A stretch of 64,000 bases of DNA from Lysinibacillus xylanilyticus. GTDB taxonomy: Bacteria; Bacillota; Bacilli; Bacillales_A; Planococcaceae. Of the stretch, positions 1-64,000 are shown piece by piece. The stretch is from the NCBI RefSeq assembly GCF_001708185.1, contig NZ_MDDN01000001.1, forward strand, positions 909,704-973,703, in the 5' to 3' direction. Position 1 is the first letter of the stretch. The number at the start of each line of letters is the position of its first letter. The notes beneath the pieces are model-generated. The model had not been told where the DNA came from and did not search any database. It saw only the letters and a list, made by a program, of their open reading frames with translations. The translations under genes and the position numbers were made by a program.

Positions 1-2
1 AG

Positions 3-488
3 TTTACATTCGTTCCAATATTTTTCTTATCGGCGAAAAATGAAGATTTAGATAAAATACTTGGATTAAGTATAGGTGGCGATGATTATATTACAAAACC
101 TTTTAGTCCAAAAGAAGTAGCATATAAGATGAAAGCGTTTTTTAGACGTAATCAATATCAAGAAAAGGTTCAGTCTATATATCAGTTTGGAGACGTTACG
201 ATTGATGAAGCACAAGGGACAGTGTTGAAGGGGGATACATTACTAACTTTAACAGCAAAAGAATTTAACATCTTACTATTTTTAGTAAAGAATCCAAATC
301 AAATTTTCAGTAAAGCCCGATTATACGAAGCTATCTGGGGAGAATCATACTTAGGCAATGATAATATTCTGATGGTGCATATGAGGCATTTAAGAGAAAA
401 AATTGAAGATAATCCTTCCAAACCACTTTATCTTGTAACAGTAAGGGGACTAGGATATAAACTTCATACAAAAGGTGAACTTAGATGA
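3..488 (+). CDS. OmpR-family response regulator (5' end outside window)
   Basis: The reading frame is open from base 3, so the gene starts left of the window. The first residues carry the end of a receiver domain: a PIFFLSAK strand, then GGDDYITKPF with the conserved Lys-Pro. The C-terminal half is a winged-helix domain (LTLTAKEFNILLFL, then VRGLGYKL), the usual OmpR/PhoB DNA-binding fold. The phosphoacceptor Asp lies outside the window. The stop overlaps the start of the sensor kinase by four bases, so the two are translated together. With the LanFEG-type transporter downstream, a role in sensing a membrane-active peptide is likely but inferred. Confidence 0.9.
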   Translation, partial: FTFVPIFFLSAKNEDLDKILGLSIGGDDYITKPFSPKEVAYKMKAFFRRNQYQEKVQSIYQFGDVTIDEAQGTVLKGDTLLTLTAKEFNILLFLVKNPNQIFSKARLYEAIWGESYLGNDNILMVHMRHLREKIEDNPSKPLYLVTVRGLGYKLHTKGELR

Positions 489-1882
489 AGTGGAAAGTCA
501 CAGGGCTCTATATCGCATCATTAATTGGATTAACTATGTTTACCCTAATCGCTCTATTTTTTGCTTTTAGTTATTTAGTATTTTCTTATAACCCTGAAGG
601 AATGGACGATCCAGAAGGCTTAGTAGTGGATTTTCGAAAAGAAATAATTGTAGAAGATGAAAATGTTTCTATAACGAATACAGGTAAAAAATTTTTACAA
701 GAGCATGGCGCATGGTTACAAGTATTAAATCATCATAGCGATGAAGTATTTCAAATGTATAAACCAGAAAATACACCTACCCACTATTCCCCTAGTGAGC
801 TGATTTTCCGCTATAAATACGCTGTTGGAGATTATACAACGTTTGTGGCTAAATTAGATAACAGTACACACGCTGAAAGTTATATTGTCGCTTTTCCGTC
901 AAAACAAGCATTGCGAAAATCTGTCTATTTGAACTTCAGTAATTTATCTAGCCTCTATCCATTTGGGATTTTAATGTTACTAGGCGTAACAGTCCTTTGC
1001 ATTTTATTATTTGCTTATATTGTGGCAAGGTATATGTCAAATCCTGTTGTTACGATAATTGACCATATTAATAGACTAAAACAAGGTCACTATCAACAAG
1101 TATCCGCAAAAAAAGGGATTTATGCAGAGGTATATGCAAATCTGAATCAGTTATCACATCAATTAGAGGATATTAATGTTCAAAGAAAAAAGCTAGATAC
1201 AATGCGAGAAGAATGGATTGTCAACATCTCTCATGATTTAAAGACGCCACTTTCTTCTATTAAAGGTTATAGTGAAGTTATAGCGAATCAAGACTATAAA
1301 ATAACGGCACAAGAAATGTATAAATATGCTGATGTAATTCAAAATAAAGCCATTTATATTGAAAAACTAGTTAATGATTTAAAACTAACGTATCAATTAA
1401 AGAATGCGTTGTTGCCTATCGAAAAAACTACAGTAGATATTGTAGATCTTACTCGAGAAACGATTATTGAATTTATGAATATGCCTTATTATAAAAATCA
1501 GCTGATTGAGTTTGAATGCTCTCTGAAACAACTACTTATAAAAGCAGATCAGGGATTAATTCATCGTGTACTAGTAAACTTATTGAATAATGCACTCATT
1601 CATACTGATATTGACACATTCATACAAGTTCATATAAAACAAACGTCCACACACGCCATAGTTACAATTGAGGACAATGGTGACGGAATAAATAAAAATG
1701 AATTACCACATATTTTTGATCGCTATTACCGTGGTACAAATACTGATCCAAAAAATAGTTCAGGTTTAGGAATGGCGATAGTAAAGGAAATCATTGTAGC
1801 TCATAGTGGAGAAATTGTAGTTGAAAGCAGCAAAGGAGACGGTACTAAAATTACATTTCAGCTTCCATTAGAAGAAAATTAA
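485..1882 (+). CDS. Sensor histidine kinase of the LanFEG-linked two-component system
   Basis: 465-residue membrane kinase. One hydrophobic segment lies near residues 10-32 and another near 155-180, enclosing an extracytoplasmic loop of about 120 residues. A HAMP-like linker follows, then the H-box NISHDLKTPLSS with His250 as phosphoacceptor, the N-box NLLNNALIH near 365, the G1 box EDNGDGI near 397 and the G2 box SGLGMAIVKE near 425. All catalytic boxes are intact. The start overlaps the regulator stop as ATGA. The long sensor loop differs from the short-loop BceS type and fits kinases paired with LanFEG transporters; the ligand is unknown. Confidence 0.9.
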   Translation: MKWKVTGLYIASLIGLTMFTLIALFFAFSYLVFSYNPEGMDDPEGLVVDFRKEIIVEDENVSITNTGKKFLQEHGAWLQVLNHHSDEVFQMYKPENTPTHYSPSELIFRYKYAVGDYTTFVAKLDNSTHAESYIVAFPSKQALRKSVYLNFSNLSSLYPFGILMLLGVTVLCILLFAYIVARYMSNPVVTIIDHINRLKQGHYQQVSAKKGIYAEVYANLNQLSHQLEDINVQRKKLDTMREEWIVNISHDLKTPLSSIKGYSEVIANQDYKITAQEMYKYADVIQNKAIYIEKLVNDLKLTYQLKNALLPIEKTTVDIVDLTRETIIEFMNMPYYKNQLIEFECSLKQLLIKADQGLIHRVLVNLLNNALIHTDIDTFIQVHIKQTSTHAIVTIEDNGDGINKNELPHIFDRYYRGTNTDPKNSSGLGMAIVKEIIVAHSGEIVVESSKGDGTKITFQLPLEEN

Positions 1883-1966
1883 GCGAAACTTAAGGTCATC
1901 TCAATTGAGGATTAAGCAAGAGCTTTCATAATAATTGATAGCTTAATCAAAAAAGAGGTGCCGATA

Positions 1967-2881
1967 ATGGGAACTTATATTGTTGAAACAGAAAATCTGA
2001 CAAAGTCATATGGGGCTGGAAATAGTGTGAGTCAGCTACATATGAGAGTCCGTGAAGGTGAAATTTATGGATTTCTAGGACCAAATGGAGCTGGAAAAAC
2101 GACGACAATTAGAATGTTACTAGGATTAATAAAGCCGACTACCGGTAATATTAAAATATTCAATAAAGATTTGAAAACAAATCGATTAGATATTTTAAGA
2201 GATGTTGGTTCTCTTGTTGAATCACCATCTTATTATGGACACTTAACAGGTTATGAAAACCTAGAAGTAATTCGGCAAATGTTACAAGTACCGAAAAAGA
2301 ATATTGACGAGGTATTGCGTATCGTCCGATTAGAGAAACAAAAAGATAAACTAGTTAAACAGTACTCACTTGGCATGAAGCAACGTCTTGGCATAGCAAT
2401 GGCGCTACTTGGAAATCCCAAATTATTAATTTTAGATGAACCTACAAACGGGTTAGACCCTGCCGGAATTCAAGAAATCCGTGAGCTCATCAAACAACTA
2501 CCAAAGCAATATGGTATGAGCATTATTATTTCTAGCCACTTGTTAAATGAGATGGATCAAATTGCAACACAAGTAGGCATTATTAACAGTGGACAGCTTA
2601 TTTTTCAAGATAAAATTGAAGTATTACGTCAAAAAAGTCAGGCATTAATGAAGATACGTGTAAATGACGTAGTAAGAGCACATCAGCTTTTAGAACAGCA
2701 TCAAATTCATCTTAGAATAGATGGTGATTATCTTATTACGCATCAACAAGAAGATCACTTTATTTCCCACATAAATCATTTATTAGTCCAGCAAAATTTA
2801 TCAGTGTATCGGATTGAAGAAGAAAAACATACGTTGGAAGAAATATTTCTAAATTTAACGGAAAAAGGTGGTGTTCTATAA
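1967..2881 (+). CDS. ABC transporter ATPase, lantibiotic-immunity/bacitracin type (LanF-like)
   Basis: ATP-binding subunit that would energise the two permeases downstream. Walker A GPNGAGKTT is near residue 40, the signature is YSLGMKQRLG, Walker B is LLILDEPTNGLDP, and the switch His lies in IIISSHLLNEM. A frame from GTG at 1958 is possible, but the ribosome-binding site AAGAGGTG covers that GTG, so ATG 1967 is the better start. The stop abuts the first permease start. About 75 bases separate it from the kinase. The family includes LanF and BcrA proteins that remove peptide antibiotics from the membrane. Confidence 0.88.
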   Translation: MGTYIVETENLTKSYGAGNSVSQLHMRVREGEIYGFLGPNGAGKTTTIRMLLGLIKPTTGNIKIFNKDLKTNRLDILRDVGSLVESPSYYGHLTGYENLEVIRQMLQVPKKNIDEVLRIVRLEKQKDKLVKQYSLGMKQRLGIAMALLGNPKLLILDEPTNGLDPAGIQEIRELIKQLPKQYGMSIIISSHLLNEMDQIATQVGIINSGQLIFQDKIEVLRQKSQALMKIRVNDVVRAHQLLEQHQIHLRIDGDYLITHQQEDHFISHINHLLVQQNLSVYRIEEEKHTLEEIFLNLTEKGGVL

Positions 2882-3622
2882 ATGATCGCTACCTTAAAAA
2901 GTGAATTATTGAAATATAAAAGGAAGAAATTACTTTTAGTAGTATTTTTAATACAGTCATTGGCATTACTTTGGTTATTTGCCATTGTGTCACAAGAAAA
3001 AAAGGAATTTCTAAATTGGGAATCGCTTCTTTCAAGAGTAAGTATGATAAATGCTTTATTTTTACCTATAATGATTGCAATCATTACTTCCCGAATAATT
3101 GATTTTGAAAACAAAGGGAATACATGGAAGCTATTGTGTGCAATTCCCACATCAAGACAGCAAGTATATATGTCTAAAATTATTTTTAGTATCGTTTTTC
3201 TTATCTATGCAGGTGTAATTTCTATTTCTGCACTTATAGTAATAGGAAAAATCTTCAATTTTGAAAGTGGAGTCCCAGTAATTTTATTGCTGAAATACGG
3301 TCTTTTTACCATTATAGGATGTATTCCTATGGTTATTTTGCAACTCTGGATATCTTTGATCGTGAAAAATCAAGTATTTGCTTTAACAGCAGGCGTAATA
3401 GGCTCATTTCTCGGATATTTCGGGCAGATGTTTCCTTGGAAAGCATGGATAATTTGGACTTATTCCTCAATGACAAATCCTATCTCTTGGGCGTTTTCCA
3501 ATGGAAAAATAGTATTTTTCCCAAACCAAGAAGTCATGATGAGTCTTTCGTTAAGTTTAGGAGTTAGTTTATTACTTATCATTCTTAGCACTGTTCATTT
3601 TTCACACAAAGATATTCATTAG
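2882..3622 (+). CDS. ABC-2 type permease, LanE-like
   Basis: 246-residue membrane protein with about six hydrophobic segments and a basic N-terminus (ELLKYKRKK), as in LanE/LanG subunits. It starts directly after the ATPase stop and is followed 12 bases later by a second permease of nearly the same length. The pair of roughly 250-residue permeases plus one ATPase is the LanFEG layout. No substrate can be read from the sequence. Whether it protects against a lantibiotic, bacitracin or a host peptide is inference. Confidence 0.82.
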   Translation: MIATLKSELLKYKRKKLLLVVFLIQSLALLWLFAIVSQEKKEFLNWESLLSRVSMINALFLPIMIAIITSRIIDFENKGNTWKLLCAIPTSRQQVYMSKIIFSIVFLIYAGVISISALIVIGKIFNFESGVPVILLLKYGLFTIIGCIPMVILQLWISLIVKNQVFALTAGVIGSFLGYFGQMFPWKAWIIWTYSSMTNPISWAFSNGKIVFFPNQEVMMSLSLSLGVSLLLIILSTVHFSHKDIH

Positions 3623-3634
3623 GAGGATGCAAAT

Positions 3635-4381
3635 ATGTTATTAAACTCATTTCGATGTGAACTAATAAAATTAAAACGTTCTAAAATATGGATTGTAATG
3701 ACACTCCTTCCGCTTTTTTGTATTACGCTTGGACTCATAAACTTTCGAGTAAACTATGATGTCTTAATGGACAGCTCAACAAATGAGTGGGAGCAAGCTT
3801 GGACACAAGTTGGTTTAATCTATGGATTATTTTTATTTCCTGTCATAGTAAGCATTTATTGTGCATTTGTATGCCGCTTTGAACATAGTGAAGGAAATTG
3901 GAAAAAAATTATCTCTTTACCCGTTCCATTTCGAAACGTCTACCTTGCAAAGCTATTAGTCATCTTTTTGTTAACTTTCTTGACTCAAATATTTTTTTTA
4001 ATTGCATATATCGTAATTGGTAAGCTACTAGGTATTACAAGTCCTATCCCTTGGCTTTCATTATTAAATTGGTCATTTAATGGATGGATTGGCACATTTT
4101 CAATTGCTGCTCTACAATTATCTCTTTCGTCATCAATAAAAAGTTTTGCAATTCCAGTTGGAATAAGTTTTGGTTTAACGTGTATCGGAATGATATTTCA
4201 TTACTTAAATATTCCGTATATATGGCCATTCGCGCAACCAGGATTTGCAATGGATCCAATTCATTTAGAAGGCTTGCAAACTTTCCTTCAGTTCAGTGGA
4301 TTTTATTTGTTAAGTTTCTTATTTGTTATGATCTTTACTTTTGTTGGCGTTCGAAGATTTACGATAAAAGATATTATTTAA
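3635..4381 (+). CDS. ABC-2 type permease, LanG-like
   Basis: 248-residue membrane protein with about six transmembrane segments and the same N-terminal pattern as its neighbour (CELIKLKRSKIWIV). An AGGAGG ribosome-binding site lies just before the ATG. It is the last gene of the unit and is followed by a strong intrinsic terminator. It probably forms a heterodimer with the preceding permease in the membrane. Confidence 0.82.
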   Translation: MLLNSFRCELIKLKRSKIWIVMTLLPLFCITLGLINFRVNYDVLMDSSTNEWEQAWTQVGLIYGLFLFPVIVSIYCAFVCRFEHSEGNWKKIISLPVPFRNVYLAKLLVIFLLTFLTQIFFLIAYIVIGKLLGITSPIPWLSLLNWSFNGWIGTFSIAALQLSLSSSIKSFAIPVGISFGLTCIGMIFHYLNIPYIWPFAQPGFAMDPIHLEGLQTFLQFSGFYLLSFLFVMIFTFVGVRRFTIKDII

Positions 4382-4397
4382 ATATGAGGACATGAAT

Positions 4398-4445
4398 AAA
4401 AAGAGCCGACTTTAACTTTTGATTGGTCAGATTTGGCTCTTTTTA
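4398..4445 (+). terminator. Intrinsic terminator after the transporter genes
   Basis: AAAAAGAGCC pairs with GGCTCTTTTT around a 27-base loop and ends in a T-run. It lies 16 bases past the last permease stop. Confidence 0.85.
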
Positions 4446-4452
4446 TCGTCGC

Positions 4453-4624
4453 TTAAAACGGACTCATAATCGGTAATTGCCGATTAAAGCTTGGCACTGG
4501 TTGATAGGTTGGGTTGGTTTCTTTAGTTGATAAATTAAGGATAATAAACGTCGTTTCCTCTACTTCGTCGGTACGAATGTAACCTTCAATAATCTGAATA
4601 GTATTTTCACTAATTTCACTAATT
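4453..4624 (-). pseudogene. C-terminal remnant of an unknown protein
   Basis: On the minus strand a frame without a start codon reads about 56 residues (ending QPVPSFNRQLPIMSPF) to a TAA at 4455-4453. An in-frame stop lies just upstream. The composition looks like real coding sequence (IRTDEVEETTFIILNL). I do not recognise the family. It is probably the tail of a gene cut when the neighbouring insertion sequence came in. Confidence 0.35.
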
Positions 4625-4675
4625 TATTTATTGGCGAATAGTAGAATCGAGTTGAACACTTTAGAATAATAAAAA

Positions 4676-4744
4676 CATCGTACGCGAAATCGTTTATTAG
4701 GAGGTTCCTAGACCAACCAATAAAAAGGGATTTCGAGTACGATG
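4676..4744. repeat. Inverted repeat enclosing the start of an IS-like ORF
   Basis: CATCGTACGCGAAAT at 4676-4690 is the reverse complement, with one mismatch, of ATTTCGAGTACGATG at 4730-4744. The right arm includes the ATG of the remnant transposase and the loop contains the AGGAGG-like ribosome-binding site. This could be an IS end or a fold that hides the start. Confidence 0.6.
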
Positions 4745-4984
4745 CTTGAACGAAATAAGAAACCTCGCCTTACACAGTTTCAACGTGTAGAACTTCAAGA
4801 CTACTTAAAAGTTGGAATTACAAAAATAAGAGCGAACTTGCGTGAAAACTCAAGGTTTCGCGCGGTAACGCTCGTAAAGTTAGCCCGGTTTTTTTCGCAA
4901 ATTGACCAATTGAATACATATTTTCAACTCCCTTTTCTTCAGTATAAAATCTACCGTCAGATACAACTACTTTCATTCACTTAA
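4742..4984 (+). pseudogene. IS30-like transposase N-terminal remnant
   Basis: The first 35 residues (RLTQFQRVELQDYLKVGITK) resemble the helix-turn-helix region that opens IS30-family transposases, where a LT..ER..IE.yL..G pattern is followed by arginine-rich helices. After about residue 40 the resemblance stops and no DDE domain follows, so only the 5' end of an element survives. An AGGAGG lies 40 bases upstream. The family assignment rests on pattern only. Confidence 0.4.
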
Positions 4985-5567
4985 CAAAAAAGAACACAAC
5001 CTATCGCGTCTTTAATAAATGAAAATCTACTATAATTATTACGACGATTTTTATTTCTGTGAAATTATGAACCACACTTACTTACGTTAAGGTTCACCGA
5101 ATAGTGGCTTACTCAGGTTTTTATTCTTCAAAGAAATCCAAATATTTTTTTTTGTAACAAAGAATTCCTCATTCCTTCTCCCCATTATTTAAAAATTAAA
5201 TCTGTTAGCTGATTACCATCAATCAGTGACGTAATTATTTCAGAAGCGATAATTGCATTCTTTAATGAATCAATACACAGTTAAAAGGAAAAAAATAAAT
5301 AGAACAAAGCAATAGGCCACTTCCTGTTCAAAATCGAACAAAAAGTGGTCTATAATCATTACAAATTTAAAAATTTTTTATTATCCCTGAAAAATACCGA
5401 AGTCACCCTGCTTGTAGCATAAGCTACAGATCTATCTTGTATTAAACTGTCCATTAATAAGGACCAAAGCACGCACAGCTATAACTGCCAGTTACTTACC
5501 TATAATGACATCATTCTGGTCAATTTAGTAATATCCTTATTTGATTAAAGGGTATCCTTAGATTCTT
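4985..5567. other. Intergenic, no gene seen
   Basis: AT-rich stretch without a convincing ORF. It has an inverted repeat at 5315-5350 (GGCCACTT/AAGTGGTC arms, no T-run on either strand) and a degenerate copy of the TTAAACTGTCC motif at 5442-5458 like the cassette-boundary repeats further on. About 30 residues ending GNQLTDLIFK read on the minus strand (5200-5290) and may be another gene tail. Confidence 0.5.
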
Positions 5568-7256
5568 TTACTCTGCTAACCTTTGAAGAGGTCCTTTAAC
5601 AGAATTTATTTTGCCTGGTGGTTTTGTACCAGAATCAAATGAAGGATTACGGAACACCTCTTGCCCCTCAAAGAAAGTCATTAAGATCTTCGTATCGTTA
5701 ATCTCCTCAACTGGAATTTCGAAGAGATTTTTCTCTAAAACAACTAGATCTGCTTTCTTACCTACCTCAATAGATCCAATTTCATCTTCTTTGAACAATA
5801 AATGGGCGCCATTTAATGTATAGCTAGTAATCATTTGTTCAAGAGAGGCACTTTCTTCGGGTATAAGTTTCCCTTCCTCATCCTTTGCTATCATACCTCC
5901 TTGAATGCCATCCATAGGCCAGAAATCATTTACAGGAAAGTCACTCGATGCGGAAACTGGAATTCCCATATCAAAATAACTTTTCATTCGTGTAACTCCC
6001 CAGTAAGAACCAGGCTGTGGAGATGGTATTACACCTAATTCCTTCATCCGTTGCAATTCTTCATCACTAGGATTAGGCAGATGAGTAATCACATGTCGAG
6101 AATCCCTTTTTCCATTTTGTGCAGCTGCCTTTTCAAACGCATCTAGAGACGCGTTCACCCCAGGACCAAAAGCGTGAACAAAAAATCTAAAACCCTCTTT
6201 ATCCGCAGCAGCTACAACCTTCTCTAAATGATCTTGCTCCCAAGTCGATTTAAAGTCTTCGCCATCTGCAAATATTTTCACGGAATTTGCATTATACAAC
6301 CTTCCTTGATGTCCATCACGTAATTTTTTAAATCTCTCAACTTGCTCTGGACCTTTCGATTCATTTACCCATAACGCGATTTCGTATCGCAGAGTCAATT
6401 TACCCTCTTTTTCTAATTCTTTTAATGCATCCAGCAAAGTTTCGTGTGGCGATTCTCCAGCAAGGGGGACGAAAACAGAGGTTGTCCCTCTTTCAGCAGC
6501 CATTTCCTGAAAAGCAAGAATTCCCATTTTATTTTGTTCTACTGTAAAGTAAGGTTCTGGAAGACCTTCAACCAAAAGGGCAATACCAGTAAATTCGCGT
6601 ATAATTCCAGTCGGTTCTCCAGTTACAGGGTCGCGTTCAATAACTCCTCCTTGTGGGTTAGGAGTATCTTTATCAATTCCTGCTAATTCAAGGGCTTTTG
6701 AGTTAACCCAAATCGTATGATGGTCGTTATCAATCATGACAACAGGTATATCGGAAGCGACTTCATCAAGCAATTTTTTAGGAGCTAATTTTCTACTTTC
6801 ACTCTCTTTTTTGACTAAGCTCTTATTCCAGCCAACACCGCGTAATTGTTCTAAGTTAGGATTTTTTTTACGGAACTCCTTAATTGATTTTGAATACTTT
6901 TTCATTGTTTTGTACGGATTAAGATCTAACCAAAAAAGTTCTTCCGATTTAGCGTACATATGACTGTGGGAGTCGATAATTCCAGGTATCAGCATTTTAT
7001 CCTTTATGTCAATCACTTTCGTGTCGGTTCCTTTGAAAGCTTTCACGCCTTCATTGTCACCAACATAAACAATTTCTCCATCCTTTATAGCAACTGCTTT
7101 TGCCATACTTCGATTTTCATCTACTGTATACACAAAACCGTTTTTAAAAATTAAATCGGCTTTGAGAGCGCTTTCAGAAGCGAAAACTGATTGGCTCCCC
7201 ACAAAACTTGAACACAACAGCAAAAATATAAGAAAATAACTAAACTTTTTTTTCAA
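5568..7256 (-). CDS. Secreted amidohydrolase, YtcJ/AepA family
   Basis: 562-residue metal-dependent hydrolase with a signal peptide (KKKFSYFLIFLLLCSS, then SVFASES). Amidohydrolase-superfamily landmarks: DSHSHMY near residue 97 (metal-binding HxH), DNDHHTIWVNSKAL, FADGEDF, the metal ligands in RFFVHAFGP and RHVITHLP, and the Asp in SASSDFPV. The substrate is unknown; family members act on amides, N-acyl or cyclic imide compounds. The start is TTG at 7256 with AAGGAGTGATC upstream. It is monocistronic, and export is unusual for the family, whose members are mostly cytoplasmic. Confidence 0.85.
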   Translation of the reverse strand: MKKKFSYFLIFLLLCSSFVGSQSVFASESALKADLIFKNGFVYTVDENRSMAKAVAIKDGEIVYVGDNEGVKAFKGTDTKVIDIKDKMLIPGIIDSHSHMYAKSEELFWLDLNPYKTMKKYSKSIKEFRKKNPNLEQLRGVGWNKSLVKKESESRKLAPKKLLDEVASDIPVVMIDNDHHTIWVNSKALELAGIDKDTPNPQGGVIERDPVTGEPTGIIREFTGIALLVEGLPEPYFTVEQNKMGILAFQEMAAERGTTSVFVPLAGESPHETLLDALKELEKEGKLTLRYEIALWVNESKGPEQVERFKKLRDGHQGRLYNANSVKIFADGEDFKSTWEQDHLEKVVAAADKEGFRFFVHAFGPGVNASLDAFEKAAAQNGKRDSRHVITHLPNPSDEELQRMKELGVIPSPQPGSYWGVTRMKSYFDMGIPVSASSDFPVNDFWPMDGIQGGMIAKDEEGKLIPEESASLEQMITSYTLNGAHLLFKEDEIGSIEVGKKADLVVLEKNLFEIPVEEINDTKILMTFFEGQEVFRNPSFDSGTKPPGKINSVKGPLQRLAE

Positions 7257-7632
7257 AAACGATCACTCCTTATTTGCTTAGTATAAAGTTTCATATCCGA
7301 TAATTAACGAATGAGCATTCCTATGTGGATACCATCATCACATGGAAAAATACATGAAAGCCTTTCGGGTAACAATGTCATGGACTTAAATGATTACTAC
7401 TAGTCAATTGTCATCAAGCACCTCCCTGCAAATAAAACGATTGCAATTTCTTCAAAATACAAACCTGACTCCTACCTCCTTTCTGAATATTAATAGTTAA
7501 TTATATTTATCTGTAACAATGAACGGTACCTACAGAAAGAAGGGAAATCATTCATGCATTCTATCATTTTGTTGGAAGGATTTAAGCAACATCGATGTAA
7601 GCAGTTGCACAAAATTGCATGATGATTTCATA

Positions 7633-7761
7633 GAGGCCGGGACATAACTGGTCAAAACCTTAAAAAGCGCAAGAAATCAATTTTGAAACGTTGATTTCTT
7701 GCGCTTTTCTTATGTAAAATTTTTAAATTTTGCTTTGAAAATATACTTATAGCCCAGCCTC
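7633..7761. repeat. GAGGCTGGGACA-type intergenic element
   Basis: The element opens with GAGGCCGGGACATAACT and closes with AGCCCAGCCTC, which are inverted ends. Inside is a long hairpin (7664-7711; GCGCAAGAAATCAA pairs with TTGATTTCTTGCGC) followed by T-rich sequence. A second element with the same ends lies at 14469-14618. The rest of 7257-7632 holds no gene. Confidence 0.65.
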
Positions 7762-7913
7762 AAACGAATAATATAGCTTATGATAGCAATACCCTCTCGC
7801 AAAAAGCAATGTATGCTTCAGGTAGTTCGAATCCTTCTTGGATTAGTGTCCCCATTACTTCAATAGGATTGTAATATTTATCATCGGAACTTTCTTCAAA
7901 GCTACAAAAAATA

Positions 7914-7948
7914 GGAAAAAGCCCTTTTTTCATTAAGGGCTTTTTCCT
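7914..7948 (-). terminator. Intrinsic terminator after the PepSY gene
   Basis: On the minus strand GGAAAAAGCCCTT pairs with AAGGGCTTTTTCC, followed by TATTTTTTGT. It lies about 90 bases past the PepSY stop. It also shows that a minus-strand ORF drawn through this hairpin is unlikely to be a gene. Confidence 0.75.
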
Positions 7949-8036
7949 GTTTACAAACGTATCAACTATCAATATTTATTGAATAAACAACATCTTCGAA
8001 ACTCTCCAAGTTAAGAGATTTCTCATCGCCGTGTGT

Positions 8037-9164
8037 TTATGCTACGACTTTCGAGTCGATTTTCTGTTTCCGTTTATTCTTGTTCTTTTTCTTATACCAC
8101 CACATATAGACACCTGTGAACATCAATACAGATGGCGTAAGACCGCCGATAGCATACAAAATTTTAGTAAATAAACCACCAAAACTACCTGTATGTAATG
8201 GAAGGTGCCATGTTTGATACACAAGTCCACTATCAACATGTGGATCTAACTTGCCCACTACTTTTCCACTATACTGATCTAACCAGACTTTTACATTTCC
8301 ATTCCCTGGATCGAATGAATCGCTGAGACGAAATTCTACTGCGCCTTCTGGAGTTCCTTTTTCCGCCTCTCCAGGCATTCGAATTTGCATAACTGTTCCC
8401 TGAGGTACTTCTTTTTCAGCCATACTTATCAATTCATCAAGTGGAAGCTTACCACTAGGAAGGGCTGTTGAAATAAGCTGCTCTTCTGGAGGCATCACCT
8501 TTGCTTTTGCACCAAACCAACCAAAAATCACTTCATCATATACAAAAAGGGCTCCTGTTAACGAAACAACCAATAAAAACGGAATGGACACTCCACCAAT
8601 GACTTTATGTAAATCATATTGTCGTATAAAAGGGTTGGCATTTCGTCTTAAAGTAAACCCACGTGCCAATTTTTTTATCCCCGGCCACCATAAATATAAT
8701 CCTGATAATGTAATGAAGAAGAAAATAAATCCGATTATACCGATGATTTGCTCACCATTGAAATCTTTTAATAGCAGCTTTTCGTGAAACTCCGCTATTA
8801 GACTAAATAATGCTTGATCCCCTAATGTTCCATTTATGTTTCCTGTTCCTGGATCGACGAATATCTTTTTTTGTTCTTCGCCTTCTTTAAGACGGAATAG
8901 GTAAACTCCTCTAGCTTTAGGTTCACTTGGCGTGTATACACGGTCAATTTGACCATTTGGATATGCTTCTGATACAACTTCTATGGCTTGCTGGTATGTA
9001 ACTTTTTCTCCTTCTGTTACTTTATACAAATTAGGATGCAGCAAGTTGTTTAGTTCAGGTTCAAAGACTAGCAAACTTCCTGTTAAGCCAATCAGTACTA
9101 TAAAAATTCCCGCTAGCATACTAAGCCATAAATGAATTTTTGAGATGATTCTACGTGTTTTAAT
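8037..9164 (-). CDS. PepSY-domain membrane protein, PiuB-like, Fur-regulated
   Basis: Iron-regulated membrane protein with four hydrophobic segments: near the N-terminus (MLAGIFIVLIGLTGSLLVFE), around the middle (IIGIIGFIFFFITLSGLYLWW), after it, and at the C-terminus ending MWWYKKKNK. PepSY-type segments lie between them. Such proteins are thought to reduce or process ferric siderophores at the membrane. The first ATG (9119) lies inside the conserved N-terminal region: codons upstream read IKTRRIISKIHLWLS, a typical family start, yet no ATG, GTG or TTG occurs there. ATT at 9164 sits eight bases after GGAAAGAAGG and may be the start. Confidence 0.8.
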   Translation of the reverse strand: MKTRRIISKIHLWLSMLAGIFIVLIGLTGSLLVFEPELNNLLHPNLYKVTEGEKVTYQQAIEVVSEAYPNGQIDRVYTPSEPKARGVYLFRLKEGEEQKKIFVDPGTGNINGTLGDQALFSLIAEFHEKLLLKDFNGEQIIGIIGFIFFFITLSGLYLWWPGIKKLARGFTLRRNANPFIRQYDLHKVIGGVSIPFLLVVSLTGALFVYDEVIFGWFGAKAKVMPPEEQLISTALPSGKLPLDELISMAEKEVPQGTVMQIRMPGEAEKGTPEGAVEFRLSDSFDPGNGNVKVWLDQYSGKVVGKLDPHVDSGLVYQTWHLPLHTGSFGGLFTKILYAIGGLTPSVLMFTGVYMWWYKKKNKNKRKQKIDSKVVA

Positions 9165-9211
9165 AAAAATTGCCTTCTTTCCAAAAATAATATGAAATTA
9201 TAACGTAGTTT

Positions 9212-9240
9212 ACTATAGAGAGAATGATTATCATTGTCAA
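9212..9240 (-). promoter_or_regulatory. Promoter with Fur box between -35 and -10
   Basis: Minus strand: -35 TTGACA (9240-9235), 17-base spacer, -10 TATAGT (9217-9212). The spacer and part of the -35 are the sequence GAGAATGATTATCATTGTC (9220-9238), 17 of 19 matches to the Fur consensus. Fur-Fe(II) bound here would block RNA polymerase, so the gene should be on when iron is scarce. Confidence 0.85.
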
Positions 9241-9828
9241 TATAAAACTACTAAAATTATGTTAATATATTTATCTTCAATCACATTTAATGATTATAAA
9301 TACCTAAATAACCAATTGACGAATCGGTAAAATAGTTTCATTCATCGTTTCTTAAGGTTGGATGTGCTTAGTCATGGAAATCGTTTTCTAAGTACATTTC
9401 TTTTTCTTCAAGTTATAGTTTATATAGATTGAGGGAGTTTGATCTTTTGTTAAGTGGTTATAAATGTGATACTGACCTTTCCAATTTCGATTAGCCATAT
9501 CTATCTAATCGATTAAGTAAAGGTCAAATGTTTATGAAGGATTTTCATGTTAATAGCTACTGTTAGATATGTGTGAGGGTATAGCGAGGAATGCGAGAGA
9601 AGGTTATGTAGCGAGTGGATTAACACTAGGTATATCTTATAGCAAGCATGCCAAAGAAAGGCTTTAATGTTATGCCTTTTTCTTGGCTTAAGTTTCATGT
9701 GGCAATTAACTTCTTTATAAAAAAATTTGATTATTTTTGAAATCCTTATTGCAATAATGGCTCCCGTTTTAGTACATTTATTCACAAACTTTTCCATTCA
9801 TTGGATTGTTTATAAAAGGCTGTTTTCT
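9241..9828. other. Intergenic, no gene seen
   Basis: AT-rich, no supported gene. A 94-residue minus-strand frame at 9513-9797 has no ribosome-binding site and an unconvincing composition. Confidence 0.5.
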
Positions 9829-10287
9829 TTATTTTACAGCTTCTTTAAAAATGTTTAAAAAGTTGTTATCGTCCTCGAAAACATAGTTTTTCGTATTGTG
9901 GTTTACATAAACTACGCCATCGTCTATATTTAGCCAAAATGAACTCAATGAATCAACAGTGAAGCTTACATAATATTGATATTTAAAGGTAGCTCCATTG
10001 TACTTTTTAAATGTTGCATTTTTAAAACTATTTATAAGCTCTTGCTCTATTTCTTTTGAAATTAAAATGTCTGAAGCTGTTGGTAATGGATTTTCCCTTT
10101 TGGGTGTCTGGTCCGTTGTTCTAATTGCTACGGATGCATTTTCTGAGCTTAAATTCCCATTTTCAAAACCTAATATTTCATTTGAAGAATAATCCCTATA
10201 TTCATCATACAAGTCTTTCCCTTTTATTAAACCAACAAGGCAAACTATGACGATTAAAATGGTGTAAAAAATTTTCTTTACGTTCAA
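9829..10287 (-). CDS. Hypothetical membrane-anchored protein
   Basis: About 152 residues. One N-terminal transmembrane segment (KKIFYTILIVIVCLVGLIKG) is followed by an extracytoplasmic domain of about 125 residues rich in Asn, Lys and aromatic residues (KYQYYVSFTVDSLSSFWLNI). A GTG at 10293 is possible, but GGGGGTG lies directly on it, so TTG 10287 with a 5-6 base spacing is preferred. No family recognised. It is the next gene after 10383-10715 on the same strand, but the terminator between them suggests separate units. Confidence 0.6.
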   Translation of the reverse strand: MNVKKIFYTILIVIVCLVGLIKGKDLYDEYRDYSSNEILGFENGNLSSENASVAIRTTDQTPKRENPLPTASDILISKEIEQELINSFKNATFKKYNGATFKYQYYVSFTVDSLSSFWLNIDDGVVYVNHNTKNYVFEDDNNFLNIFKEAVK

Positions 10288-10361
10288 ATACACACCCCCA
10301 TCTTTTTTTATTTATTATAGATTATACATTGCAACTCTTCTGCCCCATTAGCACAACAAGA

Positions 10362-10385
10362 AAAAAGAGCTGCATATGCAACTCA
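10362..10385 (-). terminator. Terminator overlapping the stop of the upstream small gene
   Basis: Minus strand GAGTTGCATATGCAGCTC followed by TTTTTTC. It resembles the hairpins embedded in the cassette boundaries at 13.7 kb; the flanks (CTTCAAGTAAAGC on one side, CAACAAGAAAAAAGAGC on the other) also match that boundary. Confidence 0.75.
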
Positions 10386-10715
10386 TTGTTCTTCAAGTAA
10401 AGCTCCTGTTATTAAATCAACATTGACTACCTCAAGTTTATAACTTTCCATATCAAGAGAATCTAAAATGTCTCTAAAGTATTCCTCTGTTTGTTCTTTG
10501 TATTGTGTTTTTCCAATTCTAACTGTAAGGACGTTTTCTTCTGGGCTTAATCCCATAGAGTGTACAGTAAATTTCTCTTGTGCAACATCAAAAATTTGAC
10601 CAGAAAACATTTTTTCAATACCATTTGCAGTATCGTTCCCTTCAAATTCATCTTGTGCGATAAAGAGGATAAATCCAGTTACAACTATACATAGCCCAAT
10701 AATAACCTTCTTCAA
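10383..10715 (-). CDS. Hypothetical small membrane-anchored or secreted protein
   Basis: About 110 residues with an N-terminal hydrophobic segment (KKVIIGLCIVVTGFILFIA) and an acidic exported part. GGAGGTGAT lies just before TTG 10715, which fits the start better than the ATG at 10742. The last codons (ALLEEQ) fall in sequence shared with the boundary repeats. No family recognised. Confidence 0.6.
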   Translation of the reverse strand: MKKVIIGLCIVVTGFILFIAQDEFEGNDTANGIEKMFSGQIFDVAQEKFTVHSMGLSPEENVLTVRIGKTQYKEQTEEYFRDILDSLDMESYKLEVVNVDLITGALLEEQ

Positions 10716-10806
10716 AAAAATCACCTCCAACTTCTTTATCACAACTTCCTTATTTGGTAATATATTCTATCGAAACAATTCGCCATTCACTTAAAAATTT
10801 CCTTCT

Positions 10807-10836
10807 TTAACTAAACTGTCCGTTACTTTAAGTACC
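10807..10836. repeat. Cassette-boundary palindrome, copy 1
   Basis: AACTAAACTGTCCGTTACTT followed by TAAGTAC. First of a family of short imperfect palindromes (ACTAAC, 6-8 bases, GTTAGT) that separate single genes from here to 14.8 kb. No gene between this copy and 11035. Confidence 0.65.
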
Positions 10837-11034
10837 ATTCTTTCTATTATATTTCAAGTGTGTTTTTCCACAATCTGAACCTTAGCATAAAAAAGAGCAC
10901 CATTCCTGATACGGAATTTCGCCCGATTATGTAACAAGAGTATTATATTGCTTTTTGTGCTTTTTTTAAATATATCCAATTCTATGTTTTTTTGATAAAA
11001 TTTTTTATTATATTAGTAAAGGCGTTGATAGATT

Positions 11035-11586
11035 ATGAACAAGGTTGCAATATGGGAAAACCTAAAGTCCTTTGGTACGGAATTTTTAGAAATTATTACC
11101 TCAGATACTTTGTCGAAAGTAAACAGTACAGTTATTTCTACGGAAAATGGTATTCCTTATAAAATCGACTACAATATAGAAATAAATGATTGGTTCATTA
11201 AAAATCTTAATATTGAAATACCTAACAAAAAAAAATCTCTTTATATTGAAACTAATTCTGATCTACAATGGTTTGACCAAAAAGGGAACGAAATTAAAGA
11301 ACTTTACGGAGCAATAGATATCGATATTTCCTGTACCCCTTTTACAAACTCATTGCCAATTAATCGGACAAAATGGATAATAAATGAACCTCAGATTTTC
11401 AAAATGGTTTTTATTACAATCCCTGAACTGAACATTAAGAAAGTAGAGCAAATCTACACACTTATTGATGTGGGAAATGATTATCGAATGTTCCATTATA
11501 AAAGCGGTTCATTCGAGTCTATGATCAAAGTCGATAGTGATGGTTTAGTAATTAATTACCCAAAACTATTCAATCGAAAGTATTGA
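11035..11586 (+). CDS. Putative glycolipid-binding protein (DUF1089-like)
   Basis: 183 residues. The pattern fits the putative glycolipid-binding family PF06475: a central GAIDIDISCTPFTNSLPINR, where the family has a G.lDvDl..tP.TNtLPI motif, and the ending DGLVINYPKLFNR. The Trp in LQWFDQKG is also placed as expected. Cytoplasmic, no signal peptide. It starts at ATG 11035 behind AAAGGCG and ends at a terminator. It stands alone between two boundary palindromes. Confidence 0.7.
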   Translation: MNKVAIWENLKSFGTEFLEIITSDTLSKVNSTVISTENGIPYKIDYNIEINDWFIKNLNIEIPNKKKSLYIETNSDLQWFDQKGNEIKELYGAIDIDISCTPFTNSLPINRTKWIINEPQIFKMVFITIPELNIKKVEQIYTLIDVGNDYRMFHYKSGSFESMIKVDSDGLVINYPKLFNRKY

Positions 11587-11590
11587 CCTC

Positions 11591-11620
11591 AAAGCTCGGA
11601 TAATCGTCCGAGCTTTTTTA
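11591..11620 (+). terminator. Intrinsic terminator
   Basis: AAAGCTCGGA pairs with TCCGAGCTTT around a short loop, followed by a T-run, directly after the glycolipid-binding-type gene. Confidence 0.85.
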
Positions 11621-11681
11621 CATAACTATCATTGTGTTTCGTACTTTTGTTTCAATTACGAGGTTAATATACCCCTTCTTA

Positions 11682-11706
11682 TTCAACTAACCTGCTCCGT
11701 TAGTAA
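11682..11706. repeat. Cassette-boundary palindrome, copy 2
   Basis: TTCAACTAACCTGCTCCGTT followed by AGTAAA. ACTAAC and GTTAGT are the paired arms. It lies between the glycolipid-binding-type gene and the recombinase. Confidence 0.75.
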
Positions 11707-11781
11707 AATCACTCCTTATGTTTAGAATTCTATTAAGTTGGCAATAATCCCTTTTATATTACTATTTTAGGGGGAATGGAA

Positions 11782-12621
11782 TTGTTACTGTCAAAAGCAT
11801 GGACTTTGTTTGAAGCTGATAAACGAATAGAGGGCTTTTCGCCACAAACGCTGAAGGCCTACCAGTTACAGTCTTTTCTATTAATTGGTTATTTTAAGGA
11901 TATAGAGATGGAATTGCTTGACACTAATCAACTGAAGGAGTATCTTGCTATATCCGGCAAGCACTTAAAACCAGCCAGTCTTGCACACCGTATCCGCTTT
12001 ATGAAATCATTTTTTCGTTGGTCTCATGAAGAAGGATACCTGAGTAAGAATCCAACTTCCAAAATTAAAGAACCGAAAGTAGGAAAGCGTATACCCAAGT
12101 ATTTAACCGAACGGGAGATTGAACACCTTCGTGAATCCTGTCATTCCGCAATGGAAAAAGCAATTTTCGAATTCATGTTTTCTACTGGTTGCCGAATTGG
12201 AGAAATAGTTGCGTTAGAAAAGAACCATATTAATTGGTCCAATCAATCCGCAATCGTTAGAGGAAAAGGTGATAAAGAAAGGGAGGTTTATTTTAATACG
12301 CGTTGTGACATATGGCTTAAACGATATATTGAAAACCGTACTGACAATAATCCTGCCATCTTTGTGACAGTAAGGCAGCCACATAAAATGAGTGTTGCCC
12401 AAATGCGATACATCATCAAGCGGATATCAAATCGTGCTGAAATCAATAAAGAAATTCATCCACACCAACTTAGACACAGCTATGCAACTCATTTGTTGAA
12501 CAATGGAGCTCCAATAGAAGTCATACAAAGTCTTATGGGGCATGAGAAAAGCGAAACAACTAGGATCTACGCTCAATTAAGCGGGAGGCTAAGGAAAGAG
12601 TATTATCAGAAGTGTTTTTAA
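11782..12621 (+). CDS. Tyrosine recombinase (XerC/D-like phage integrase family)
   Basis: About 279 residues. An N-terminal SAM-like core-binding domain (SPQTLKAYQLQSFLL to about residue 85) is followed by a catalytic domain with all expected residues: Arg in STGCRIGEIVAL, Lys in RGKGDKERE, HPHQLRHSYATH (His and Arg), His in LMGHEKSETTR and the nucleophile Tyr in RIYAQLS. AGGGGGA touches ATG 11776, so the in-frame TTG 11782 has the better spacing. It is not next to any phage gene. It sits alone between two boundary palindromes and ends at its own terminator, so it may act on these repeats; this is inference. Confidence 0.88.
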   Translation: MLLSKAWTLFEADKRIEGFSPQTLKAYQLQSFLLIGYFKDIEMELLDTNQLKEYLAISGKHLKPASLAHRIRFMKSFFRWSHEEGYLSKNPTSKIKEPKVGKRIPKYLTEREIEHLRESCHSAMEKAIFEFMFSTGCRIGEIVALEKNHINWSNQSAIVRGKGDKEREVYFNTRCDIWLKRYIENRTDNNPAIFVTVRQPHKMSVAQMRYIIKRISNRAEINKEIHPHQLRHSYATHLLNNGAPIEVIQSLMGHEKSETTRIYAQLSGRLRKEYYQKCF

Positions 12622-12626
12622 ATGTA

Positions 12627-12661
12627 AAAGGAGCAGTGTCTTAAAAGACATTGCTCCTTTT
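12627..12661 (+). terminator. Intrinsic terminator of the recombinase gene
   Basis: AAAAGGAGCAGTGTC pairs with GACATTGCTCCTTTT. It ends exactly where the next boundary palindrome begins. Confidence 0.85.
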
Positions 12662-12690
12662 GACTAAATCGCACCCGTTAGTTCAACAAG
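12661..12690. repeat. Cassette-boundary palindrome, copy 3
   Basis: TGACTAAATCGCACCCGTTA followed by GTTCAACAAG. It overlaps the end of the GrpB-like gene on the minus strand, so the repeat supplies that gene's last codons and stop. Confidence 0.65.
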
Positions 12691-13210
12691 AGGTTCTTTT
12701 TAAACTCCAGTTTATAGCTTTTTTTACTAATTCGTTAACAAAAAATTCTTTACCTTCTTGATACTTATAAATATCATTTGGAAACTGTTTTGCTAATTTT
12801 ATTTTTAAATCCCCGTAACTTCTTGCGTCCTCTGGATTATTAATTAAGTATTCCTTGAAATCTAAATGTATCCTAATATTTTCATTTCCCTCTTGATAGA
12901 TATGTACGTGGTGGGTTCTTCTTTCCTTATTCTTCGGAAAATACCTTCTACCTGGTATGCCATTTTCACCTCTAGGGTCATACCCTATTGAAGACATTTT
13001 TTCGTTGTATAAATCAACTTTCTCAATATCATTCACAATAACTAAGATGTCTACAATTGGTTTAGCAAAACCAATTGTCGGTATAGCTGTACTCCCTATA
13101 TGATGAATTTCAAGCAATTCATCTTTAAAAATATCTTTAAGTATAATTTCTTCTTTATAAAATTGTGTTACCCAATCCTCTGTCCAAGGACGTATTTCAG
13201 CTTTTCTCAT
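12683..13210 (-). CDS. GrpB family (UPF0157) nucleotidyltransferase-like protein
   Basis: 175 residues. The family core is plain: HHIGSTAIPTI, then AKPIVDILV with the paired acidic residues of a nucleotidyltransferase fold, GRRYFPK, and THHVHIYQ. Close in length to typical stand-alone GrpB proteins. The in vivo substrate of this group is not established. ATG 13210 behind GAGGGGTG is chosen over the GTG six bases upstream. Monocistronic, bracketed by boundary palindromes. Confidence 0.85.
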   Translation of the reverse strand: MRKAEIRPWTEDWVTQFYKEEIILKDIFKDELLEIHHIGSTAIPTIGFAKPIVDILVIVNDIEKVDLYNEKMSSIGYDPRGENGIPGRRYFPKNKERRTHHVHIYQEGNENIRIHLDFKEYLINNPEDARSYGDLKIKLAKQFPNDIYKYQEGKEFFVNELVKKAINWSLKRTSC

Positions 13211-13257
13211 CGGCACCCCTCATTAACTTAAAATTTGATTTTATTTTGGTGATTCCT

Positions 13258-13336
13258 TCTTTCACTAAATGCCCCGTTAGTTTATTAAAAAAAGAGTTGT
13301 CTTAACAGTTCAAAGTTCACCCCCGATAGTTTAAGT
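13258..13336. repeat. Cassette-boundary composite, copy 4
   Basis: Three parts: TTCACTAAATGCCCCGTTAG (left box), a hairpin around AGTTGTCTTAACAG behind an A-run, and CCCCCGATAGTTTAAGTG (right box). The right box recurs at 24.29 kb. The order box, hairpin, box is shared with copies at 13.7 and 24.2 kb. Confidence 0.65.
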
Positions 13337-13503
13337 GTGATTCTTCACAAAATCTTAGAAATTCGCAATGAAAAGCGGATCACATCATATTTATTAAATT
13401 CCTCATATTGTTCAGTTAGGTCATATTGAATTTTAATGATACACATTGTTCCATTAAGTACTTTATCATATAATTTTAATTAGAAAAATTTGGAGGTATT
13501 ACA

Positions 13504-13624
13504 ATGGATTCTTCATCTATATTCACCATTTCTATAGCAATGGCAGCTTTCGTCATCACGGGTATTAATGAAAAAAAATTAAAAAATTAGAAAAACGTAT
13601 CGAAGAACTTGAAAAAAATAAGTA
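13504..13624 (+). pseudogene. Small membrane protein with a poly-A frameshift
   Basis: TTGGAGGTATTACA leads to an ATG at 13504 and codons for MDSSSIFTISIAMAAF and more, a hydrophobic helix. After NEKK a run of eight A's shifts the frame: the zero frame stops at 13590, while the +1 frame continues into KKLEKRIEELEKNK and stops at 13624. The two parts together make a plausible 41-residue single-pass protein with a short charged coiled coil. It may be a real frameshift, programmed slippage or a sequencing error. Confidence 0.5.
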
Positions 13625-13697
13625 ATTAATTCAATATAGTTATGAAATTTATAGTTTCACTTTAGGATATCTGTTTAAAGTAACCTTCTACTCCTTC

Positions 13698-13860
13698 TTA
13701 TTCAACTAAACTGTCCGTTAGTTCAATAAGAAAAAAGAGCTGTCTAAGCAGCTCTATGGTCTTCAAGTAAAGCACCCCGTTAGCCATCCATGTAGCGCAA
13801 AAACCAGCGCTACTCCACAGAAAATGAAAGATGATTACGTTCTTTCATGAGAGTTCTATA
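13698..13860. repeat. Cassette-boundary composite, copy 5 (longest)
   Basis: Left box TTCAACTAAACTGTCCGTTA, then the terminator hairpin GAGCTGTCTAAGCAGCTC behind an A-run (T-run on the minus strand), then right box AAGCACCCCGTTAGCCATCC, then about 60 bases shared with 22.5 kb (CACAGAAAATGAAAGATGAT). Read on the minus strand, the right part is open to a stop inside the box (HGWLTGCFT). Confidence 0.7.
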
Positions 13861-13930
13861 ACATTTTGTTGAGCTAAAACAAACTGTGAATTGAAAAGTT
13901 TTCTACTAGAAAAACAGGATTAGAAATCCA

Positions 13931-14305
13931 TTATTTATAATTAGTAAGCCAGTCAATTAATTGATTATAGTTACTGGAGAACATTACATTGCCTTTAGTA
14001 TTAGACTTTTCAAGATGAATTAGAATATCCCCTTCTTCTAATAAAAAAGCGACTGCAATAGAGTTCTCTAATATATTATTAGAGAATAATTTATCTTTCC
14101 ACAATTTTTGTATAGAATAATGCTCTGGAGTATAACCTTTACGATTAACTAACAACTTAAACTTTTTGTCTTGTTTAATAAATGAAAAGCACGTTTTTTC
14201 AAATGAATTAAACCATGTGTTTACATCAGCAAGAGTTATGTAACCTGTTAAATTAGTAATAATAATATCTTCAAAAATGGATGTACTTACATTTTTAACA
14301 TTCAA
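13931..14305 (-). CDS. Hypothetical protein, possibly STAS-like
   Basis: 124 residues, soluble, no signal peptide. Alternating strands and helices (SIFEDIIITNLTGYITLADV, then KFKLLVNRKG, then SIAVAFLLEEG) recall a SpoIIAA/STAS-type fold, but I cannot place the family. Start TTG 14305 behind AAAGGGAGTG. It is the only gene between two boundary repeats. Confidence 0.6.
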   Translation of the reverse strand: MNVKNVSTSIFEDIIITNLTGYITLADVNTWFNSFEKTCFSFIKQDKKFKLLVNRKGYTPEHYSIQKLWKDKLFSNNILENSIAVAFLLEEGDILIHLEKSNTKGNVMFSSNYNQLIDWLTNYK

Positions 14306-14392
14306 TTAAAAAACACTCCCTTTTTATCATTATAAACCAAATAATGTAAGTGGGTATACATTTTAATATTGCACAGTTCGAAGACATTACGC

Positions 14393-14440
14393 TTGTTAAA
14401 TTAACCTGCTCCGTTAGTTTAAGTACATTTCTTCACAATC
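14393..14440. repeat. Cassette-boundary palindrome, copy 6
   Basis: AAATTAACCTGCTCCGTTAG, then TTTAAGTACATTTCTTCACA. The right flank matches copies at 10.82 and 13.32 kb. Confidence 0.65.
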
Positions 14441-14468
14441 TCCAAAGTGAATTTTCCAATGAAAAAAC

Positions 14469-14618
14469 CGAGGCTGGGACAGAACTCGATTATTTTGAAA
14501 AATAGCGAAAACAGATAATAACTTTTTCGCTTCAATGAGTAGAGTGTTCCTTCCTAAATCCAAAAAATGTTAGACCAATGCAATCGGTCTAACATTTTTT
14601 CTTTTTGTCCCAGCCTCC
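14469..14618. repeat. GAGGCTGGGACA-type intergenic element, second copy
   Basis: Starts CGAGGCTGGGACAGAACTCG and ends TTGTCCCAGCCTC, inverted ends. Inside, ATGTTAGACC pairs with GGTCTAACAT and is followed by a T-run (14568-14600), a plus-strand terminator. From here to 15017 there is no supported gene; a hydrophobic stretch at about 14630-14760 (ILIIIISLVFHGMGMYFII) may be a decayed membrane gene. Confidence 0.65.
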
Positions 14619-14789
14619 ATCTTTTTTATTCGAAAACAGAAGTGACAATATTAATTATAATTATTTCTTTAGTATTCCACGGTATGGGTATGTATTTTAT
14701 AATTAAAAATACATGTATAGGACAAATAAAGTTGGAAATGCAATACCTTATAAAATGTGTGTTCTAACGTTTAATGATAAAACAAACAC

Positions 14790-14816
14790 CTTATTAAACT
14801 AAATTGCTCCGTTGAA
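14790..14816. repeat. Cassette-boundary palindrome, copy 7 (degenerate)
   Basis: TTATTAAACTAAATTGCTCC followed by GTTGAAT. The right arm has lost the AGT. It closes the first run of cassette-like units. Confidence 0.5.
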
Positions 14817-15016
14817 TAGCAACAATCTTTTAGAAAACAACCTATATCTTTTATTGCTTAGAAGTTTAAGAAATAGACTTTAATGTACAAATAATTGATA
14901 TAAGCTCCTTTTAAATACTGCAACATTAGATTGATTTAATTGTTGTAGTGATTTTGTTGTTTAATTTTTGATGTAAGATACCCCACTCTACTAAAAAATA
15001 TAATAATAACGTCGTT

Positions 15017-15144
15017 TTAAAATCTAAGTTTTATTCTACAATAGCGCCCATGAGCCTCCTCGGCAATGTCTACACCGACAACTAGATGCATTGAGGAAAT
15101 GTTTTCAATGAGTTGTTTTTCTTGTCCTACGATTTAAACTTCAT
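15017..15144 (-). pseudogene. IS110-family transposase N-terminal remnant
   Basis: Minus strand: CCAGGAGGATGTTCTACG precedes an ATG at 15144. After four codons a frameshift leads into QLIENISSMHLVVGVDIAEE, the opening of IS110-type (DEDD) transposases, where VGVDIAK.TH carries the first catalytic Asp. The frame then ends at 15019. The rest of the element is missing. A hairpin and T-run at 15185-15225 probably belong to the element's leader. Confidence 0.6.
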
Positions 15145-15284
15145 CGTAGAACATCCTCCTGGATGGTTGGCTTTTGAGGTATCGACCTCGTATGCAACTC
15201 TATCGTACCGAGGCGCTTTTTTTTTGCAAAGATCAAATTTTTCGTTTCATAGGAATTCTATCGGGATCTTAAATCTACAAAGAC

Positions 15285-16244
15285 CTAATTTAGCAGTTTG
15301 AAAGATTTATTAATATTCAAATCACCGTACAGTTGGTCAAACAGCTTGCCGTCTTTCGACTGGGGAGCAAACGGATTGGACTGCGGTACTGTATACACAT
15401 ACACCATGCCGTTGGCTTTCGTAATGACGCTCCCTACAGGCGGGCCTTCTTCGCTGGAGAGGCGACTCCAATCATTTTTGGAAAATACGGAGATCATCAG
15501 CAGCATCTCAGTATCTTTTCCATTTTCGGTAGTATAATCGAACTGCACGACATGCTTAGCCGATGGCATGATTTGATTTGCATTTTTACCTGAATATTGG
15601 CTTGTTTTGTAATGTCCGTTCCATGAAACAGGCAATTTAAAAATGAAGTTTGCCTGAGAATTCGTATATAGTTCTTGGTTATCCGCCAAAACATTTTTGA
15701 GTTTCTTTCCTTCCCAAGTTAAGATCAGATGATCCACGTAACCACCATTTCCTCCTTGAGGGGCCGTTACGATAATATCGTTGACTTTGTTGCCTGTATA
15801 GTCACTAATAATCAACTTTGGTTCTCGGGCAGATTCCCCATACAATTTTCCATCCGTCCCTTTGAACATCCAATCATATTTTATGTATCTTTTAGTTTTT
15901 CCCTCCTGCACGATGATGGATAAATCATTCGCATACGCATCTAGTTTTCCATCAATCTTTTCTTTTGTACCCACCAATATCACATTGTCTTTAACTGAAT
16001 TACCGTCAATATCGGACACTTTGCAGTCGAGTACATACGTATTTTCCTTAAGTTTAAGTTCGGGTACTCTAAATTTTTGACCAATTTCTACTTTTGGCAA
16101 CGTTTTTTCGGATTGCTGAGCCACCACTTTTGGATCTGAAGCTGCCTGTTTTGCCATCGAAACTTGTGGCGCCCCAATTCCAACTGCACAAATTAAACCT
16201 GCCAATGCTAAATAAGAAATTTTCTTTACGTATTGCTTCTTCAT
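15285..16244 (-). CDS. Secreted protein of unknown function
   Basis: 319 residues. A signal peptide (KKISYLALAGLICAVGIGAP, cleavage near VSMA) is followed by a soluble domain. It contains KYDWMFKGTDGKLYGES, then KLIISDYTGNKVNDIIVTAP, a pattern seen in proteins whose beta structure reads out 'lexical' FG-GAP-like repeats, but I cannot assign a family. ATG 16244 has GGAGG 8 bases before it. It is second in an operon behind the repeat protein at 16333-16866. A decayed second copy of its 5' end lies at 19866-20060. Confidence 0.7.
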   Translation of the reverse strand: MKKQYVKKISYLALAGLICAVGIGAPQVSMAKQAASDPKVVAQQSEKTLPKVEIGQKFRVPELKLKENTYVLDCKVSDIDGNSVKDNVILVGTKEKIDGKLDAYANDLSIIVQEGKTKRYIKYDWMFKGTDGKLYGESAREPKLIISDYTGNKVNDIIVTAPQGGNGGYVDHLILTWEGKKLKNVLADNQELYTNSQANFIFKLPVSWNGHYKTSQYSGKNANQIMPSAKHVVQFDYTTENGKDTEMLLMISVFSKNDWSRLSSEEGPPVGSVITKANGMVYVYTVPQSNPFAPQSKDGKLFDQLYGDLNINKSFKLLN

Positions 16245-16332
16245 TTTCTAAACCTCCATTTATTCATTTTTGTTTCTACATAAGTAAGACGTATGAGGTC
16301 CCCTAAAAAGTTTTTTTATGACACTCTATATA

Positions 16333-16866
16333 TTACTTATTGCTTGTTTCTACTTGCTTGGCGTCTGTTACTTTTGCAGCTTTTGTCAGCTTTCCTTCTT
16401 TTTCAAGCTGAGCAATTAGCTCATCTAACGTCATTCCTTTTTCTTTAGCCATTTTTTCTAAATTGACAGGTTCATTAGATTTTGAGTTTTCCGCTGATTT
16501 AGTAGCCTCAGTTGTTTCGGCAGCTTTTGTCAGCTTGCCCTCTTTTTCAAGCTGAGCAATTAGCTCATCTAACGTCATTCCTTTTTCTTTAGCCATTTTT
16601 TCTAAATTGACAGGTTCATTAGATTTTGAGTTTTCCGCTGATTTAGTAGCCTCAATTGTTTCAGCAGCTTTTGTCAGCTTGCCCTCTTTTTCAAGCTGAG
16701 CAATTAGCTCATCTAACGTCATTCCTTTTTCTTTAGCCATTTTTTCTAAATTGACAGGTTCACTAGATTTAGTAGTTTCCCACATGTCGTTGCTCGCAGC
16801 ATAGGCAGATCCTGCAACAACAGATAACCCCAGCATAAGTGTAGCAATTGTTAATGTTTTCTTCAT
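16333..16866 (-). CDS. Secreted repeat protein with three near-identical 48-residue units
   Basis: 177 residues: signal peptide (KKTLTIATLMLGLSVVAGSA, cleavage after YAA), then three copies of a unit built on LEKMAKEKGMTLDELIAQLE and KEGKLTKAAE joined by a Ser/Asn/Lys/Glu linker. The DNA of the units is almost identical over about 144 bases, so they arose by recent tandem duplication. No family recognised. AGGAGG precedes the ATG. A paralogue with two units is at 20369-20785. It is first gene of an operon with 15285-16244 and has a direct-repeat promoter. Confidence 0.8.
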   Translation of the reverse strand: MKKTLTIATLMLGLSVVAGSAYAASNDMWETTKSSEPVNLEKMAKEKGMTLDELIAQLEKEGKLTKAAETIEATKSAENSKSNEPVNLEKMAKEKGMTLDELIAQLEKEGKLTKAAETTEATKSAENSKSNEPVNLEKMAKEKGMTLDELIAQLEKEGKLTKAAKVTDAKQVETSNK

Positions 16867-16967
16867 ATTGAATTCCTCCTAAAATATTTTTAGCCTCTAC
16901 CATAAATGAATACTGTAATTAAATTGAATCAGGTTGGTTGCCTGCATCCTTTCTATTAGATGTTACG

Positions 16968-17000
16968 AGTGTATAACAATCCATGTTAAATCCTTGTTAA
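16968..17000 (-). promoter_or_regulatory. Promoter with TTAACA-N5-TTAACA direct repeat
   Basis: Minus strand: TTAACA (17000-16995), AGGAT, TTAACA (16989-16984), then -10-like TACACT (16973-16968) ten bases further. Direct repeats with 11-base period placed where a -35 would be are typical for OmpR/PhoB-class activators; PhoP of Bacillus binds TTAACA-type repeats with this spacing. The same arrangement precedes the paralogue at 20785. Confidence 0.7.
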
Positions 17001-17080
17001 GAGAAATACTTCTTGAAAATTTGTAAAAAAAAAGCTTTAAATAAACAGGGTAAACTGCCATTCAAAGTCTTTTTCATTTT

Positions 17081-17644
17081 TTATATACCAAGTGTAATTT
17101 CTAAACAAGTACCGCAGTTTTCGTTGTCAGTAACAACGATAGTTCCGTTGTGCTTGGCTATGATACTTTGCACAATGGAAAGTCCCAAGCCTGATCCACC
17201 CAATTTACGAGAGCGTGATTTATCCACTCGGTAAAAACGCTCAAATATATTCTTTTTTTCCTCATCAGGGATACCAATTCCCGTGTCTTTAATTTTAACC
17301 ATTATCTTCTTATTATCAGATTTGACATTAATCATTACCTTCCCGCCGTCAATATTGTATTTAATACCATTTTCAACAATGTTATAAAACGCTCGATAAA
17401 GTAAATCTGTATTTCCGCAAACAACACTATTATCGCAATCCCAATATAGTTTAACCTCTTTTTCATCAGCGATATGAGATAGTTCAGAAACAATATCTCC
17501 AAAAACATCCTTCAAGCAGATGGTTCCATTCTCAAATCCATCATTCATATTTGTCATATCTAAAAGGGTGAATACATGCTCGGATAATCGCTGTGTTTGC
17601 TTTTCAAAAACGTTAATGAGTGCATCAATTCTTCTGTAGAATGT
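17081..17644 (-). pseudogene. Histidine kinase, C-terminal half
   Basis: Minus-strand frame from about 17644 reads FYRRIDALINVFEKQTQRLS (end of the dimerisation domain), then the N-box IVENGIKYN, G1 DTGIGIP, F-box IFERFYRVDKSRSRK and G2 GGSGLGLSIVQ, ending at 17081. It lacks the phosphoacceptor His, membrane part and an upstream start. The missing H-box half lies on the other strand directly beside it (17656-17791). Confidence 0.8.
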
Positions 17645-17655
17645 GCGTTTTTCTT

Positions 17656-17791
17656 GGAAACGATGGACATTCTACCAATGATGAAATAGCGGAGCTAACG
17701 CAATCTTTTAATGAAATGACGGATAAGTTAAACAATGCTTTTATGATGCAAAGCCGTTTTTCCGCAAATGCAGCCCACGAATTCCGAACCA
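17656..17791 (+). pseudogene. Histidine kinase, HAMP and H-box fragment, inverted
   Basis: Plus-strand codons read STNDEIAELTQSFNEMTDKL (HAMP end), then SRFSANAAHEFRT with the phosphoacceptor His, and stop matching kinases right after it. This is the piece that should precede the minus-strand C-terminal half next door, so one kinase gene has been split by an inversion with a breakpoint near 17650. Confidence 0.7.
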
Positions 17792-17868
17792 CTTGTGGTT
17801 TTAAAAACAAAGGTCGGTGTATCGAACTGAATATTCCGATAAATAATTACATGTATTTTGCAAAAAAA

Positions 17869-17913
17869 TGCAACTTTACACGGAGCTTGCCCACCTCTCC
17901 GTGTAAAGTTGCA
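17869..17913. terminator. Strong hairpin, possible bidirectional terminator
   Basis: TGCAACTTTACACGGAG pairs with CTCCGTGTAAAGTTGCA around an 11-base loop; 17 perfect base pairs. T-rich only on the minus side. It would end transcription of the VanY-type gene. Confidence 0.6.
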
Positions 17914-17962
17914 ACTTAATCTTATCTTTGTAAACTCTTATTTTAAAACATCATAAACTAAC

Positions 17963-19135
17963 TTATTTAGTACTAGATTTGGAATAATACTCTTCAAGAG
18001 TAATTCCTTTACCCATAATTGTTTGGGCTATTGATTTTCCTACATATCGAAGATGCCATGGCTCGTATTGATAACCAGTAATAGACTCTTTTCCTTGAGG
18101 ATAACGAATGATAAATCCATAATCAGCTGCATGTGATTTCAGCCATTTTGCTTCTTTAGTACCGCCAAAACAATCCTGTGCCGCACATTTACCATTCCCT
18201 CCTGTAACATCAATGGCAAGACCTGTTTCATGCTCACTTGTTCCAGGTAATGCACTATACGTGATGGCTTTGTCATAACCATCCCTTTTTACGTAATTAT
18301 TAAATAGGGTAACTTGTGTCGCATGTGATCTGTATGCAGATACACCAAGAAGACTCACTCCTTGTTTCTTAGCATCGGCAAATAGTTTGCCAATGGCTAT
18401 AGATGCTTCATTTCGCATTTTTCTTTTTTCTGTCTTTTCTTTAAAAATAAAGGGTATTGAAGTATATACTAAGTCTTTTGGTACATAATTTTCTGGGAGC
18501 TTATTTTTTTTATTAACTAATACTGAAATACTTTCAGGCTGTGTAACAACATGAATAGTATCAGATGAAGAATTGCTTATTTTTACATATTGACTGCTGA
18601 CATAACCTGTTTGACCTTTTATGCTAACCTTTAACCACCCATTGGAAGCTTTCCCTGTAACCGTTAACTGCGTTCCCTTTTTAACCGTTGTTATTATTTT
18701 ATTAGCGGTAGAAGGGCCAGTACGGATATTTAAATTATCAGTTGCTGTATAGGTTGTAGCTGCTACATTAGATTTATTTTCAGGCTTTTTAACAGCATTA
18801 CCTGTAGAATTGGTTACTTTCACATATTGACTGCTGACATAACCTGTTTGACCTTTCACGCTAACTTTTAACCACCCATTAGAAGCTTTCCCTGTAACCG
18901 TTAACTGCGTTCCCTTTTTAACCGTTGTTATAATTTTATTAGTGGTAGAAGGCCCCGTACGGATATTTAAATTATCAGTTGTCGTATAGGTTGTAGTTGC
19001 TGCACTAGCTATATTCGGTCCAAATCTCTCAATATTTGATAGATTAAAATCTATGGGACATGCAAATAAAATTGTGAAGGCAAAACCGATAGCTACGAAT
19101 TTTTTGTTCAAGAAAGTTCTCTTAAATTGTGTCAT
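17963..19135 (-). CDS. D-Ala-D-Ala carboxypeptidase, VanY family, with two SH3b domains
   Basis: About 390 residues, secreted. After a signal segment (KKFVAIGFAFTILFACP) come two SH3b repeats (NLNIRTGPST ... GYVSSQYVK) almost identical in protein and DNA, then a VanY domain: SAYRSHATQV, GTSEHETGLAIDV (zinc His and Asp) and EPWHLRYVG (third zinc ligand region). It trims the D-Ala end of cell-wall stem peptides; the SH3b pair would hold it on the wall. ATG 19135 with GGAG nine bases upstream is preferred to TTG 19150. Monocistronic. Confidence 0.88.
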   Translation of the reverse strand: MTQFKRTFLNKKFVAIGFAFTILFACPIDFNLSNIERFGPNIASAATTTYTTTDNLNIRTGPSTTNKIITTVKKGTQLTVTGKASNGWLKVSVKGQTGYVSSQYVKVTNSTGNAVKKPENKSNVAATTYTATDNLNIRTGPSTANKIITTVKKGTQLTVTGKASNGWLKVSIKGQTGYVSSQYVKISNSSSDTIHVVTQPESISVLVNKKNKLPENYVPKDLVYTSIPFIFKEKTEKRKMRNEASIAIGKLFADAKKQGVSLLGVSAYRSHATQVTLFNNYVKRDGYDKAITYSALPGTSEHETGLAIDVTGGNGKCAAQDCFGGTKEAKWLKSHAADYGFIIRYPQGKESITGYQYEPWHLRYVGKSIAQTIMGKGITLEEYYSKSSTK

Positions 19136-19590
19136 TTTAAACATCTCCAAATACTAATACTCTTCAAAACAAACAAATGTAATATTATAAAAGTTTTATT
19201 TTATCTATTAATTACTGAATTCAATAACCCTCTCTTTCTATTTTTAGGGTATAAATAAAAATTGAATAACAAAACAAAAAAGAATAACAGGCGTGTTGAT
19301 TAACCATTTTTATACATTCGAATTAATTCGAAAAGGCTGATGTCTGCTACGGGCTACTCGCTTTCCTGCGGGAGTCTAATGGCCCTACGCTACAATCAGT
19401 TAAAATAGAAATATATTAGCAAAATAGCAACAAGATCCATTTATCGCTCAATAATAAAACTATTTTCTCCTAGTCAACACATCTGAAAGAATAATAAATT
19501 TTAACCATGCTGATAATTCCCTCTATCTATGAAATCCACTTTCAGCTACTTAGAATATAATAATCTCAATTCTGAGTCAATAAAATTAAT
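19136..19590. other. Intergenic with a repeat fragment
   Basis: No gene. At 19340-19385 is a worn piece of the chromosome-wide repeat (GGGCTACTCGCTTTCCTGCG). The rest is AT-rich. Confidence 0.4.
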
Positions 19591-19869
19591 ATGGTAAAAA
19601 TATGATTTTTTATTGTTTTTGTATTAATAACGCAACGCTTTCTAACCTTTAATACTATTACATCTAAAGTTCAAACCAAATACATGAGATATAATAAGCA
19701 AAAAGCATTACTTGAAACAAAAACGACCATTGTACAGAATTCGGGAGAGATAATATAAAAAAATCGCCATTTTAATTTTTCTAAAGACTTATATGATGAA
19801 CTTTCATTAAAGAAAAAAGTAGAAAATTTATTAAAATTTCATTCCAATAAGTTTAAAAATCATAAACTT
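19591..19869 (+). pseudogene. Decayed gene for a membrane-anchored protein
   Basis: From an ATG at 19591 one frame reads about 90 residues broken by two in-frame stops (TGA after four codons, TAA in the middle). It contains a hydrophobic helix (FFIVFVLITQRFLTFNT) and a natural-looking soluble part (KDLYDELSLKKKVENLLKFH). It ends abruptly where the duplicated secreted-protein fragment begins, so that junction cut it. Family unknown. Confidence 0.4.
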
Positions 19870-20060
19870 TTGGCAACGTTTTTTCGGATTGCTGAGCCAC
19901 CACTTTTTGATCTGAAGTTGCCTGTTTTGCCAACGAACCTTGTGGTGCCCCGATTCCAACTGCACAAATCAAACCTGCCAATGCTAAATGAGGAATTTTC
20001 TTTACGTAATGCTTCTTCTTTTTCTAAACCTCCATTTATTCATTTTTGTCTCTACATAAG
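19866..20060 (-). pseudogene. 5' fragment of a second copy of the secreted protein gene
   Basis: Closely matches 16090-16310, that is, the signal peptide region and leader of the gene at 15285-16244. The start codon is lost: the reference has CTTCTTCATTTTC (CAT = start) and this copy has CTTCTTCTTTTTC. Only the first 50 or so codons remain, then the sequence joins an unrelated decayed gene at about 19866. Confidence 0.75.
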
Positions 20061-20368
20061 TAAGACGTATGCGGTCCCCCAAAAAGTTTGTTTTTGGATT
20101 GGAGGAAAAAGAAATCTTTTTTATTTTTTTATACGTAGTACCTAAAGGGATAACATCAGGTAAATGCGGATTTACATCGCTATGGAAAAAAGACTGTCAA
20201 TAGACAGTCCTGTTATTAAGCTAACGCTACACGGATTAGGCAGTAACGATAAAGAATAAACCCTTATTCATTACGGCCTTTTAAATTCGACACCTTACAA
20301 GTAAAAAGCCGTTGCAAAAGCTCCTCTTAGCAGAAGTATCCTCTTGTGACAGCTCCAGTTACTATATA

Positions 20369-20785
20369 TTATTTAGTGCTTGTTTCTATTTGCTTAGCCT
20401 CTGTTAATTCAACAGCTTTTGTCACCTTGCCTTCTTGTTCAAGTTGATCAAGTAGTTCATCTACAGTGATTCCTTTTTCTGTAGCCATTTCTTCTAAGTT
20501 AGCAAGTTCATTGTCACTAGAAATGTCATTGTTCGCAGCCTCAGTGTTTGTTTCTACTTGCATGGCCTCTGTTAATTCAACACCTTTTGTCACCTTGCCT
20601 TCTTGTTCAAGTTGATCAAGTAGTTTATCTACAGTGATTCCTTTTTCTGTAGCCATTTCTTCTAAGTTAACAAGTTCATTGTCACTGGAATTAGTAGTTC
20701 CAAGATCATTGTTCGCAGCCAGCGCAGAACCTGTAACAACAGATAACCCTAGTGTAAATGTAGTAATTGCTAATATTTTTTTCAT
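20369..20785 (-). CDS. Secreted repeat protein, two-unit paralogue
   Basis: 138 residues: signal peptide (KKILAITTFTLGLSVVTGSA), then two units based on NLEEMATEKGITVDELLDQL and EQEGKVTKAVELTEA. It is the paralogue of 16333-16866, with one unit fewer and diverged sequence. AGGAGG precedes the ATG. The gene that should follow in the operon survives only as a fragment at 19866-20060. Function unknown. Confidence 0.75.
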   Translation of the reverse strand: MKKILAITTFTLGLSVVTGSALAANNDLGTTNSSDNELVNLEEMATEKGITVDKLLDQLEQEGKVTKGVELTEAMQVETNTEAANNDISSDNELANLEEMATEKGITVDELLDQLEQEGKVTKAVELTEAKQIETSTK

Positions 20786-20817
20786 AATTAAAATCCTCCT
20801 ATCGATTAGATGCTATC

Positions 20818-20850
20818 AGTATATACCGATGCATGTTAAATCCGTGTTAA
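20818..20850 (-). promoter_or_regulatory. Promoter with TTAACA-N5-TTAACA direct repeat, second copy
   Basis: Minus strand: TTAACA (20850-20845), CGGAT, TTAACA (20839-20834), then -10 TATACT (20823-20818) ten bases on. The layout and most bases match the promoter at 16968-17000, and the -10 is better here. Confidence 0.72.
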
Positions 20851-20869
20851 GTAAAAACCGTATACATTC

Positions 20870-20970
20870 CCATACAGTTTGGATTTACATAACAACGGAA
20901 TTAGGCAGTAACGATCGATTAAGGATAAACCCTTGTTGGGGTAGCACCAGGAAAATGCGGATTTACAACG
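20870..20970. repeat. Diverged duplicate of sequence at 20157-20275
   Basis: Both stretches share TTAGGCAGTAACGAT, a TAAACCCTTRTT block and AAATGCGGATTTACA in shuffled order. They flank the repeat-protein gene on its two sides. 20061-20368 and 20851-21085 hold no gene. Confidence 0.5.
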
Positions 20971-21085
20971 TTAAGAAATATACACGATTTTATGTACACT
21001 AAACGGTAAGCCATAAACGTGGAAATATTGATGTATCAAGTGTTTGTGCTTCCTGTATAAAAAGCTGTATAAAGAATGTTCATAA

Positions 21086-21128
21086 GAAAAGCCACGAAAC
21101 GTTGATGTAACAACATTTGTGGCTTTTT
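21086..21128 (+). terminator. Hairpin with T-run
   Basis: AAAAGCCAC and GTGGCTTTTT pair around a loop with GTTGATGTAACAAC, itself a small stem. No plus-strand gene precedes it closely; it resembles the hairpins embedded in the boundary repeats. Confidence 0.6.
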
Positions 21129-21149
21129 GGTGTGTTTCCAAACTTCCAT

Positions 21150-21212
21150 TTGGGAACGTTATTCGGTTTATTTATGTATACGATATAAATCCTTGTTTCA
21201 CTAAAACACTCA
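21150..21212. repeat. ATTTGGGAACG direct repeat, copy A
   Basis: CATTTGGGAACGTTATTCGG, then TTTATTTATGTATACGATAT, then AAATCCTTGTTTCACTAAAA. A near copy lies at 22412-22475, where it runs into a cassette boundary, and the first part again at 21991-22006. Confidence 0.65.
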
Positions 21213-21230
21213 AAAGAATATTAAAGAAAC

Positions 21231-21743
21231 TCAATTGATCCAAGGAAGGAACTCTACCTTTACCTTCAGTTTTATATCATCAGGAGACTTTTCCTCTTCT
21301 ATTAGGTAAGAGATGACATAATCGCCTTCAGGGAATCCGTCAAATACCTTCTCATAACTTTCATTACTTTTTAAAACACCATTTGTTATAAGTATTTCTT
21401 TATCATCTACATTTTGAATTTTGAATAAAAAGCTTTCAGTACCGGTATTTAATAAAGATATTTTAAATGGCATATCACGAGAATTAGAAAAATAAGATTT
21501 GCTTTCACCCATTCGAGACGCGACCTCTTCATCAATCACAAGGGGCCTAGAACCTCCCATTTGGTCTTGATACTTTTCCATATACGTGTTGACATCTAAG
21601 ATAACAGGTTCCTTTTTTACAACTTCTGACACTTCTTTAGACTCTACTTTTGCAGATGGTTCTTCTGATGGAGCTGAAAATGCATTACACCCTGACAAGA
21701 GTATAATAAATGCACCTATACAAGCTAATTTATAAATTCTCAT
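21231..21743 (-). CDS. Lipoprotein of unknown function
   Basis: 170 residues. RIYKLACIGAFIILLSGC gives a clear lipobox (LSGC), so it is anchored on the outer face of the membrane. The mature part has a Ser/Lys/Glu-rich linker and a small beta domain (PFKISLLNTGTESFLFKIQN; GDYVISYLIEEE), a little like immunoglobulin-type or carbohydrate-binding folds. ATG 21743 behind GAGGGAGAA is preferred over an upstream GTG. No family recognised. Confidence 0.7.
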   Translation of the reverse strand: MRIYKLACIGAFIILLSGCNAFSAPSEEPSAKVESKEVSEVVKKEPVILDVNTYMEKYQDQMGGSRPLVIDEEVASRMGESKSYFSNSRDMPFKISLLNTGTESFLFKIQNVDDKEILITNGVLKSNESYEKVFDGFPEGDYVISYLIEEEKSPDDIKLKVKVEFLPWIN

Positions 21744-21925
21744 GACTTCTCCCTCTAAAATTACTAACAGCGGTAATTGTACCATAAAGTGACAAGTACC
21801 TAAAGGAAGCTTTGGATACTTTTCATTGAGATTCTATTTATATGTTACGGCCATTCAGAACAAGTGGTTCGAACAGTCTTCTTTAAAATTATTTTTCGCA
21901 GCGTCTCAGAGTGTTATTTTCTATA

Positions 21926-21970
21926 AAAAAACAGCTACAAACACCGATTTAACAGTGTTTGTAGCTGTTT
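21926..21970. terminator. Perfect hairpin in a gene-free stretch
   Basis: AAACAGCTACAAACAC pairs with GTGTTTGTAGCTGTTT; A-run on the left and TTT on the right, so it could end transcription both ways. 21744-22101 otherwise has no gene. Confidence 0.55.
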
Positions 21971-22101
21971 GAAATGTTATCAAGCTTGATTTGGGAACGT
22001 TATTTTGTATTTGATTGTATAGCTTAAATAAACGCATCAATCGAACTCGATGTAGGTTTTACTCGTGTTGTGCTTCGCTTTTAAAGCATTGATTGTTTAT
22101 T

Positions 22102-22281
22102 TTATCCGACTTTAGATTGAATGTTTTTAGTGTTCTTTTTTAATCCCGTTGCAACCCCAATCATACAAAATGTTATTGCAAGAGAAGACCAATCGAAAGT
22201 GCCTAACTTAACTAAAGCATAAGTAAAAGTGATAATAGCAAGAACCGCGATAGTGTAAAAAAAGTAAAGTAATAATTTCAT
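22102..22281 (-). CDS. Small membrane protein, 59 residues
   Basis: ATG at 22281, TAA at 22104. Two hydrophobic helices (LLLYFFYTIAVLAIITFTYA and SSLAITFCMIGVATGL) joined by KLGTFDW, then a basic tail. GAGG lies eight bases before the ATG. Typical of short two-helix proteins in Bacillales; function unknown. Confidence 0.6.
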   Translation of the reverse strand: MKLLLYFFYTIAVLAIITFTYALVKLGTFDWSSLAITFCMIGVATGLKKNTKNIQSKVG

Positions 22282-22464
22282 AAGAAATACCTCATATTTT
22301 AATATAATCCTACAGATTGTAACATTATTCCTTTTTTGTTTCTATATCAGTCAAATAATTTCTAAACAAGTTTCCAAAACGTCGTTTAGAAAGCTTTCCT
22401 CGTAGAGTCATCAAAGTATCATTTGGGAACGATTATTAGGTTTGCTTTGTATACGTTATAAATC

Positions 22465-22563
22465 CTTGTTTCACTAACGCTACCCGTTAGCCATCCATGA
22501 AATGCAAAAATCAGCACTTCACCACAGAAAATGAAAGATGATTAAGTTCTTTCATGGGAATTT
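22465..22563. repeat. Cassette-boundary repeat, copy 8
   Basis: TTCACTAACGCTACCCGTTA followed by GCCATCCATG and a 60-base tail that matches 13780-13860 (CACAGAAAATGAAAGATGAT). Here left and right boxes are fused without the hairpin. It lies just downstream of the hisS-like gene. Confidence 0.7.
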
Positions 22564-22658
22564 AATAAGAAGGTGAATAAATTCTATCTGTTTCCAAATC
22601 AGCTGAAATTAAAGCTATTTGTTGCAACATCAGGAGATTATTGCACCTATGCCTCCGT

Positions 22659-23954
22659 TTACCTTTTCAGTAATGGTTTACTAAAATTATAACTTTTTTC
22701 TTCAGTCGTTCCTGTCATCATATTCTTCAGTTGATATGTGTTATTCTTAACTTCTTGCTCACCTAAAACAATAACGTTCGGTATATTTTCTCGATTTGCC
22801 TTGTCCATCGCCTTGCGTAGTTTTTTGTGGCTCAGTTCAACGACCACACGTTTTCGTTGTTGACGAAGTGTTGTGGCCAGCTGTAATGCTTCCTTTTCAA
22901 CACCCATAGGAATAATATAAACATCAATTTCACTTTCAACAGCAACTTTTCCATTCAATTCAAATGCTGTAAATATCACATCTAAACCAAATGAAATACC
23001 GACTGTCGGGAAGCTTTGATCGCTGCCAATCAACCCACCAATTGCATTGTCATAACGACCACCACTGCCAATACTTGATTTGATGGAACCTTCCTTTAAA
23101 AAAATTTCATAGATAGTCCCTGTGTAAATTTCAAGGCCACGTGCTAAAAATGGATTAAAAATGCAATTGTCCATTACATTTAGAGTTTGCAAATACGAAT
23201 CTAACTCACGCAGCTCTGCAATACCTTCTTGCACAAAGTTATTCAACGTTGCATATTGCTCGAAATAATCAAATGCTGGTTCAGTATCTAAAAATTGTTC
23301 GATTGCAGCTAATGAATCGCTCGTTAACGCTAACTCTTCTAGCTCCTTCACTAATGTCATTCGATCAATTTTCTCCATTTTATCAAGTACTAATATAACT
23401 CTATTCATCACTGCTTCAGGTACAGCAAAACATTGCAACAAACCGTAAAGTAACTTTCGATTGTTGTACTGAATGAGAATGTCTACGTCCAGCTTGCAAA
23501 ATGCATCAACTGCCATCATCATAAGCTCTGCTTCAGCAACTTGTGATTTTACGCCAACAATATCCACATCGCATTGAGTAAACTCACGTAAACGACCTGT
23601 CTTAATTGGCCCATCACGAAATACTTTACCAATTTCATAGCGTTTAAATGGCATCGATAATTCTGGATTCATAGCAATAACCTTTGCAAATGGTATTGTT
23701 AAATCATAACGTAACGCTAAATCACGTTCCCCACGATCCGTTAGAGTATACATTTCCTGTAAAATTTCTGCCCCACCTGCATATTTAGATGCCATTAAAT
23801 TTTTATAATTAAGAATTGGTGTTTCCAATGTTTCACAGCCATATAAAATAAACGTATCTTCTAATGTTCTACGAATTGTACGGCGAATAGCTTCTTGTTT
23901 AGGTAAATAATCTTGCGTTCCTCTTACATTTTGGTAATCCATCTTTTTCATCAT
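22659..23954 (-). CDS. hisS: Histidyl-tRNA synthetase (accessory copy)
   Basis: 431-residue class II synthetase that joins His to tRNA-His. Motif 2 is YEIGKVFRDGPIKTGRLREF followed by TQCDVDIVG, the histidine-binding loop is LARGLEIYTGTIYE, and motif 3 is GISFGLDVI; the C-terminal anticodon-binding domain starts near 330 (EIDVYIIPMG). The variant motif 2 differs from the ERPQKGR-type of the usual bacterial enzyme, so this is probably a second, divergent HisRS. GAGGAGG precedes ATG 23954. It is transcribed alone behind a His leader peptide and terminator, and lies between two boundary repeats, which suggests acquisition. Confidence 0.88.
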   Translation of the reverse strand: MMKKMDYQNVRGTQDYLPKQEAIRRTIRRTLEDTFILYGCETLETPILNYKNLMASKYAGGAEILQEMYTLTDRGERDLALRYDLTIPFAKVIAMNPELSMPFKRYEIGKVFRDGPIKTGRLREFTQCDVDIVGVKSQVAEAELMMMAVDAFCKLDVDILIQYNNRKLLYGLLQCFAVPEAVMNRVILVLDKMEKIDRMTLVKELEELALTSDSLAAIEQFLDTEPAFDYFEQYATLNNFVQEGIAELRELDSYLQTLNVMDNCIFNPFLARGLEIYTGTIYEIFLKEGSIKSSIGSGGRYDNAIGGLIGSDQSFPTVGISFGLDVIFTAFELNGKVAVESEIDVYIIPMGVEKEALQLATTLRQQRKRVVVELSHKKLRKAMDKANRENIPNVIVLGEQEVKNNTYQLKNMMTGTTEEKSYNFSKPLLKR

Positions 23955-23977
23955 ATCTTCCTCCTCGTTTTAGCAAA

Positions 23978-24025
23978 TAAAAAAACCGTATAACACTAAA
24001 GCTCTAAAACGGCTTTAATTATACG
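23978..24025 (-). terminator. Attenuator terminator ahead of hisS
   Basis: Minus strand: CGTATAATTAAAGC pairs with GCTTTA and TTATACG in a two-part stem, followed by GTTTTTTT. It lies between the leader peptide stop and the hisS ribosome-binding site, so it must be overcome for hisS to be read. Confidence 0.8.
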
Positions 24026-24082
24026 ATTCAACGGGAAAAAGTCTTCCTATTCAATATTAAAAAATTAATAAAGATAGCAAGA

Positions 24083-24136
24083 CTAATCAATATGATGATG
24101 TGTAGTTTTTTTAATTATTGAGAAATATACGACCAT
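24083..24136 (-). CDS. hisS leader peptide with three consecutive His codons
   Basis: 17 residues, MVVYFSIIKKTTHHHID, then TAG. AGGAGGT lies seven bases before the ATG. The three CAT codons stand just before the stop, and the terminator begins 58 bases downstream. AGTCTT across the stop is complementary to AAGACT (24045-24040 on the minus strand) in the spacer. This is the plan of amino-acid-controlled transcription attenuation: a ribosome short of His-tRNA would stall on the His codons and change the fold. Seen: ORF, site, hairpin. Inferred: mechanism. Confidence 0.75.
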   Translation of the reverse strand: MVVYFSIIKKTTHHHID

Positions 24137-24164
24137 AATTTTTACCTCCTTTTAAATTGAATTA

Positions 24165-24193
24165 ATAATACAATATATGTTAATAAAATACAA
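24165..24193 (-). promoter_or_regulatory. Sigma-A promoter of the hisS transcript
   Basis: Minus strand: -35 TTGTAT (24193-24188), 17-base spacer, -10 TATTAT (24170-24165). It lies about 30 bases upstream of the leader peptide start. Confidence 0.65.
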
Positions 24194-24227
24194 TTGGAAT
24201 ATTTATAAAATATTGTTGAACAACACT

Positions 24228-24312
24228 CTTCAACTAACCAGCACTGTTAGTGAAAAAGCGATTGCTCTAATTGAACAATCGCCCCCGATAGTTTACGTTC
24301 ATTTATTCACAA
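24228..24312. repeat. Cassette-boundary composite, copy 9
   Basis: Left box CTTCAACTAACCAGCACTGT followed by TAGTG; hairpin GCGATTG/CAATCGC behind an A-run; right box CCCCCGATAGTTTACG. Same order as at 13.26-13.34 kb. Confidence 0.65.
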
Positions 24313-24404
24313 ACTATCTGCTTTTACATCTATTAACTCTTTTTAGTTATGCCAGGAATGCTATCCCGTAGATTTCGATAGTGCTTCCGTTACTATAATA
24401 AAGT

Positions 24405-24782
24405 TTAAAGAATTACGCCTGATACATCTCCTTTCAATACTTCTTTTTCATTCTGATTTTTACATAAAAAGGATGCAACAAACGCTGTTCTATTATTTTC
24501 TTGCCTTTCGTATTGCTCAATTTTAACTATACAAACGATTGTATCACCTGTAAAAACAGGTCTTAAAAACTCAAAGCTCGTACTACGAGCCAGTACGTTA
24601 TTATCTCCAGCTATTTTTGTTGGCAGAGTTGCCGTTAATAATCCTTGAATGACAAGTCTTCCTTGTTCATCTGGAGTTATGTGATGTATCCCTGCATCCC
24701 CTGAAATCTCAGTAAATAATTCAACATCCCTTACTGTAAAAGTTCGTTCAAACGTAATTATATCTCCTGCTTTTAATGACAT
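24405..24782 (-). CDS. MaoC-like hot-dog dehydratase/hydratase
   Basis: 125 residues. FTEISGDAGIHHITPDEQGR followed by LVIQGLL corresponds to the MaoC hydratase pattern in which an Asp/His pair (D.N..H) and a downstream Gly-rich helix form the active site; here the Asn position is Gly-Ile, so activity is uncertain. The rest matches a hot-dog fold (TSFEFLRPVFTGDTI). It may hydrate enoyl-CoA or act on a related thioester. GGAGG precedes the ATG. Monocistronic between boundary repeats. Confidence 0.7.
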   Translation of the reverse strand: MSLKAGDIITFERTFTVRDVELFTEISGDAGIHHITPDEQGRLVIQGLLTATLPTKIAGDNNVLARSTSFEFLRPVFTGDTIVCIVKIEQYERQENNRTAFVASFLCKNQNEKEVLKGDVSGVIL

Positions 24783-24887
24783 TTTAAACTCCTCCCACTG
24801 TCTGGTTAATCACGATGTGAATATTACACCAATACCAGACTTTTTTAGGTAATATATTCCACAAAAAGTCCAAAAACCCTTCTTCAA

Positions 24888-24965
24888 CTAACCTTTTCCT
24901 TCATTTATGAAGAAAAAGGCTCTACCCATTATGAAGTAAAGCACTCCGTTAACCATCCATGAAGT
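24888..24965. repeat. Cassette-boundary composite, copy 10
   Basis: Left box CTTCTTCAACTAACCTTTTC, hairpin around TTTATGAAG with an A-run, then right box AAGCACTCCGTTAACCATCC followed by ATGAAGTGC. On the minus strand the right box encodes the last residues (HGWLTECFTS) and stop of the methyltransferase fragment. Confidence 0.65.
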
Positions 24966-25262
24966 GCTGGATCTGCAAAAATAGATTGAGAAGGACCTTT
25001 TGCAATAATCTCTTTCCAATCCCCACAAATAAATTCCGCTTGGTTATGTCTAATATGATCCGCTATAGCATCAATTTTTTCTTTTGAATTATCCACCGTA
25101 ATAAATTTTACTGTTGGAGAATGGAAGAAAGTATCCAAGAACTCCCTACACCAATACCAGTTCCAACCTCAAGAATTTCACCTTGTGTTATTTGTCCAAC
25201 GAGAACTGATAATAGTCTTCCAGCTTCATCTGAACAGGAATTTTTTACAAAACTACAAATTA
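24929..25262 (-). pseudogene. O-methyltransferase-like SAM enzyme, frameshifted fragment
   Basis: The first part reads SDEAGRLLSVLVGQITQGEI then LEVGTGIGVGSSW, the SAM-binding motif I of class I methyltransferases. The frame then breaks near 25115-25135 and continues in another frame as FHSPTVKFITVDNSKEKIDA with the acidic motif II residue. The N-terminus is missing and the C-terminus is formed by the boundary repeat, so the gene is broken in three ways. Confidence 0.65.
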
Positions 25263-25279
25263 CAATAATTTGCTTAAAT

Positions 25280-25322
25280 AAAAAAATGGAGGAATTGAAC
25301 GGACTCAATTTCTCCATTTTTC
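25280..25322. terminator. Bidirectional hairpin
   Basis: AAAAAATGGAG...CTCCATTTTT with GAATTGAAC/GTTCAATTC-like inner pairing. It lies at the broken upstream end of the methyltransferase fragment and downstream of nothing obvious on the plus strand. Confidence 0.6.
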
Positions 25323-25442
25323 TATTCAAAGTCAGCTATACACTAGTCTAATAAACCTTACTGACAAATAATGCAGCTTTATTTTAATAATTCTTATATC
25401 ATCTAAGAAAAAAATCACTTACTATTAAAAGGTCTATCAATC

Positions 25443-26249
25443 TTATCTTGTAGCTGGAAGAAACCCAGCAGCTTCGGCTTCTTCTTCAGTACAGAACATT
25501 TCTTCTGCTACTGTATTGTCATAATCACGTTGTCCAGGCATATGGTAAATTTTATTACCTTTTGAATTAATATTACCTTTAATTACACAACTGTTTTTAT
25601 TAGCCGTATTAGATTCGTCATTTTCTGTCTTAGAATTATCTTTTGTTGCAGCATAATATGCATCTTTATCATAACCACGATTTGTTACATAGTCTTCAAC
25701 TGACCAAATACCAATAGCAGATTTTTGCGCAGTTTTTTGAATCGATTTAAACCAATCTACATGCTTCGTATTTGGATCATAAATATAGGCCACGCGAGCT
25801 AATCCATTTTTCAATAGTTGCTCTTGAACACTAATACCATCTTTAGTATAAACATATGCTAGTAACCTTTTATATTTATCACGATATGAAACGTCGAATT
25901 CTAAATAAACCGTATCTTGACCAGCTAGTAGCTGCTTTGTAAATTCTTTAGCTTCTGGCCCATAAGGTTGCTCTCCTAACGTTTCGTGATTAGTTTCAGG
26001 GGTATCTACAAGAAGAAAACGTACTTTTTCTGGGCTACCATTATATTTTATTCTTATTGTGTCGCCGTCAATTATATCTTGTAGTTCGTATTCTTCAAAT
26101 TTACTCACATCGTGCTTTTCAGCCGTTTCCATTGTTGAAGCTACAATTCCTTGTATATCTTCAGTTTCAATAATATCTGTGCTAGTTTCTTCCGTACATC
26201 CACTTATAAGCAATGTAGAAAAGAACAAAGCCAAATAGAATTTTTTCAA
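25443..26249 (-). CDS. Lipoprotein thermonuclease (SNase domain) with sunset domain
   Basis: 268 residues. Lipobox LISGC near residue 18. SNase-like nuclease domain from about 45 to 195: IIDGDTIRI, VRFLLVDTPET (calcium Asp and catalytic Arg), GPEAKEF, RDKYKRLLAYVY (second Arg) and GLARVAY. A small C-terminal domain (IKGNINSKGNKIYHMPGQ to EEAEAAGFLP) matches the sunset/excalibur-like tail found on such secreted nucleases. It would degrade DNA or RNA outside the cell, like YncB of B. subtilis. TTG 26249 is the start. No neighbour in its transcript. Confidence 0.87.
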   Translation of the reverse strand: MKKFYLALFFSTLLISGCTEETSTDIIETEDIQGIVASTMETAEKHDVSKFEEYELQDIIDGDTIRIKYNGSPEKVRFLLVDTPETNHETLGEQPYGPEAKEFTKQLLAGQDTVYLEFDVSYRDKYKRLLAYVYTKDGISVQEQLLKNGLARVAYIYDPNTKHVDWFKSIQKTAQKSAIGIWSVEDYVTNRGYDKDAYYAATKDNSKTENDESNTANKNSCVIKGNINSKGNKIYHMPGQRDYDNTVAEEMFCTEEEAEAAGFLPATR

Positions 26250-26290
26250 ATCAGTATCCTACTTTCTTAAAGATAAAATATATCATTTAT

Positions 26291-26503
26291 TTGGTTCATC
26301 ACCAAAACGTGTGGTTGATTTCCGTTCCGACTGGGCGCTTTCCTGGGGGCGTCCGATGAGCCGCTTCACTCGCGTTGCTCGCTCCAGGGTCTCATCTGTG
26401 ACGCTGATCCCCAAGGAGTCACCCAGCCTCCACTCCAATCAACTTATTTATATAGTATATGTTTTAACAAATGTCATCCACAACTTTTGGTGATGAGCCA
26501 TTT
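26291..26503. repeat. Family 1 mosaic repeat (GTTGATTTCCGTTCC type), full copy
   Basis: Outer inverted ends TGGTTCATCACCAAAA and TTTTGGTGATGAGCCA enclose GGTTGATTTCCGTTCCGACT, a GC-rich hairpin core and CACTCCAATCAACTTA. No coding capacity. Other copies at 36021-36229, 55976-56110, 63446-63667 and 63870-64000. The ends make it look like a non-autonomous mobile element. Confidence 0.75.
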
Positions 26504-26638
26504 ATTTTCCTTATGTATCATTTTCTAGAATTCAAATACTACGATTCCAAGTTAGACAATGCCTCCGTAACCAATCTGATACCTTTAGTGCTTCAAACAT
26601 TTTAGTTTGCCACTTCCAACTCTATGCACATCAAAATT

Positions 26639-26671
26639 AAAAAGGTGATCAATAATTTGTCACCTTTTTAA
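26639..26671. terminator. Bidirectional terminator-like hairpin
   Basis: AAAAAGGTGATC pairs imperfectly with TTGTCACCTTTTT. No adjacent gene on either strand. Confidence 0.55.
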
Positions 26672-26835
26672 TTCCTTACGACACATTCCTTAATAGTTTT
26701 TATCGAAATTAAATATCTTATAATCTTATCTTCAATAGTATTACTCACATTTTCCTATTAATAATATAATTTCTGATCCTATCTTTTCATAAAATCAAAA
26801 ATCCCCAGTTAAATGATAATTGAAGACCTAAAAAT

Positions 26836-26916
26836 TTATCTGAATATTAAATACAACACAACAGCAAAAATAATCGTTCCGCTAGTGATTAACGTCTTAA
26901 TATCTTTGTCACTCAT
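26836..26916 (-). CDS. Very small membrane protein, 26 residues
   Basis: ATG at 26916 behind GGAGAGGT, TAA at 26838. MSDKDIKTLITSGTIIFAVV and five more hydrophobic residues ending IFR: a charged start and one transmembrane helix. Good ribosome-binding site and family-like composition, but too short for certainty. Confidence 0.5.
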   Translation of the reverse strand: MSDKDIKTLITSGTIIFAVVLYLIFR

Positions 26917-27465
26917 TTTCAGTACCTCTCCTCTTACTACTTTATTTAAGTCTATTATCAATAAAGCCCACTAATATCACAATGAATTTGATTTGTTTTT
27001 GCTGAAGAGTTTTTCAATCGTGATTAGAGTATTACCCTACTCATTAAAAAAACTTCAGTTTCAAAAACCGAAGATCATAATAATTATATAATTAAGCAAT
27101 ATTTACACATCACAACTTAGTACATCATTATTCTACATCAGTAAATATGTACACTTTCATACATATATAATGAATCCAGATATAGCAAAAATAGTTCCCT
27201 TACAACTAACGAATCAAAAGTCCGAAAGAGTTTCACGATGTTTGTTTCTATTGTAAAATATCAAGCTATTACATTCAAGCTATGTAGGTGCAAACAACTC
27301 AATGATTTTGGGATACTTCAACTAGCTGACTATTTACTATCTCATAACGTGTCTGTCTATTTGCTACTTCCATATATTTTTGCTTTTCTATCATCGCATC
27401 TAATGTTAACGATTACGTATAAAGATTCCGTGTGTGAGTATACAAAACAATTGTCTAAGCATACT
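26917..27465. other. Intergenic, no gene seen
   Basis: AT-rich, with a weak hairpin near 27040-27070. A plus-strand frame at 27238-27537 lacks a ribosome-binding site and runs through the terminator, so it is not supported. Confidence 0.5.
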
Positions 27466-27507
27466 AAAAACAGAGCCTCCTACAGTAATGAGGAGGCTCT
27501 GTTTTTA
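27466..27507. terminator. Bidirectional terminator downstream of yutG
   Basis: AAAAACAGAGCCTCC pairs perfectly with GGAGGCTCTGTTTTT. It lies 13 bases past the yutG stop on the minus strand. Confidence 0.85.
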
Positions 27508-27519
27508 GTAAAGACTTTG

Positions 27520-28101
27520 TTAAATCTCGTTATGTGATTTTGGTTTTGGTCCTAGCTCTTCTGGCTCAATATCAGCAAATGTCTCGCCCTCTTCTTCCAA
27601 GTCACGCATACGATGTGCTATACGTGATGCGGCAGAAGCTGCGATACTGCCAACTAAATCATCTAAAAACGTATTTACATGATGTCCAGGTTCTGTATCT
27701 AACTTTTTAATAATACCGATTTTTTGCTTGTCTAAGTGTCCGAAAGTTGTAACCGCTATGCTACCATATGTAAAAACAGATCCAAGTGCGATTGTTTCAT
27801 CCACACCAAATAAACCTTCGTCAGATTCTATTATTTGCTGTAATGGTGCAGATAATAACTTTTTCTCTGCAAGTTCATCTAATTCAATACCTACTAATAA
27901 AGCATGTTGAACTTCACGTTTACGTAATACACGCTCGACAGAATGAACACAGTGTTCTAATGTTAAGCCTTCATTATAGGTTTTTTGCATTTCATAAACG
28001 ATTTTAGCAATATCCTCGAGCGATACACCGCGACGAATGAGTGCAGCTTGGGCTGCCTTCGCTACTTCATCAGAATGTATGCGAGTACTTTTATTATGCA
28101 T
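27520..28101 (-). CDS. yutG: Phosphatidylglycerophosphatase A-related protein YutG
   Basis: About 193 residues, soluble-looking. The pattern ESDEGLFGVDETIALGSVFT followed by GSIAVTTFGHLDKQKIGII is the YutG signature; the family is grouped with PgpA, which removes the phosphate from phosphatidylglycerol phosphate. GHHVNTFLDDLVGSIAASAA supplies acidic residues. ATG 28101 with GAGGGTTGG upstream fits better than TTG 28107. Divergent from yjcH. Confidence 0.82.
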   Translation of the reverse strand: MHNKSTRIHSDEVAKAAQAALIRRGVSLEDIAKIVYEMQKTYNEGLTLEHCVHSVERVLRKREVQHALLVGIELDELAEKKLLSAPLQQIIESDEGLFGVDETIALGSVFTYGSIAVTTFGHLDKQKIGIIKKLDTEPGHHVNTFLDDLVGSIAASAASRIAHRMRDLEEEGETFADIEPEELGPKPKSHNEI

Positions 28102-28211
28102 AACCAACCCTCATTTCGTTTTTTTGCTAATAAAGTGCTAGCCTCACCTATTATACCTTTACTTTCGTATATGGTACAATTTTGTTACAAACACATGAAG
28201 GAGTGTCATCA

Positions 28212-28931
28212 TTGGATAAGGGAACTGTACAGGATTTAAAGTTCTATAGTGAAGCGTTGCAGGAGGAATTACAGTTATATATTTATGTCCCTGCAAATTA
28301 TTCCCCACTATATAAATATAATATTTTAATTGCATCAGATGGTAAGGATTATTTCCAACTTGGGGGAATCACAAAACTTGCTGATGAACTTATCGATGAC
28401 TATGAAATCGAAAATTTAATTATCGCGTTCGTTCCATATAAAGATATAAAGGATCGACGTCACAAATATATCCCTAGTGGAGAGCAACATGAAGCTTATC
28501 TGCGTTTTTTAGCACATGAGCTTGTGCCATATTTAGATGCTGAATTTGCAACTTACCAAATGGGCATGAGCCGTGGATTGATAGGTGACTCCATGGCTGC
28601 AACTGCTTCCTTAATGGCTGCTTTAAAATATCCAAGTATTTTTGGTAAAGCCATTTTACAGTCACCATATGTCGACGAAGATGTGCTTAAAGCTGTTGAA
28701 AATTTTAAAGATCCAGGAACAATTTCTATTTATCATATTGTCGGAAAAAAAGAAGACCAAGTGGTAACAATGGACAAAACAATAAAGGATTTTTTAACAC
28801 CAAATCGTCAATTGCATAACCTTATGTTAAGCAAAGGATTCTCTACATTTTATGATGAGTTTGACGGCAATCATACATGGAAATATTGGAAACCTGATTT
28901 ACGGCGCGCATTAATTGAAAATTTCAATTAA
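28212..28931 (+). CDS. yjcH: Putative alpha/beta-hydrolase esterase YjcH
   Basis: 239 residues, esterase-D/enterochelin-esterase type. Nucleophile elbow GLIGDSMAAT (Ser in G-D-S-M-A), acid residue region EDQVVT and catalytic His in DGNHTWKYWKPDL. TTG 28212 has GAAGGAGTG eight bases upstream. In B. subtilis yjcH lies beside yjcG and yjcF, as here. Substrate not known. Confidence 0.82.
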   Translation: MDKGTVQDLKFYSEALQEELQLYIYVPANYSPLYKYNILIASDGKDYFQLGGITKLADELIDDYEIENLIIAFVPYKDIKDRRHKYIPSGEQHEAYLRFLAHELVPYLDAEFATYQMGMSRGLIGDSMAATASLMAALKYPSIFGKAILQSPYVDEDVLKAVENFKDPGTISIYHIVGKKEDQVVTMDKTIKDFLTPNRQLHNLMLSKGFSTFYDEFDGNHTWKYWKPDLRRALIENFN

Positions 28932-29013
28932 TTTGGGCTATTCAAATTACGAAAAGAGAAATTTCTGTTATACTTTAATAGTAAATTTGTTTATTTTCGG
29001 GAGGTAATGGACT

Positions 29014-29529
29014 ATGAAGTACGGTATTGTGGCGTTTCCATCAAAAAAATTGCAAGATTTAGCTAACACTTATCGCAAACGTTATGATCCGCATTATGCG
29101 AAAATTACACCGCATATGACGTTAAAAGACAGCTTTGAAGCAACAGATGAAGATATTAATTCCGTTGTAAAGCAATTAGATGAACTTGCTGCCAAATATG
29201 CACCTTTAAACATTCATGCATCACGCATCAGTTCGTTTTTCCCTACAACAAATGCAATTTATTTCCGCATTGATCCGACAGAACAATTAGAAGCATTTCA
29301 GTATGCACTAAATGAAAAAATTCCGTTTGGAGAAACTAAACATGTTTTTGTCCCACATATTACAATTGCTCAAAAAATGACAGCCTCAGAGCACGATGAC
29401 ATCTTTGGGCAATTACGTATGACAGGCGTTGACGAAAAAGATACGATTGATCGCATCCATCTTTTATATCAATTAGAAGATGGCTCTTGGACAACTTATG
29501 AAACATTCCGATTGACTGGGGATGAGTAA
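29014..29529 (+). CDS. yjcG: 2H phosphoesterase-like protein YjcG
   Basis: 171 residues with both HxT/S motifs of the 2H phosphoesterase (2'-5' RNA ligase-like) superfamily: ITPHMTLKD and FVPHITIAQ, about 80 residues apart. GGGAGG precedes the ATG. It lies between yjcH and yjcF; yjcF starts four bases past its stop, so they share a transcript. Natural substrate unknown. Confidence 0.88.
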   Translation: MKYGIVAFPSKKLQDLANTYRKRYDPHYAKITPHMTLKDSFEATDEDINSVVKQLDELAAKYAPLNIHASRISSFFPTTNAIYFRIDPTEQLEAFQYALNEKIPFGETKHVFVPHITIAQKMTASEHDDIFGQLRMTGVDEKDTIDRIHLLYQLEDGSWTTYETFRLTGDE

Positions 29530-29532
29530 AAC

Positions 29533-29961
29533 TTGTATAACGTTAAGATTGTTGAAACGACAAAAGAACATGATGATGCGATTACAGTCCGCAAAAAAGT
29601 TTTTGTAGAAGAGCAAGGTGTGCCGCTTCATCTAGAATGCGATGCAGAGGATGCATCCGCAACGCATTTCATTATGTATGAAGGTAATGAGCCAGTAGGT
29701 GCCGCACGTTTGCGTAGTATTGAAAACGATGCTGCAAAAATTGAACGTGTCTGTATTTTACAAGACCAGCGTGGCAAAAACCTAGGTGCTTTAATAATGA
29801 AGGAAATGGAGAAGCATGCCATTTCCATTCAAATGAAAAAACTAAAACTCCATGCACAAAGCTATGCTATTCCTTTTTATGAAAAGCTTGGCTATTCGGT
29901 AACATCTCCTGAGTTTATGGACGCAGGTATTCCACATCGTGCTATGGAAAAAAACATTTAA
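29533..29961 (+). CDS. yjcF: GNAT acetyltransferase YjcF
   Basis: 142 residues. VRKKVFVEEQGVP at the start and the acetyl-CoA loop ERVCILQDQRGKNLGALIM (QxxGxxG-like) define the YjcF/ElaA-type GNAT fold. TTG 29533 is the start, with GGGGATG from the end of yjcG as ribosome-binding site. Terminator follows at once. Confidence 0.88.
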   Translation: MYNVKIVETTKEHDDAITVRKKVFVEEQGVPLHLECDAEDASATHFIMYEGNEPVGAARLRSIENDAAKIERVCILQDQRGKNLGALIMKEMEKHAISIQMKKLKLHAQSYAIPFYEKLGYSVTSPEFMDAGIPHRAMEKNI

Positions 29962-29962
29962 C

Positions 29963-30009
29963 AAAAGGGTGTTACGAAAATGCTGATGCATATCGTAACA
30001 CCCTTTTTG
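29963..30009 (+). terminator. Terminator of yjcHGF
   Basis: AAAAGGGTGTTACGA pairs with TCGTAACACCCTTTTT around a 15-base loop. Confidence 0.88.
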
Positions 30010-30082
30010 TAAAAGTTGAATGATAAATGAACATCCATTTAACCAACCTTTTTGATATTTCTTTGCATGTGAATATATCATA

Positions 30083-30331
<249 letters not shown>

Positions 30332-30504
30332 GTTCCCCCTCCTATCAGTTAAAATTTTAATTTTTTCCACCGTTGTTTTCATACAAAACATTTAACAATG
30401 AGTGAAGGCTTTAAACTTTATTCAGATAATGAGTACTCTGAAGAAAAGCTAAAGCCTTTTATCTACTGTCACATTTAATCAATTATTGCGTCTGCGATGT
30501 TACA

Positions 30505-30681
30505 TTACATGAAAGTAGCGCCGACAATAATTAGAAGAATAAATAGGACAACAATTAGGACAAATGTTGAGCTATTGCCATGACCACAATAGCCGCCGTA
30601 GTATTCGCCTCCACAATAACTAGCGTTATAGCTACCAACATTTCCTCCATACGGTTGTGCGCACCAGCCTTGATATCCCAT
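30505..30681 (-). CDS. YjcZ-family sporulation protein, 58 residues
   Basis: ATG 30681 behind GGGAGGGG; TAA at 30507. A Gly/Tyr/Cys-rich head (GYQGWCAQPYGG, YCGGEYYGGYCG) is followed by one hydrophobic helix (STFVLIVVLFILLIIVGATF), the YjcZ (TIGR01732) plan. Likely a spore coat or spore membrane component. Confidence 0.82.
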   Translation of the reverse strand: MGYQGWCAQPYGGNVGSYNASYCGGEYYGGYCGHGNSSTFVLIVVLFILLIIVGATFM

Positions 30682-30746
30682 AAAAATACCCCTCCCTTCT
30701 ACAACCTATAATATGTTTTCGTTGTAGAAATGGGTGGGGTATTCGT

Positions 30747-31112
30747 CTAGTCAATATTTCCTTTTGGTTTAAAAATTAAAGCGCCGATAAAGCCAAACAC
30801 TATGGCAGCACTGATTCCTGCACTTGTTACTTCAAACATCCCACTCAACACGCCTACAAGACCGTGCTTCTCTGCCTCAGCCATTGCACCATGCGTTAAT
30901 GAATTTCCAAAAGATGTAATAGGCACTGTTGCACCTGCACCTGCAAAATCAATTAGAGGTTCATACAAGCCCATCCCGTCTAAAATTGCTCCCACTACGA
31001 CTAGCGTACTCAATGTATGTCCGGGTGTTAATTTACCAACATCCATTAATAATTGACCTATAACACAAATAATGCCTCCTACAATAAATGCAAATACAAA
31101 TGACATAACCAT
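30747..31112 (-). CDS. spoVAE: Stage V sporulation protein AE (SpoVAEb)
   Basis: 121-residue membrane protein of the SpoVAC/SpoVAEb family with four hydrophobic segments; landmarks [33 protein letters not shown] and [11 protein letters not shown]. Part of the SpoVA channel that takes up dipicolinic acid during sporulation and releases it in germination. GAGGT precedes ATG 31112. Last gene of the spoVA operon here. Confidence 0.92.
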
Positions 31113-31122
31113 AGCTTTTACC

Positions 31123-32118
31123 TCATTTCATTGTAATTTCAATTGCATGTGCCGTACATGGAATTGTTTCACCCTGTTGAAACGAAAGCGGGGACAGTAA
31201 TGCTCCTGTTGCTACAAGAAGTACTCGCTTATAGGTACCTGCTCGCATTTGTTGGATCACATAACTAAAAAATATTGCTGCTGAACAGCCTGCACCACTT
31301 GCACCAGATTGGAATGATTCATCCTGTCCATAAAATTCAGCACCTGCATCACGTAAAAGTGTTAACTCCTCATTCTTTACGCCACTTTCAACAAGCATTC
31401 CTTTTAAAAGTTTCAAGCCAAGTTGACCTAAATCACCTGTTAAAATTAAATCATAATTGTATATTTTTTGATTACGCTGCTCTAAATGTGATTGAATCGT
31501 TTGAAAAGCAGCTGGTGCCATTGCAGCACCCATATGAAACGGGTCATCCATACCATAATCAATTGATTTTCCAACTGTTGCTGCTTCAATAGAAGGATAT
31601 TCCTCATGATGCTTACCAATTAGCGCAAAACCAGCAGCTGTTACCGTCCATTGAGCAGTTTGAGGTTTTTGCGAGCCATAATCGACTGGATAGCGGAATT
31701 GTCGTTCAACTGCATTATGTTGACTAGATGCACCAGCTAGCGAGAAATTTGCGGCACCTACTTCTGTTAAAAGGCTCGCAACAATTACTGAAGAAACAGA
31801 GGTAGCACACGCAGAGAACAATCCAATAAAAGGAATAGCTAAATCTCTAGCTGCAAAATTGGTCGGTGTCATTTGATTAACTAAATCGCCACCCATAAAG
31901 TAATCAATGTCCGGATTTTTCACGCCAGCTTTTTTCATGGCAAATTCACAAGCCTCTTCAACCATTTTTCGATGACCCTGTTCATTTGTTTTCATTTCCC
32001 AACGCTCGTCATCATAAATCGCATCAAAATATTGACTAAATATACTACGTTTCTCTAGCGGGCCTGCTACCACACCACCCGCTAGTAAGGACGGTTTCGA
32101 TTGAAAGACAATTACCAT
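31123..32118 (-). CDS. spoVAD: Stage V sporulation protein AD
   Basis: 331 residues, thiolase-like fold: [14 protein letters not shown] in the position of the thiolase nucleophile region and [18 protein letters not shown] near the end. In Bacillus SpoVAD binds dipicolinic acid on the outer face of the inner spore membrane. Its ATG overlaps the spoVAC stop by seven bases, so translation is coupled. Confidence 0.93.
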
Positions 32119-32567
32119 GAAACCACTCCTATCGTCACAAGAATATATTTAATAAGGCCAACAAAAAAAGCAGATACAACACCAAATAATACAACTGACC
32201 CCGCTAATTTAAATAAATTTCCACCAACACCAAGCACTAATCCTTCAGATCTATGCTCAATAGCAGCTGAAATCACAGCATTCCCGAACCCTGTAACAGG
32301 CACAGCCGATCCAGCTCCAGCACATTGACCGATTCTCTTATATAAACCAAAGCCCGTTAAAATCATGGCGAAAAACACCATTGTTGCAACTGTCGGATTT
32401 CCTGCTGTCGCTTCCGTAAAGTTAAAGAAAATCATATAAAAAAGTGAAACAGCTTGTCCGATTGTACAAATAAGACCTCCTACAAAAAAAGCCTTTGCAA
32501 CATTCTTTAAGTAGGGTGGCTTCGGTGTGACATTTTGTTCTAGCTTTTTATATTGCTCTTTCTCCAT
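32112..32567 (-). CDS. spoVAC: Stage V sporulation protein AC
   Basis: 151 residues with four to five membrane segments; KAFFVGGLICTIGQAVSLFY and AGAGSAVPVTGFGNAVIS are the family marks. SpoVAC forms a mechanosensitive, dipicolinate-permeable channel. Its start overlaps the lipoprotein stop by one base (TAATG). Confidence 0.93.
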   Translation of the reverse strand: MEKEQYKKLEQNVTPKPPYLKNVAKAFFVGGLICTIGQAVSLFYMIFFNFTEATAGNPTVATMVFFAMILTGFGLYKRIGQCAGAGSAVPVTGFGNAVISAAIEHRSEGLVLGVGGNLFKLAGSVVLFGVVSAFFVGLIKYILVTIGVVSW

Positions 32568-32971
32568 TATGACTCCTCCTTTGAAAGCTCTTTCAATTCC
32601 TTAATTTTATCGTTCAGTTTATTATCTTCAATTTTATCCTTTTTTATTTTATTGGCTTCATAAAATATTTTAAAATCAGCTGAAACCAAAACGTCTTTAT
32701 TCGGATATTTTTCATCAAATTCCTTTTGCAACTTTTTCTCTAATTTAGCCTTTTTCCACTTATCCCATGGTTTAATTTGAACTGCTACAAGCATACTATC
32801 GTCATATTGGATAACCGTTGTTTTATCAACAAAGTCATGTTCTTTTAAAATGGCTTCAACTTCCTTTTCATTATCCGGTGAACCGTAGACAATAAATTTT
32901 TCTTTCTCATTGCAACTACTTAAAAGCGACACACTAACTAATAGAGGTAACATTATTCCTAATAGCCTCAA
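32567..32971 (-). CDS. YhcN/YlaJ-family sporulation lipoprotein
   Basis: 134 residues: lipobox LLSSC near residue 20, then a small alpha/beta domain (VYGSPDNEKEVEAILKEHDF, VQIKPWDKWKKAKLEKKLQK) of the YhcN/YlaJ type, and a charged tail. First gene of the spoVA operon and translationally coupled to spoVAC. A YhcN/YlaJ gene ahead of spoVAC-spoVAD-spoVAEb is also the order in the spoVA2mob operon that raises spore heat resistance. Confidence 0.75.
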   Translation of the reverse strand: MRLLGIMLPLLVSVSLLSSCNEKEKFIVYGSPDNEKEVEAILKEHDFVDKTTVIQYDDSMLVAVQIKPWDKWKKAKLEKKLQKEFDEKYPNKDVLVSADFKIFYEANKIKKDKIEDNKLNDKIKELKELSKEES

Positions 32972-33112
32972 GATTTTACCCTCCTTTTCTTTACAGTTTC
33001 TCCTTAGATAAAAAAACTATTCACCTAACAAGATATACGAAAGGCGAAAGCCCGTGTCCATTTTTCAAGGGTACATATTGTATAAGTAGTAACGAGGAAA
33101 GGAGGTGACAAT

Positions 33113-33637
33113 ATGGGTTGTGGCAAGCCAACAAATCCTATTGGACCAATCCATTCAGCAGGCTGCGTTTGTGACGTAGTACGCGCTATTTTAGACATTC
33201 AAAATCAAGCGGTGAGAGAAGAATGTCAACCATGTACAGCTAACTGTTTCTTAGAACCACTTGGAGGCATTGTAAGTCCTTCACGCTCTCATGCAGATAC
33301 ACGTGTATTCATGTTAATTACCAAAGATGGTACTCCTTTCAAAGCATTCTTTAGTTCTCCAACAGCAGATCCATGTATATGTACATCAGTATTTTTCCGT
33401 GTAGAAGATATGTTTGATGAGTGCTGCGCTACTTTGCGTGTTTTAGAGCCTTTATGTTCATTTGACTCTAGTGAAAGTACAGTAGACCTATTAAGTCGTG
33501 ATGGTTGCTGTGTCAACATGAAAAAAATATGTAAAGTAGATGACTGGAATCCAACTGAGAGCTGTATCACTGTAGATTTATCTTGTTTCTGCGCTGTACA
33601 ATGTATTGCTGATGTTGACTTAGGTATTTGTAACTAA
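33113..33637 (+). CDS. cotZ: Cys-rich spore coat/exosporium protein, CotY/CotZ (ExsY) family
   Basis: 174 residues with 20 or so Cys, including CVCDVVRAILDIQNQAV, the family opening, and DPCICTSVFFRVEDMFDECC. Such proteins cross-link by disulfides into the outermost coat or the exosporium lattice. GGAGGTGA precedes the ATG. A possible sigma-K -10 (CATATTGTA) lies at 33074-33082. Followed by a terminator. Confidence 0.88.
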   Translation: MGCGKPTNPIGPIHSAGCVCDVVRAILDIQNQAVREECQPCTANCFLEPLGGIVSPSRSHADTRVFMLITKDGTPFKAFFSSPTADPCICTSVFFRVEDMFDECCATLRVLEPLCSFDSSESTVDLLSRDGCCVNMKKICKVDDWNPTESCITVDLSCFCAVQCIADVDLGICN

Positions 33638-33664
33638 TCTTTTCTCCTTTGACACACTACACAT

Positions 33665-33702
33665 AAAAAAAGTGTACAGCATCCTCTGCTGTACACTTTT
33701 TT
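33665..33702. terminator. Bidirectional terminator between cotZ and cotO
   Basis: AAAAAAAGTGTACAGC pairs with GCTGTACACTTTTTT. It serves both converging genes. Confidence 0.9.
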
Positions 33703-34103
33703 CATAAGGTAGGTAATTTTTTGCCTCGCCATAATATTTGCGCAATATCCTCAAAATAGATAATCTCTTGTGTCTTTAATTCTAAAGAAGTAAACATCAA
33801 TGAATCAGTCTGTACATCAGATGCATTACCGTGTAATTTCCTACCATCTTTCAAAGATATTACTAACGGTTGATAGGCTTTTTGTCGAAACGGCTTTTCT
33901 AAAAATTGAAGTTGCTTTAGTAAATACGGATCTATGAGTACTTCCTCTACCACTTCTTCTTTTTCTTCCATTGTTTGTTCATTGAAATAGCCATCCTTTA
34001 CATACACTGATGTACTTTCAGTCAAATCAAGTTCATGTAGCACCTTAGAGATATTTAGAAAATATTGTGGTGACTTTATAAACAAGCGTGGCTCTCGATC
34101 CAC
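33702..34103 (-). CDS. Spore coat protein, CotO-like
   Basis: About 133 residues. A variable acidic middle precedes a C-terminal domain: FLEKPFRQKAYQPLVISLKD, then GRKLHGN and IIYFEDIAQILW, which resembles the CotO (YjbX) tail. In B. subtilis cotO lies beside cotZ, as here, and CotO guides coat encasement. GTG 34103 has GGGAAG at eight bases; the GTG at 34112 is too close to it. Shorter than B. subtilis CotO. Confidence 0.6.
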   Translation of the reverse strand: MDREPRLFIKSPQYFLNISKVLHELDLTESTSVYVKDGYFNEQTMEEKEEVVEEVLIDPYLLKQLQFLEKPFRQKAYQPLVISLKDGRKLHGNASDVQTDSLMFTSLELKTQEIIYFEDIAQILWRGKKLPTL

Positions 34104-34155
34104 ATTACTCACTTCCCTTTTTTCTTACAATATGCAAAAGAAAGGGATTTGGTTC

Positions 34156-35532
34156 TTAGCCTATCTGACTTAAAAAAACTGTCGCTAAACCTAAGTAAAT
34201 TAAAATACTTGTAATATCATTTAATGTTGTAATAAATGGACCTGATGCAACGGCTGGATCAATTTTCAAACGATGCATAAGCAGTGGGATAAAAGAACCT
34301 GCAACTGTAGCCACTAAAATAGAACCACATAACGCTGCACCTACCAGCATTCCAAGAATAAGCTCTTGTTTCCAAATATAGACGATGCCGATAACAATCA
34401 GCCCACAAACAATTCCAGACATTAAGCCTGTTCCTGCTTCACGTAGTAGTAATTTGAACTTACTATGATCTTCGACGTCTCCTGTCGCAATTCCTCGAAT
34501 AGCTACCGCTAGTGCCTGAGTTCCACTATTCCCAGAAGTACCTGAAATAAGAGGGATAAACACCGCAAGTAAGGCTACTTGTTCTAACGTTGCCTCAAAC
34601 TGTCCCATCAAATTTGCTGTTAACATTCCTAAAAATAGTAATATGACAAGCCATGGTAAGCGTTTTTTAGCTGCTTGTAATGAAGTCGTATCAAATTTAT
34701 CCATATCGGAAATACCCGCTAATTTAGAGTAATCCTCCGATGCTTCCTCATCAATAACGTCAATAATATCGTCGACTGTGATAATCCCTAGTAATTCTCC
34801 TTTATCGTCGATAACTGGAGTTGCTAGGAAATTATAGTCCTTCATAATTTGAGCAACCTCTTCTTGGTCATCCCCTGCATGCACCATCACAACACGTTCA
34901 TTCATAATTGAACGTATAAGGGTATCTTCATCAGCAATAATTAAATCACGAAGTGAAATAACGCCTGTTAATCGATGTGCTTCGTCAACGACAAAAATAT
35001 AATAAATTGTTTCGGCATCCGGAGCCTCTTTTCGTAAAATCGCCATTGCTGAACGCACAGTAGAATTTTCTGGGATTGCTACATATTCTGTCGTCATGAT
35101 CGAACCGGCAGTATATTCATCGTAGCTTAATAGTTCATTAATTTCTTCAGCTGTTTCCTCATCCATCATGCCTAAATAGCTTTCACGTTGCTCTGTATCC
35201 AACTCATTTAAAACGTCTGCTGCATCATCTGCATACATATGAGAAAGCATTTCTGCACCATATGACGGAGCCATCTCAGCTAGATATGCTGTGTACTCAT
35301 CATCATCTATTTCGATTGCCTCAAAAATATCAGCCATTTCCGTCGGAGACAAGAACGAATAGATGATCTTCCTTATATCAGGTTCCACCTTCTCATAAAA
35401 CGTTGCCTGATCATACGGATGAAGCTCTAAAAACTCATCGCGGAATGCGTCAATATCATGTGCTTCGAGCATTTCTCGCAAACGTGCCTCGTCGAATTGC
35501 ACATCATCCTTTTCATTTCTTTCCTCTATCAT
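34156..35532 (-). CDS. mgtE: Magnesium transporter MgtE
   Basis: 458 residues in the usual order: N-domain (10-130), two CBS domains (about 135-255; MTTEYVAIPENSTV, TVDDIIDVIDEE), then five membrane helices with SGTSGNSGTQALAVAIRGIA, the pore motif, and DPAVASGPFITTLNDITSI. Mg2+ binding to the cytoplasmic domains closes the channel. The RBS CGGAAGGAGGGG lies just before the ATG. A family 2 repeat begins 25 bases upstream. No M-box riboswitch is visible there. Confidence 0.93.
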   Translation of the reverse strand: MIEERNEKDDVQFDEARLREMLEAHDIDAFRDEFLELHPYDQATFYEKVEPDIRKIIYSFLSPTEMADIFEAIEIDDDEYTAYLAEMAPSYGAEMLSHMYADDAADVLNELDTEQRESYLGMMDEETAEEINELLSYDEYTAGSIMTTEYVAIPENSTVRSAMAILRKEAPDAETIYYIFVVDEAHRLTGVISLRDLIIADEDTLIRSIMNERVVMVHAGDDQEEVAQIMKDYNFLATPVIDDKGELLGIITVDDIIDVIDEEASEDYSKLAGISDMDKFDTTSLQAAKKRLPWLVILLFLGMLTANLMGQFEATLEQVALLAVFIPLISGTSGNSGTQALAVAIRGIATGDVEDHSKFKLLLREAGTGLMSGIVCGLIVIGIVYIWKQELILGMLVGAALCGSILVATVAGSFIPLLMHRLKIDPAVASGPFITTLNDITSILIYLGLATVFLSQIG

Positions 35533-35556
35533 GCTTGTCCCCTCCTTCCGAGAATC

Positions 35557-35855
35557 AATTATGCCTCGGCATAATTGCGTCCAGAATCGGCTTTGTGCTT
35601 AGGCCTGCACGAGGGCCGACACGATGTCGGTCATTTCGGTAATGCCACAGGACGTGGCGTTTTTACCGATGCAGGTCAGTTAGCCGTTATCGCATGGATG
35701 CGATGATTTTAGGCTAACATCCTCTAAGAACTCCTTTCCGATTCAGTGACATCTGCCGAAATTTCAGCGGGTGTTTGACCAACCGCCGAAAAGTAAATTC
35801 ATTTGAACCTGTTGCTATGCTTTCGGTACAGAAAACATTTGCTGAAATAAGTTAA
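35557..35855. repeat. Family 2 mosaic repeat (AATTATGCCTCGGCATAATT type) ahead of mgtE
   Basis: Opens with the palindrome AATTATGCCTCGGCATAATT and GCGTCCAGAATCGGC, contains hairpin modules (ATCGCATGGATGCGAT; GTTAGC/GCTAAC) and ends GCTGAAATAAGTTAAATC. Other copies: 45566-45690, 46811-47344, 51735-51955. It fills the mgtE leader. Confidence 0.75.
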
Positions 35856-36020
35856 ATCATTACGGACAATGCCGTAAATCTACCTTTTATATAATAGAGT
35901 GTATTGTACCTTTTCTGCAAACCCTTTTTTTAACTCCTAATGACCCGCGACATTACCAGGATTTAATTGGATAAATCTGCGTATAAAATTTTCCGTTTTT
36001 TACCTATAACTATAACGTGG

Positions 36021-36229
36021 AGTTGATTTCCGTTCCGACTGGGCGCTTTGCGCGAAAGCGTAGTGCTAACGAAGCAGCAGCAGAGGGTTTTGTTTGTGCG
36101 AAAGCGCAGCGACAGCAACAGCACGGATGTTGGTCACGAAGGCGTTATCACAGGACGTGATGGTTTTAGCCTTTGTTCCTCTATTACTGATCCCCAAGGA
36201 GTCGCCGAGTCTCACTCCAATCAACTTAT
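36021..36229. repeat. Family 1 mosaic repeat, copy 2
   Basis: AGTTGATTTCCGTTCCGACT to CACTCCAATCAACTT, with an internal GCGAAAGCG module and the hairpin module GGTCACGAAGGCG ... GCCTTTGTTCC. The rest of 35856-36487 holds no gene. Confidence 0.75.
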
Positions 36230-36365
36230 ACTACATTTTAAAAAATGTCATCCCTACCTTATAGTAATGTGCCTAAAAAGCCCTCTGTTTTACTATATCC
36301 TACAAACACTTTCTTTTCTGTTAACGTGCTGTTAAGAAAACTTTCTTATAAGAGATAAAAAATGA

Positions 36366-36399
36366 TAAGGAGATGCCCGTTTGTGCGAACATCTCCTTA
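36366..36399 (-). terminator. Hairpin downstream of yjbO
   Basis: TAAGGAGATG pairs with CATCTCCTTA around CCCGTTTGTGCGAA. It lies 90 bases past the yjbO stop; flanks are A/T-rich but without a perfect T-run. Confidence 0.5.
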
Positions 36400-36487
36400 A
36401 ATATATAAAATAGTTTTCACAATTAGTGAACTAAAGACTGTTTAGATCGTCTTCGTCATAGTATAGGTTTTAAAAAAAATCTAAACT

Positions 36488-37405
36488 TTAGGCTAAGGAG
36501 TCATTCAGTAATTGCTGCATATCTTTGTTTAAGTCACTTGTGAAGTGTAAACTCTCACCTGTTAAGGGGTGGAGCATCTTTAAAGACACACAATGTAGGG
36601 CTTGTCTATTGATATGGTTGCGACTTCCACCATAAAGTGCATCTCCAACAAGTGGATGTCCCACATAAGCCATATGCACACGAATTTGATGTGTACGCCC
36701 TGTGTGTAACTTTAGTTGTATATGTGTCATCGGTTCATCATGTAAATAAAAGCGTCTTAAAACTGTCACATCGGTATGCGCAAATTGACCGTCTTCACGT
36801 ACCTCTCGCTCAATAATACTCGTCTCTTTGCGTCCAATAGGAGCAATGATTGATTGTATATCTTGGGCTACATGTCCATGCACTATTGCTTCATATTGTC
36901 GAGAAATTTCTCCACTACGCTGTGCAAGTCCCGTTAAATGATGGATATGAGCATGTTTAGCAATGCATAATAAGCCAGAAGTATCACGATCAAGTCTCGT
37001 GACGATATGGGCAGTAGATGCTAGACCTTGCTTCTGAAAATGACCACACACTAGATTAGCTACGCTAAGCGTTGGATGCTCTCTCGAAGGGATCGTACTC
37101 TGATGCGCTGGCTTACTAAGCACTAAAATAGCTTCATCTTCAAAAGTAATAGCGAGTTCACCATGTTCAACAGCAAGTCCTTCACTTTTTTCTTCTGGAG
37201 GGAATTTCACTTCAACTCGATCACCAACGTGAAGAGGATGTCTAACATTTCGTTCGACATCATTCACTGTCAATAAACCTCCATCAAATTTAATTGCTGT
37301 TAAAGCTCGCTTAGAGATTCGCCATTCAGTTAAGGCTTCCCTTAGTAGTTGACCTTCCTTTTCTGCTATAAAATGCAGTGTAAACCTTGTATCCATCTTA
37401 CTCAT
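36488..37405 (-). CDS. yjbO: RluA-family pseudouridine synthase YjbO
   Basis: 305 residues. Catalytic motif [12 protein letters not shown] (Asp in RLDRxTSG) and [20 protein letters not shown] are typical of RluA/RluD-type enzymes that isomerise uridines in RNA. ATG 37405 overlaps the NAD kinase stop by eight bases, which suits coupled translation; the longer frame from 37477 would run deep into nadK. Confidence 0.9.
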
Positions 37406-38192
37406 TTGCCACGAACGATTCATGGACTCGTTCCCAGAATGGGAATGGGCGGAAACGAGCAAAACGTACTCGTTCATTTGCTACATTAAAAGCAATCGAC
37501 TTCACATCGCCTTGCGTAACTTGTAAATGATCAACCGTCATATTAAAGTTTTGATCATTAACTGGACGTAAAATACAGTGATGGTGGGCTGGTAAAATGA
37601 GTGGTGAACCAACTGTACGGAAGACACGGTTATTGATAGATGCTATTTCAGTAATTTGGAATGCAGCTAAAGTCGGGTGAATAATCGCTCCACCGAGGGC
37701 TTTATTATACGCTGTGCTACCCGAAGGAGTCGACACACAAAGCCCATCTCCACGGAAACGTTCAAACTGATTGCCATTTAACTCCACATCCATAACAAGC
37801 GTGACATCAGGTGATTTCACAGTCGCTTCATTTAACGCTAAATACGTATTGGACTCCGCATTATGATGCTCCACCTTCACCTCTAGTAAAGGATACTCCA
37901 CAACGTTAAAGTCTTTCTTAGCAATCGACAAAACAAGCTTTTCTAATTCAGATGGCTTCCAGTCCGCGTAAAATCCTAAATGTCCTGTATGGATACCTAC
38001 GAAGGCAACCTGATCTAGCAAATGAGAATATCGATGAAAGGCATGTAATAATGTTCCATCTCCTCCAATAGAGACTACGATTTCAGGCGATTCCTCATCA
38101 TAAGTTAGCCCAAAATCCTGCAAATACGTTCTTGCTAGCTCCATTAATTCGTTCGATTGTGCATCTCTACGTGATTGAATGGAAAATTTCAT
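37398..38192 (-). CDS. nadK: NAD kinase
   Basis: 264 residues. [13 protein letters not shown] (GGDG motif), then [11 protein letters not shown], and [20 protein letters not shown] with the NAD-binding residues. Makes NADP from NAD and ATP. Start overlaps the relQ stop as ATGA. Equivalent to B. subtilis YjbN (PpnKA). Confidence 0.94.
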
Positions 38193-38860
38193 TTTATGTC
38201 ACGCTCCTTCTCTGATAGTAAATTAGGATTCGATGCTTCTTTGTATTCGCTAAAATAAGCTTGTGCTTCTTGAATCTCACTGCGAATGGACGACATTTCC
38301 TCATCCAATCGGAAGGCCGCCTCTGCAGCACTTTGAAGGCGATTTTTTATTTCCTCTGGGAACATGCCTTTATATTTATAATTTAATGAATGCTCAATAG
38401 ATGCCCAGAAATTCATAGCTAGTGTTCTTATTTGAATTTCAGCTAATACCAATTTTTTCCCTTGAATCGTCTCAACAGGATATTCAACAATCATGTGATA
38501 TGAGCGATATCCACTTGGTTTATTATGTGTAATATAGTCACGTTCTTCTACTACGCGCATATCTTTTCGTTGACGGATTAGCTCCGTAACTGTTGAAATA
38601 TCATCTACAAATTGACACATAATACGAAGGCCTGCAATATCACCTAGCTCATCACCCAGTTGTTTAGAAGGCTCAAAGGAAAGCCCTTTTTCTAATGTTT
38701 TATCGTATATACTTGCTAAAGGTTTTACACGCCCTGTAACAAACTCGATTGGTGAATTTGCATTAACAATACCAAACTGCGAACGCATACCCTTTAATTT
38801 TACTTTTAACTCATCTACTGCTTGTTTATAAGGACCTAAAAATATTTCCCATTGTCCCAT
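38189..38860 (-). CDS. relQ: Small alarmone synthetase RelQ (SAS1)
   Basis: 223 residues, a single RelA/SpoT synthetase domain: [48 protein letters not shown] and [20 protein letters not shown]. No hydrolase or regulatory domain. Makes (p)ppGpp and forms tetramers in B. subtilis (YjbM). ATG 38860 after GGGAGG is preferred to the long frame from 38902. Confidence 0.92.
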
Positions 38861-38922
38861 CACAAAAACCTCCCGACATTCGGTATCGAACAAAACCAAC
38901 ACCGTCTGTTCGTTTTGTCTTT

Positions 38923-39306
38923 TTATTCAGCGAGAATTGTCTTGAAGTGTTGTTCCACTGCTTGGACAAATTCCGCTCCGTAATTGTAATTTCCTTCAAT
39001 ATTATACACGAGCATTTCCAATTCATCGTAAAAATTGGTAAGTTCAATAACTTCTTCACCTAATTGCAGCTTTGGATTTTTCTTTTTTTGTAAAATATGT
39101 ACAAGTTGATCCCAACTACTTGGTGGAAAACGCAAATAATGATAATTTTCTCCTGCATCAAGTAAATAAATAAACGCAAAGTCATCAGAATCTGCAATTA
39201 GTTGTGCAGCAGGTTTTAACTGTAAATTTTCATCAATGTCGTTTAAACTAAAATGAAGTTGCTCGTTTTCAAAATTCAATGTTTCTATCGTATAAATTTT
39301 ACGCAC
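38923..39306 (-). CDS. yjbL: UPF0738 family protein YjbL
   Basis: 127 residues, soluble, acidic, no known motif. Length and position (between yjbK and relQ) match B. subtilis YjbL, family UPF0738. Sequence marks: DDFAFIYLLDAGENYHYLRF and EGNYNYGAEFV. GGGGAACGG lies before the ATG. Divergent from yjbK. Confidence 0.75.
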   Translation of the reverse strand: MRKIYTIETLNFENEQLHFSLNDIDENLQLKPAAQLIADSDDFAFIYLLDAGENYHYLRFPPSSWDQLVHILQKKKNPKLQLGEEVIELTNFYDELEMLVYNIEGNYNYGAEFVQAVEQHFKTILAE

Positions 39307-39452
39307 ATGCCGTTCCCCTTTTTTTTCGTACTCTTCCTCTTATTTTAGCATACAGGGTAAATAGTTGCAGTGTGTAAATATTAACGAATTAAACTTTTCT
39401 TTCTTCGTAATCAACACATTTGAAAAAATTTAAACTAAACAGGTGATCATAT

Positions 39453-40040
39453 ATGGCACAACAACTTGAAATAGAATTTAAAAACCTCTTAACAAAACAA
39501 CAATACGAGCATTTATTGCAAGAGTTCAGCATTTCCGAAAATGCTATTCATCGTCAAACAAATCATTATTTCGACACTCCTTCCCAAGCTATTCGGAAAT
39601 TACAAAGCGGGCTCCGTATTAGACAAATCGACAAATATTTTGAATGTACATTAAAAGAAAAAAGTGCAGAGCATGCACATTTAGAAACAACAGATGAAAT
39701 AACCGCTGAGCAGGCAAGCAAAATGCTTGTAGGAGAAGGTTTTTATGCCAAAGAGGTAGCTAAAAGACTAGCACTATTTCAAATTCCTTTAGAAAATTTG
39801 GAAGTTTTCGGTTCACTGACAACGGATCGTGTCGAAATACCTTATAGAGATGGTCTTCTAGTATTTGACCATTCTTTCTATTTGCAGTGCGACGATTATG
39901 AGGTAGAATATGAATCAAAAGATGCAATAAAAGGAAATGCAATCTTCGACGAATTTCTACAGCAATATGGTATTGAAAAACGGTCTGCAGATAAAAAAAT
40001 CGCACGTTTTATGCAAGCATTACAAATGAATAAAGAATAA
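39453..40040 (+). CDS. yjbK: CYTH-domain protein YjbK
   Basis: 195 residues. The opening QQLEIEFKN is the ExExK-type signature of the CYTH tunnel fold, followed by YFDTPSQ and RIRQIDK, and DRVEIPYRDG. CYTH enzymes act on triphosphates with divalent metals. It lies beside relQ and nadK, and co-occurrence with RelQ is common in Firmicutes. Confidence 0.9.
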   Translation: MAQQLEIEFKNLLTKQQYEHLLQEFSISENAIHRQTNHYFDTPSQAIRKLQSGLRIRQIDKYFECTLKEKSAEHAHLETTDEITAEQASKMLVGEGFYAKEVAKRLALFQIPLENLEVFGSLTTDRVEIPYRDGLLVFDHSFYLQCDDYEVEYESKDAIKGNAIFDEFLQQYGIEKRSADKKIARFMQALQMNKE

Positions 40041-40072
40041 TACTAATAGCTTAAGAAAGGGTGACCAACTTC

Positions 40073-40861
40073 TTGGATATCCAATCAATCAGAACTTTAC
40101 TTGAAATTCAAGCATTGCAAACACTAGGCTCTACAGCAAATTCATCGTCTAACAATCTTACAGACAGTAATTCTATGTTTTCAGACATGATTAGCGAATT
40201 GCTTGGCGGTGCAACAACTGCTAATAGTGCAAAATTGTCCAGTTTACTCGGAAGTGCATCAAGCGTCTCTTCATCGATCAACCAATTTAGTAGTTCAAAT
40301 GGGTTGTTTGAAAACATGCAAAATAGTGGGTACCAATCATTGCTCTATAATGGTTCTAATTCCGTCTATATCCCTGATTCTGTACAGGCAGCATTAGCAA
40401 ACACACAATCTAGTACAAAACTAGACACCTATGTTTCAGATAATGTCATTGGTTCAACAGCGTATGCCAATGCATTAACAGGGGCGAATCAATATGCTTC
40501 GATTATTGAAAAGGCAGCAGCTACATATAATGTACCCGAGAAACTTATCGCTGCCGTAATCAAGCAAGAGTCTAATTTTAATCCAACAGTGGTTAGTCAT
40601 GCTGGGGCACAAGGTTTAATGCAATTAATGCCAAAAACAGCACAACATTTAGGGGTTACTAACGCTTTTGATCCTGAGCAAAATATTATGGCTGGGGCAA
40701 AATATTTACGCCAAATGCTAGATAAATTCGATAATGATCCAACGTTAGCGTTAGCTGCCTATAACGCAGGAGCTTCTCGCGTTACAAAGTATGGTGGCGT
40801 TCCTCCTTTCAAAGAAACACAGAATTATGTCAAAAAAGTGATGAATTACTACACTGCTTAA
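40073..40861 (+). CDS. Lytic transglycosylase (SLT domain), YjbJ/CwlQ-like
   Basis: 262 residues. A Ser/Asn-rich N-terminal half (40-120) precedes the SLT domain: KLIAAVIKQESNFNPTVVSH followed by AGAQGLMQLMP (catalytic Glu in KQESNF), DPEQNIMAGAKYL and AYNAGASRV. Cuts the glycan strand with 1,6-anhydro-MurNAc formation. TTG 40073 sits behind GAAAGGGTG; GTG 40061 would use part of that same site. No classical signal peptide, as in B. subtilis CwlQ. Confidence 0.88.
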   Translation: MDIQSIRTLLEIQALQTLGSTANSSSNNLTDSNSMFSDMISELLGGATTANSAKLSSLLGSASSVSSSINQFSSSNGLFENMQNSGYQSLLYNGSNSVYIPDSVQAALANTQSSTKLDTYVSDNVIGSTAYANALTGANQYASIIEKAAATYNVPEKLIAAVIKQESNFNPTVVSHAGAQGLMQLMPKTAQHLGVTNAFDPEQNIMAGAKYLRQMLDKFDNDPTLALAAYNAGASRVTKYGGVPPFKETQNYVKKVMNYYTA

Positions 40862-41080
40862 TCGCATAATCACTGTTATTACAATCTTTTTCAGCAAATT
40901 TCACCCTTTGTGGTGAAATTTGCTCTTTTCTAGCGAAAAACAATTCCAAAGAGCGGTTTGTTTGTGTTAACGAAAAGACGTTGATAGAATGAAGGTAGTC
41001 ACAAGAAATTCACATTTTTGAAGATGACCGAGTATAAAATTGTACTTTACGATATAAAGACTTGAAGGAGCATTTAACTT

Positions 41081-41488
41081 ATGAGTAGAAAATACACTGT
41101 TCCTTATGAGGAGCTGGGAGCTGAAAAACTTTCAGAGCTAATTCATGCATTCTATAAAAGAGTTGCTCAGCATCCTGATCTTATTCCAATCTTTCCGGAA
41201 GATTTGACAGAGACAGCCCGCAAGCAAATTCAATTTCAAACACAGTATTTAGGTGGACCAAATCTTTTTACTGAGGAACATGGACATCCAATGATGCGTG
41301 CACGTCATATGAATTTTCCAATTACACCCGATCGTGCTCAAGCTTGGCTCGAATGTATGTCCGAAGCAATGGATGAAGTTGGTTTAGAAGGGAAGTTCCG
41401 TGAAACTTATTATCAACGTTTAGTATTAACAGCTCATCACATGATTAATACACCAAATGACGATGAGGGGGAATTGTTACGTGAATAA
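41081..41488 (+). CDS. yjbI: Truncated hemoglobin YjbI
   Basis: 135 residues, group II truncated globin: FYKRVAQHPDLIPIFPED, FQTQYLGGPNLFTEEHGHPM, then RARHMNFPI with the proximal His, and Trp in AQAWLECM. Binds heme and O2. Overlaps yjbH and lies upstream of it, as in B. subtilis, where it protects or assists under nitrosative/oxidative stress together with YjbH-Spx control. Confidence 0.92.
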   Translation: MSRKYTVPYEELGAEKLSELIHAFYKRVAQHPDLIPIFPEDLTETARKQIQFQTQYLGGPNLFTEEHGHPMMRARHMNFPITPDRAQAWLECMSEAMDEVGLEGKFRETYYQRLVLTAHHMINTPNDDEGELLRE

Positions 41489-42290
41489 TATTCAAATGTT
41501 GCAAGCACCAACTCCTGAGATTTCTACTGCGAATAAGCCAATTGAATTGTATATTTTCGTAGATCCACTTTGTCCTGAAGCTTTTAATATACAAGCCATT
41601 CTTCGTAAATTACAGCTAGAGTATAATCATTACTTTACATGGCGCCTTGTGCTAAGCACAGAGCTTACCTCTTTAAATTGTTTAAGTAAGCGCGTAAAGG
41701 GGTGTGTATCAGGCATTGAACTCGACATAAATCACCCTGTTTTACCATCTATTGCTATTAAAGCAGCAGAGTTACAGGGCAAACGTGCCGGAGCGCGCTA
41801 TTTGTCGAAACTACAAGAATATGTATTACTAAACCATCAAGATGTTAATTCCTATGCAACGCTGTTAAAAATTGCGGAGGATGTTCAATTAGACATGAAT
41901 GAATTTTCTGTAGACTTTGGGTCGAAGGAAACAGCACGTGCCTTCCAATGTGATTTATATATGAAACGTGAAATGGAAGTTGATGAAGTGCCTAGCATTG
42001 TATTTTTCAATGAATGTATTGAAGATGAGGGACTTAAAGTTAGTGGTAGCTATTCCTATGACGTATATGAACATATTTTACAAGAGATGATGGATGAACA
42101 GCTTGTGCGTCAACCATTACCAACAATGGAAGAGCTATTTATAAAATTCCATACACTTTCAACACATGAAGTAGCTTTTATCTATTCATTAACAGAACAA
42201 ACAGCAGAACGCGAATTAAAAAAACGTATGCTACAACAAAAGATTGAACGAATTCAGACAGATGACGCTACATTATGGCGTATTAAATAA
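41481..42290 (+). CDS. yjbH: YjbH/SpxH, adaptor for Spx degradation
   Basis: 269 residues. DsbA-like thioredoxin fold with an inserted helical domain. The usual active-site region reads IFVDPLCPEAFNIQ, so only one Cys remains of a CxxC pair. Family members bind Spx and deliver it to ClpXP; the spx gene lies at 53.2-53.6 kb. GTG 41481 has GAGGGGG nine bases upstream and overlaps the yjbI stop by eight bases; the frame from ATG 41457 is possible but less likely. Confidence 0.88.
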   Translation: MNNIQMLQAPTPEISTANKPIELYIFVDPLCPEAFNIQAILRKLQLEYNHYFTWRLVLSTELTSLNCLSKRVKGCVSGIELDINHPVLPSIAIKAAELQGKRAGARYLSKLQEYVLLNHQDVNSYATLLKIAEDVQLDMNEFSVDFGSKETARAFQCDLYMKREMEVDEVPSIVFFNECIEDEGLKVSGSYSYDVYEHILQEMMDEQLVRQPLPTMEELFIKFHTLSTHEVAFIYSLTEQTAERELKKRMLQQKIERIQTDDATLWRIK

Positions 42291-42347
42291 TGCAATTATA
42301 CTCTTATTCTAAAAAATAGAGGGCTTATCCGATAAGTCCCTAAAAAT

Positions 42348-42390
42348 AAAGCAAGTGAAGGAAGCTCCGCGCTTCCTTCACTTGCTTTTG
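42348..42390 (+). terminator. Terminator of yjbI-yjbH
   Basis: AAAGCAAGTGAAGGAAGC pairs perfectly with GCTTCCTTCACTTGCTTT, followed by TTG. 57 bases past the yjbH stop. Confidence 0.9.
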
Positions 42391-42605
42391 TTTGTTGTCC
42401 TAATAATTAACTTTCTCTTGGATTATTCAAACTCAACGAAAATAAATAATCAACCTCATCGATCATCTCATCAATATCCGGATTGTGTGTTCATTTAGAT
42501 ATGGTAATGTCAATTGGAAAACTAAAATTGACGAAAGCAATGAATAGAAAAAATAAACTGTATATTTAAAGTTCCCTTTTTATACCTGTATTGTCTTTTC
42601 CACCA

Positions 42606-42740
42606 TCATTTATAAGCTGCTATTACAGTCCACTGGTATTTTAATTCCTTGTCACTAACATTAGCAAATTCTAATAAACCTAACGAATACTTTTTATTAA
42701 TAGCATTTTTAAAAATGTATCTGTCCTTTTCTGTTCCCAT
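42606..42740 (-). CDS. Possible small protein after the anti-sigma gene, 44 residues
   Basis: ATG at 42740 follows the anti-sigma TAG with no gap; TGA at 42608. RYIFKNAINKKYSLGLLEFA and KELKYQWTVIAAYK read like a real soluble protein. No separate ribosome-binding site is seen, so it would depend on re-initiation. It could also be the tail of an older gene. Between 42391 and 42605 only a further short gene-tail-like frame (DEMIDEVDYLFSLSL) is visible. Confidence 0.35.
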   Translation of the reverse strand: MGTEKDRYIFKNAINKKYSLGLLEFANVSDKELKYQWTVIAAYK

Positions 42741-43463
42741 CTATGACCCGGCTATTTTTTCTCCCTTTGGCTGGCTGCTGTTGGCGTCCGGTTCGACAGT
42801 GATGCCAATTTGATCAAAAGTCTGCCCTTCGGCTAGCTGGTAGGTCAGTATTCCGGATCCGTTTTCATCTGGCTTGAATATGCCGCTATTTTCCCTTATG
42901 CCATTTTTCAGCAGCCAAACCTGGTAAACCTGTGAGCCTTCGACGCCGGGTAATTCGTGAACCTGCACCACCAAATTTTTCTCAGATCCCTGCTGGACAA
43001 TATATGCGATGCCGTTTGTTCCCGTGTGGCTTTGATTAACTGCTTTTAAGGGAATGGTCGTTAAAATCTCAATGGGTATATTTGCAGCATGGCGATTTTT
43101 TTCCTGTACATTCGCTATTCCAAGGCCAATAATAGCGAGCAACAAGACGACCAATATACTGGTTGAAACTGGAGTGAAATGGCTTTTGAACTTCATCATA
43201 AGCTTACTCATCTTAGCCATGAATGTTTCCGTATCGCTTTTCGTTTGATGATCAAAAACGAATCCCAGCACCTCGCCTTTTAACGATTCAGGCACCGCGA
43301 TTTCAGTATAATCAAACGGCAAAGCATGCCAGGCCTGGGACAATTCCTGATATTCTTCCTTACATTTCGTACAATCCTTTAAATGTTCAACATAGGCTAT
43401 GCGTTCGCTCTCCTTGAGCTCATTTGCTATATATGGAATTAAATGATCACAATCCCTTCTCAT
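42741..43463 (-). CDS. Anti-sigma factor with zinc finger and RskA-type domain
   Basis: 240 residues. N-terminal zinc-finger region (DHLIPYIANELKESERIAY, EHLKDCTKC: H-x3-C-x2-C), one membrane helix near 97-117 (STSILVVLLLAIIGLGIANV) and an extracellular RskA-like domain (AYIVQQGSEKNLVVQVHELP; SQVYQVWLLKNG). It holds its ECF sigma factor until a signal. Start overlaps the sigma stop by four bases. Base composition is richer in G and C than the flanking yjb genes. Confidence 0.88.
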   Translation of the reverse strand: MRRDCDHLIPYIANELKESERIAYVEHLKDCTKCKEEYQELSQAWHALPFDYTEIAVPESLKGEVLGFVFDHQTKSDTETFMAKMSKLMMKFKSHFTPVSTSILVVLLLAIIGLGIANVQEKNRHAANIPIEILTTIPLKAVNQSHTGTNGIAYIVQQGSEKNLVVQVHELPGVEGSQVYQVWLLKNGIRENSGIFKPDENGSGILTYQLAEGQTFDQIGITVEPDANSSQPKGEKIAGS

Positions 43464-44005
43464 TTTATATCCTCCAATTCCAGATGTTTCCTCAAACCTT
43501 TAAGTGCTTGGTGCAACCTGCTTTTAATCGTGCCGAGCGGCTCTTGTTCCAGCTTGGCGATCTCTGAAAGAGAATAGCCTTTCCAATAAAGCAAATCGAT
43601 TAATTTTCTTTGCGCCGTCGGCAATTTATTTTTCGCCATCTCAATATCATTCGTATTTACTCGTTGCTCGATTACATTGGCAAAGTCGGCGATTTCTTCA
43701 TGTTCCTCTTGATAGTGTTGCGTATGCCTCTTCTCTTTGCGGTGGTAGTCAATGCAAATATTGCGAGTAATCGTGAGGAGCCAATTGACAAAGCTGCCTT
43801 GAGCGGGATCGTATTGGCTGTTTGTTGTCCATAGCCTCAAAAAGACCAACTGAATAATTTCTTTCGTCTTCTCCTCATTCCCATTACAAAACTTCATAAC
43901 GAAGCCGTAAACAAGCTTTATATATCGATCATACAGCTCCTCTAATGCGTGACCGTGTTTTTCGTTTACCAATATCATTAATTCCGCATCGTAATTTTCT
44001 TTCAT
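43460..44005 (-). CDS. ECF RNA polymerase sigma factor
   Basis: 181 residues. Region 2: EELYDRYIKLVYGFVMKFC and GSFVNWLLTITRNICIDYHR; region 4: LPTAQRKLIDLLYWKGYSLS followed by EIAKLEQEPLGTIKSRLHQA. ATG 44005 after GGGAGTG is preferred over the frame from 44050, which would include the end of a repeat. Forms a unit with the overlapping anti-sigma gene. Probably controls itself and the two secreted proteins upstream; no shared promoter motif could be established by eye. Confidence 0.9.
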   Translation of the reverse strand: MKENYDAELMILVNEKHGHALEELYDRYIKLVYGFVMKFCNGNEEKTKEIIQLVFLRLWTTNSQYDPAQGSFVNWLLTITRNICIDYHRKEKRHTQHYQEEHEEIADFANVIEQRVNTNDIEMAKNKLPTAQRKLIDLLYWKGYSLSEIAKLEQEPLGTIKSRLHQALKGLRKHLELEDIK

Positions 44006-44119
44006 GTGGCACTCCCTGCTATTGGATAAAAATATATTCTTTCGGTACAAAAGACACTTACTGAAAGAAGTTAAAAGTAAGGATGGGAACGACCGCGATT
44101 GATCGTTCCCAAGATAGGC

Positions 44120-44608
44120 TTACTTAAATTCTGTTTTGCTATTTACGATAAACCATACATCTTTTACTCCTTGTCCATTCACATCCCCTTTTTGCTGGTC
44201 TTTAGCAAAATAATAAAGAGGAAAGCCTTTGTACGTGACTTGCTTCTGACCGTTGTCTGCTCTTGTAATTGTACCGAAATCCTTTTTGTCAAAACCTTCT
44301 GGGACAGCGAAATCTTCCTGAGTAAATGCCGGCCAGGTTGCCAGGCAGTCTCCACTACAATTGCTTTTTTCTGCTTCATCCTTCTTAAAGTAATACAGCG
44401 TCTTTCCCTGTGAATCTGCTAGGTATTCTCCAACTTTGTCATTCTTCAAAAGCTGAAGGCTGTTAGCCGGGGCTTGTTCTGTTTTAGTTTGTTCCGTTTG
44501 GGCTTGATCAGCTTGATCCGTCTCTGTTTTTTCCTCAGTGCTTTTTCCACAGGCAGCCAAAACAAAAATAATCGATAGTATTTCGAGGGTAAAAATTCCT
44601 TTTTTCAT
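44120..44608 (-). CDS. Lipoprotein with secreted repeats (PF03640 type)
   Basis: 162 residues. Lipobox VLAAC near residue 20, a Thr/Glu/Gln-rich linker, then two tandem repeats of the family (VGEYLADSQGKTLYYFKKDE then SGDCLATWPAF; GQKQVTYKGFPLYYFAKDQQ then GDVNGQGVKDVWF). Family function unknown; it often occurs near ECF sigma genes. ATG 44608 behind GGGAGG is the start. It lies between the AcfC-like gene and the sigma gene on the same strand. Confidence 0.85.
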   Translation of the reverse strand: MKKGIFTLEILSIIFVLAACGKSTEEKTETDQADQAQTEQTKTEQAPANSLQLLKNDKVGEYLADSQGKTLYYFKKDEAEKSNCSGDCLATWPAFTQEDFAVPEGFDKKDFGTITRADNGQKQVTYKGFPLYYFAKDQQKGDVNGQGVKDVWFIVNSKTEFK

Positions 44609-44646
44609 GTACGTTCCTCCCAGTTTTTCAGATTTAATGATCTTCC

Positions 44647-45450
44647 TTATTTCCATCCCCATTTTTGAAAGATTTGATGACCTTCTTCCGTTTTTAAATA
44701 CTCAATAAATTGCTGTGCCTCTTTTTTCTGATCGGTAATTTTCGTCAGGGCGATCGGCGTTCCACGATAGAGCTTCTCTTCTTCGGGAAGTTCGACTAGG
44801 TCGGTCACATCCTTGAGTCGGTAATGCCATGATTCATAAGTAATCCAGGCGTCTAGGCTAGAATTCGATTTCCATCGTTCAATGGCTTCAGCACTCGACT
44901 TTACAGAAAGGTTAATATTTTGAGAAATACCTTCGATTATCCCTTTTCTGCCTGCCATGTCTTCCCACAAGCCGAGCTGGCCAGCTCCATTCACATCGAG
45001 TATTTTGACTCCATCTTTCGTTAAATTTTCCAGGCTTTCAATCTTCTTTGGATTTCCTTTCCTCACCAGTATTCCTGCAGCACGCGGGTAAAGCTCCGTT
45101 CGTGATTTAGTGTCAATCATTTCGGGATGGTTAAAGATGAAGTCCTGCAGCATATATTCGGAGCCACAGAAAATAATATCTGCATCTTGCTTTGCCTGGC
45201 TGATCCAATTGCCCTCTGGTCCGGCTGTTACTTCCACCTTTATTCCCGTTTCAATTGAAAAATGTTCAGCAGCTTCCTTGATTGGTCCAAGTGGTCCGCC
45301 TGGTCCATACACCCGGATGACATGATCACTTTGAACGGAATTTGGTGTCGCCTGGGAAGCCTGCTTACTGTCCATTTTTGCATTGACTGACAAGCCGGTA
45401 GCCGCAATAACAAAGAGCAGTAAAGCTGATAGAAACAAGGTCTTCTTCAT
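44647..45450 (-). CDS. AcfC-like periplasmic-type substrate-binding protein
   Basis: 267 residues. Signal peptide (KKTLFLSALLLFVIAATGLS), then VIRVYGPGGPLGPIKEAAEH and VEVTAGPEGNWISQAKQDAD followed by IIFCGSEYMLQDF, the pattern of accessory colonisation factor AcfC, a ModA-like binding protein. It likely binds an oxyanion or a small organic acid; no permease or ATPase gene is near. First of the four genes transcribed toward the sigma/anti-sigma pair. Confidence 0.82.
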   Translation of the reverse strand: MKKTLFLSALLLFVIAATGLSVNAKMDSKQASQATPNSVQSDHVIRVYGPGGPLGPIKEAAEHFSIETGIKVEVTAGPEGNWISQAKQDADIIFCGSEYMLQDFIFNHPEMIDTKSRTELYPRAAGILVRKGNPKKIESLENLTKDGVKILDVNGAGQLGLWEDMAGRKGIIEGISQNINLSVKSSAEAIERWKSNSSLDAWITYESWHYRLKDVTDLVELPEEEKLYRGTPIALTKITDQKKEAQQFIEYLKTEEGHQIFQKWGWK

Positions 45451-45565
45451 GATTATTCCTCCATTTTATACATGTTTTTTTACGGTACTATCAAAGGAAA
45501 CGAAGGGAGGCTGCAAACGGTTTGATTGTAATTTCAAATTAGTTAGAAAGTTTCATAAATAAGAT

Positions 45566-45690
45566 CAATTTATGCCTCGGCATATTGCGTCCGGAATCAG
45601 CCTTAATATACGCAATAATCATCGCGGCACTTACAGCGTATGCTACTGCCTCTAGATGGCTAACAGGGCAGATTAGTTCAAGGAGGATTT
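45566..45690. repeat. Family 2 mosaic repeat, degenerate copy
   Basis: CAATTTATGCCTCGGCATAT, then TGCGTCCGGAATCAGC, later CTAACAGGGCAGATTAGTTC. Internal parts are lost. No gene in 45451-45841. Confidence 0.6.
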
Positions 45691-45841
45691 ATCTATTCTT
45701 AGGAGAACTTATATATTTAATAAGAAAATTATTTAGCCAAAGACGGTATACCTACTAAATCTTGTATATGTTACTGGTTTTCATTCCCAATCTAACACAA
45801 AATATGTTGATAAGATTTTTTAATAGACAAGGAGAAAAACT

Positions 45842-46747
45842 ATGAACTTTGAACAATTACTATATATTGTTGAAGTGACAAAACACAATTCACTCTCTAT
45901 AGCAGCTCAGAATCTTTATGTGACTCAATCGGCTATTAGCCAATCCATTACTAGTTTAGAAAAGGAATTGGGACTAAAAATTTTACATCGTTCAAGGGGA
46001 CAAGGTGCTGTGCCAACCGATGAAGGTAGAATCATTCTGAAGCAAGCCTACGAAGTGTTAAGAAAATTGGAGGAAATTAAAGAGACCGCCCACTCATTTA
46101 ATTCCATGGTAGAAGGAGAACTAAAAGTATCTTCCATACCAGGATTAACAACGATTCTAGTAAAGGCTTTGGCTGCTTTTAAACAAGATTATCCTCAAGT
46201 AAATGTAGAAATAAATGAAAAAAGCGGCTCTTCTGTGATTGAAGATGTTCGCCAGCATCAGATCGACATCGGACTGATTGCCTATTCACCAGACTGGAAC
46301 ATAAACATGGAAGGAATAGCTTTTGAATCACTATTTGAAGGAAAGCAGAAAATCTATGTTTCTAAACATTCTCCTTTAGCGTTTACAGGTGCCATATCTT
46401 CACATGAGATACTCGATCAAACGCTCGTTACATATTACGGTGAATTTATGCAATACTTTGTTCATGATTTCTTTAACAAATACCAGCCCATGAAAATCCT
46501 ATTTACATCAAACAATTCGGACGGCATTCTCCAAGCTATCATTGAAAGTTCGGCTATTACATTCGCTCCTGATTTCATCATGAAAAATTATCCACCCGTC
46601 ATAAATGGAGAGATAATTCCTATTGATTTAGAAAATCATGGAGGTCTCAATATTTCTTTTGGATTAGTTTTATCAGAAGATAAACATTTATCCATTTTAC
46701 TAAACAAGTATATCCATTATCTAAAATCTGAAATTACGAAAATATAA
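45842..46747 (+). CDS. LysR-family transcriptional regulator
   Basis: 301 residues. N-terminal winged helix (FEQLLYIVEVTKHNSLSIAA, then LYVTQSAISQSITSLEKELG) and a LysR substrate-binding domain from about 90 (GELKVSSIPGLTTI; IDIGLIAYSPD). The ATG lies behind AAGGAG. Targets unknown. The nearest gene downstream, a cupin, is convergent, so the usual divergent target is absent; it may control its own promoter or distant genes. Confidence 0.9.
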   Translation: MNFEQLLYIVEVTKHNSLSIAAQNLYVTQSAISQSITSLEKELGLKILHRSRGQGAVPTDEGRIILKQAYEVLRKLEEIKETAHSFNSMVEGELKVSSIPGLTTILVKALAAFKQDYPQVNVEINEKSGSSVIEDVRQHQIDIGLIAYSPDWNINMEGIAFESLFEGKQKIYVSKHSPLAFTGAISSHEILDQTLVTYYGEFMQYFVHDFFNKYQPMKILFTSNNSDGILQAIIESSAITFAPDFIMKNYPPVINGEIIPIDLENHGGLNISFGLVLSEDKHLSILLNKYIHYLKSEITKI

Positions 46748-46749
46748 GA

Positions 46750-46797
46750 GAAAAAGAGTTGCCACTTCGCCTTATGGAAGGGCTTCTCTTTTTTTGT
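46750..46797 (+). terminator. Terminator of the LysR gene
   Basis: AGAGAAAAAGAGTTGCC pairs imperfectly with GGGCTTCTCTTTTTTT. Confidence 0.65.
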
Positions 46798-46810
46798 CAA
46801 TCTAACTAAT

Positions 46811-47344
46811 CAATTATGCCTCGGCATAATTGCGTCCGGAATCGGCTTTGCGCTTAGGCTAGCAGATGTTTTTTGTGCGAAAGCGTAGTGCTGACGCAGC
46901 GGCAGCAACAAATGTTTTTTTGTGTGAAAGCGTAGTGCTAACGCAGCGGCAGCAACAAATGTTTTTTTGTGCGAAAGCGTAGTGCTAACGCAGCGGCAGC
47001 AACAGATGTTTTTTGCGCGAAAGCGTAGCGGCAGCGGCAAATGTTTTTTTGTGCGAAAGCGTAGTGCTAACGTAGCGGCAGCAACAGATGTTTTTTGCGC
47101 GAAAGCGTAGCGGCAGCGGCAAATGTTTTTTGTGCGAAAGCGTAGTGCTAACGCAGCGGCACCGATGCAGGTCAGTTAGCTGTTATCGCATGGATGCGAT
47201 GATTTTAGGCTAACATCCCCTAAGAACTCCTATCCGATTCCGTGACATCCGTGATGTTGGTCACTCAGTCGTTGCCACAGGACGTGGCGTTCTTAGACTG
47301 AGTTCCTTTATTTCAGCGGGTGTTTGGATACCCGCTGAAATAAG
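46811..47344. repeat. Family 2 mosaic repeat with internal tandem array
   Basis: Begins AATTATGCCTCGGCATAATT, GCGTCCGGAATCGGC. From 46864 to 47160 a unit ATGTTTTTTGTGCGAAAGCG with TAGTGCTAACGCAGCGGCAG follows about seven times at 34-51 base intervals. Then come hairpin modules (GGTCAGTTAGC ... GGCTAACATCC; CACTCAGTCG ... GACTGAGTTCC) and the right end CTGAAATAAGTTAAA. No spacers, no Cas genes; not a CRISPR array. Confidence 0.8.
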
Positions 47345-47812
47345 TTAAAATTGAGTCACATCTATAGGTGTAATTCCCTCAGCTTCACAATGATCATGGT
47401 ATTTTTGCAATAATGACTTCCAATTATCTCTAGCAATAATTTCTCCATTTTCATTCACATAATCTAATGTTGCCTCAACAATATTTAACGTAATAACCTC
47501 TTCATCTCCTAGAGATTCAGGTGTGTGTTGGGATCCAGCAGGCTCATAAACTACATCCCCAGCGTTAGAAACCCAATCATTCTCCATATATCTCCAAGAG
47601 CCACTAATCGTATACACAATAACCGTTCCAGGATGGAAATGTGTAGGAAGCTGTATCCCTGCAGGAACTTTTAACAGGGTAATAGTTTGTCCTGTTACTG
47701 GATTAACTTTAAGTAACTTAAAATGAGCCACCCCAAAATAAGAAACCCACGGTAAATCATCTGGACAGATATTTCCTGCATCATATACTTCTACAGCTTT
47801 TACATTACTCAT
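47345..47812 (-). CDS. Cupin-domain protein, 2,4'-dihydroxyacetophenone dioxygenase-like
   Basis: 155 residues, single cupin. Motif 1 PTHFHPGTVIVYTISGSWRY carries two His and the spaced Glu/Tyr position; motif 2 is NAGDVVYEPAGSQHTPE with the third His. ITLLKVPAGIQLP precedes. The group includes 2,4'-dihydroxyacetophenone dioxygenases (Fe-dependent C-C cleavage) and ChrR-like cupins; the actual substrate is unknown. Monocistronic, next to repeats. Confidence 0.8.
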   Translation of the reverse strand: MSNVKAVEVYDAGNICPDDLPWVSYFGVAHFKLLKVNPVTGQTITLLKVPAGIQLPTHFHPGTVIVYTISGSWRYMENDWVSNAGDVVYEPAGSQHTPESLGDEEVITLNIVEATLDYVNENGEIIARDNWKSLLQKYHDHCEAEGITPIDVTQF

Positions 47813-48042
47813 TTAAAATCCCCCTCGTCCAATGTAAGTTATAAAATTCGCACATTGATAACATTTACACTAGGAAGCTTGTTAACTGTTGCGGATTTGT
47901 AATTTTTAGTATATTTACAATTATCTATTTATTCAAATTATGATTTTTAATGTGCAGTTTAATTACATTAATATATACATGCAATTCCCTTACGTTTATC
48001 ATAATGGCTTTTTGATTTGGGCATTTCCTAATTTGAATGTAT

Positions 48043-48220
48043 AGCAATACCGATTGCTATAGTTGAACCGGCGATTGAAACTTAAGCTGAAGCGTTGTGG
48101 TGGGGTTTGATTACAATAACCTACAGTTGGCTATGGGGATATTGCGCCTGTACTGGATTAGGTAGATTAATGGCTACTGTATTGCTAATGGTAGGAATCA
48201 GGATGATTGATATAGGATGA
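48043..48220 (+). pseudogene. Potassium channel remnant with TVGYGD filter
   Basis: One frame reads IAIPIAIVEPAIET, stop, EALWWGLITIT; a shift then gives TVGYGDIAPV at 48123-48152, the K+ selectivity filter; a second shift gives TGLGRLMATVLLMVGI. Together these are the pore loop and last helix of an ion channel of the two-helix or voltage-gated type, with two frame changes and a stop. The N-terminal region before 48040 is not recognisable. The rest of 47813-48617 holds no gene. Confidence 0.65.
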
Positions 48221-48329
48221 TTTGTTATAAAAGCGTCTATCCGGAACGGAAATGAATCCCTCGTTTTGCCGAAGAACCATACTTTATTTAATACGATATC
48301 TTAAATCGACATAAAAAAACAAAAAAATA

Positions 48330-48371
48330 AAAGAAGCGCCACTATCCTCGACAGATAGTGACGCCTCTCTT
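48330..48371. terminator. Hairpin between the channel remnant and pepF
   Basis: GCGCCACTATC and GATAGTGACGC pair around a short loop; A-rich on the left, so a T-run on the minus strand. It could be a leftover terminator of the lost channel locus. Confidence 0.6.
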
Positions 48372-48617
48372 TCACAAAGGGGATGGGAGAAATGTTCACG
48401 TTCAAACAAAGGGGTGTATGTTTGTTTTGTGATTTATTTCACAAGAATCACTTTATCACGGAATAATTAATATAGCAATGATACTGATGCTAGATTCACA
48501 AATTTGTCAAATAGAAAGCGATTACAGACAGTATTTTTCCAAGATGAGCGCTTTTAAACTTATAGAAATCAAAAAAAATCATTATCCATTATTTTTTTAA
48601 CGCTCCACTTTTCATAG

Positions 48618-48649
48618 AAAAAAGGCTGTAGTAAAATTCCTACAGCCTT
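48618..48649 (-). terminator. Terminator of pepF
   Basis: Minus strand: AAGGCTGTAGGAATTTTACT followed by ACAGCCTTTTTT. Just past the pepF stop. Confidence 0.88.
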
Positions 48650-48654
48650 GCTAA

Positions 48655-50472
48655 TTAATTATTCAACAATAATTTCTCTAACTCATTTAAGCGTTCTTCA
48701 AATACTTTACATGCATCATCAATCGGTTTTGCCACGTTCATATCAACACCCGCTGCCTTTAATACATCAATTGGGAAATTAGAGCAACCTGCTTTTAAGA
48801 AGTTATTAATATAACGTTCTACAGCTGGTGTACCCTCTTCTAAAATCTGTTGGCTTAATGCAGTTGCCGCTGATTTACCTGTAGCATATTGATACACATA
48901 ATAATTATAGTAGAAGTGTGGAATACGAGCCCATTCTAAGCCGATTTCCTGATCAACGACGATATCCTCACCAAAGTACTTTTTATTTAAAACATAGTAA
49001 ACCTCAGTTAAACGTTCTGCTGTTAAAGATTCACCATTCTTATCCATTTGATGGATAAGGTGTTCAAATTCAGCAAACATTGTTTGTCTGAAAACTGTAC
49101 TTCTGAAACCGTCTAACCAATGATTTAATAAATAAATCTTCTGTTGAGGATCCTCAATTGTTTTCAGTAAATAATCATTTAATAGTTCTTCATTACATGT
49201 TGAAGCTACTTCAGCCACAAAAATAGAATAGTCGCCATAAACAAACGGCTGGTTTTTACGTGAATAATAACTGTGTACACTATGACCAAATTCATGAGCT
49301 AGTGTAAACAGGTTATTAACATTGTCTTGCCAATTCATTAAGATGTACGGATTTGTTCCATAGGCGCCTGAAGAGTACGCACCACTGCGTTTCCCTTTGT
49401 TTTCTAAGACATCTACCCAACGGTTATCAAGACCACTTTGCACAATACCTTGGTATTCCTCACCAAGTGGTGCTAAAGACTTTACTAAAATATCCTTCGC
49501 TTCGTCGTAAGTGATTTTCATATCAACTTCCTTAACGAGTGGTGCAAATAAATCCCACATATGCAGTTCGTTCACGCCTAATAGTTTTTTCCGTAATGAA
49601 ATATAGCGCTGCATAGCTGGTAAATGCTTATGGATTGTTTCCACTAATTGATCATAAACATTTTCTGGAATAAAATTATTAGACATGGCAGCATGGCGAG
49701 CAGAATCATAATTACGAATACGTGCGCTGACATTATGCTTTTTTACATTGCCCGTTAAAGTTGCAGCAAATGTATTTTTAAAGTTGCCATAAGTTTCGTA
49801 CATAGCTTTAAAGGCATTTTCACGAACAGTGCGATCTTTGCTTTCTAAGAACTTAATATAGTTACCGTGTGTTAGCTGCACTTCTTCCCCCTCTTCATTT
49901 TTCACCTTAGGGAATACTATATCAGCGTTATTTAACATACTAAATGTATTTGAAGCGGTACCTGTAACCTCAGTCATTTGGGCAAGTAATGCTTCCTGTT
50001 CTGCCGGTAATACATGCGGACGTGCCATTGTTATTTCTTTTAAAGATTGCTTATACAGTTGTAAATCTTTATTTTCAGCTAAGTAACTTTCTATTGTTTC
50101 TTCATTCAATGATAAAATCTCTGGTGTTAAAAATGATAGGGTAGCTGAGATACTAGTCGCCAATGTTTGAATACGACTATTCATATCCTGGTAAGAGCTA
50201 TTTGTCGTATCTTGGTCATTACGCATATGGGCATACGTGTAAAGCTTCATTGTGCGTTCATAAATATCATCGTGATAAGTAAGAACCGCTAATAAAGCAT
50301 TTGCACCATTTTTTAATGTACCTGCATAGCTAGATGCCTTTTTGGAAATTTCCGCTACTTCCTTGTACTCCTCTTCCCATAAAGCGTCCGTTGCAAATAT
50401 ATCCTCCAAGCGCCAAGTTAATTCTTCTGGAACTTCATTTCTTAATAAAACTTTATTGCTGTTACTAGCCAT
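48655..50472 (-). CDS. pepF: Oligoendopeptidase F
   Basis: 605 residues, M3B metallopeptidase. Zinc site LAHEFGHSVHSYYS (HExxH-like HEFGH) with the third ligand Glu in FVAEVASTCNEEL. N-terminal helical domain from 1 to about 200. Cleaves short peptides in the cytoplasm. Order spx, mecA, coiA, pepF is conserved in Bacillus. No signal peptide. Confidence 0.94.
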   Translation of the reverse strand: MASNSNKVLLRNEVPEELTWRLEDIFATDALWEEEYKEVAEISKKASSYAGTLKNGANALLAVLTYHDDIYERTMKLYTYAHMRNDQDTTNSSYQDMNSRIQTLATSISATLSFLTPEILSLNEETIESYLAENKDLQLYKQSLKEITMARPHVLPAEQEALLAQMTEVTGTASNTFSMLNNADIVFPKVKNEEGEEVQLTHGNYIKFLESKDRTVRENAFKAMYETYGNFKNTFAATLTGNVKKHNVSARIRNYDSARHAAMSNNFIPENVYDQLVETIHKHLPAMQRYISLRKKLLGVNELHMWDLFAPLVKEVDMKITYDEAKDILVKSLAPLGEEYQGIVQSGLDNRWVDVLENKGKRSGAYSSGAYGTNPYILMNWQDNVNNLFTLAHEFGHSVHSYYSRKNQPFVYGDYSIFVAEVASTCNEELLNDYLLKTIEDPQQKIYLLNHWLDGFRSTVFRQTMFAEFEHLIHQMDKNGESLTAERLTEVYYVLNKKYFGEDIVVDQEIGLEWARIPHFYYNYYVYQYATGKSAATALSQQILEEGTPAVERYINNFLKAGCSNFPIDVLKAAGVDMNVAKPIDDACKVFEERLNELEKLLLNN

Positions 50473-50520
50473 ATGCCAGCCCCCTTTATATGTGAGTTTT
50501 TCCTATACTCTCATATTTTC

Positions 50521-51642
50521 TCAGTATATTGTGGCAATTGCAAATAAATGTGCGTACACTTGCTCACAAATATCCGGAAAACAATTATTTTTTTGATAAC
50601 TTTTCGCTGTCACCATTCCATAGTTTTTTATGGCCTGTACAGCACGATCTGTAATCTCTACATTTTGTTGGCGTAAAAACAAGTGAATATCTCTCTCATC
50701 CATCTCATGGGGTAGTAATTGCAAACCTCGACAAAAATAATGTAAAATCGTTTGCCACTCAATAGAAAATAACGGAATCGCTTCCACATCTTTTACAGGA
50801 ATACCTACGTAATCAGGCATAGCCGTTAAAGACCAGCGTAACTCATAACTACATCGTAAAAATGAATCTTGCGCCCCTTTTTTACTATGTATTAATCGCT
50901 GATACACGAATTGCTTACAATGCTTTTTATAAAACTGCCAATAAAGACGAAATTCCTCTTTCGTTATTGATGTAGGCTGATAAAATGGAAAATATTGCTT
51001 GTGAATAGCTAATTCCTGTACTTTGCCTATAAAAGTATGCCCATGAACATGAAGAAGATTCGTCCAATAAATAAATCTCGATATCTTTGCATCATAGCTC
51101 ACTAAATAAGACAAGCTTTGCGCTGTAGTAGTAATCATTTTTTGCATAATGGGAGAAATAAAAATCTTTTGTATACCTTGTGTGGATTGTCTTTGAGGTG
51201 TTTGAAAAAGCCACAATGGCTGTATAGAATTTTTCTCATATCCGGATGTACGCAATAGCCACTTTTCATGAGATATTGCGCTACATTGAAATTCAATAGC
51301 AATTTGCTGTTGCTCTTTTATCAAAAGCAAATCTGGTCGCTGTGAAAGTTTCGGTAAATAAGGCTCCAACTTTACTGTATGCCCAAGTTTTCTCAGCCAT
51401 TCAAATAATTGAATTTTTCCTTGATAATGAAGTTTTGATTCACCCTCTGAAAATAACTGTACACAGCTATTATTAGCAATATGAGCAAAATGAGGAATAT
51501 TATATTTACCTATCTTTAATTGGACAGGCTGTAGGCATTGGGGACAATAAAATTTCATCTGTTGCCTAGACTGTTGTAAAGCTTCCCTTGAATATTGATA
51601 TGGGAGAAAAAGCTGCTGTTGCTCGTTATAAGCACTAAGCAT
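50521..51642 (-). CDS. coiA: Competence protein CoiA
   Basis: 373 residues. An N-terminal Cys pair (MKFYCPQCLQPVQLKIGKYN) and HFAH motif lead to a nuclease-like core: GKIQLFEWLRKLGHTV, RPDLLLIKEQQQIAIEFQCS (D...E.Q.S). Required for processing of incoming DNA during transformation. Under ComK control in B. subtilis; no K-box was identified by eye here. Confidence 0.88.
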   Translation of the reverse strand: MLSAYNEQQQLFLPYQYSREALQQSRQQMKFYCPQCLQPVQLKIGKYNIPHFAHIANNSCVQLFSEGESKLHYQGKIQLFEWLRKLGHTVKLEPYLPKLSQRPDLLLIKEQQQIAIEFQCSAISHEKWLLRTSGYEKNSIQPLWLFQTPQRQSTQGIQKIFISPIMQKMITTTAQSLSYLVSYDAKISRFIYWTNLLHVHGHTFIGKVQELAIHKQYFPFYQPTSITKEEFRLYWQFYKKHCKQFVYQRLIHSKKGAQDSFLRCSYELRWSLTAMPDYVGIPVKDVEAIPLFSIEWQTILHYFCRGLQLLPHEMDERDIHLFLRQQNVEITDRAVQAIKNYGMVTAKSYQKNNCFPDICEQVYAHLFAIATIY

Positions 51643-51734
51643 AAAATCATCTCCTTTTTGACTAATTGTAAAGGAGTGTTTTTATAGCAACAAATAAATA
51701 ACGGCTTTTTCTTGAAATTTTAAAAATGCCACCT

Positions 51735-51955
51735 TATCAATTATGACTCGGCATAATTGCGTACGGAATCGGCCAGAGCTTTAGGTGCCAACATATGTTT
51801 TTTGCGCGAAAGCATAGCGGCAGCGGCAGATGTTTTTTGCGCGAAAGCGTAGTGCCAACGTAGTGGCAGCTGCAACAACGCGACGTTGGTCACTCAGGCG
51901 TTTTCACAGGATGTGAAGCTCTTAGCCTGAGTTCTTTATTTCAGCAGGAATATCG
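51735..51955. repeat. Family 2 mosaic repeat, copy 4
   Basis: CAATTATGACTCGGCATAAT, GCGTACGGAATCGGCC, two GCGAAAGCRTAG modules, then the hairpin GGTCACTCAGGCG ... AGCCTGAGTTC, ending ATTTCAGCAGG. Lies between coiA and mecA with no gene. Confidence 0.75.
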
Positions 51956-51999
51956 GATCTTTATCATAAATTGTATTGTTAACTAAACAAATATTAAAA

Positions 52000-52047
52000 T
52001 AAAAAGACTGCAAACAATCTTGAATCTCATCAAGTTTGTTTACAGTC
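52000..52047 (-). terminator. Terminator of mecA
   Basis: Minus strand: GACTGTAAACAAAC pairs with GTTTGCAGTC, followed by TTTTTATTTT. Confidence 0.8.
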
Positions 52048-52075
52048 TATGCCTCTGAATCAGAGGAAAATTGCT

Positions 52076-52744
52076 TTAAATAAAATATTTTCGTACTGTT
52101 TCAAAGCAATTAAACTCCATAATTTTTTCGCCATATTCCTCTAAGCGATGGATTGTGAAATTCGATGGTATTAAAAATTCTTTAATAACTGCATTTCTAT
52201 CGTGGCGATTTAGGTCTTCATCTGCGTTCGCAAAGTCTACTACTAGGTAGTACCAACCTTCATATTTAAATAATGAGGAATCCACTAATTCATCTGTCAT
52301 GCGTTTCGCTACAGGGATTAACTCATCAATATCTTTAAATTTATAAACATAAATGTCTGTATCCATAAATAATTCTGACTCATCTATGTCACCAAATTGA
52401 GTTAGTTGACTGAGAAGATCCTCTCCAACGTCGTCGAATGGGCCAAACATATCTTTGTGTTCATCAAAATGCGACTGACCATCTAAGGTTTCACCGTCTT
52501 TTAAAATATGTGCACGTGTGACAATGATTTCCAAGCCTACTTCAGACGCATTGATATGAATCCATATCGGACCCTCTACATCAAAATAATCCTCCGTGTT
52601 TACTTCATCAATCATATCCCAAAAAAGTTGTTCACCCTTTGCTCGATTGTACCAAATTTCTTCACGACTATAGCCGCGATCCTCTATATCATTGTACGTA
52701 ATAAAGAGCTTGAGTGTATTTTCGTTTACACGTTCGATGTCCAC
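52076..52744 (-). CDS. mecA: Adaptor protein MecA
   Basis: 222 residues. N-terminal target-binding domain (MDIERVNENTLKLFITYNDI followed by EDRGYSREEIWYNR) and a C-terminal ClpC-binding domain (ESELFMDTDIYVYKFKDIDE to the end). Delivers ComK/ComS and others to ClpCP and blocks ClpC assembly otherwise. Start codon GTG with GATGAGG upstream. Follows spx in conserved order. Confidence 0.93.
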   Translation of the reverse strand: MDIERVNENTLKLFITYNDIEDRGYSREEIWYNRAKGEQLFWDMIDEVNTEDYFDVEGPIWIHINASEVGLEIIVTRAHILKDGETLDGQSHFDEHKDMFGPFDDVGEDLLSQLTQFGDIDESELFMDTDIYVYKFKDIDELIPVAKRMTDELVDSSLFKYEGWYYLVVDFANADEDLNRHDRNAVIKEFLIPSNFTIHRLEEYGEKIMEFNCFETVRKYFI

Positions 52745-53104
52745 CAGACCTCATCTCCCTTCACTGTCATTTGTCGAAAAACAGTTTTGTTCCATTAGTA
52801 TGCTATTATTCATTGTTTTTAACCTCATACTCCATTTTGTTTTTCAACCTTTGACCACACTACAGTAAAACCATAGAGCAACCGAAATCAAAAATAATTG
52901 TCCACAGTTGCCTCTAATTCTATTGTATGCTGTTCTGTCATAAAATGAAAAGGATATACACCGTTTCACAGAAGATATTTGAATTATTGAAATTGTAGTA
53001 AACTATTAAGTTTAAATCAAGTTTAACATACTTTTACGGAAATATATGACTTTTCCCTACTAATTATTATACTTTATATAGATGGTTTTACATAAGTAAA
53101 ACAT
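52745..53104. other. Intergenic, nothing seen
   Basis: AT-rich gap between spx and mecA with no gene or clear site. In B. subtilis yjbE is found in this position and is absent here. Confidence 0.5.
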
Positions 53105-53151
53105 AAAAAAATAGATGTCACAATATGCTTGTTGCATTTGTAACACCTATT
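53105..53151 (-). terminator. Terminator of spx
   Basis: Minus strand: AATAGGTGTTACAA pairs with TTGTGACATCTATT with two mismatches, then TTTTTTA. Confidence 0.7.
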
Positions 53152-53178
53152 ACTTATATTATGCAGAATACGGAGTTA

Positions 53179-53577
53179 TTAGTTCACCATACGCTGTGCT
53201 TCTTGTAATTGATAAGCCCGAACTTTACGAGGTAGGAAACGACGAATTTCATCCTCGTTGTAACCAACCTGTAGTCGTTTCTCATCTAAAATAATTGGAC
53301 GACGTAATAAACCTGGATACTCTTGAATTAATTCATATAAGCGTTGTAATGGTAAACTTTCAACATCAACATTTAATTTTTGGAAAATCTTCGAGCGAGT
53401 TGAAATAATTTCATCCGTACCATCCTCTGTCATACGTAAAATTTCTTTTATTTCACGAATGCTTAACGGTTCGGAAAATATATTACGTTCTGTATATGGG
53501 ATTTCATGTTCCTCTAACCATGCTTTCGCTTTTCGGCAAGACGTACAACTTGGTGATGTAAATAAAGTTACTATCAT
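53179..53577 (-). CDS. spx: Transcriptional regulator Spx
   Basis: 132 residues, ArsC-like fold. Redox switch CTSC at residues 10-13 ([16 protein letters not shown]), the RNA polymerase alpha-contact Gly region [20 protein letters not shown] and [10 protein letters not shown] end as in Spx. Governs the thiol stress response and is degraded through YjbH-ClpXP. ATG 53577 is chosen over the frame from 53604 because the family starts [10 protein letters not shown]. Confidence 0.94.
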
Positions 53578-54104
53578 ACTGACACATCCTTTCCATTTAA
53601 TCATTATCTATAGACCAGTGTGTTAAATTAGAATTAATGTAATGTAAATCTACATACCCATTATACAGTACTCTATTGTATTTGAATATAGTTCCAATAA
53701 AAAAAAGAATAACTTTATCACTAAATATTCTGTCTATATTTACACATCATACAAAGTAGTTCCTTCATTGCATGGCTAATGTGTTACTACTAATATTCCC
53801 ATTCTCAGAGCATTTTAAACACCCTTTAATGAATGGCTCTTGTTCTCATTTAAAAATCTTAAACGAGAATAATGTCAATTCGGTGTGTACAAATCTAGAC
53901 GTATATTTACTAAAATTGGTTGCTTTTCTAACACAAAAGAACAGTAAAAATAGCATATAAGCTTTTTTCGAAAAAAAACACCGCCAAAAGTCTGACTTTA
54001 CACACTTGCAATCCACCGAGCCTTTATAATATAATTTTTTGCAACAAATCAATAATGTCTTTGGCGAATTCACTTCGCTATCTAGACAGTTATTGTAATA
54101 AATA
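53578..54104. other. Intergenic, nothing seen
   Basis: AT-rich, no supported gene. Short frames on both strands lack ribosome-binding sites. Confidence 0.5.
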
Positions 54105-54374
54105 AAAACGCTGACGAAGAGTAGTACATATGCAATTTACACGTTTAGAGAGTCTGTGGTTGCTGCAAACAGATCGTGTAAGCATATGGAATGGACTTCT
54201 GAGTTAGCTTTGTGAACGACTAAGTATCCTTACTTGCGTCTATTAGCAAAGCTCGTCCCTTCACGTTACGAAGCAAAGTGGCCGTTTTAGGCAAGCTGGG
54301 TGGTACCGCGGATTCTAACATCATTCGTCCCTTCATTAGAAAAACTAATGAGGACGCATGATGTTTTTTATTTT
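54105..54374 (+). promoter_or_regulatory. T-box riboswitch of trpS
   Basis: Stem I begins at ACGCTGACGAAGAGTAGTAC. The specifier loop GAATGGACT carries TGG (Trp) at 54192-54194. The T-box core GCTGGGTGGTACCGCGG is at 54294-54310. The terminator TCATTCGTCCC...GGACGCATGA with a T-run ends near 54374. Uncharged tRNA-Trp would bind and favour antitermination of trpS. Confidence 0.93.
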
Positions 54375-54431
54375 GGATATCGAATATGCCTCGGATGGGT
54401 ACTTATGTAACAGACAAATGACTGCCACTGA

Positions 54432-55448
<1,017 letters not shown>

Positions 55449-55536
55449 AAGATAACGGAATTGATTCTCTCCCAAATACAGTAGTATTGGTGGGATTTAT
55501 CGCAAGAGCTTGACCAAAAAGAGTGTATGCTTAGAG

Positions 55537-55767
55537 TCACGTTTTATCTTTTACGTTTAACGTTTTATCAAAACCAAGATCAAGCACAACAGCGCATAAC
55601 ACGATGGCTGATCCAATAGCCATATAAAACTCTGTTGTATGCACCATGAATTTAAAAACAACTATCCAGGAATATCCGAGTGTCCGATAATTCAAATACA
55701 ATATGAGATTCCCTAATGAGAGAATCAATAGGCCATAGCATATTAAAAATAAAAAGAGTCGGAACAT
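55537..55767 (-). CDS. Small two- or three-helix membrane protein, unknown
   Basis: 76 residues: hydrophobic helices FRLFLFLICYGLLILSLGNL, then SWIVVFKFMVHTTEFYMAIG and SAIVLCAVVLDLGF. AAAGGATG precedes the ATG. No family recognised; monocistronic between trpS and a terminator. Confidence 0.65.
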   Translation of the reverse strand: MFRLFLFLICYGLLILSLGNLILYLNYRTLGYSWIVVFKFMVHTTEFYMAIGSAIVLCAVVLDLGFDKTLNVKDKT

Positions 55768-55820
55768 GATAAGGGCATCCTTTCTATTTCTTCTTACTTA
55801 TCATCTATTCACAAAACTAT

Positions 55821-55861
55821 AAAAAAAGACGTCAGCCATGTAAATTGGCTGACGTTTTTTA
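55821..55861. terminator. Bidirectional hairpin
   Basis: AAAAAAAGACGTCAGCCA pairs with TGGCTGACGTTTTTT. It lies upstream of 55537-55767 on the minus strand and downstream of no close plus gene. Confidence 0.7.
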
Positions 55862-55975
55862 TGTTGTTGAAAAACTAAGTCAATAAAATTACTGTCCGTT
55901 AATGCGAAATAAATTTTACCAGTTAATTAAAGTGTCATCCTATTAAATAAAGGAAGTCTCTTCTGCAAAAAGAGG

Positions 55976-56110
55976 GGTTGATTTCCGTTCCGACTGGGCG
56001 CTTTGTCACGACGTTGGTCACGAAGGCGTTATCACAGGATGTGATGTTTTTAGCCTTTGTTCCTCTATCGCTAATCCCCAAGGAGTCGCCCAGTCTCCAC
56101 TCCAATCAAC
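55976..56110. repeat. Family 1 mosaic repeat, copy 3 (short)
   Basis: GGTTGATTTCCGTTCCGACT, hairpin module GGTCACGAAGGCG ... AGCCTTTGTTCC, then GATCCCCAAGG-like (AATCCCCAAGG) and CACTCCAATCAAC. No gene from 55862 to 56268. Confidence 0.8.
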
Positions 56111-56268
56111 CGCCCAGTAGCAAAATGCCTTTATATATGCGAAAACATAGCGGCGGTAACAAAAGATGTACAATCGCTTGACTGCTATAAGTCACTTCTG
56201 TCCCGATTGGTGTAGACAAATAAACAGTGGAAGATGAAGATCCCCCACTGTTTAAAGTGTTACTTTAT

Positions 56269-57510
56269 TTATTCCTCGATTTTTTTGAATAGAAGACTAG
56301 CGTTGTGTCCACCAAAACCAAGTGAGTTACTCATAGCATATTTAATATCTGCCTCACGAGCTTCATTTGGTACATAATCTAAATCACATTCTGGATCTGG
56401 ATCTGTTAAATTCATTGTTGGTGGTAAAATGCCTTCTTTCAGTGCTAGCGCTGTGAAAATAGCTTCAACCCCACCAGCTGCACCTAATAAATGACCTGTC
56501 ATTGATTTTGTAGAACTCATTGCAAGTTTATAAGCATGTTCACCAAAGGCAGTTTTTACAGCTTGTGTTTCAAAAAGATCATTATATGGCGTACTTGTTC
56601 CATGTGCATTAATATAGTCAACTTGTGAAGGCTCTAGATCGCCATCAGCTAATGCTTGTAACATTGCACGTGCGGCACCTTCTCCTTCTGGAGCTGGAGC
56701 TGTAATATGATGAGCATCACCTGTTGAACCATAGCCAAGAACTTCTGCATAGATTTTTGCCCCACGTGCTTTTGCGTGCTCATACTCTTCTAGCACGACA
56801 ATACCTGCACCCTCCCCGATAATAAAACCATCGCGATTTTTATCGAATGGACGGCAAGCTGTTTGTGGATCTGTATTTAAAGATAAAGCAGTATTTGCAC
56901 AGAAGCCTGCCACTGCCATTGTAACGATTGGTGACTCAGCACCGCCAGTAATCATGACATCTGCATCCCCGCGTTCAATTACTTTAAAAGCATCACCAAT
57001 TGAATTTGTACCTGAAGCACAAGCAGTTACTGAGCAAGAGTTAATGCCTTTTGCACCAAGATGAATTGATACTTGGCCCGAAGCCATATCAGGAATCATC
57101 ATTGGAATGAAGAATGGACTGACACGTCTTGCGCCACGTTCTTGGAATGTTGTAAATTGTTGTTCATATGTTTCCATACCACCGATACCCGAACCAATCC
57201 ATACACCTGCGCGTGGTGCTAGCTCTTCATCGATAGTTAGTTGTGCGTCTTCCATCGCCATAATGGACGCTGCTAAGGCGTAATGTGTAAAGCGATCCAT
57301 TTTGCGAGCTTCTTTACGTTCGATATACTTTTCAATATCAAAGTCTTTTACTTCAGCGGCAATTTTTGCTGCGAATTGATCTTTATTTAAACGTGTTAAC
57401 TCGCCAATACCAGATTTTCCAGCTTTAATATTAGCCCATGTTTCTTCGATGCTATTTCCTAGTGGTGTAACTGCGCCAATCCCTGTAATTACTACTCGTC
57501 GTTTACTCAT
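56269..57510 (-). CDS. fabF: Beta-ketoacyl-ACP synthase II
   Basis: 413 residues. Catalytic Cys in [14 protein letters not shown], His residues in [11 protein letters not shown] and [16 protein letters not shown]. Condenses malonyl-ACP with longer acyl-ACPs. ATG 57510 behind GAGGGGAG; the frame from 57531 is longer but has no site. 30 bases after fabH, one transcript. Confidence 0.95.
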
Positions 57511-57540
57511 TGTCTTACTCCCCTCAAGCATTTTTAGTTA

Positions 57541-58479
57541 TTATTTTCCCCATCTCATTGCAACGGCGCCCCATGTTAAGCCACCGCCAAATCCAACAAG
57601 TACTAATAAATCATCATCTTTTATCTTACCTGCTTCAAGCTCATCTACCAAGGAAATACCAATAGACGCTGCTGACGTATTACCATATTTGTGAATCGTT
57701 TTTGACATTTTTTCTGGTGGCAGCTCTAGACGCTCACGAGCTGATTCCATAATTCGAATATTCGCCTGATGTGGCACTAAAAAATCTACATCATCTTTTG
57801 TTAAACCTGCTTTATCTAACACAGTTACTGCAGATTCACCCATTTGACGTACTGCAAACTTAAATACTTCACGGCCATTCATAGCAATTGTGTCCTGCTG
57901 CGTTAAAGACAAATGCTTCCCACCTGTACCATCAGCTCCAAGCTCAAATGATAAGATACCTCTACCTTCTGATACTGGACCAACAATTGCTGCACTTGCA
58001 CCATCACCGAATAACACTGCCGTATTGCGATCTTCCCAATCAAGTACCTTCGACAGCTTTTCAACACCTACTACTAAGACATATTTATAAGCATTTGCTT
58101 CTACAAAGTGCTTTGCTGTCACTAAACTATATATAAATCCTGCACAAGCAGCTGCTTGGTCCATCGCAGCTGCATTAACTGCTCCAATTTGTTCCTGAAC
58201 CATACATGCTACACTTGGAAAGTTTTGATCTTGTGTTACAGTTGCTACAAGAATTAAGCCTATTTCTTCAGGTGTAATACCCGCATTTGCAATAGCCTCT
58301 TTTGCAGCAGCTACTGCTAAATCTGAAGTTTCCTGATCATCTGCAGCAAAATGACGCTCTTCAATCCCCGTACGAGTTCGAATCCATTCATCCGAAGTGT
58401 CCATAATTTTTTCTAAATCAAAATTTGTAACGACCTTCTCCGGAACGTATTTGCCTATTCCTATAATACCAGCGTTCAT
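57541..58479 (-). CDS. fabH: Beta-ketoacyl-ACP synthase III
   Basis: 312 residues. Catalytic Cys in [12 protein letters not shown], His in [10 protein letters not shown], Asn in [13 protein letters not shown]. Starts fatty-acid chains by joining acyl-CoA to malonyl-ACP; the Bacillus type prefers branched primers. ATG 58479 behind GGAGGGG. First gene of fabHF. Confidence 0.95.
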
Positions 58480-58511
58480 AAAGCAACCCCTCCGCTTTCT
58501 TACTATCAATT

Positions 58512-58530
58512 ATTAGTAACTGGTCATAAT
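58512..58530 (-). promoter_or_regulatory. Probable FapR operator ahead of fabH
   Basis: ATTAGTAACTGGTCATAAT, 33 bases upstream of the fabH start. It matches the FapR consensus form (TTAGTACCTRGTACTAA) with a central CTGG and partly mirrored arms. FapR represses fab genes and is released by malonyl-CoA. The match is imperfect in the right arm. Confidence 0.55.
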
Positions 58531-59217
58531 TATAACTCATAATGAAGGAATGGTGCAAGATGATTTGAAATCACCGTCTTAAAGCTAGCAATATCAAGGA
58601 TTTTAGTGATATATACAATTTTGGCTCATCACCATAACGTGAGGCTGAAAAAATTTAATAATGGCGGATAATGAAAAAAAGCTGCACATAAATCTGCAGC
58701 TTTTACCAACATTGCTAACATATATGATCAACAACGCAAAAGTCGATATCGTAAAAAGATGGAAGGTGGCTCTCGCATTGTTCGGCCTACATCCAATCTA
58801 TTCTCTAATAGGTTGTGAAGGATCGCGTTTTCTTTGGAACTCCTAGTGCTCTGAAGAAATCGCTTAATAGGTTGTAGCACAGAAGGCTTCAAACGACGTG
58901 TTGTACGTTTCTTTTTGTTAGGTGTGCTACCGTAGTTGTGCCAACGTAATGGCTGAAGCTTTAATCGTCTGGTGTTGCGGTGGTGTTTTTGGTTCAATAA
59001 ACAATGTTGAATAATACGCATCCGCAATGGTAATCAAGTAAATCACAAAAAGTAATTGTTTTGTTCAATGGTTCAAAAATTATTTCTCCCTTTTTTTAGT
59101 TCTATCAATTCGAATTGTCTAGTTATAATACGAATGGTACATAAAAAGGTTTCAAATTAAAAAGGACCAACGCACAGAAGAACCCAATCAGCCACCTCGG
59201 TTTGCGATCGCTTAGAA
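58531..59217. other. Intergenic with repeat end, hairpin and a decayed frame
   Basis: 58619-58645 is a left end of family 1 (TTGGCTCATCACCATAACGT). 58674-58704 is a hairpin (AAAGCTGCA/TGCAGCTTT). A basic minus-strand frame at 58728-59027 lacks a ribosome-binding site, and another frame in the same stretch (ADAYYSTLFIEPKTPPQ) looks more like a gene relic. No intact gene supported. Confidence 0.4.
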
Positions 59218-59589
59218 CTACAACATTGGTTTGAATAATAGATAACCATACGCTAAACCTTTTACTGCATAAAATAAAATTGGAGCGAGTATGAACCATG
59301 CGAATTTTTCATCCAATACTTCAACCTTTTCTTTACTAGTCTTTTTCTCTATAACTTTTTCAATCACTAAAATAATGATAACAATCATACCTGCCAACAA
59401 TAATGAAAAAATCATTTTCCACATTAGTGTAGAAGCTAAGAAAAGATAAACTTCCGGGAACAGTAGGAAATCGAAAATAGGTATGAACCAATCGAATATT
59501 TTACCATCTAAAATGTTCTCTATTGATGGTTGTTCGTTTGTTAGTTGCCTTTTAACTTCTTTAATAATTTCTTTTAAAAAATCTCTCAT
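59218..59589 (-). CDS. Hypothetical membrane protein
   Basis: 123 residues. An amphipathic charged head (RDFLKEIIKEVKRQLTNEQP) is followed by helices (VYLFLASTLMWKMIFSLLLA, IVIIILVIEKVI) and a C-terminal one (WFILAPILFYAVKGLAYGYL). Family unknown. ATG 59589 with GGTGGAAAG upstream is chosen. Monocistronic. Confidence 0.6.
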   Translation of the reverse strand: MRDFLKEIIKEVKRQLTNEQPSIENILDGKIFDWFIPIFDFLLFPEVYLFLASTLMWKMIFSLLLAGMIVIIILVIEKVIEKKTSKEKVEVLDEKFAWFILAPILFYAVKGLAYGYLLFKPML

Positions 59590-59723
59590 TCTCTTTCCAC
59601 CCATACTTTTTATATTTCCAATTATTTCTACGGAACTAAAAGTGAAAAGTTTCGCTGAAGATATAACAAAAGACCACTCTTATTTAAACTGGCACATTGA
59701 AAAGAGCTTGATAAATTTGACAA

Positions 59724-59891
59724 GAGGATCTCACTGTATCCGAATACCATTGCTGTAATGAAGATCAGTGGCAGGATGAATTAAAGTTAATGCTTTTTGC
59801 CTCAATTCGATTCGGCTACGACACTCCCCTGCATCAAACATTTGCAGCGTCTTCTAATTTCGGTGATCCTATTGAAATTGCATTCAAGTAA
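59724..59891 (+). pseudogene. Possible gene tail of unknown family
   Basis: A 55-codon frame without a start (QEDLTVSEYHCCNEDQWQDE, then LMLFASIRFGYDTPLHQTFA) ends at TAA 59891 just upstream of yjzD. The composition is gene-like, but no start or family is visible; could be the end of a deleted gene. Confidence 0.3.
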
Positions 59892-60017
59892 GATTATCGT
59901 TGTGACAAAATCGACATGTTTCACAGAAAAGGTTCTTTTTTTTTCGAGTTATGTTATGATATGATAATGAATATGTAGTAAAACTTTATGATAAAAAGTT
60001 CGGTTGAGGTGAAATTA

Positions 60018-60212
60018 ATGCAATATATCGTAACATTCATATGGTCATTCCTACTAGTTTCAATGTTAAACTACGTAGTAAGCTCTGTACTTGGCGTACC
60101 ATTTGATTTCCAAACGGGTGCAATCTTATCAGTTGCATTCTCAATTCTTATTTTCATTATTGGGGCAGTCATTCCAAACGAGCCAACTCCAGAAGCTGCA
60201 GATCATCATTAA
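60018..60212 (+). CDS. yjzD: YjzD family (DUF2929) membrane protein
   Basis: 64 residues, two helices: QYIVTFIWSFLLVSMLNYVV and GAILSVAFSILIFIIGAVIP with the linker LGVPFDFQT. Matches YjzD in length and in its place near fabH. ATG 60018 behind GAGGTGAAA is chosen over 59988. Role unknown. Confidence 0.8.
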   Translation: MQYIVTFIWSFLLVSMLNYVVSSVLGVPFDFQTGAILSVAFSILIFIIGAVIPNEPTPEAADHH

Positions 60213-60219
60213 TTCAAAC

Positions 60220-60263
60220 AAGAAAAAACCTGTTCCGCATTGTGCGAAACAGGTTTTTTTCTT
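60220..60263. terminator. Bidirectional terminator between yjzD and clpB
   Basis: AAGAAAAAACCTGTT...AACAGGTTTTTTTCTT with GCGCA-rich loop (TCCGCA/TGCGAA). Serves both converging genes. Confidence 0.88.
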
Positions 60264-60264
60264 G

Positions 60265-62391
60265 TTATTTTTCAACAACACATTGACCGTCATGCATTCT
60301 AATATGCAATGTTTCTCCTGGTAATACTTCACCTCGTAGCAATTCCTTTGCAACTGCCGTTTCAATATAACGTTGTACGAAGCGTTTTAATGGTCTTGCG
60401 CCAAACTGAGCATCCGCTCCTTGGTCTACAACCCAATCAATTACACCTTGTTCTACTTGTAAAGCAATATCTTGCTCTGCAACACGTTTTACAAGCTGTT
60501 CAACATATTTCCAAGCAATCGCTGTAAAGTGCTCACCTGATAATGCGTGGAACATAATAATATCATCCATACGATTTAACAGCTCTGGTTTAAAGTGCTG
60601 ACGCAGTGCAGTCATCACTAAATCCTCAACTGCTCCATCGTCTTCTTTTGCTTCCATTAAATAGCTTGAGCCAATGTTAGAAGTTAAAATAACCACTGTG
60701 TTCGTAAAATTGACCATACGACCTTGACTATCCGTAATGCGGCCATCATCTAAAATTTGTAGTAAAATATTCGCGACATCTGGGTGTGCCTTTTCAATTT
60801 CATCTAGTAATACAACTGAATATGGATTACGGCGAACAGCTTCCGTTAATTGTCCACCTTCCTCATAACCAACATAACCTGGAGGTGCCCCTACAAGACG
60901 TGATACGCTATGTTTCTCCATATATTCACTCATATCAATGCGAATAAAATGATCCTCGGAATCAAAGAGCTGTGCCGCTAATGCCTTGGCAAGCTCTGTT
61001 TTACCAACACCGGTTGGTCCTAAGAATAAAAAGCTACCAATTGGTCGATGTGGATCTTTAATACCAGCTCGAGCGCGCCATACTGCTTCAGTGACAAGTT
61101 GCACAGCATTATCTTGTCCAACTACTCGCTCATGCAATGTATCTTTTAAGCGCAATAATTTTTCGCGCTCTCCCTCCACTAACTTTGTTACAGGTATTCC
61201 TGTCCAGCGTGAAACAATAGATGCGATTTCATCAGCTGTTACCTCTTCACGTAAAATACGTGATTCTATGCCATTCTCTAATTGTTTCTCCATCTCTTGT
61301 ATATCCTTTTCAAGAGTAGGAATTTTCCCATGACGTAGTTCGGCTGCTTTATTTAAATCATATTTACTTTCTGCTTCATCTAAGTCACGACGATATTTAT
61401 TAAGCGTTTCTCGTTTTTTCTGAATGCCCTGTAACGCTGCTTTTTCGCTTTCCCATTGTTTCCGCATGCCTTCTGAGGAATCTTTTAGCTTTGTTAATTC
61501 CTCACTTAATTGCTCGAGACGCTTTTTACTTGCCTCATCCTTTTCTTTACGCAATGCTTGTTCCTCAATTTCGAGCTGCATAATACGGCGTGTTACTGCA
61601 TCCAATTCCTGTGGCATAGAATCAATCTCTGTTCGAATCATGGCACATGCTTCATCGATTAAATCAATGGCTTTATCAGGCAAGAAGCGCTCTGTAATAT
61701 AGCGGTTCGAAAGCTCTGCTGCCGCTACGATCGCACGGTCATGAATACGTACCGCATGATGTAACTCAAAGCGCTCTTTTAAGCCACGTAAAATGGAAAC
61801 TGTATCCTCAATAGATGGCTCACGCACAAGCACTTGTTGAAAACGACGCTCTAAAGCAGGATCTTTTTCAATATACATACGGTATTCATCTAATGTTGTA
61901 GCACCGATACAATGTAACTCACCTCGTGCAAGCATTGGCTTTAACATATTCCCAGCATCCATTGCACCATCCGTTTTACCTGCACCAACAATTGTATGAA
62001 TTTCATCAATAAATAAAATGATACGCCCTTCCGATTCCTTCACTTCTTTAAGTACACCTTTTAAGCGTTCTTCAAATTGACCTCGATAACTTGCACCTGC
62101 TATTAAAGCACTCATATCAAGCTCGTATAATACGCAATCTTTTAATCCCTCGGGTACATCCCCTTTTACAATACGTTGAGCTAACCCTTCTACAATTGCT
62201 GTTTTACCGACGCCTGGCTCACCGATTAAGACAGGATTATTTTTCGTTTTACGCGTTAAAATACGAATAACATTACGAATTTCTTCATCACGACCGATAA
62301 CCGGATCCATTTTACCGTTTTTAACTTCTTCAATTAAATTACGTCCAAATTGCTCTAATGGTTTTTTATTATCTGTTTGTTGAAATTGCAT
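60265..62391 (-). CDS. clpB: ClpB-type AAA+ disaggregase lacking the N-domain
   Basis: About 708 residues, against about 860 for full ClpB. It begins almost at the first ATPase domain ([20 protein letters not shown]). NBD1 Walker [10 protein letters not shown] and Walker [11 protein letters not shown]; the long coiled-coil middle domain (about 250-370) marks ClpB rather than ClpC or ClpE; NBD2 Walker [10 protein letters not shown], Walker [12 protein letters not shown]. No ClpP-binding loop is obvious. ATG 62391 behind AAGGAGTG. Only 260 bases separate it from the next gene, too few for a lost N-domain (about 450). Rescues aggregated protein with DnaK. Confidence 0.92.
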
Positions 62392-62455
62392 AATTAGCAC
62401 TCCTTTTCAATAATGTTAGCGGAATCCCGTTTACCATTCTTGTTCACGAAAAAAG

Positions 62456-62507
62456 TTTGACCTTTTTTGACTAACTTTATTTTACAACATACGACAAACC
62501 TAAGCAA
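62456..62507 (-). promoter_or_regulatory. clpB promoter with CtsR operator
   Basis: Minus strand: -35 TTGCTT (62507-62502), 17-base spacer, -10 TAAAAT (62484-62479), then the CtsR heptad repeat AGTCAAA, AAA, GGTCAAA (62472-62456). CtsR binding there would block the start of transcription and be relieved by heat. Confidence 0.85.
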
Positions 62508-62662
62508 AGAATAAGCTCTAAAATTCCTTCCCTTCTAACTGAAAAGTTAAGCTATAATAAAAGTATGTTTCTTAGATTTAGTATCGAAATTATTCACCAT
62601 CCTTTTGTAATAAACAGCCACTTATTACAAAAAGAAAGCGATGTGTTGGAGATATGGTTATA

Positions 62663-63349
62663 ATGGATAAATTACAAGAGCAATTTCACGATCTTTTCCA
62701 AAAGCACGGTGTTTTTACGAAAGTAAATAAGGATCATAAAATTTTTTTAGAAGGCGAACGTGCGAAAGAAATATACTATATAAAAACTGGAGCTATCTCG
62801 ATTAGTCAGGAAACTGAGAACGGCAAGGAGTTAACAATTCGAATTTGTGGTCCGAATAGTATTATTGGTGAAGGCTCTTTGTTTTGTAACTTTACGTATC
62901 ATTCCATGACTGCTAAAGTATTAGAACACTCTAGTTTATATGTTCTAAGCCGCAAATCATTGGAACTATTATTAGTAGAACAACCTAATTTAATGGTGGA
63001 ATATATGAAGTGGTTGCAAATAGAAAATTTAAAGCATCAAAGTCGTTTGCGTGATTTAGTTTTAAACGGTAAAAAAGGTGCTTTATTTTCAACGCTTATC
63101 CGTCTTACAAATACTTATGGTAAGCCTTTTGAAAATGGCAATATTTTTATTGATTTCCCGTTAACAAATACGGAAATCGCTAATTTATGTGCGACGAGTA
63201 GAGAGATGATCAATCGCATGCTCAATGATTTAAAGAAGCAAAATATTCTTTCCTTTGACAAAGGTTATATAACAGTTCACAACGTCCAAATTTTAAAGGA
63301 TGAAATTGCTTGTGAAAATTGTCCGTTACAAATATGTCGTATCGATTAA
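62663..63349 (+). CDS. Crp/Fnr-family transcriptional regulator
   Basis: 228 residues. Cyclic-nucleotide-binding fold (FLEGERAKEIYYIKTGAISI; EGSLFCN), a dimer helix, and a C-terminal winged helix (LTNTEIANLCATSREMINRM). It ends with CENCPLQIC, a Cys pair that could sense redox state or metals. GGAG lies 11 bases before ATG 62663 and only two before ATG 62654, so the former is preferred. Divergent from clpB. Target genes unknown. Confidence 0.88.
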   Translation: MDKLQEQFHDLFQKHGVFTKVNKDHKIFLEGERAKEIYYIKTGAISISQETENGKELTIRICGPNSIIGEGSLFCNFTYHSMTAKVLEHSSLYVLSRKSLELLLVEQPNLMVEYMKWLQIENLKHQSRLRDLVLNGKKGALFSTLIRLTNTYGKPFENGNIFIDFPLTNTEIANLCATSREMINRMLNDLKKQNILSFDKGYITVHNVQILKDEIACENCPLQICRID

Positions 63350-63362
63350 TACGCTACACACA

Positions 63363-63395
63363 AAATCCCCGCTTATGAGTTATAAGCGGGGATTT
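63363..63395 (+). terminator. Terminator of the Crp/Fnr gene
   Basis: AAATCCCCGCTTAT pairs with ATAAGCGGGGATTT. Confidence 0.88.
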
Positions 63396-63445
63396 CATAT
63401 AATGGTCAAGGAAATCATTGTGAATATTATAATATTTAAATGAGG

Positions 63446-63667
63446 GGGATTTCCGTTCCAGGCTACTCGCTTTGACGCTGACGCTTCGCTTTCGCGCAGA
63501 GCAAGGCTTCCTGTGGGCGAGCGTCGAGCCGCTTCCTCCACTAAAGGAACGAAGGCTAAGTGCGTCACGTCCTGTGACAATGCCTTCGTGACCAACATCG
63601 TGTTGGCCTCAGGGTCTCGCCTTTCTCGCTTTCCAACGGGAGTCGAGTAGCCTTCCACTCCAATCAG
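63446..63667. repeat. Family 1 mosaic repeat, copy 4
   Basis: GGGGATTTCCGTTCCAGGCT, CTCGCTTTGACG, GCGAAAGCG-type module (reverse), hairpin GGAACGAAGGCTAAG ... CCTTCGTGACC, then CACTCCAATCAGC. No gene here. Confidence 0.78.
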
Positions 63668-63869
63668 CGATAGTGTAGAACTTTTATAAATTTTTGTATT
63701 TCAAAAGTGAACGCTATGGAAACTTATCCATAATCAAACAGAAGAATCTTATAACAGTAATGCTATTGTACACCTAATCTTGCTGACGCTCCGCTTTCGC
63801 ACATAAAACATTGCTTTTTATAGCTATAAATTAAAAGTAACATGCCAGAAGATACATACTAAGAGAAGT

Positions 63870-64000
63870 TGTTGATTGGAGTGGAGGCTGGGCGACTCCT
63901 TGGGGATTAGCGATAGAGGAACGAAGGCTAAGAGCATCACGTCCTGTGATAACGCCTTCGTGACCTACATCGTGTAGGCCCGAGACCCTGGAGCGAGCAA
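63870..64000. repeat. Family 1 mosaic repeat, inverted copy cut by window end
   Basis: GTTGATTGGAGTGGAGGCTG, GGCGACTCCTTGGGGATTAG, then the hairpin module in reverse. Opposite orientation to the copies at 26.3, 36.0 and 56.0 kb. 63668-63869 has no gene. Confidence 0.78.

Follow-up and report, generated by a model that had tools for sequence, protein, structure and literature searches.

How do single genes come to stand one after another between copies of one short sequence around a tyrosine recombinase gene? The question arises in the window, a stretch of 64,000 nucleotides from Lysinibacillus xylanilyticus, for which a first-pass annotation had proposed that the boundaries are recombination sites and the units exchangeable like integron cassettes, at a different site. 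Sequence comparison supports this proposal through breakpoints at the boxes, single-gene units, one polarity and a tyrosine recombinase that is not of the IntI type. Our main reading, to which we assign a probability of about 0.8, is that Bacillales have a gene-cassette system whose sites are the boxes, with an XerA-like recombinase likely joining box halves.

Boxes and gene units

Boxes were located with a profile, used in place of exact-core searches and strict gapped patterns, which miss most of them. All seven boundaries claimed in the first-pass annotation were matched on the plus strand (12.5-31.7 bits), together with four further plus-strand boxes (from 13760, 22467, 24227 and 24932) and a sole minus-strand box at 45659 (Table 1). 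The ACTAAC/GTTAGT core described there stood in part: its exact form was found at just two places in the window, 11686 and 24233, and the common form reads ACTAA(A/C), then 6-8 nt of spacer, then GTTAG. The spacer defines two types of box, with CTGCNNC in type I and GCACCC in type II. Random scatter around core genes was not seen, with 11 of the 12 window boxes lying in one 23-kb stretch (4.4-27.4 kb) and box density around recombinase genes being highest next to the gene. In one congener the flanks of the 23-kb stretch enclose 1.3 kb of other sequence instead. An Rfam scan of window positions 9000-26000 gave six matches, all below gathering scores.

Table 1. Boxes, hairpins and selected genes in the window
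Feature	Position	Strand	Evidence
Degenerate composite of box I, hairpin terminator and box II	10332..10411	+	78-89% identity to composites in L027, L039, L041, L025
Type I box	10804..10832	+	profile, 19.9 bits
Type I box, left end of recombinase unit	11680..11708	+	25.6 bits
Tyrosine recombinase (281 aa), itself a unit	11776..12621	+	PF00589, E 4.6e-40
Terminator hairpin of recombinase gene	12630..12657	+	sequence; kept with unit in most close relatives (alignment)
Type II box, right end of recombinase unit	12659..12691	+	23.1 bits; overlaps GrpB gene 3' end
Box of next site after GrpB gene	13258..13288	+	16.6 bits
Short ORF, 28 codons	13504..13590	+	no family match
Type I box of best composite site	13699..13731	+	31.7 bits
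Terminator hairpin of composite	13736..13755	+	fold
Type II box of composite	13760..13784	+	18.6 bits
Type I box	14394..14425	+	23.4 bits
Degenerate type I box	14793..14813	+	12.5 bits
Box left of HisZ/HisS-like unit	22467..22491	+	12.9 bits
Histidyl-tRNA-synthetase-like (HisZ/HisS) unit gene	22659-23954	-	name from reading of translation
Type I box right of HisZ-like unit	24227..24255	+	15.8 bits
Weak type II box	24932..24951	+	10.4 bits

The profile search of Bacillales, which the first-pass annotation had put forward, found 690 boxes of at least 12 bits in 85 sequences and none in the shuffled control; at 10 bits or more there were 817 matches in 1.48 Mb of real sequence and 0 in Markov-shuffled sequence. 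The boxes are thus real, far above chance and present beyond the window. Some Bacillus-like bacteria hold about 100 boxes per genome, the counts per genome being lower bounds (33 or 150 candidates scored). Of 762 boxes counted near 78 recombinase genes, 741 share the strand of the recombinase. Box polarity is uniform within an array and follows replication-linked base skew, a relation that could come from selection on gene direction alone.

The arrays are mostly single-gene units of one polarity: exactly one ORF of at least 80 aa was found in 286 of 393 units shorter than 1200 bp, and the longest ORF opposes the box strand in 349 of 400 units. Surveys of unit proteins for Pfam and defence families covered 80 of 355 eligible proteins. 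Three of the genes named earlier for the window were confirmed, namely the DUF1089 gene (11035..11586, plus strand; PF06475, E 1.7e-40, a family now called Glycolipid_bind), the GrpB gene (12683..13216, minus strand; PF04229, E 3.2e-45) and the 124-residue orphan (ORF 13931..14305, minus strand; sub-threshold Pfam match only). The supposed 41-residue membrane ORF did not hold up; it reads as 28 codons from an ATG at 13504, and no ORF of 40 aa or more lies there.

Many sites also contain a terminator-like hairpin oriented for transcription against the box strand, which argues against a common promoter for the units. The composite order box I, hairpin, box II at 40-80 bp accounted for 69 of 146 I-to-II neighbours, and the reverse order (<60 bp) for 4 of 152; an A-run stood between box I and the hairpin in 31 of 39 composites. 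Composites similar to the 13699 site are present in many other loci, and the hairpin of this site would terminate minus-strand transcripts because an A-run precedes it. The composite from 10332 is a repeat of 13715-13776 and overlaps the 3' end of a 119-aa ORF on the minus strand (10383-10742). By sequence, the box from 13258 is followed by a hairpin and then by a weak type II box near 13309-13335.

Homology between species and the boxes

The first-pass annotation had expected strain breakpoints at the boxes, and breakpoints between species coincide with them far above chance. Of 399 informative alignment ends, 99 fell no more than 30 bp from a box (expected 4.2%), 60 were near a box in both partners and 300 were not near any box. 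Matches that were shorter than 200 bp, less than 72% identical, touching a recombinase, ltrA or IS110 gene, or of median depth above 6 were excluded before the count. An earlier count, in which some recombinase, intron and IS copies remained, put 126 of 566 ends at most 20 bp from a box, with 2.6% in the control. Ends within 30 bp are not nucleotide-exact, because boxes can lengthen a BLAST match by some bases.

Near-identical blocks, which point to recent transfer, likewise stop at boxes. A block of 6161 bp with 99.2% identity, ending at boxes, was found between records named Neobacillus niacini and Mesobacillus maritimus; a 2.77-kb block is common to a third record (98.5-98.8%), and three different right neighbours are joined after CTATCCTGC. 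Example gene units had both ends at boxes in two genera. Three units of the window were found elsewhere in congeners, with ends near boxes and not cleanly within them; the HisZ-like unit (22564-24195) is 97% identical at a different place in congener G154, and the unit 24354-24927 is 93% identical elsewhere in G149, stopping 12-14 bp from the box centre in both. As the alignments show, units and multi-unit blocks recur at unrelated places, and their homology stops at boxes. In the L063/L072 comparison, two seeming duplications in L072 coincide with N joins and probably arose in assembly; from this pair only the left breakpoint, which lies at a box, was retained.

Pairwise mapping placed the junction inside the 6-8 nt spacer, between the base preceding CTGC or GCAC and GTTAG. 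For type I boxes sharing the right side (86 pairs, 40 boxes, 11 families, with 19 of the 40 boxes from two recombinase families), excess identity was -0.07 and 0.17 at the spacer dinucleotide and 0.72 from the G of GTTAG; the left side also showed an excess, of 0.48 and 0.74 at two arm positions and 0.73 at the C of CTGC. The dinucleotide goes with neither of its neighbours; type I boxes sharing the left side gave only 7 pairs, from 12 boxes. For type II boxes sharing the left side (76 pairs, 45 boxes), the excess was 0.53 on the base preceding GC and 0.28 on the G of GTTAG, and about 0 at most positions past it. In 17 of 137 right-shared pairs, and in 0 of 93 left-shared pairs, the same right half was joined to type I at one locus and to type II at another; among the 14 mixed-type pairs listed, a single element (CCATCC) takes part in most, and at least one pair seems to have been assigned the wrong type. 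These pairwise comparisons show that the spacers of apparently joined partners need not match.

The recombinase unit and its distribution

The recombinase of the window has all of the residues R140, K164, H230, R233, H256 and Y265. It scored 221.6 bits on the XerA-type model NF040815, above the cutoff of 220, with four relatives just under it (208.5-214.6 bits). On TIGR02249, the model of the IntI integrases, which have an extra domain, it fails, with 90.0 bits against a cutoff of 265 (86.8-100 bits in the four relatives). On the XerC and XerD models it scores 200.8 and 205.4 bits, short of the equivalog cutoffs of 335 and 330. The closest solved relatives by sequence are XerC-like 4a8e (E 1.6e-33), XerD 1a0p and XerA 5hxy, with which it shares the catalytic residues; it differs from XerC and XerD in those cutoffs and in being multicopy in several genomes, inside cassette arrays. 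Several recombinase genes are located at contig ends.

The recombinase unit is 96-97% identical in two congeners, where its flanks are unrelated. We compared its boundaries with 84 loci. Among the 17 closest units (at least 80% nucleotide identity), 15 matches start at 11673-11689, and those to L037 and L040, both loci without an upstream box, start at 11717-11719. On the right, 13 of the 17 stop at 12679-12713; the matches to L031, L035 and L037, which have no clean downstream box, end at 12623-12658, and the L028 match runs into a contig end. Conservation drops inside both boxes (alignment of 17 units upstream and 16 downstream). No attI site was found beside the window recombinase, which has ordinary boxes on both sides, as in most close relatives.

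Across 200 genomes, all 24 with a recombinase match at E 1e-60 and at least 85% identity were box-rich (at least 17 boxes), compared with 25 of 176 others; the P value of 1e-17 overstates this association, because the cut was chosen after the counts were seen and the genomes are related. Of six genomes examined among the 25 that are box-rich but have no close recombinase match, four hold relic fragments and two none. Recombinase relatives on 37 viral contigs, nearly all below 61% identity, had almost no boxes (13 matches of at least 10 bits in 496 kb, strands not merged, as a negative control), the exception being L179 (69% identity), with a box-like sequence past the stop codon.

Two Peribacillus frigoritolerans plasmids have a similar annotated gene order around a degraded recombinase.

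Mechanism, alternatives and known systems

A box is likely a core recombination site in which two inverted arms of 12-13 nt enclose the spacer. The XerA-like recombinase, which is a unit too, likely fuses the left half of a first box with the right half of a second; in this way a single gene and its box would be excised and reinserted elsewhere in fixed orientation. We infer that recombination occurs at the boxes, that they act as double-stranded core sites, that the window-type recombinase is the acting enzyme and that a unit passes through a circular intermediate. Unit copies in other species often begin and end at boxes, likely because the recombinase, travelling as a unit, swaps them.

It is unlikely that the sites act instead as folded single strands, with box I, hairpin and box II forming one attC-like hairpin of which one strand is exchanged. 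The composite order, its rare reverse, the tolerance of unlike partner spacers, the polarity fixed relative to replication and the AAC/GTT inner bases all fit such a fold. However, no covariation was detected between arms expected to pair (39 composites, z at most 1.5), and of six folds (three composites, both strands) five had box I folded back on itself and one had the two boxes paired through their arms, results that disfavour an attC-like fold of the composite; moreover, arm sequences are strongly conserved and many boxes are solitary, including those at both ends of the recombinase unit. Exchange by host XerC/D-type enzymes, as proposed for Acinetobacter pdif modules, is improbable. The two arms and short spacer are dif-like, and some box-rich genomes have no intact dedicated recombinase, but box-rich genomes track that recombinase and the box consensus is unlike the B. 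subtilis dif sequence that served as query. Boxes also nearly all point one way and have differing partner spacers, whereas according to PMC11705084 the xrs pairs flanking genes are often opposed and Xer excision needs identical central regions.

An IS-like element with small non-autonomous copies, in which the recombinase unit and box-hairpin-box insert between ordinary genes, is very improbable. The recombinase unit and composite hairpins do recur most often against the window, and recombinase genes at contig ends are as expected of multicopy elements. Ordinary gene units, however, also recur with both ends at boxes, unit-end boxes are direct and not inverted repeats in arrays of almost one polarity, and the junction lies within the box instead of at its outer edges. 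Homologous recombination between dispersed terminator repeats is scarcely credible: boxes and hairpins are indeed repeated sequence, but the match is about 30 bp and imperfect, and the junctions are concentrated in the spacer instead of spreading along the repeat.

The cassette system that we favour works like an integron without being one: its enzyme is of the XerA kind and does not pass the integron-integrase model. Exchange of single genes is the textbook role of integrons, and in them the recombinase lies on the strand opposite to most cassette genes, as in box arrays. In both systems, and for integrons especially in the sedentary chromosomal ones, the arrays consist largely of one-gene units with diverse functions, every unit has a site, and site polarity is uniform. 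In contrast to attC sites, which are folded single-strand imperfect palindromes little conserved in sequence, boxes are sequence-conserved two-arm sites of two spacer types, many of them holding a terminator-like hairpin, and the recombinase forms a unit of its own, set between ordinary boxes and lacking an attI. Integron arrays are oriented to replication (PMC8946536), as are box arrays, and box arrays without an intact recombinase may be compared with the CALIN arrays, which have no intact integrase (PMC9024848). The latter paper reports one complete integron in Firmicutes in its survey and describes the reasons for their near absence as unclear. In the pdif/xrs modules of Acinetobacter plasmids, too, short sites made of two arms and a central region flank genes, and exchange has been inferred from mosaics (PMC11705084), but these modules use host XerC/D and their flanking sites are often opposed, whereas boxes form long, often chromosomal arrays of nearly uniform orientation.

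Searches of open-access papers brought up none that appeared to describe the box system. A parallel system with about 100 sites per genome would help explain accessory gene shuffling in Bacillales and offer an independent comparison for the requirements of cassette systems, and it might yield a cassette-trapping tool for Gram-positive hosts.

We lean slightly towards a wider reading, in which Bacillota would have an independently evolved integron of their own, with the integrase a mobile cassette, the terminators of the insertion sites insulating cassettes that would have no shared promoter, and a sibling recombinase with a fixed attI-like half-box as the sedentary platform. Sibling recombinases of the same subfamily (54-67% identity) occur in related genomes and are possibly a fixed platform; the attI-like half-box was seen in them only. 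By reading, a conserved half-box lies shortly past the stop codon in 10 of 22 sibling loci, and the L140 locus may carry one further out. The 15 sibling loci scanned are not box-bounded; over stretches of at most 20 kb, 13 of them have 0-3 boxes and the other two have 6 and 12, and at E 1e-60 there was one sibling match per genome in 22 of 22 genomes.

Boxes, units and composite sites

A run of short two-arm sites (boxes) was identified in the window (G000:C1:909704-973703, from the window genome G000). Seventy-five boxes from many genomes gave the consensus nTTnTTCAACTAAACTGCnCCGTTAGTTnAATAAG, in which a 6-8 nt spacer of one of two types, CTGCNNC (type I) or GCACCC (type II), separates two arms in inverted orientation. 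A profile search of the window recovered as boxes all seven boundaries that the first-pass annotation had proposed as recombination sites of exchangeable single-gene units, together with four additional boxes on the + strand and one on the - strand. Using the same profile, built from nine seeds, 690 boxes of at least 12 bits were detected in 1.48 Mb (the window and 84 loci); no box reached 12 bits in Markov-shuffled sequence. Genome-wide scoring of the best 150 candidates revealed at least 98 box matches (E up to 1) in the window genome and at least 110-123 in each of three relatives' genomes.

The boxes delimited 548 units (488 without masked mobile genes) with a median length of 645 bp. Among the 393 units under 1200 bp, one ORF of at least 80 aa was present in 286, two in 20 and none in 87. 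A survey of 80 of the 355 unit proteins gave matches to 62 Pfam families, each with at most two members, and to 8 defence models with one member each. The box strand was the C-rich strand in 71/77 loci. On the main contig of G003, a relative's genome with at least 123 box matches in all (best 150 candidates scored), 37/41 boxes among the matches listed fitted a strand switch at the match to B. subtilis dif; 27/30 before it were on the - strand and 10/11 after it on the + strand. Equal-score box pairs about 0.9-1.06 kb apart on contig C1 of genome G002 (Table) suggest tandem duplications of units.

A type II box followed a type I box at 40-80 bp in 69 of 146 I-to-II neighbours, and the reverse order was equally close in 4/152. 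The hairpin between the two boxes of these composites differed in sequence, as had been noted previously. It looks like a terminator for the strand opposite to the boxes, since an A-run lay between box I and the hairpin in 31/39 composites and a T-run on the other side in 2/39; most unit genes (349/400) lie on that opposite strand. In the window and many relatives the recombinase gene stands in the position of the hairpin, with a type I box typically 60-75 bp 5' of the start and a type II box about 40-50 bp 3' of the stop. A 94-nt hairpin element containing CCATCCATG and joined to the right arm of boxes (Table), GTTAGCCATCC (after 10/690 boxes, 8 loci) and TTTAAGTRYA (after 47/690 boxes, 37 loci) look like common 3'-end modules of units.

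Coordinates of features in the window and in related sequences
Feature	Sequence	Position	Remark
Run of boxes	window	10.3-25 kb	
Recombinase gene	window	11776..12621 (+)	
Left box of recombinase	window	11680..11708	
Right box of recombinase	window	12659..12691	
94-nt hairpin element	window	13768-13861; 22475-22568	
Secreted-protein genes	window	15285-16866; 19853-20785	duplicated pair, one copy truncated; internal 144-nt repeats
Dispersed repeat, about 210 bp	window	about 26292-26503	many copies in congeneric genomes; no relation to boxes as far as seen
Dispersed repeat, about 130 bp	window	7632-7761	as for 210-bp repeat
Equal-score box pairs	G002:C1	4010870/4011838; 4186284/4187198; 4267495/4268551	
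Sibling half-box	L143	+102 from recombinase stop	
Sibling half-box	L144, L148, L149, L152	about +57 to +63 from recombinase stop	

Ends of shared units and the junction within the box

As judged from the ends of shared sequence, units move from one box to another. What the window had in common with the 84 loci was the recombinase unit, along with short site repeats and a few other pieces. The 17 closest recombinase units (at least 80% nucleotide identity) had left ends at 11673-11689, at the left box, in 15 cases and right ends at 12679-12713, at the right box, in 13; their flanks were unrelated even where the unit was 96-97% identical. The exceptions were L037 and L040, with matches beginning at 11717-11719, and L031, L035 and L037, with matches stopping at 12623-12658; the L028 match ran into a contig end on the right. 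In an alignment of units (17 upstream, 16 downstream), conservation began and ceased within the boxes, and the exceptions were of the kinds just named.

When all loci were compared with the recombinase, ltrA and IS110 masked, 99/399 informative alignment ends lay within 30 bp of a box (4.2% expected), 60 of the 399 did so in both partners, and 300/399 were not within this distance. A 566-bp unit common to Neobacillus niacini and Peribacillus glennii (93% identity) ended at boxes on both sides, as did a 370-380-bp unit with two copies in one N. novalis locus and another in N. soli. A block of 6161 bp was 99.2% identical between records bearing the names Neobacillus niacini and Mesobacillus maritimus. 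These two and a third record had 2.77 kb in common at 98.5-98.8%, with right neighbours that differed directly after CTATCCTGC; both blocks would represent recent events. In a congener, 1.3 kb between the same flanks replaced 4.4-27.4 kb of the window, and a 99%-identical recombinase was located elsewhere on the same contig.

Type I boxes with only the right flank in common formed 86 pairs from 40 boxes in 11 families; two of the families were recombinase units, which supplied 10 and 9 of the boxes. In these pairs excess identity was close to zero across most of the variable positions of the left arm, apart from two with 0.48 and 0.74; it was -0.07 and 0.17 at the spacer dinucleotide and reached 0.72 at the G of GTTAG. 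In left-shared type I pairs (only 7 pairs, 12 boxes) identity was kept at most positions as far as the base preceding CTGC (0.68) but was lost at the spacer dinucleotide. Excess identity in the 76 left-shared type II pairs was 0.53 at the base preceding GC, varied within the spacer (0.16-0.61), and was 0.28 at the G of GTTAG, then about zero at most positions; right-shared type II pairs (only 6) gave 1.0 at most positions from the spacer on. In 17/137 right-shared pairs, the same right half was attached to type I at one location and to type II at the other; one CCATCC element was involved in most of the 14 mixed pairs inspected, and at least one pair was apparently mistyped. Types were mixed in 0/93 left-shared pairs. 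These counts suggest that the left half usually brings its spacer type along, and the spacers of joined partners need not match.

The recombinase and the relation to integrons

The window recombinase (281 aa, Phage_integrase) has all six catalytic residues and scored slightly over the XerA model cutoff and far under that of IntI. A genome scan identified 242 stretches that encode relatives. From the top 80 came 78 loci, in records with about 20 Bacillales genus names, plus one record labelled Chryseobacterium. Large plasmids also carried relatives; the closest of these, at 95% identity, was in Sporosarcina. Near the 78 genes, boxes had a density per 10 kb of 14.6 within 1 kb upstream, 8.9 within 1 kb downstream and 2.7-4.7 at 8-10 kb, with 741/762 boxes on the recombinase strand.

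Among 200 genomes of the order, a search at E 1e-60 matched the recombinase in 48, and one or more boxes at E 0.01 were present in 145. All 24 genomes with a match of at least 85% identity, some only partial, contained 17-46 boxes, and 25 of the remaining 176 had at least 17 (Fisher P = 1e-17, with the 17-box cut chosen afterwards and the genomes related). Six box-rich genomes without an intact recombinase were examined; four had fragments and two had none, as would be expected of decayed arrays.

The box system is analogous to integrons in its working principle. Membership places it outside the integrons: the recombinase is not IntI, an attC fold is not supported and there is no attI. We infer the mechanism (excision, acting enzyme and strand used) from the mosaic. 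Sibling recombinases (54-67% identity) had no bounding boxes in 15 loci scanned; by reading, a conserved half-box was found 3' of the stop in 10 of the 22 sibling loci L138-L159, with the sequence past it diverging between genomes, and is possibly an attI-like entry point. The 37 relatives on viral contigs were nearly devoid of boxes, with 13 hits in 496 kb; L179 (69% identity) was the exception.

Group IIC introns prefer terminators and attC sites. Group II intron genes (ltrA) were located close to boxes in L020 and L036 and, in L031, directly 3' of the recombinase terminator. L020 is a plasmid record labelled Arthrobacter citreus NEB 577, a label that looks doubtful because the relatives of its recombinase are Bacillales. 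The spacers of its boxes (CTGCCAT, GCATCA) are divergent and the recombinase next to them is 65% identical, which hints at co-divergence of site and enzyme.
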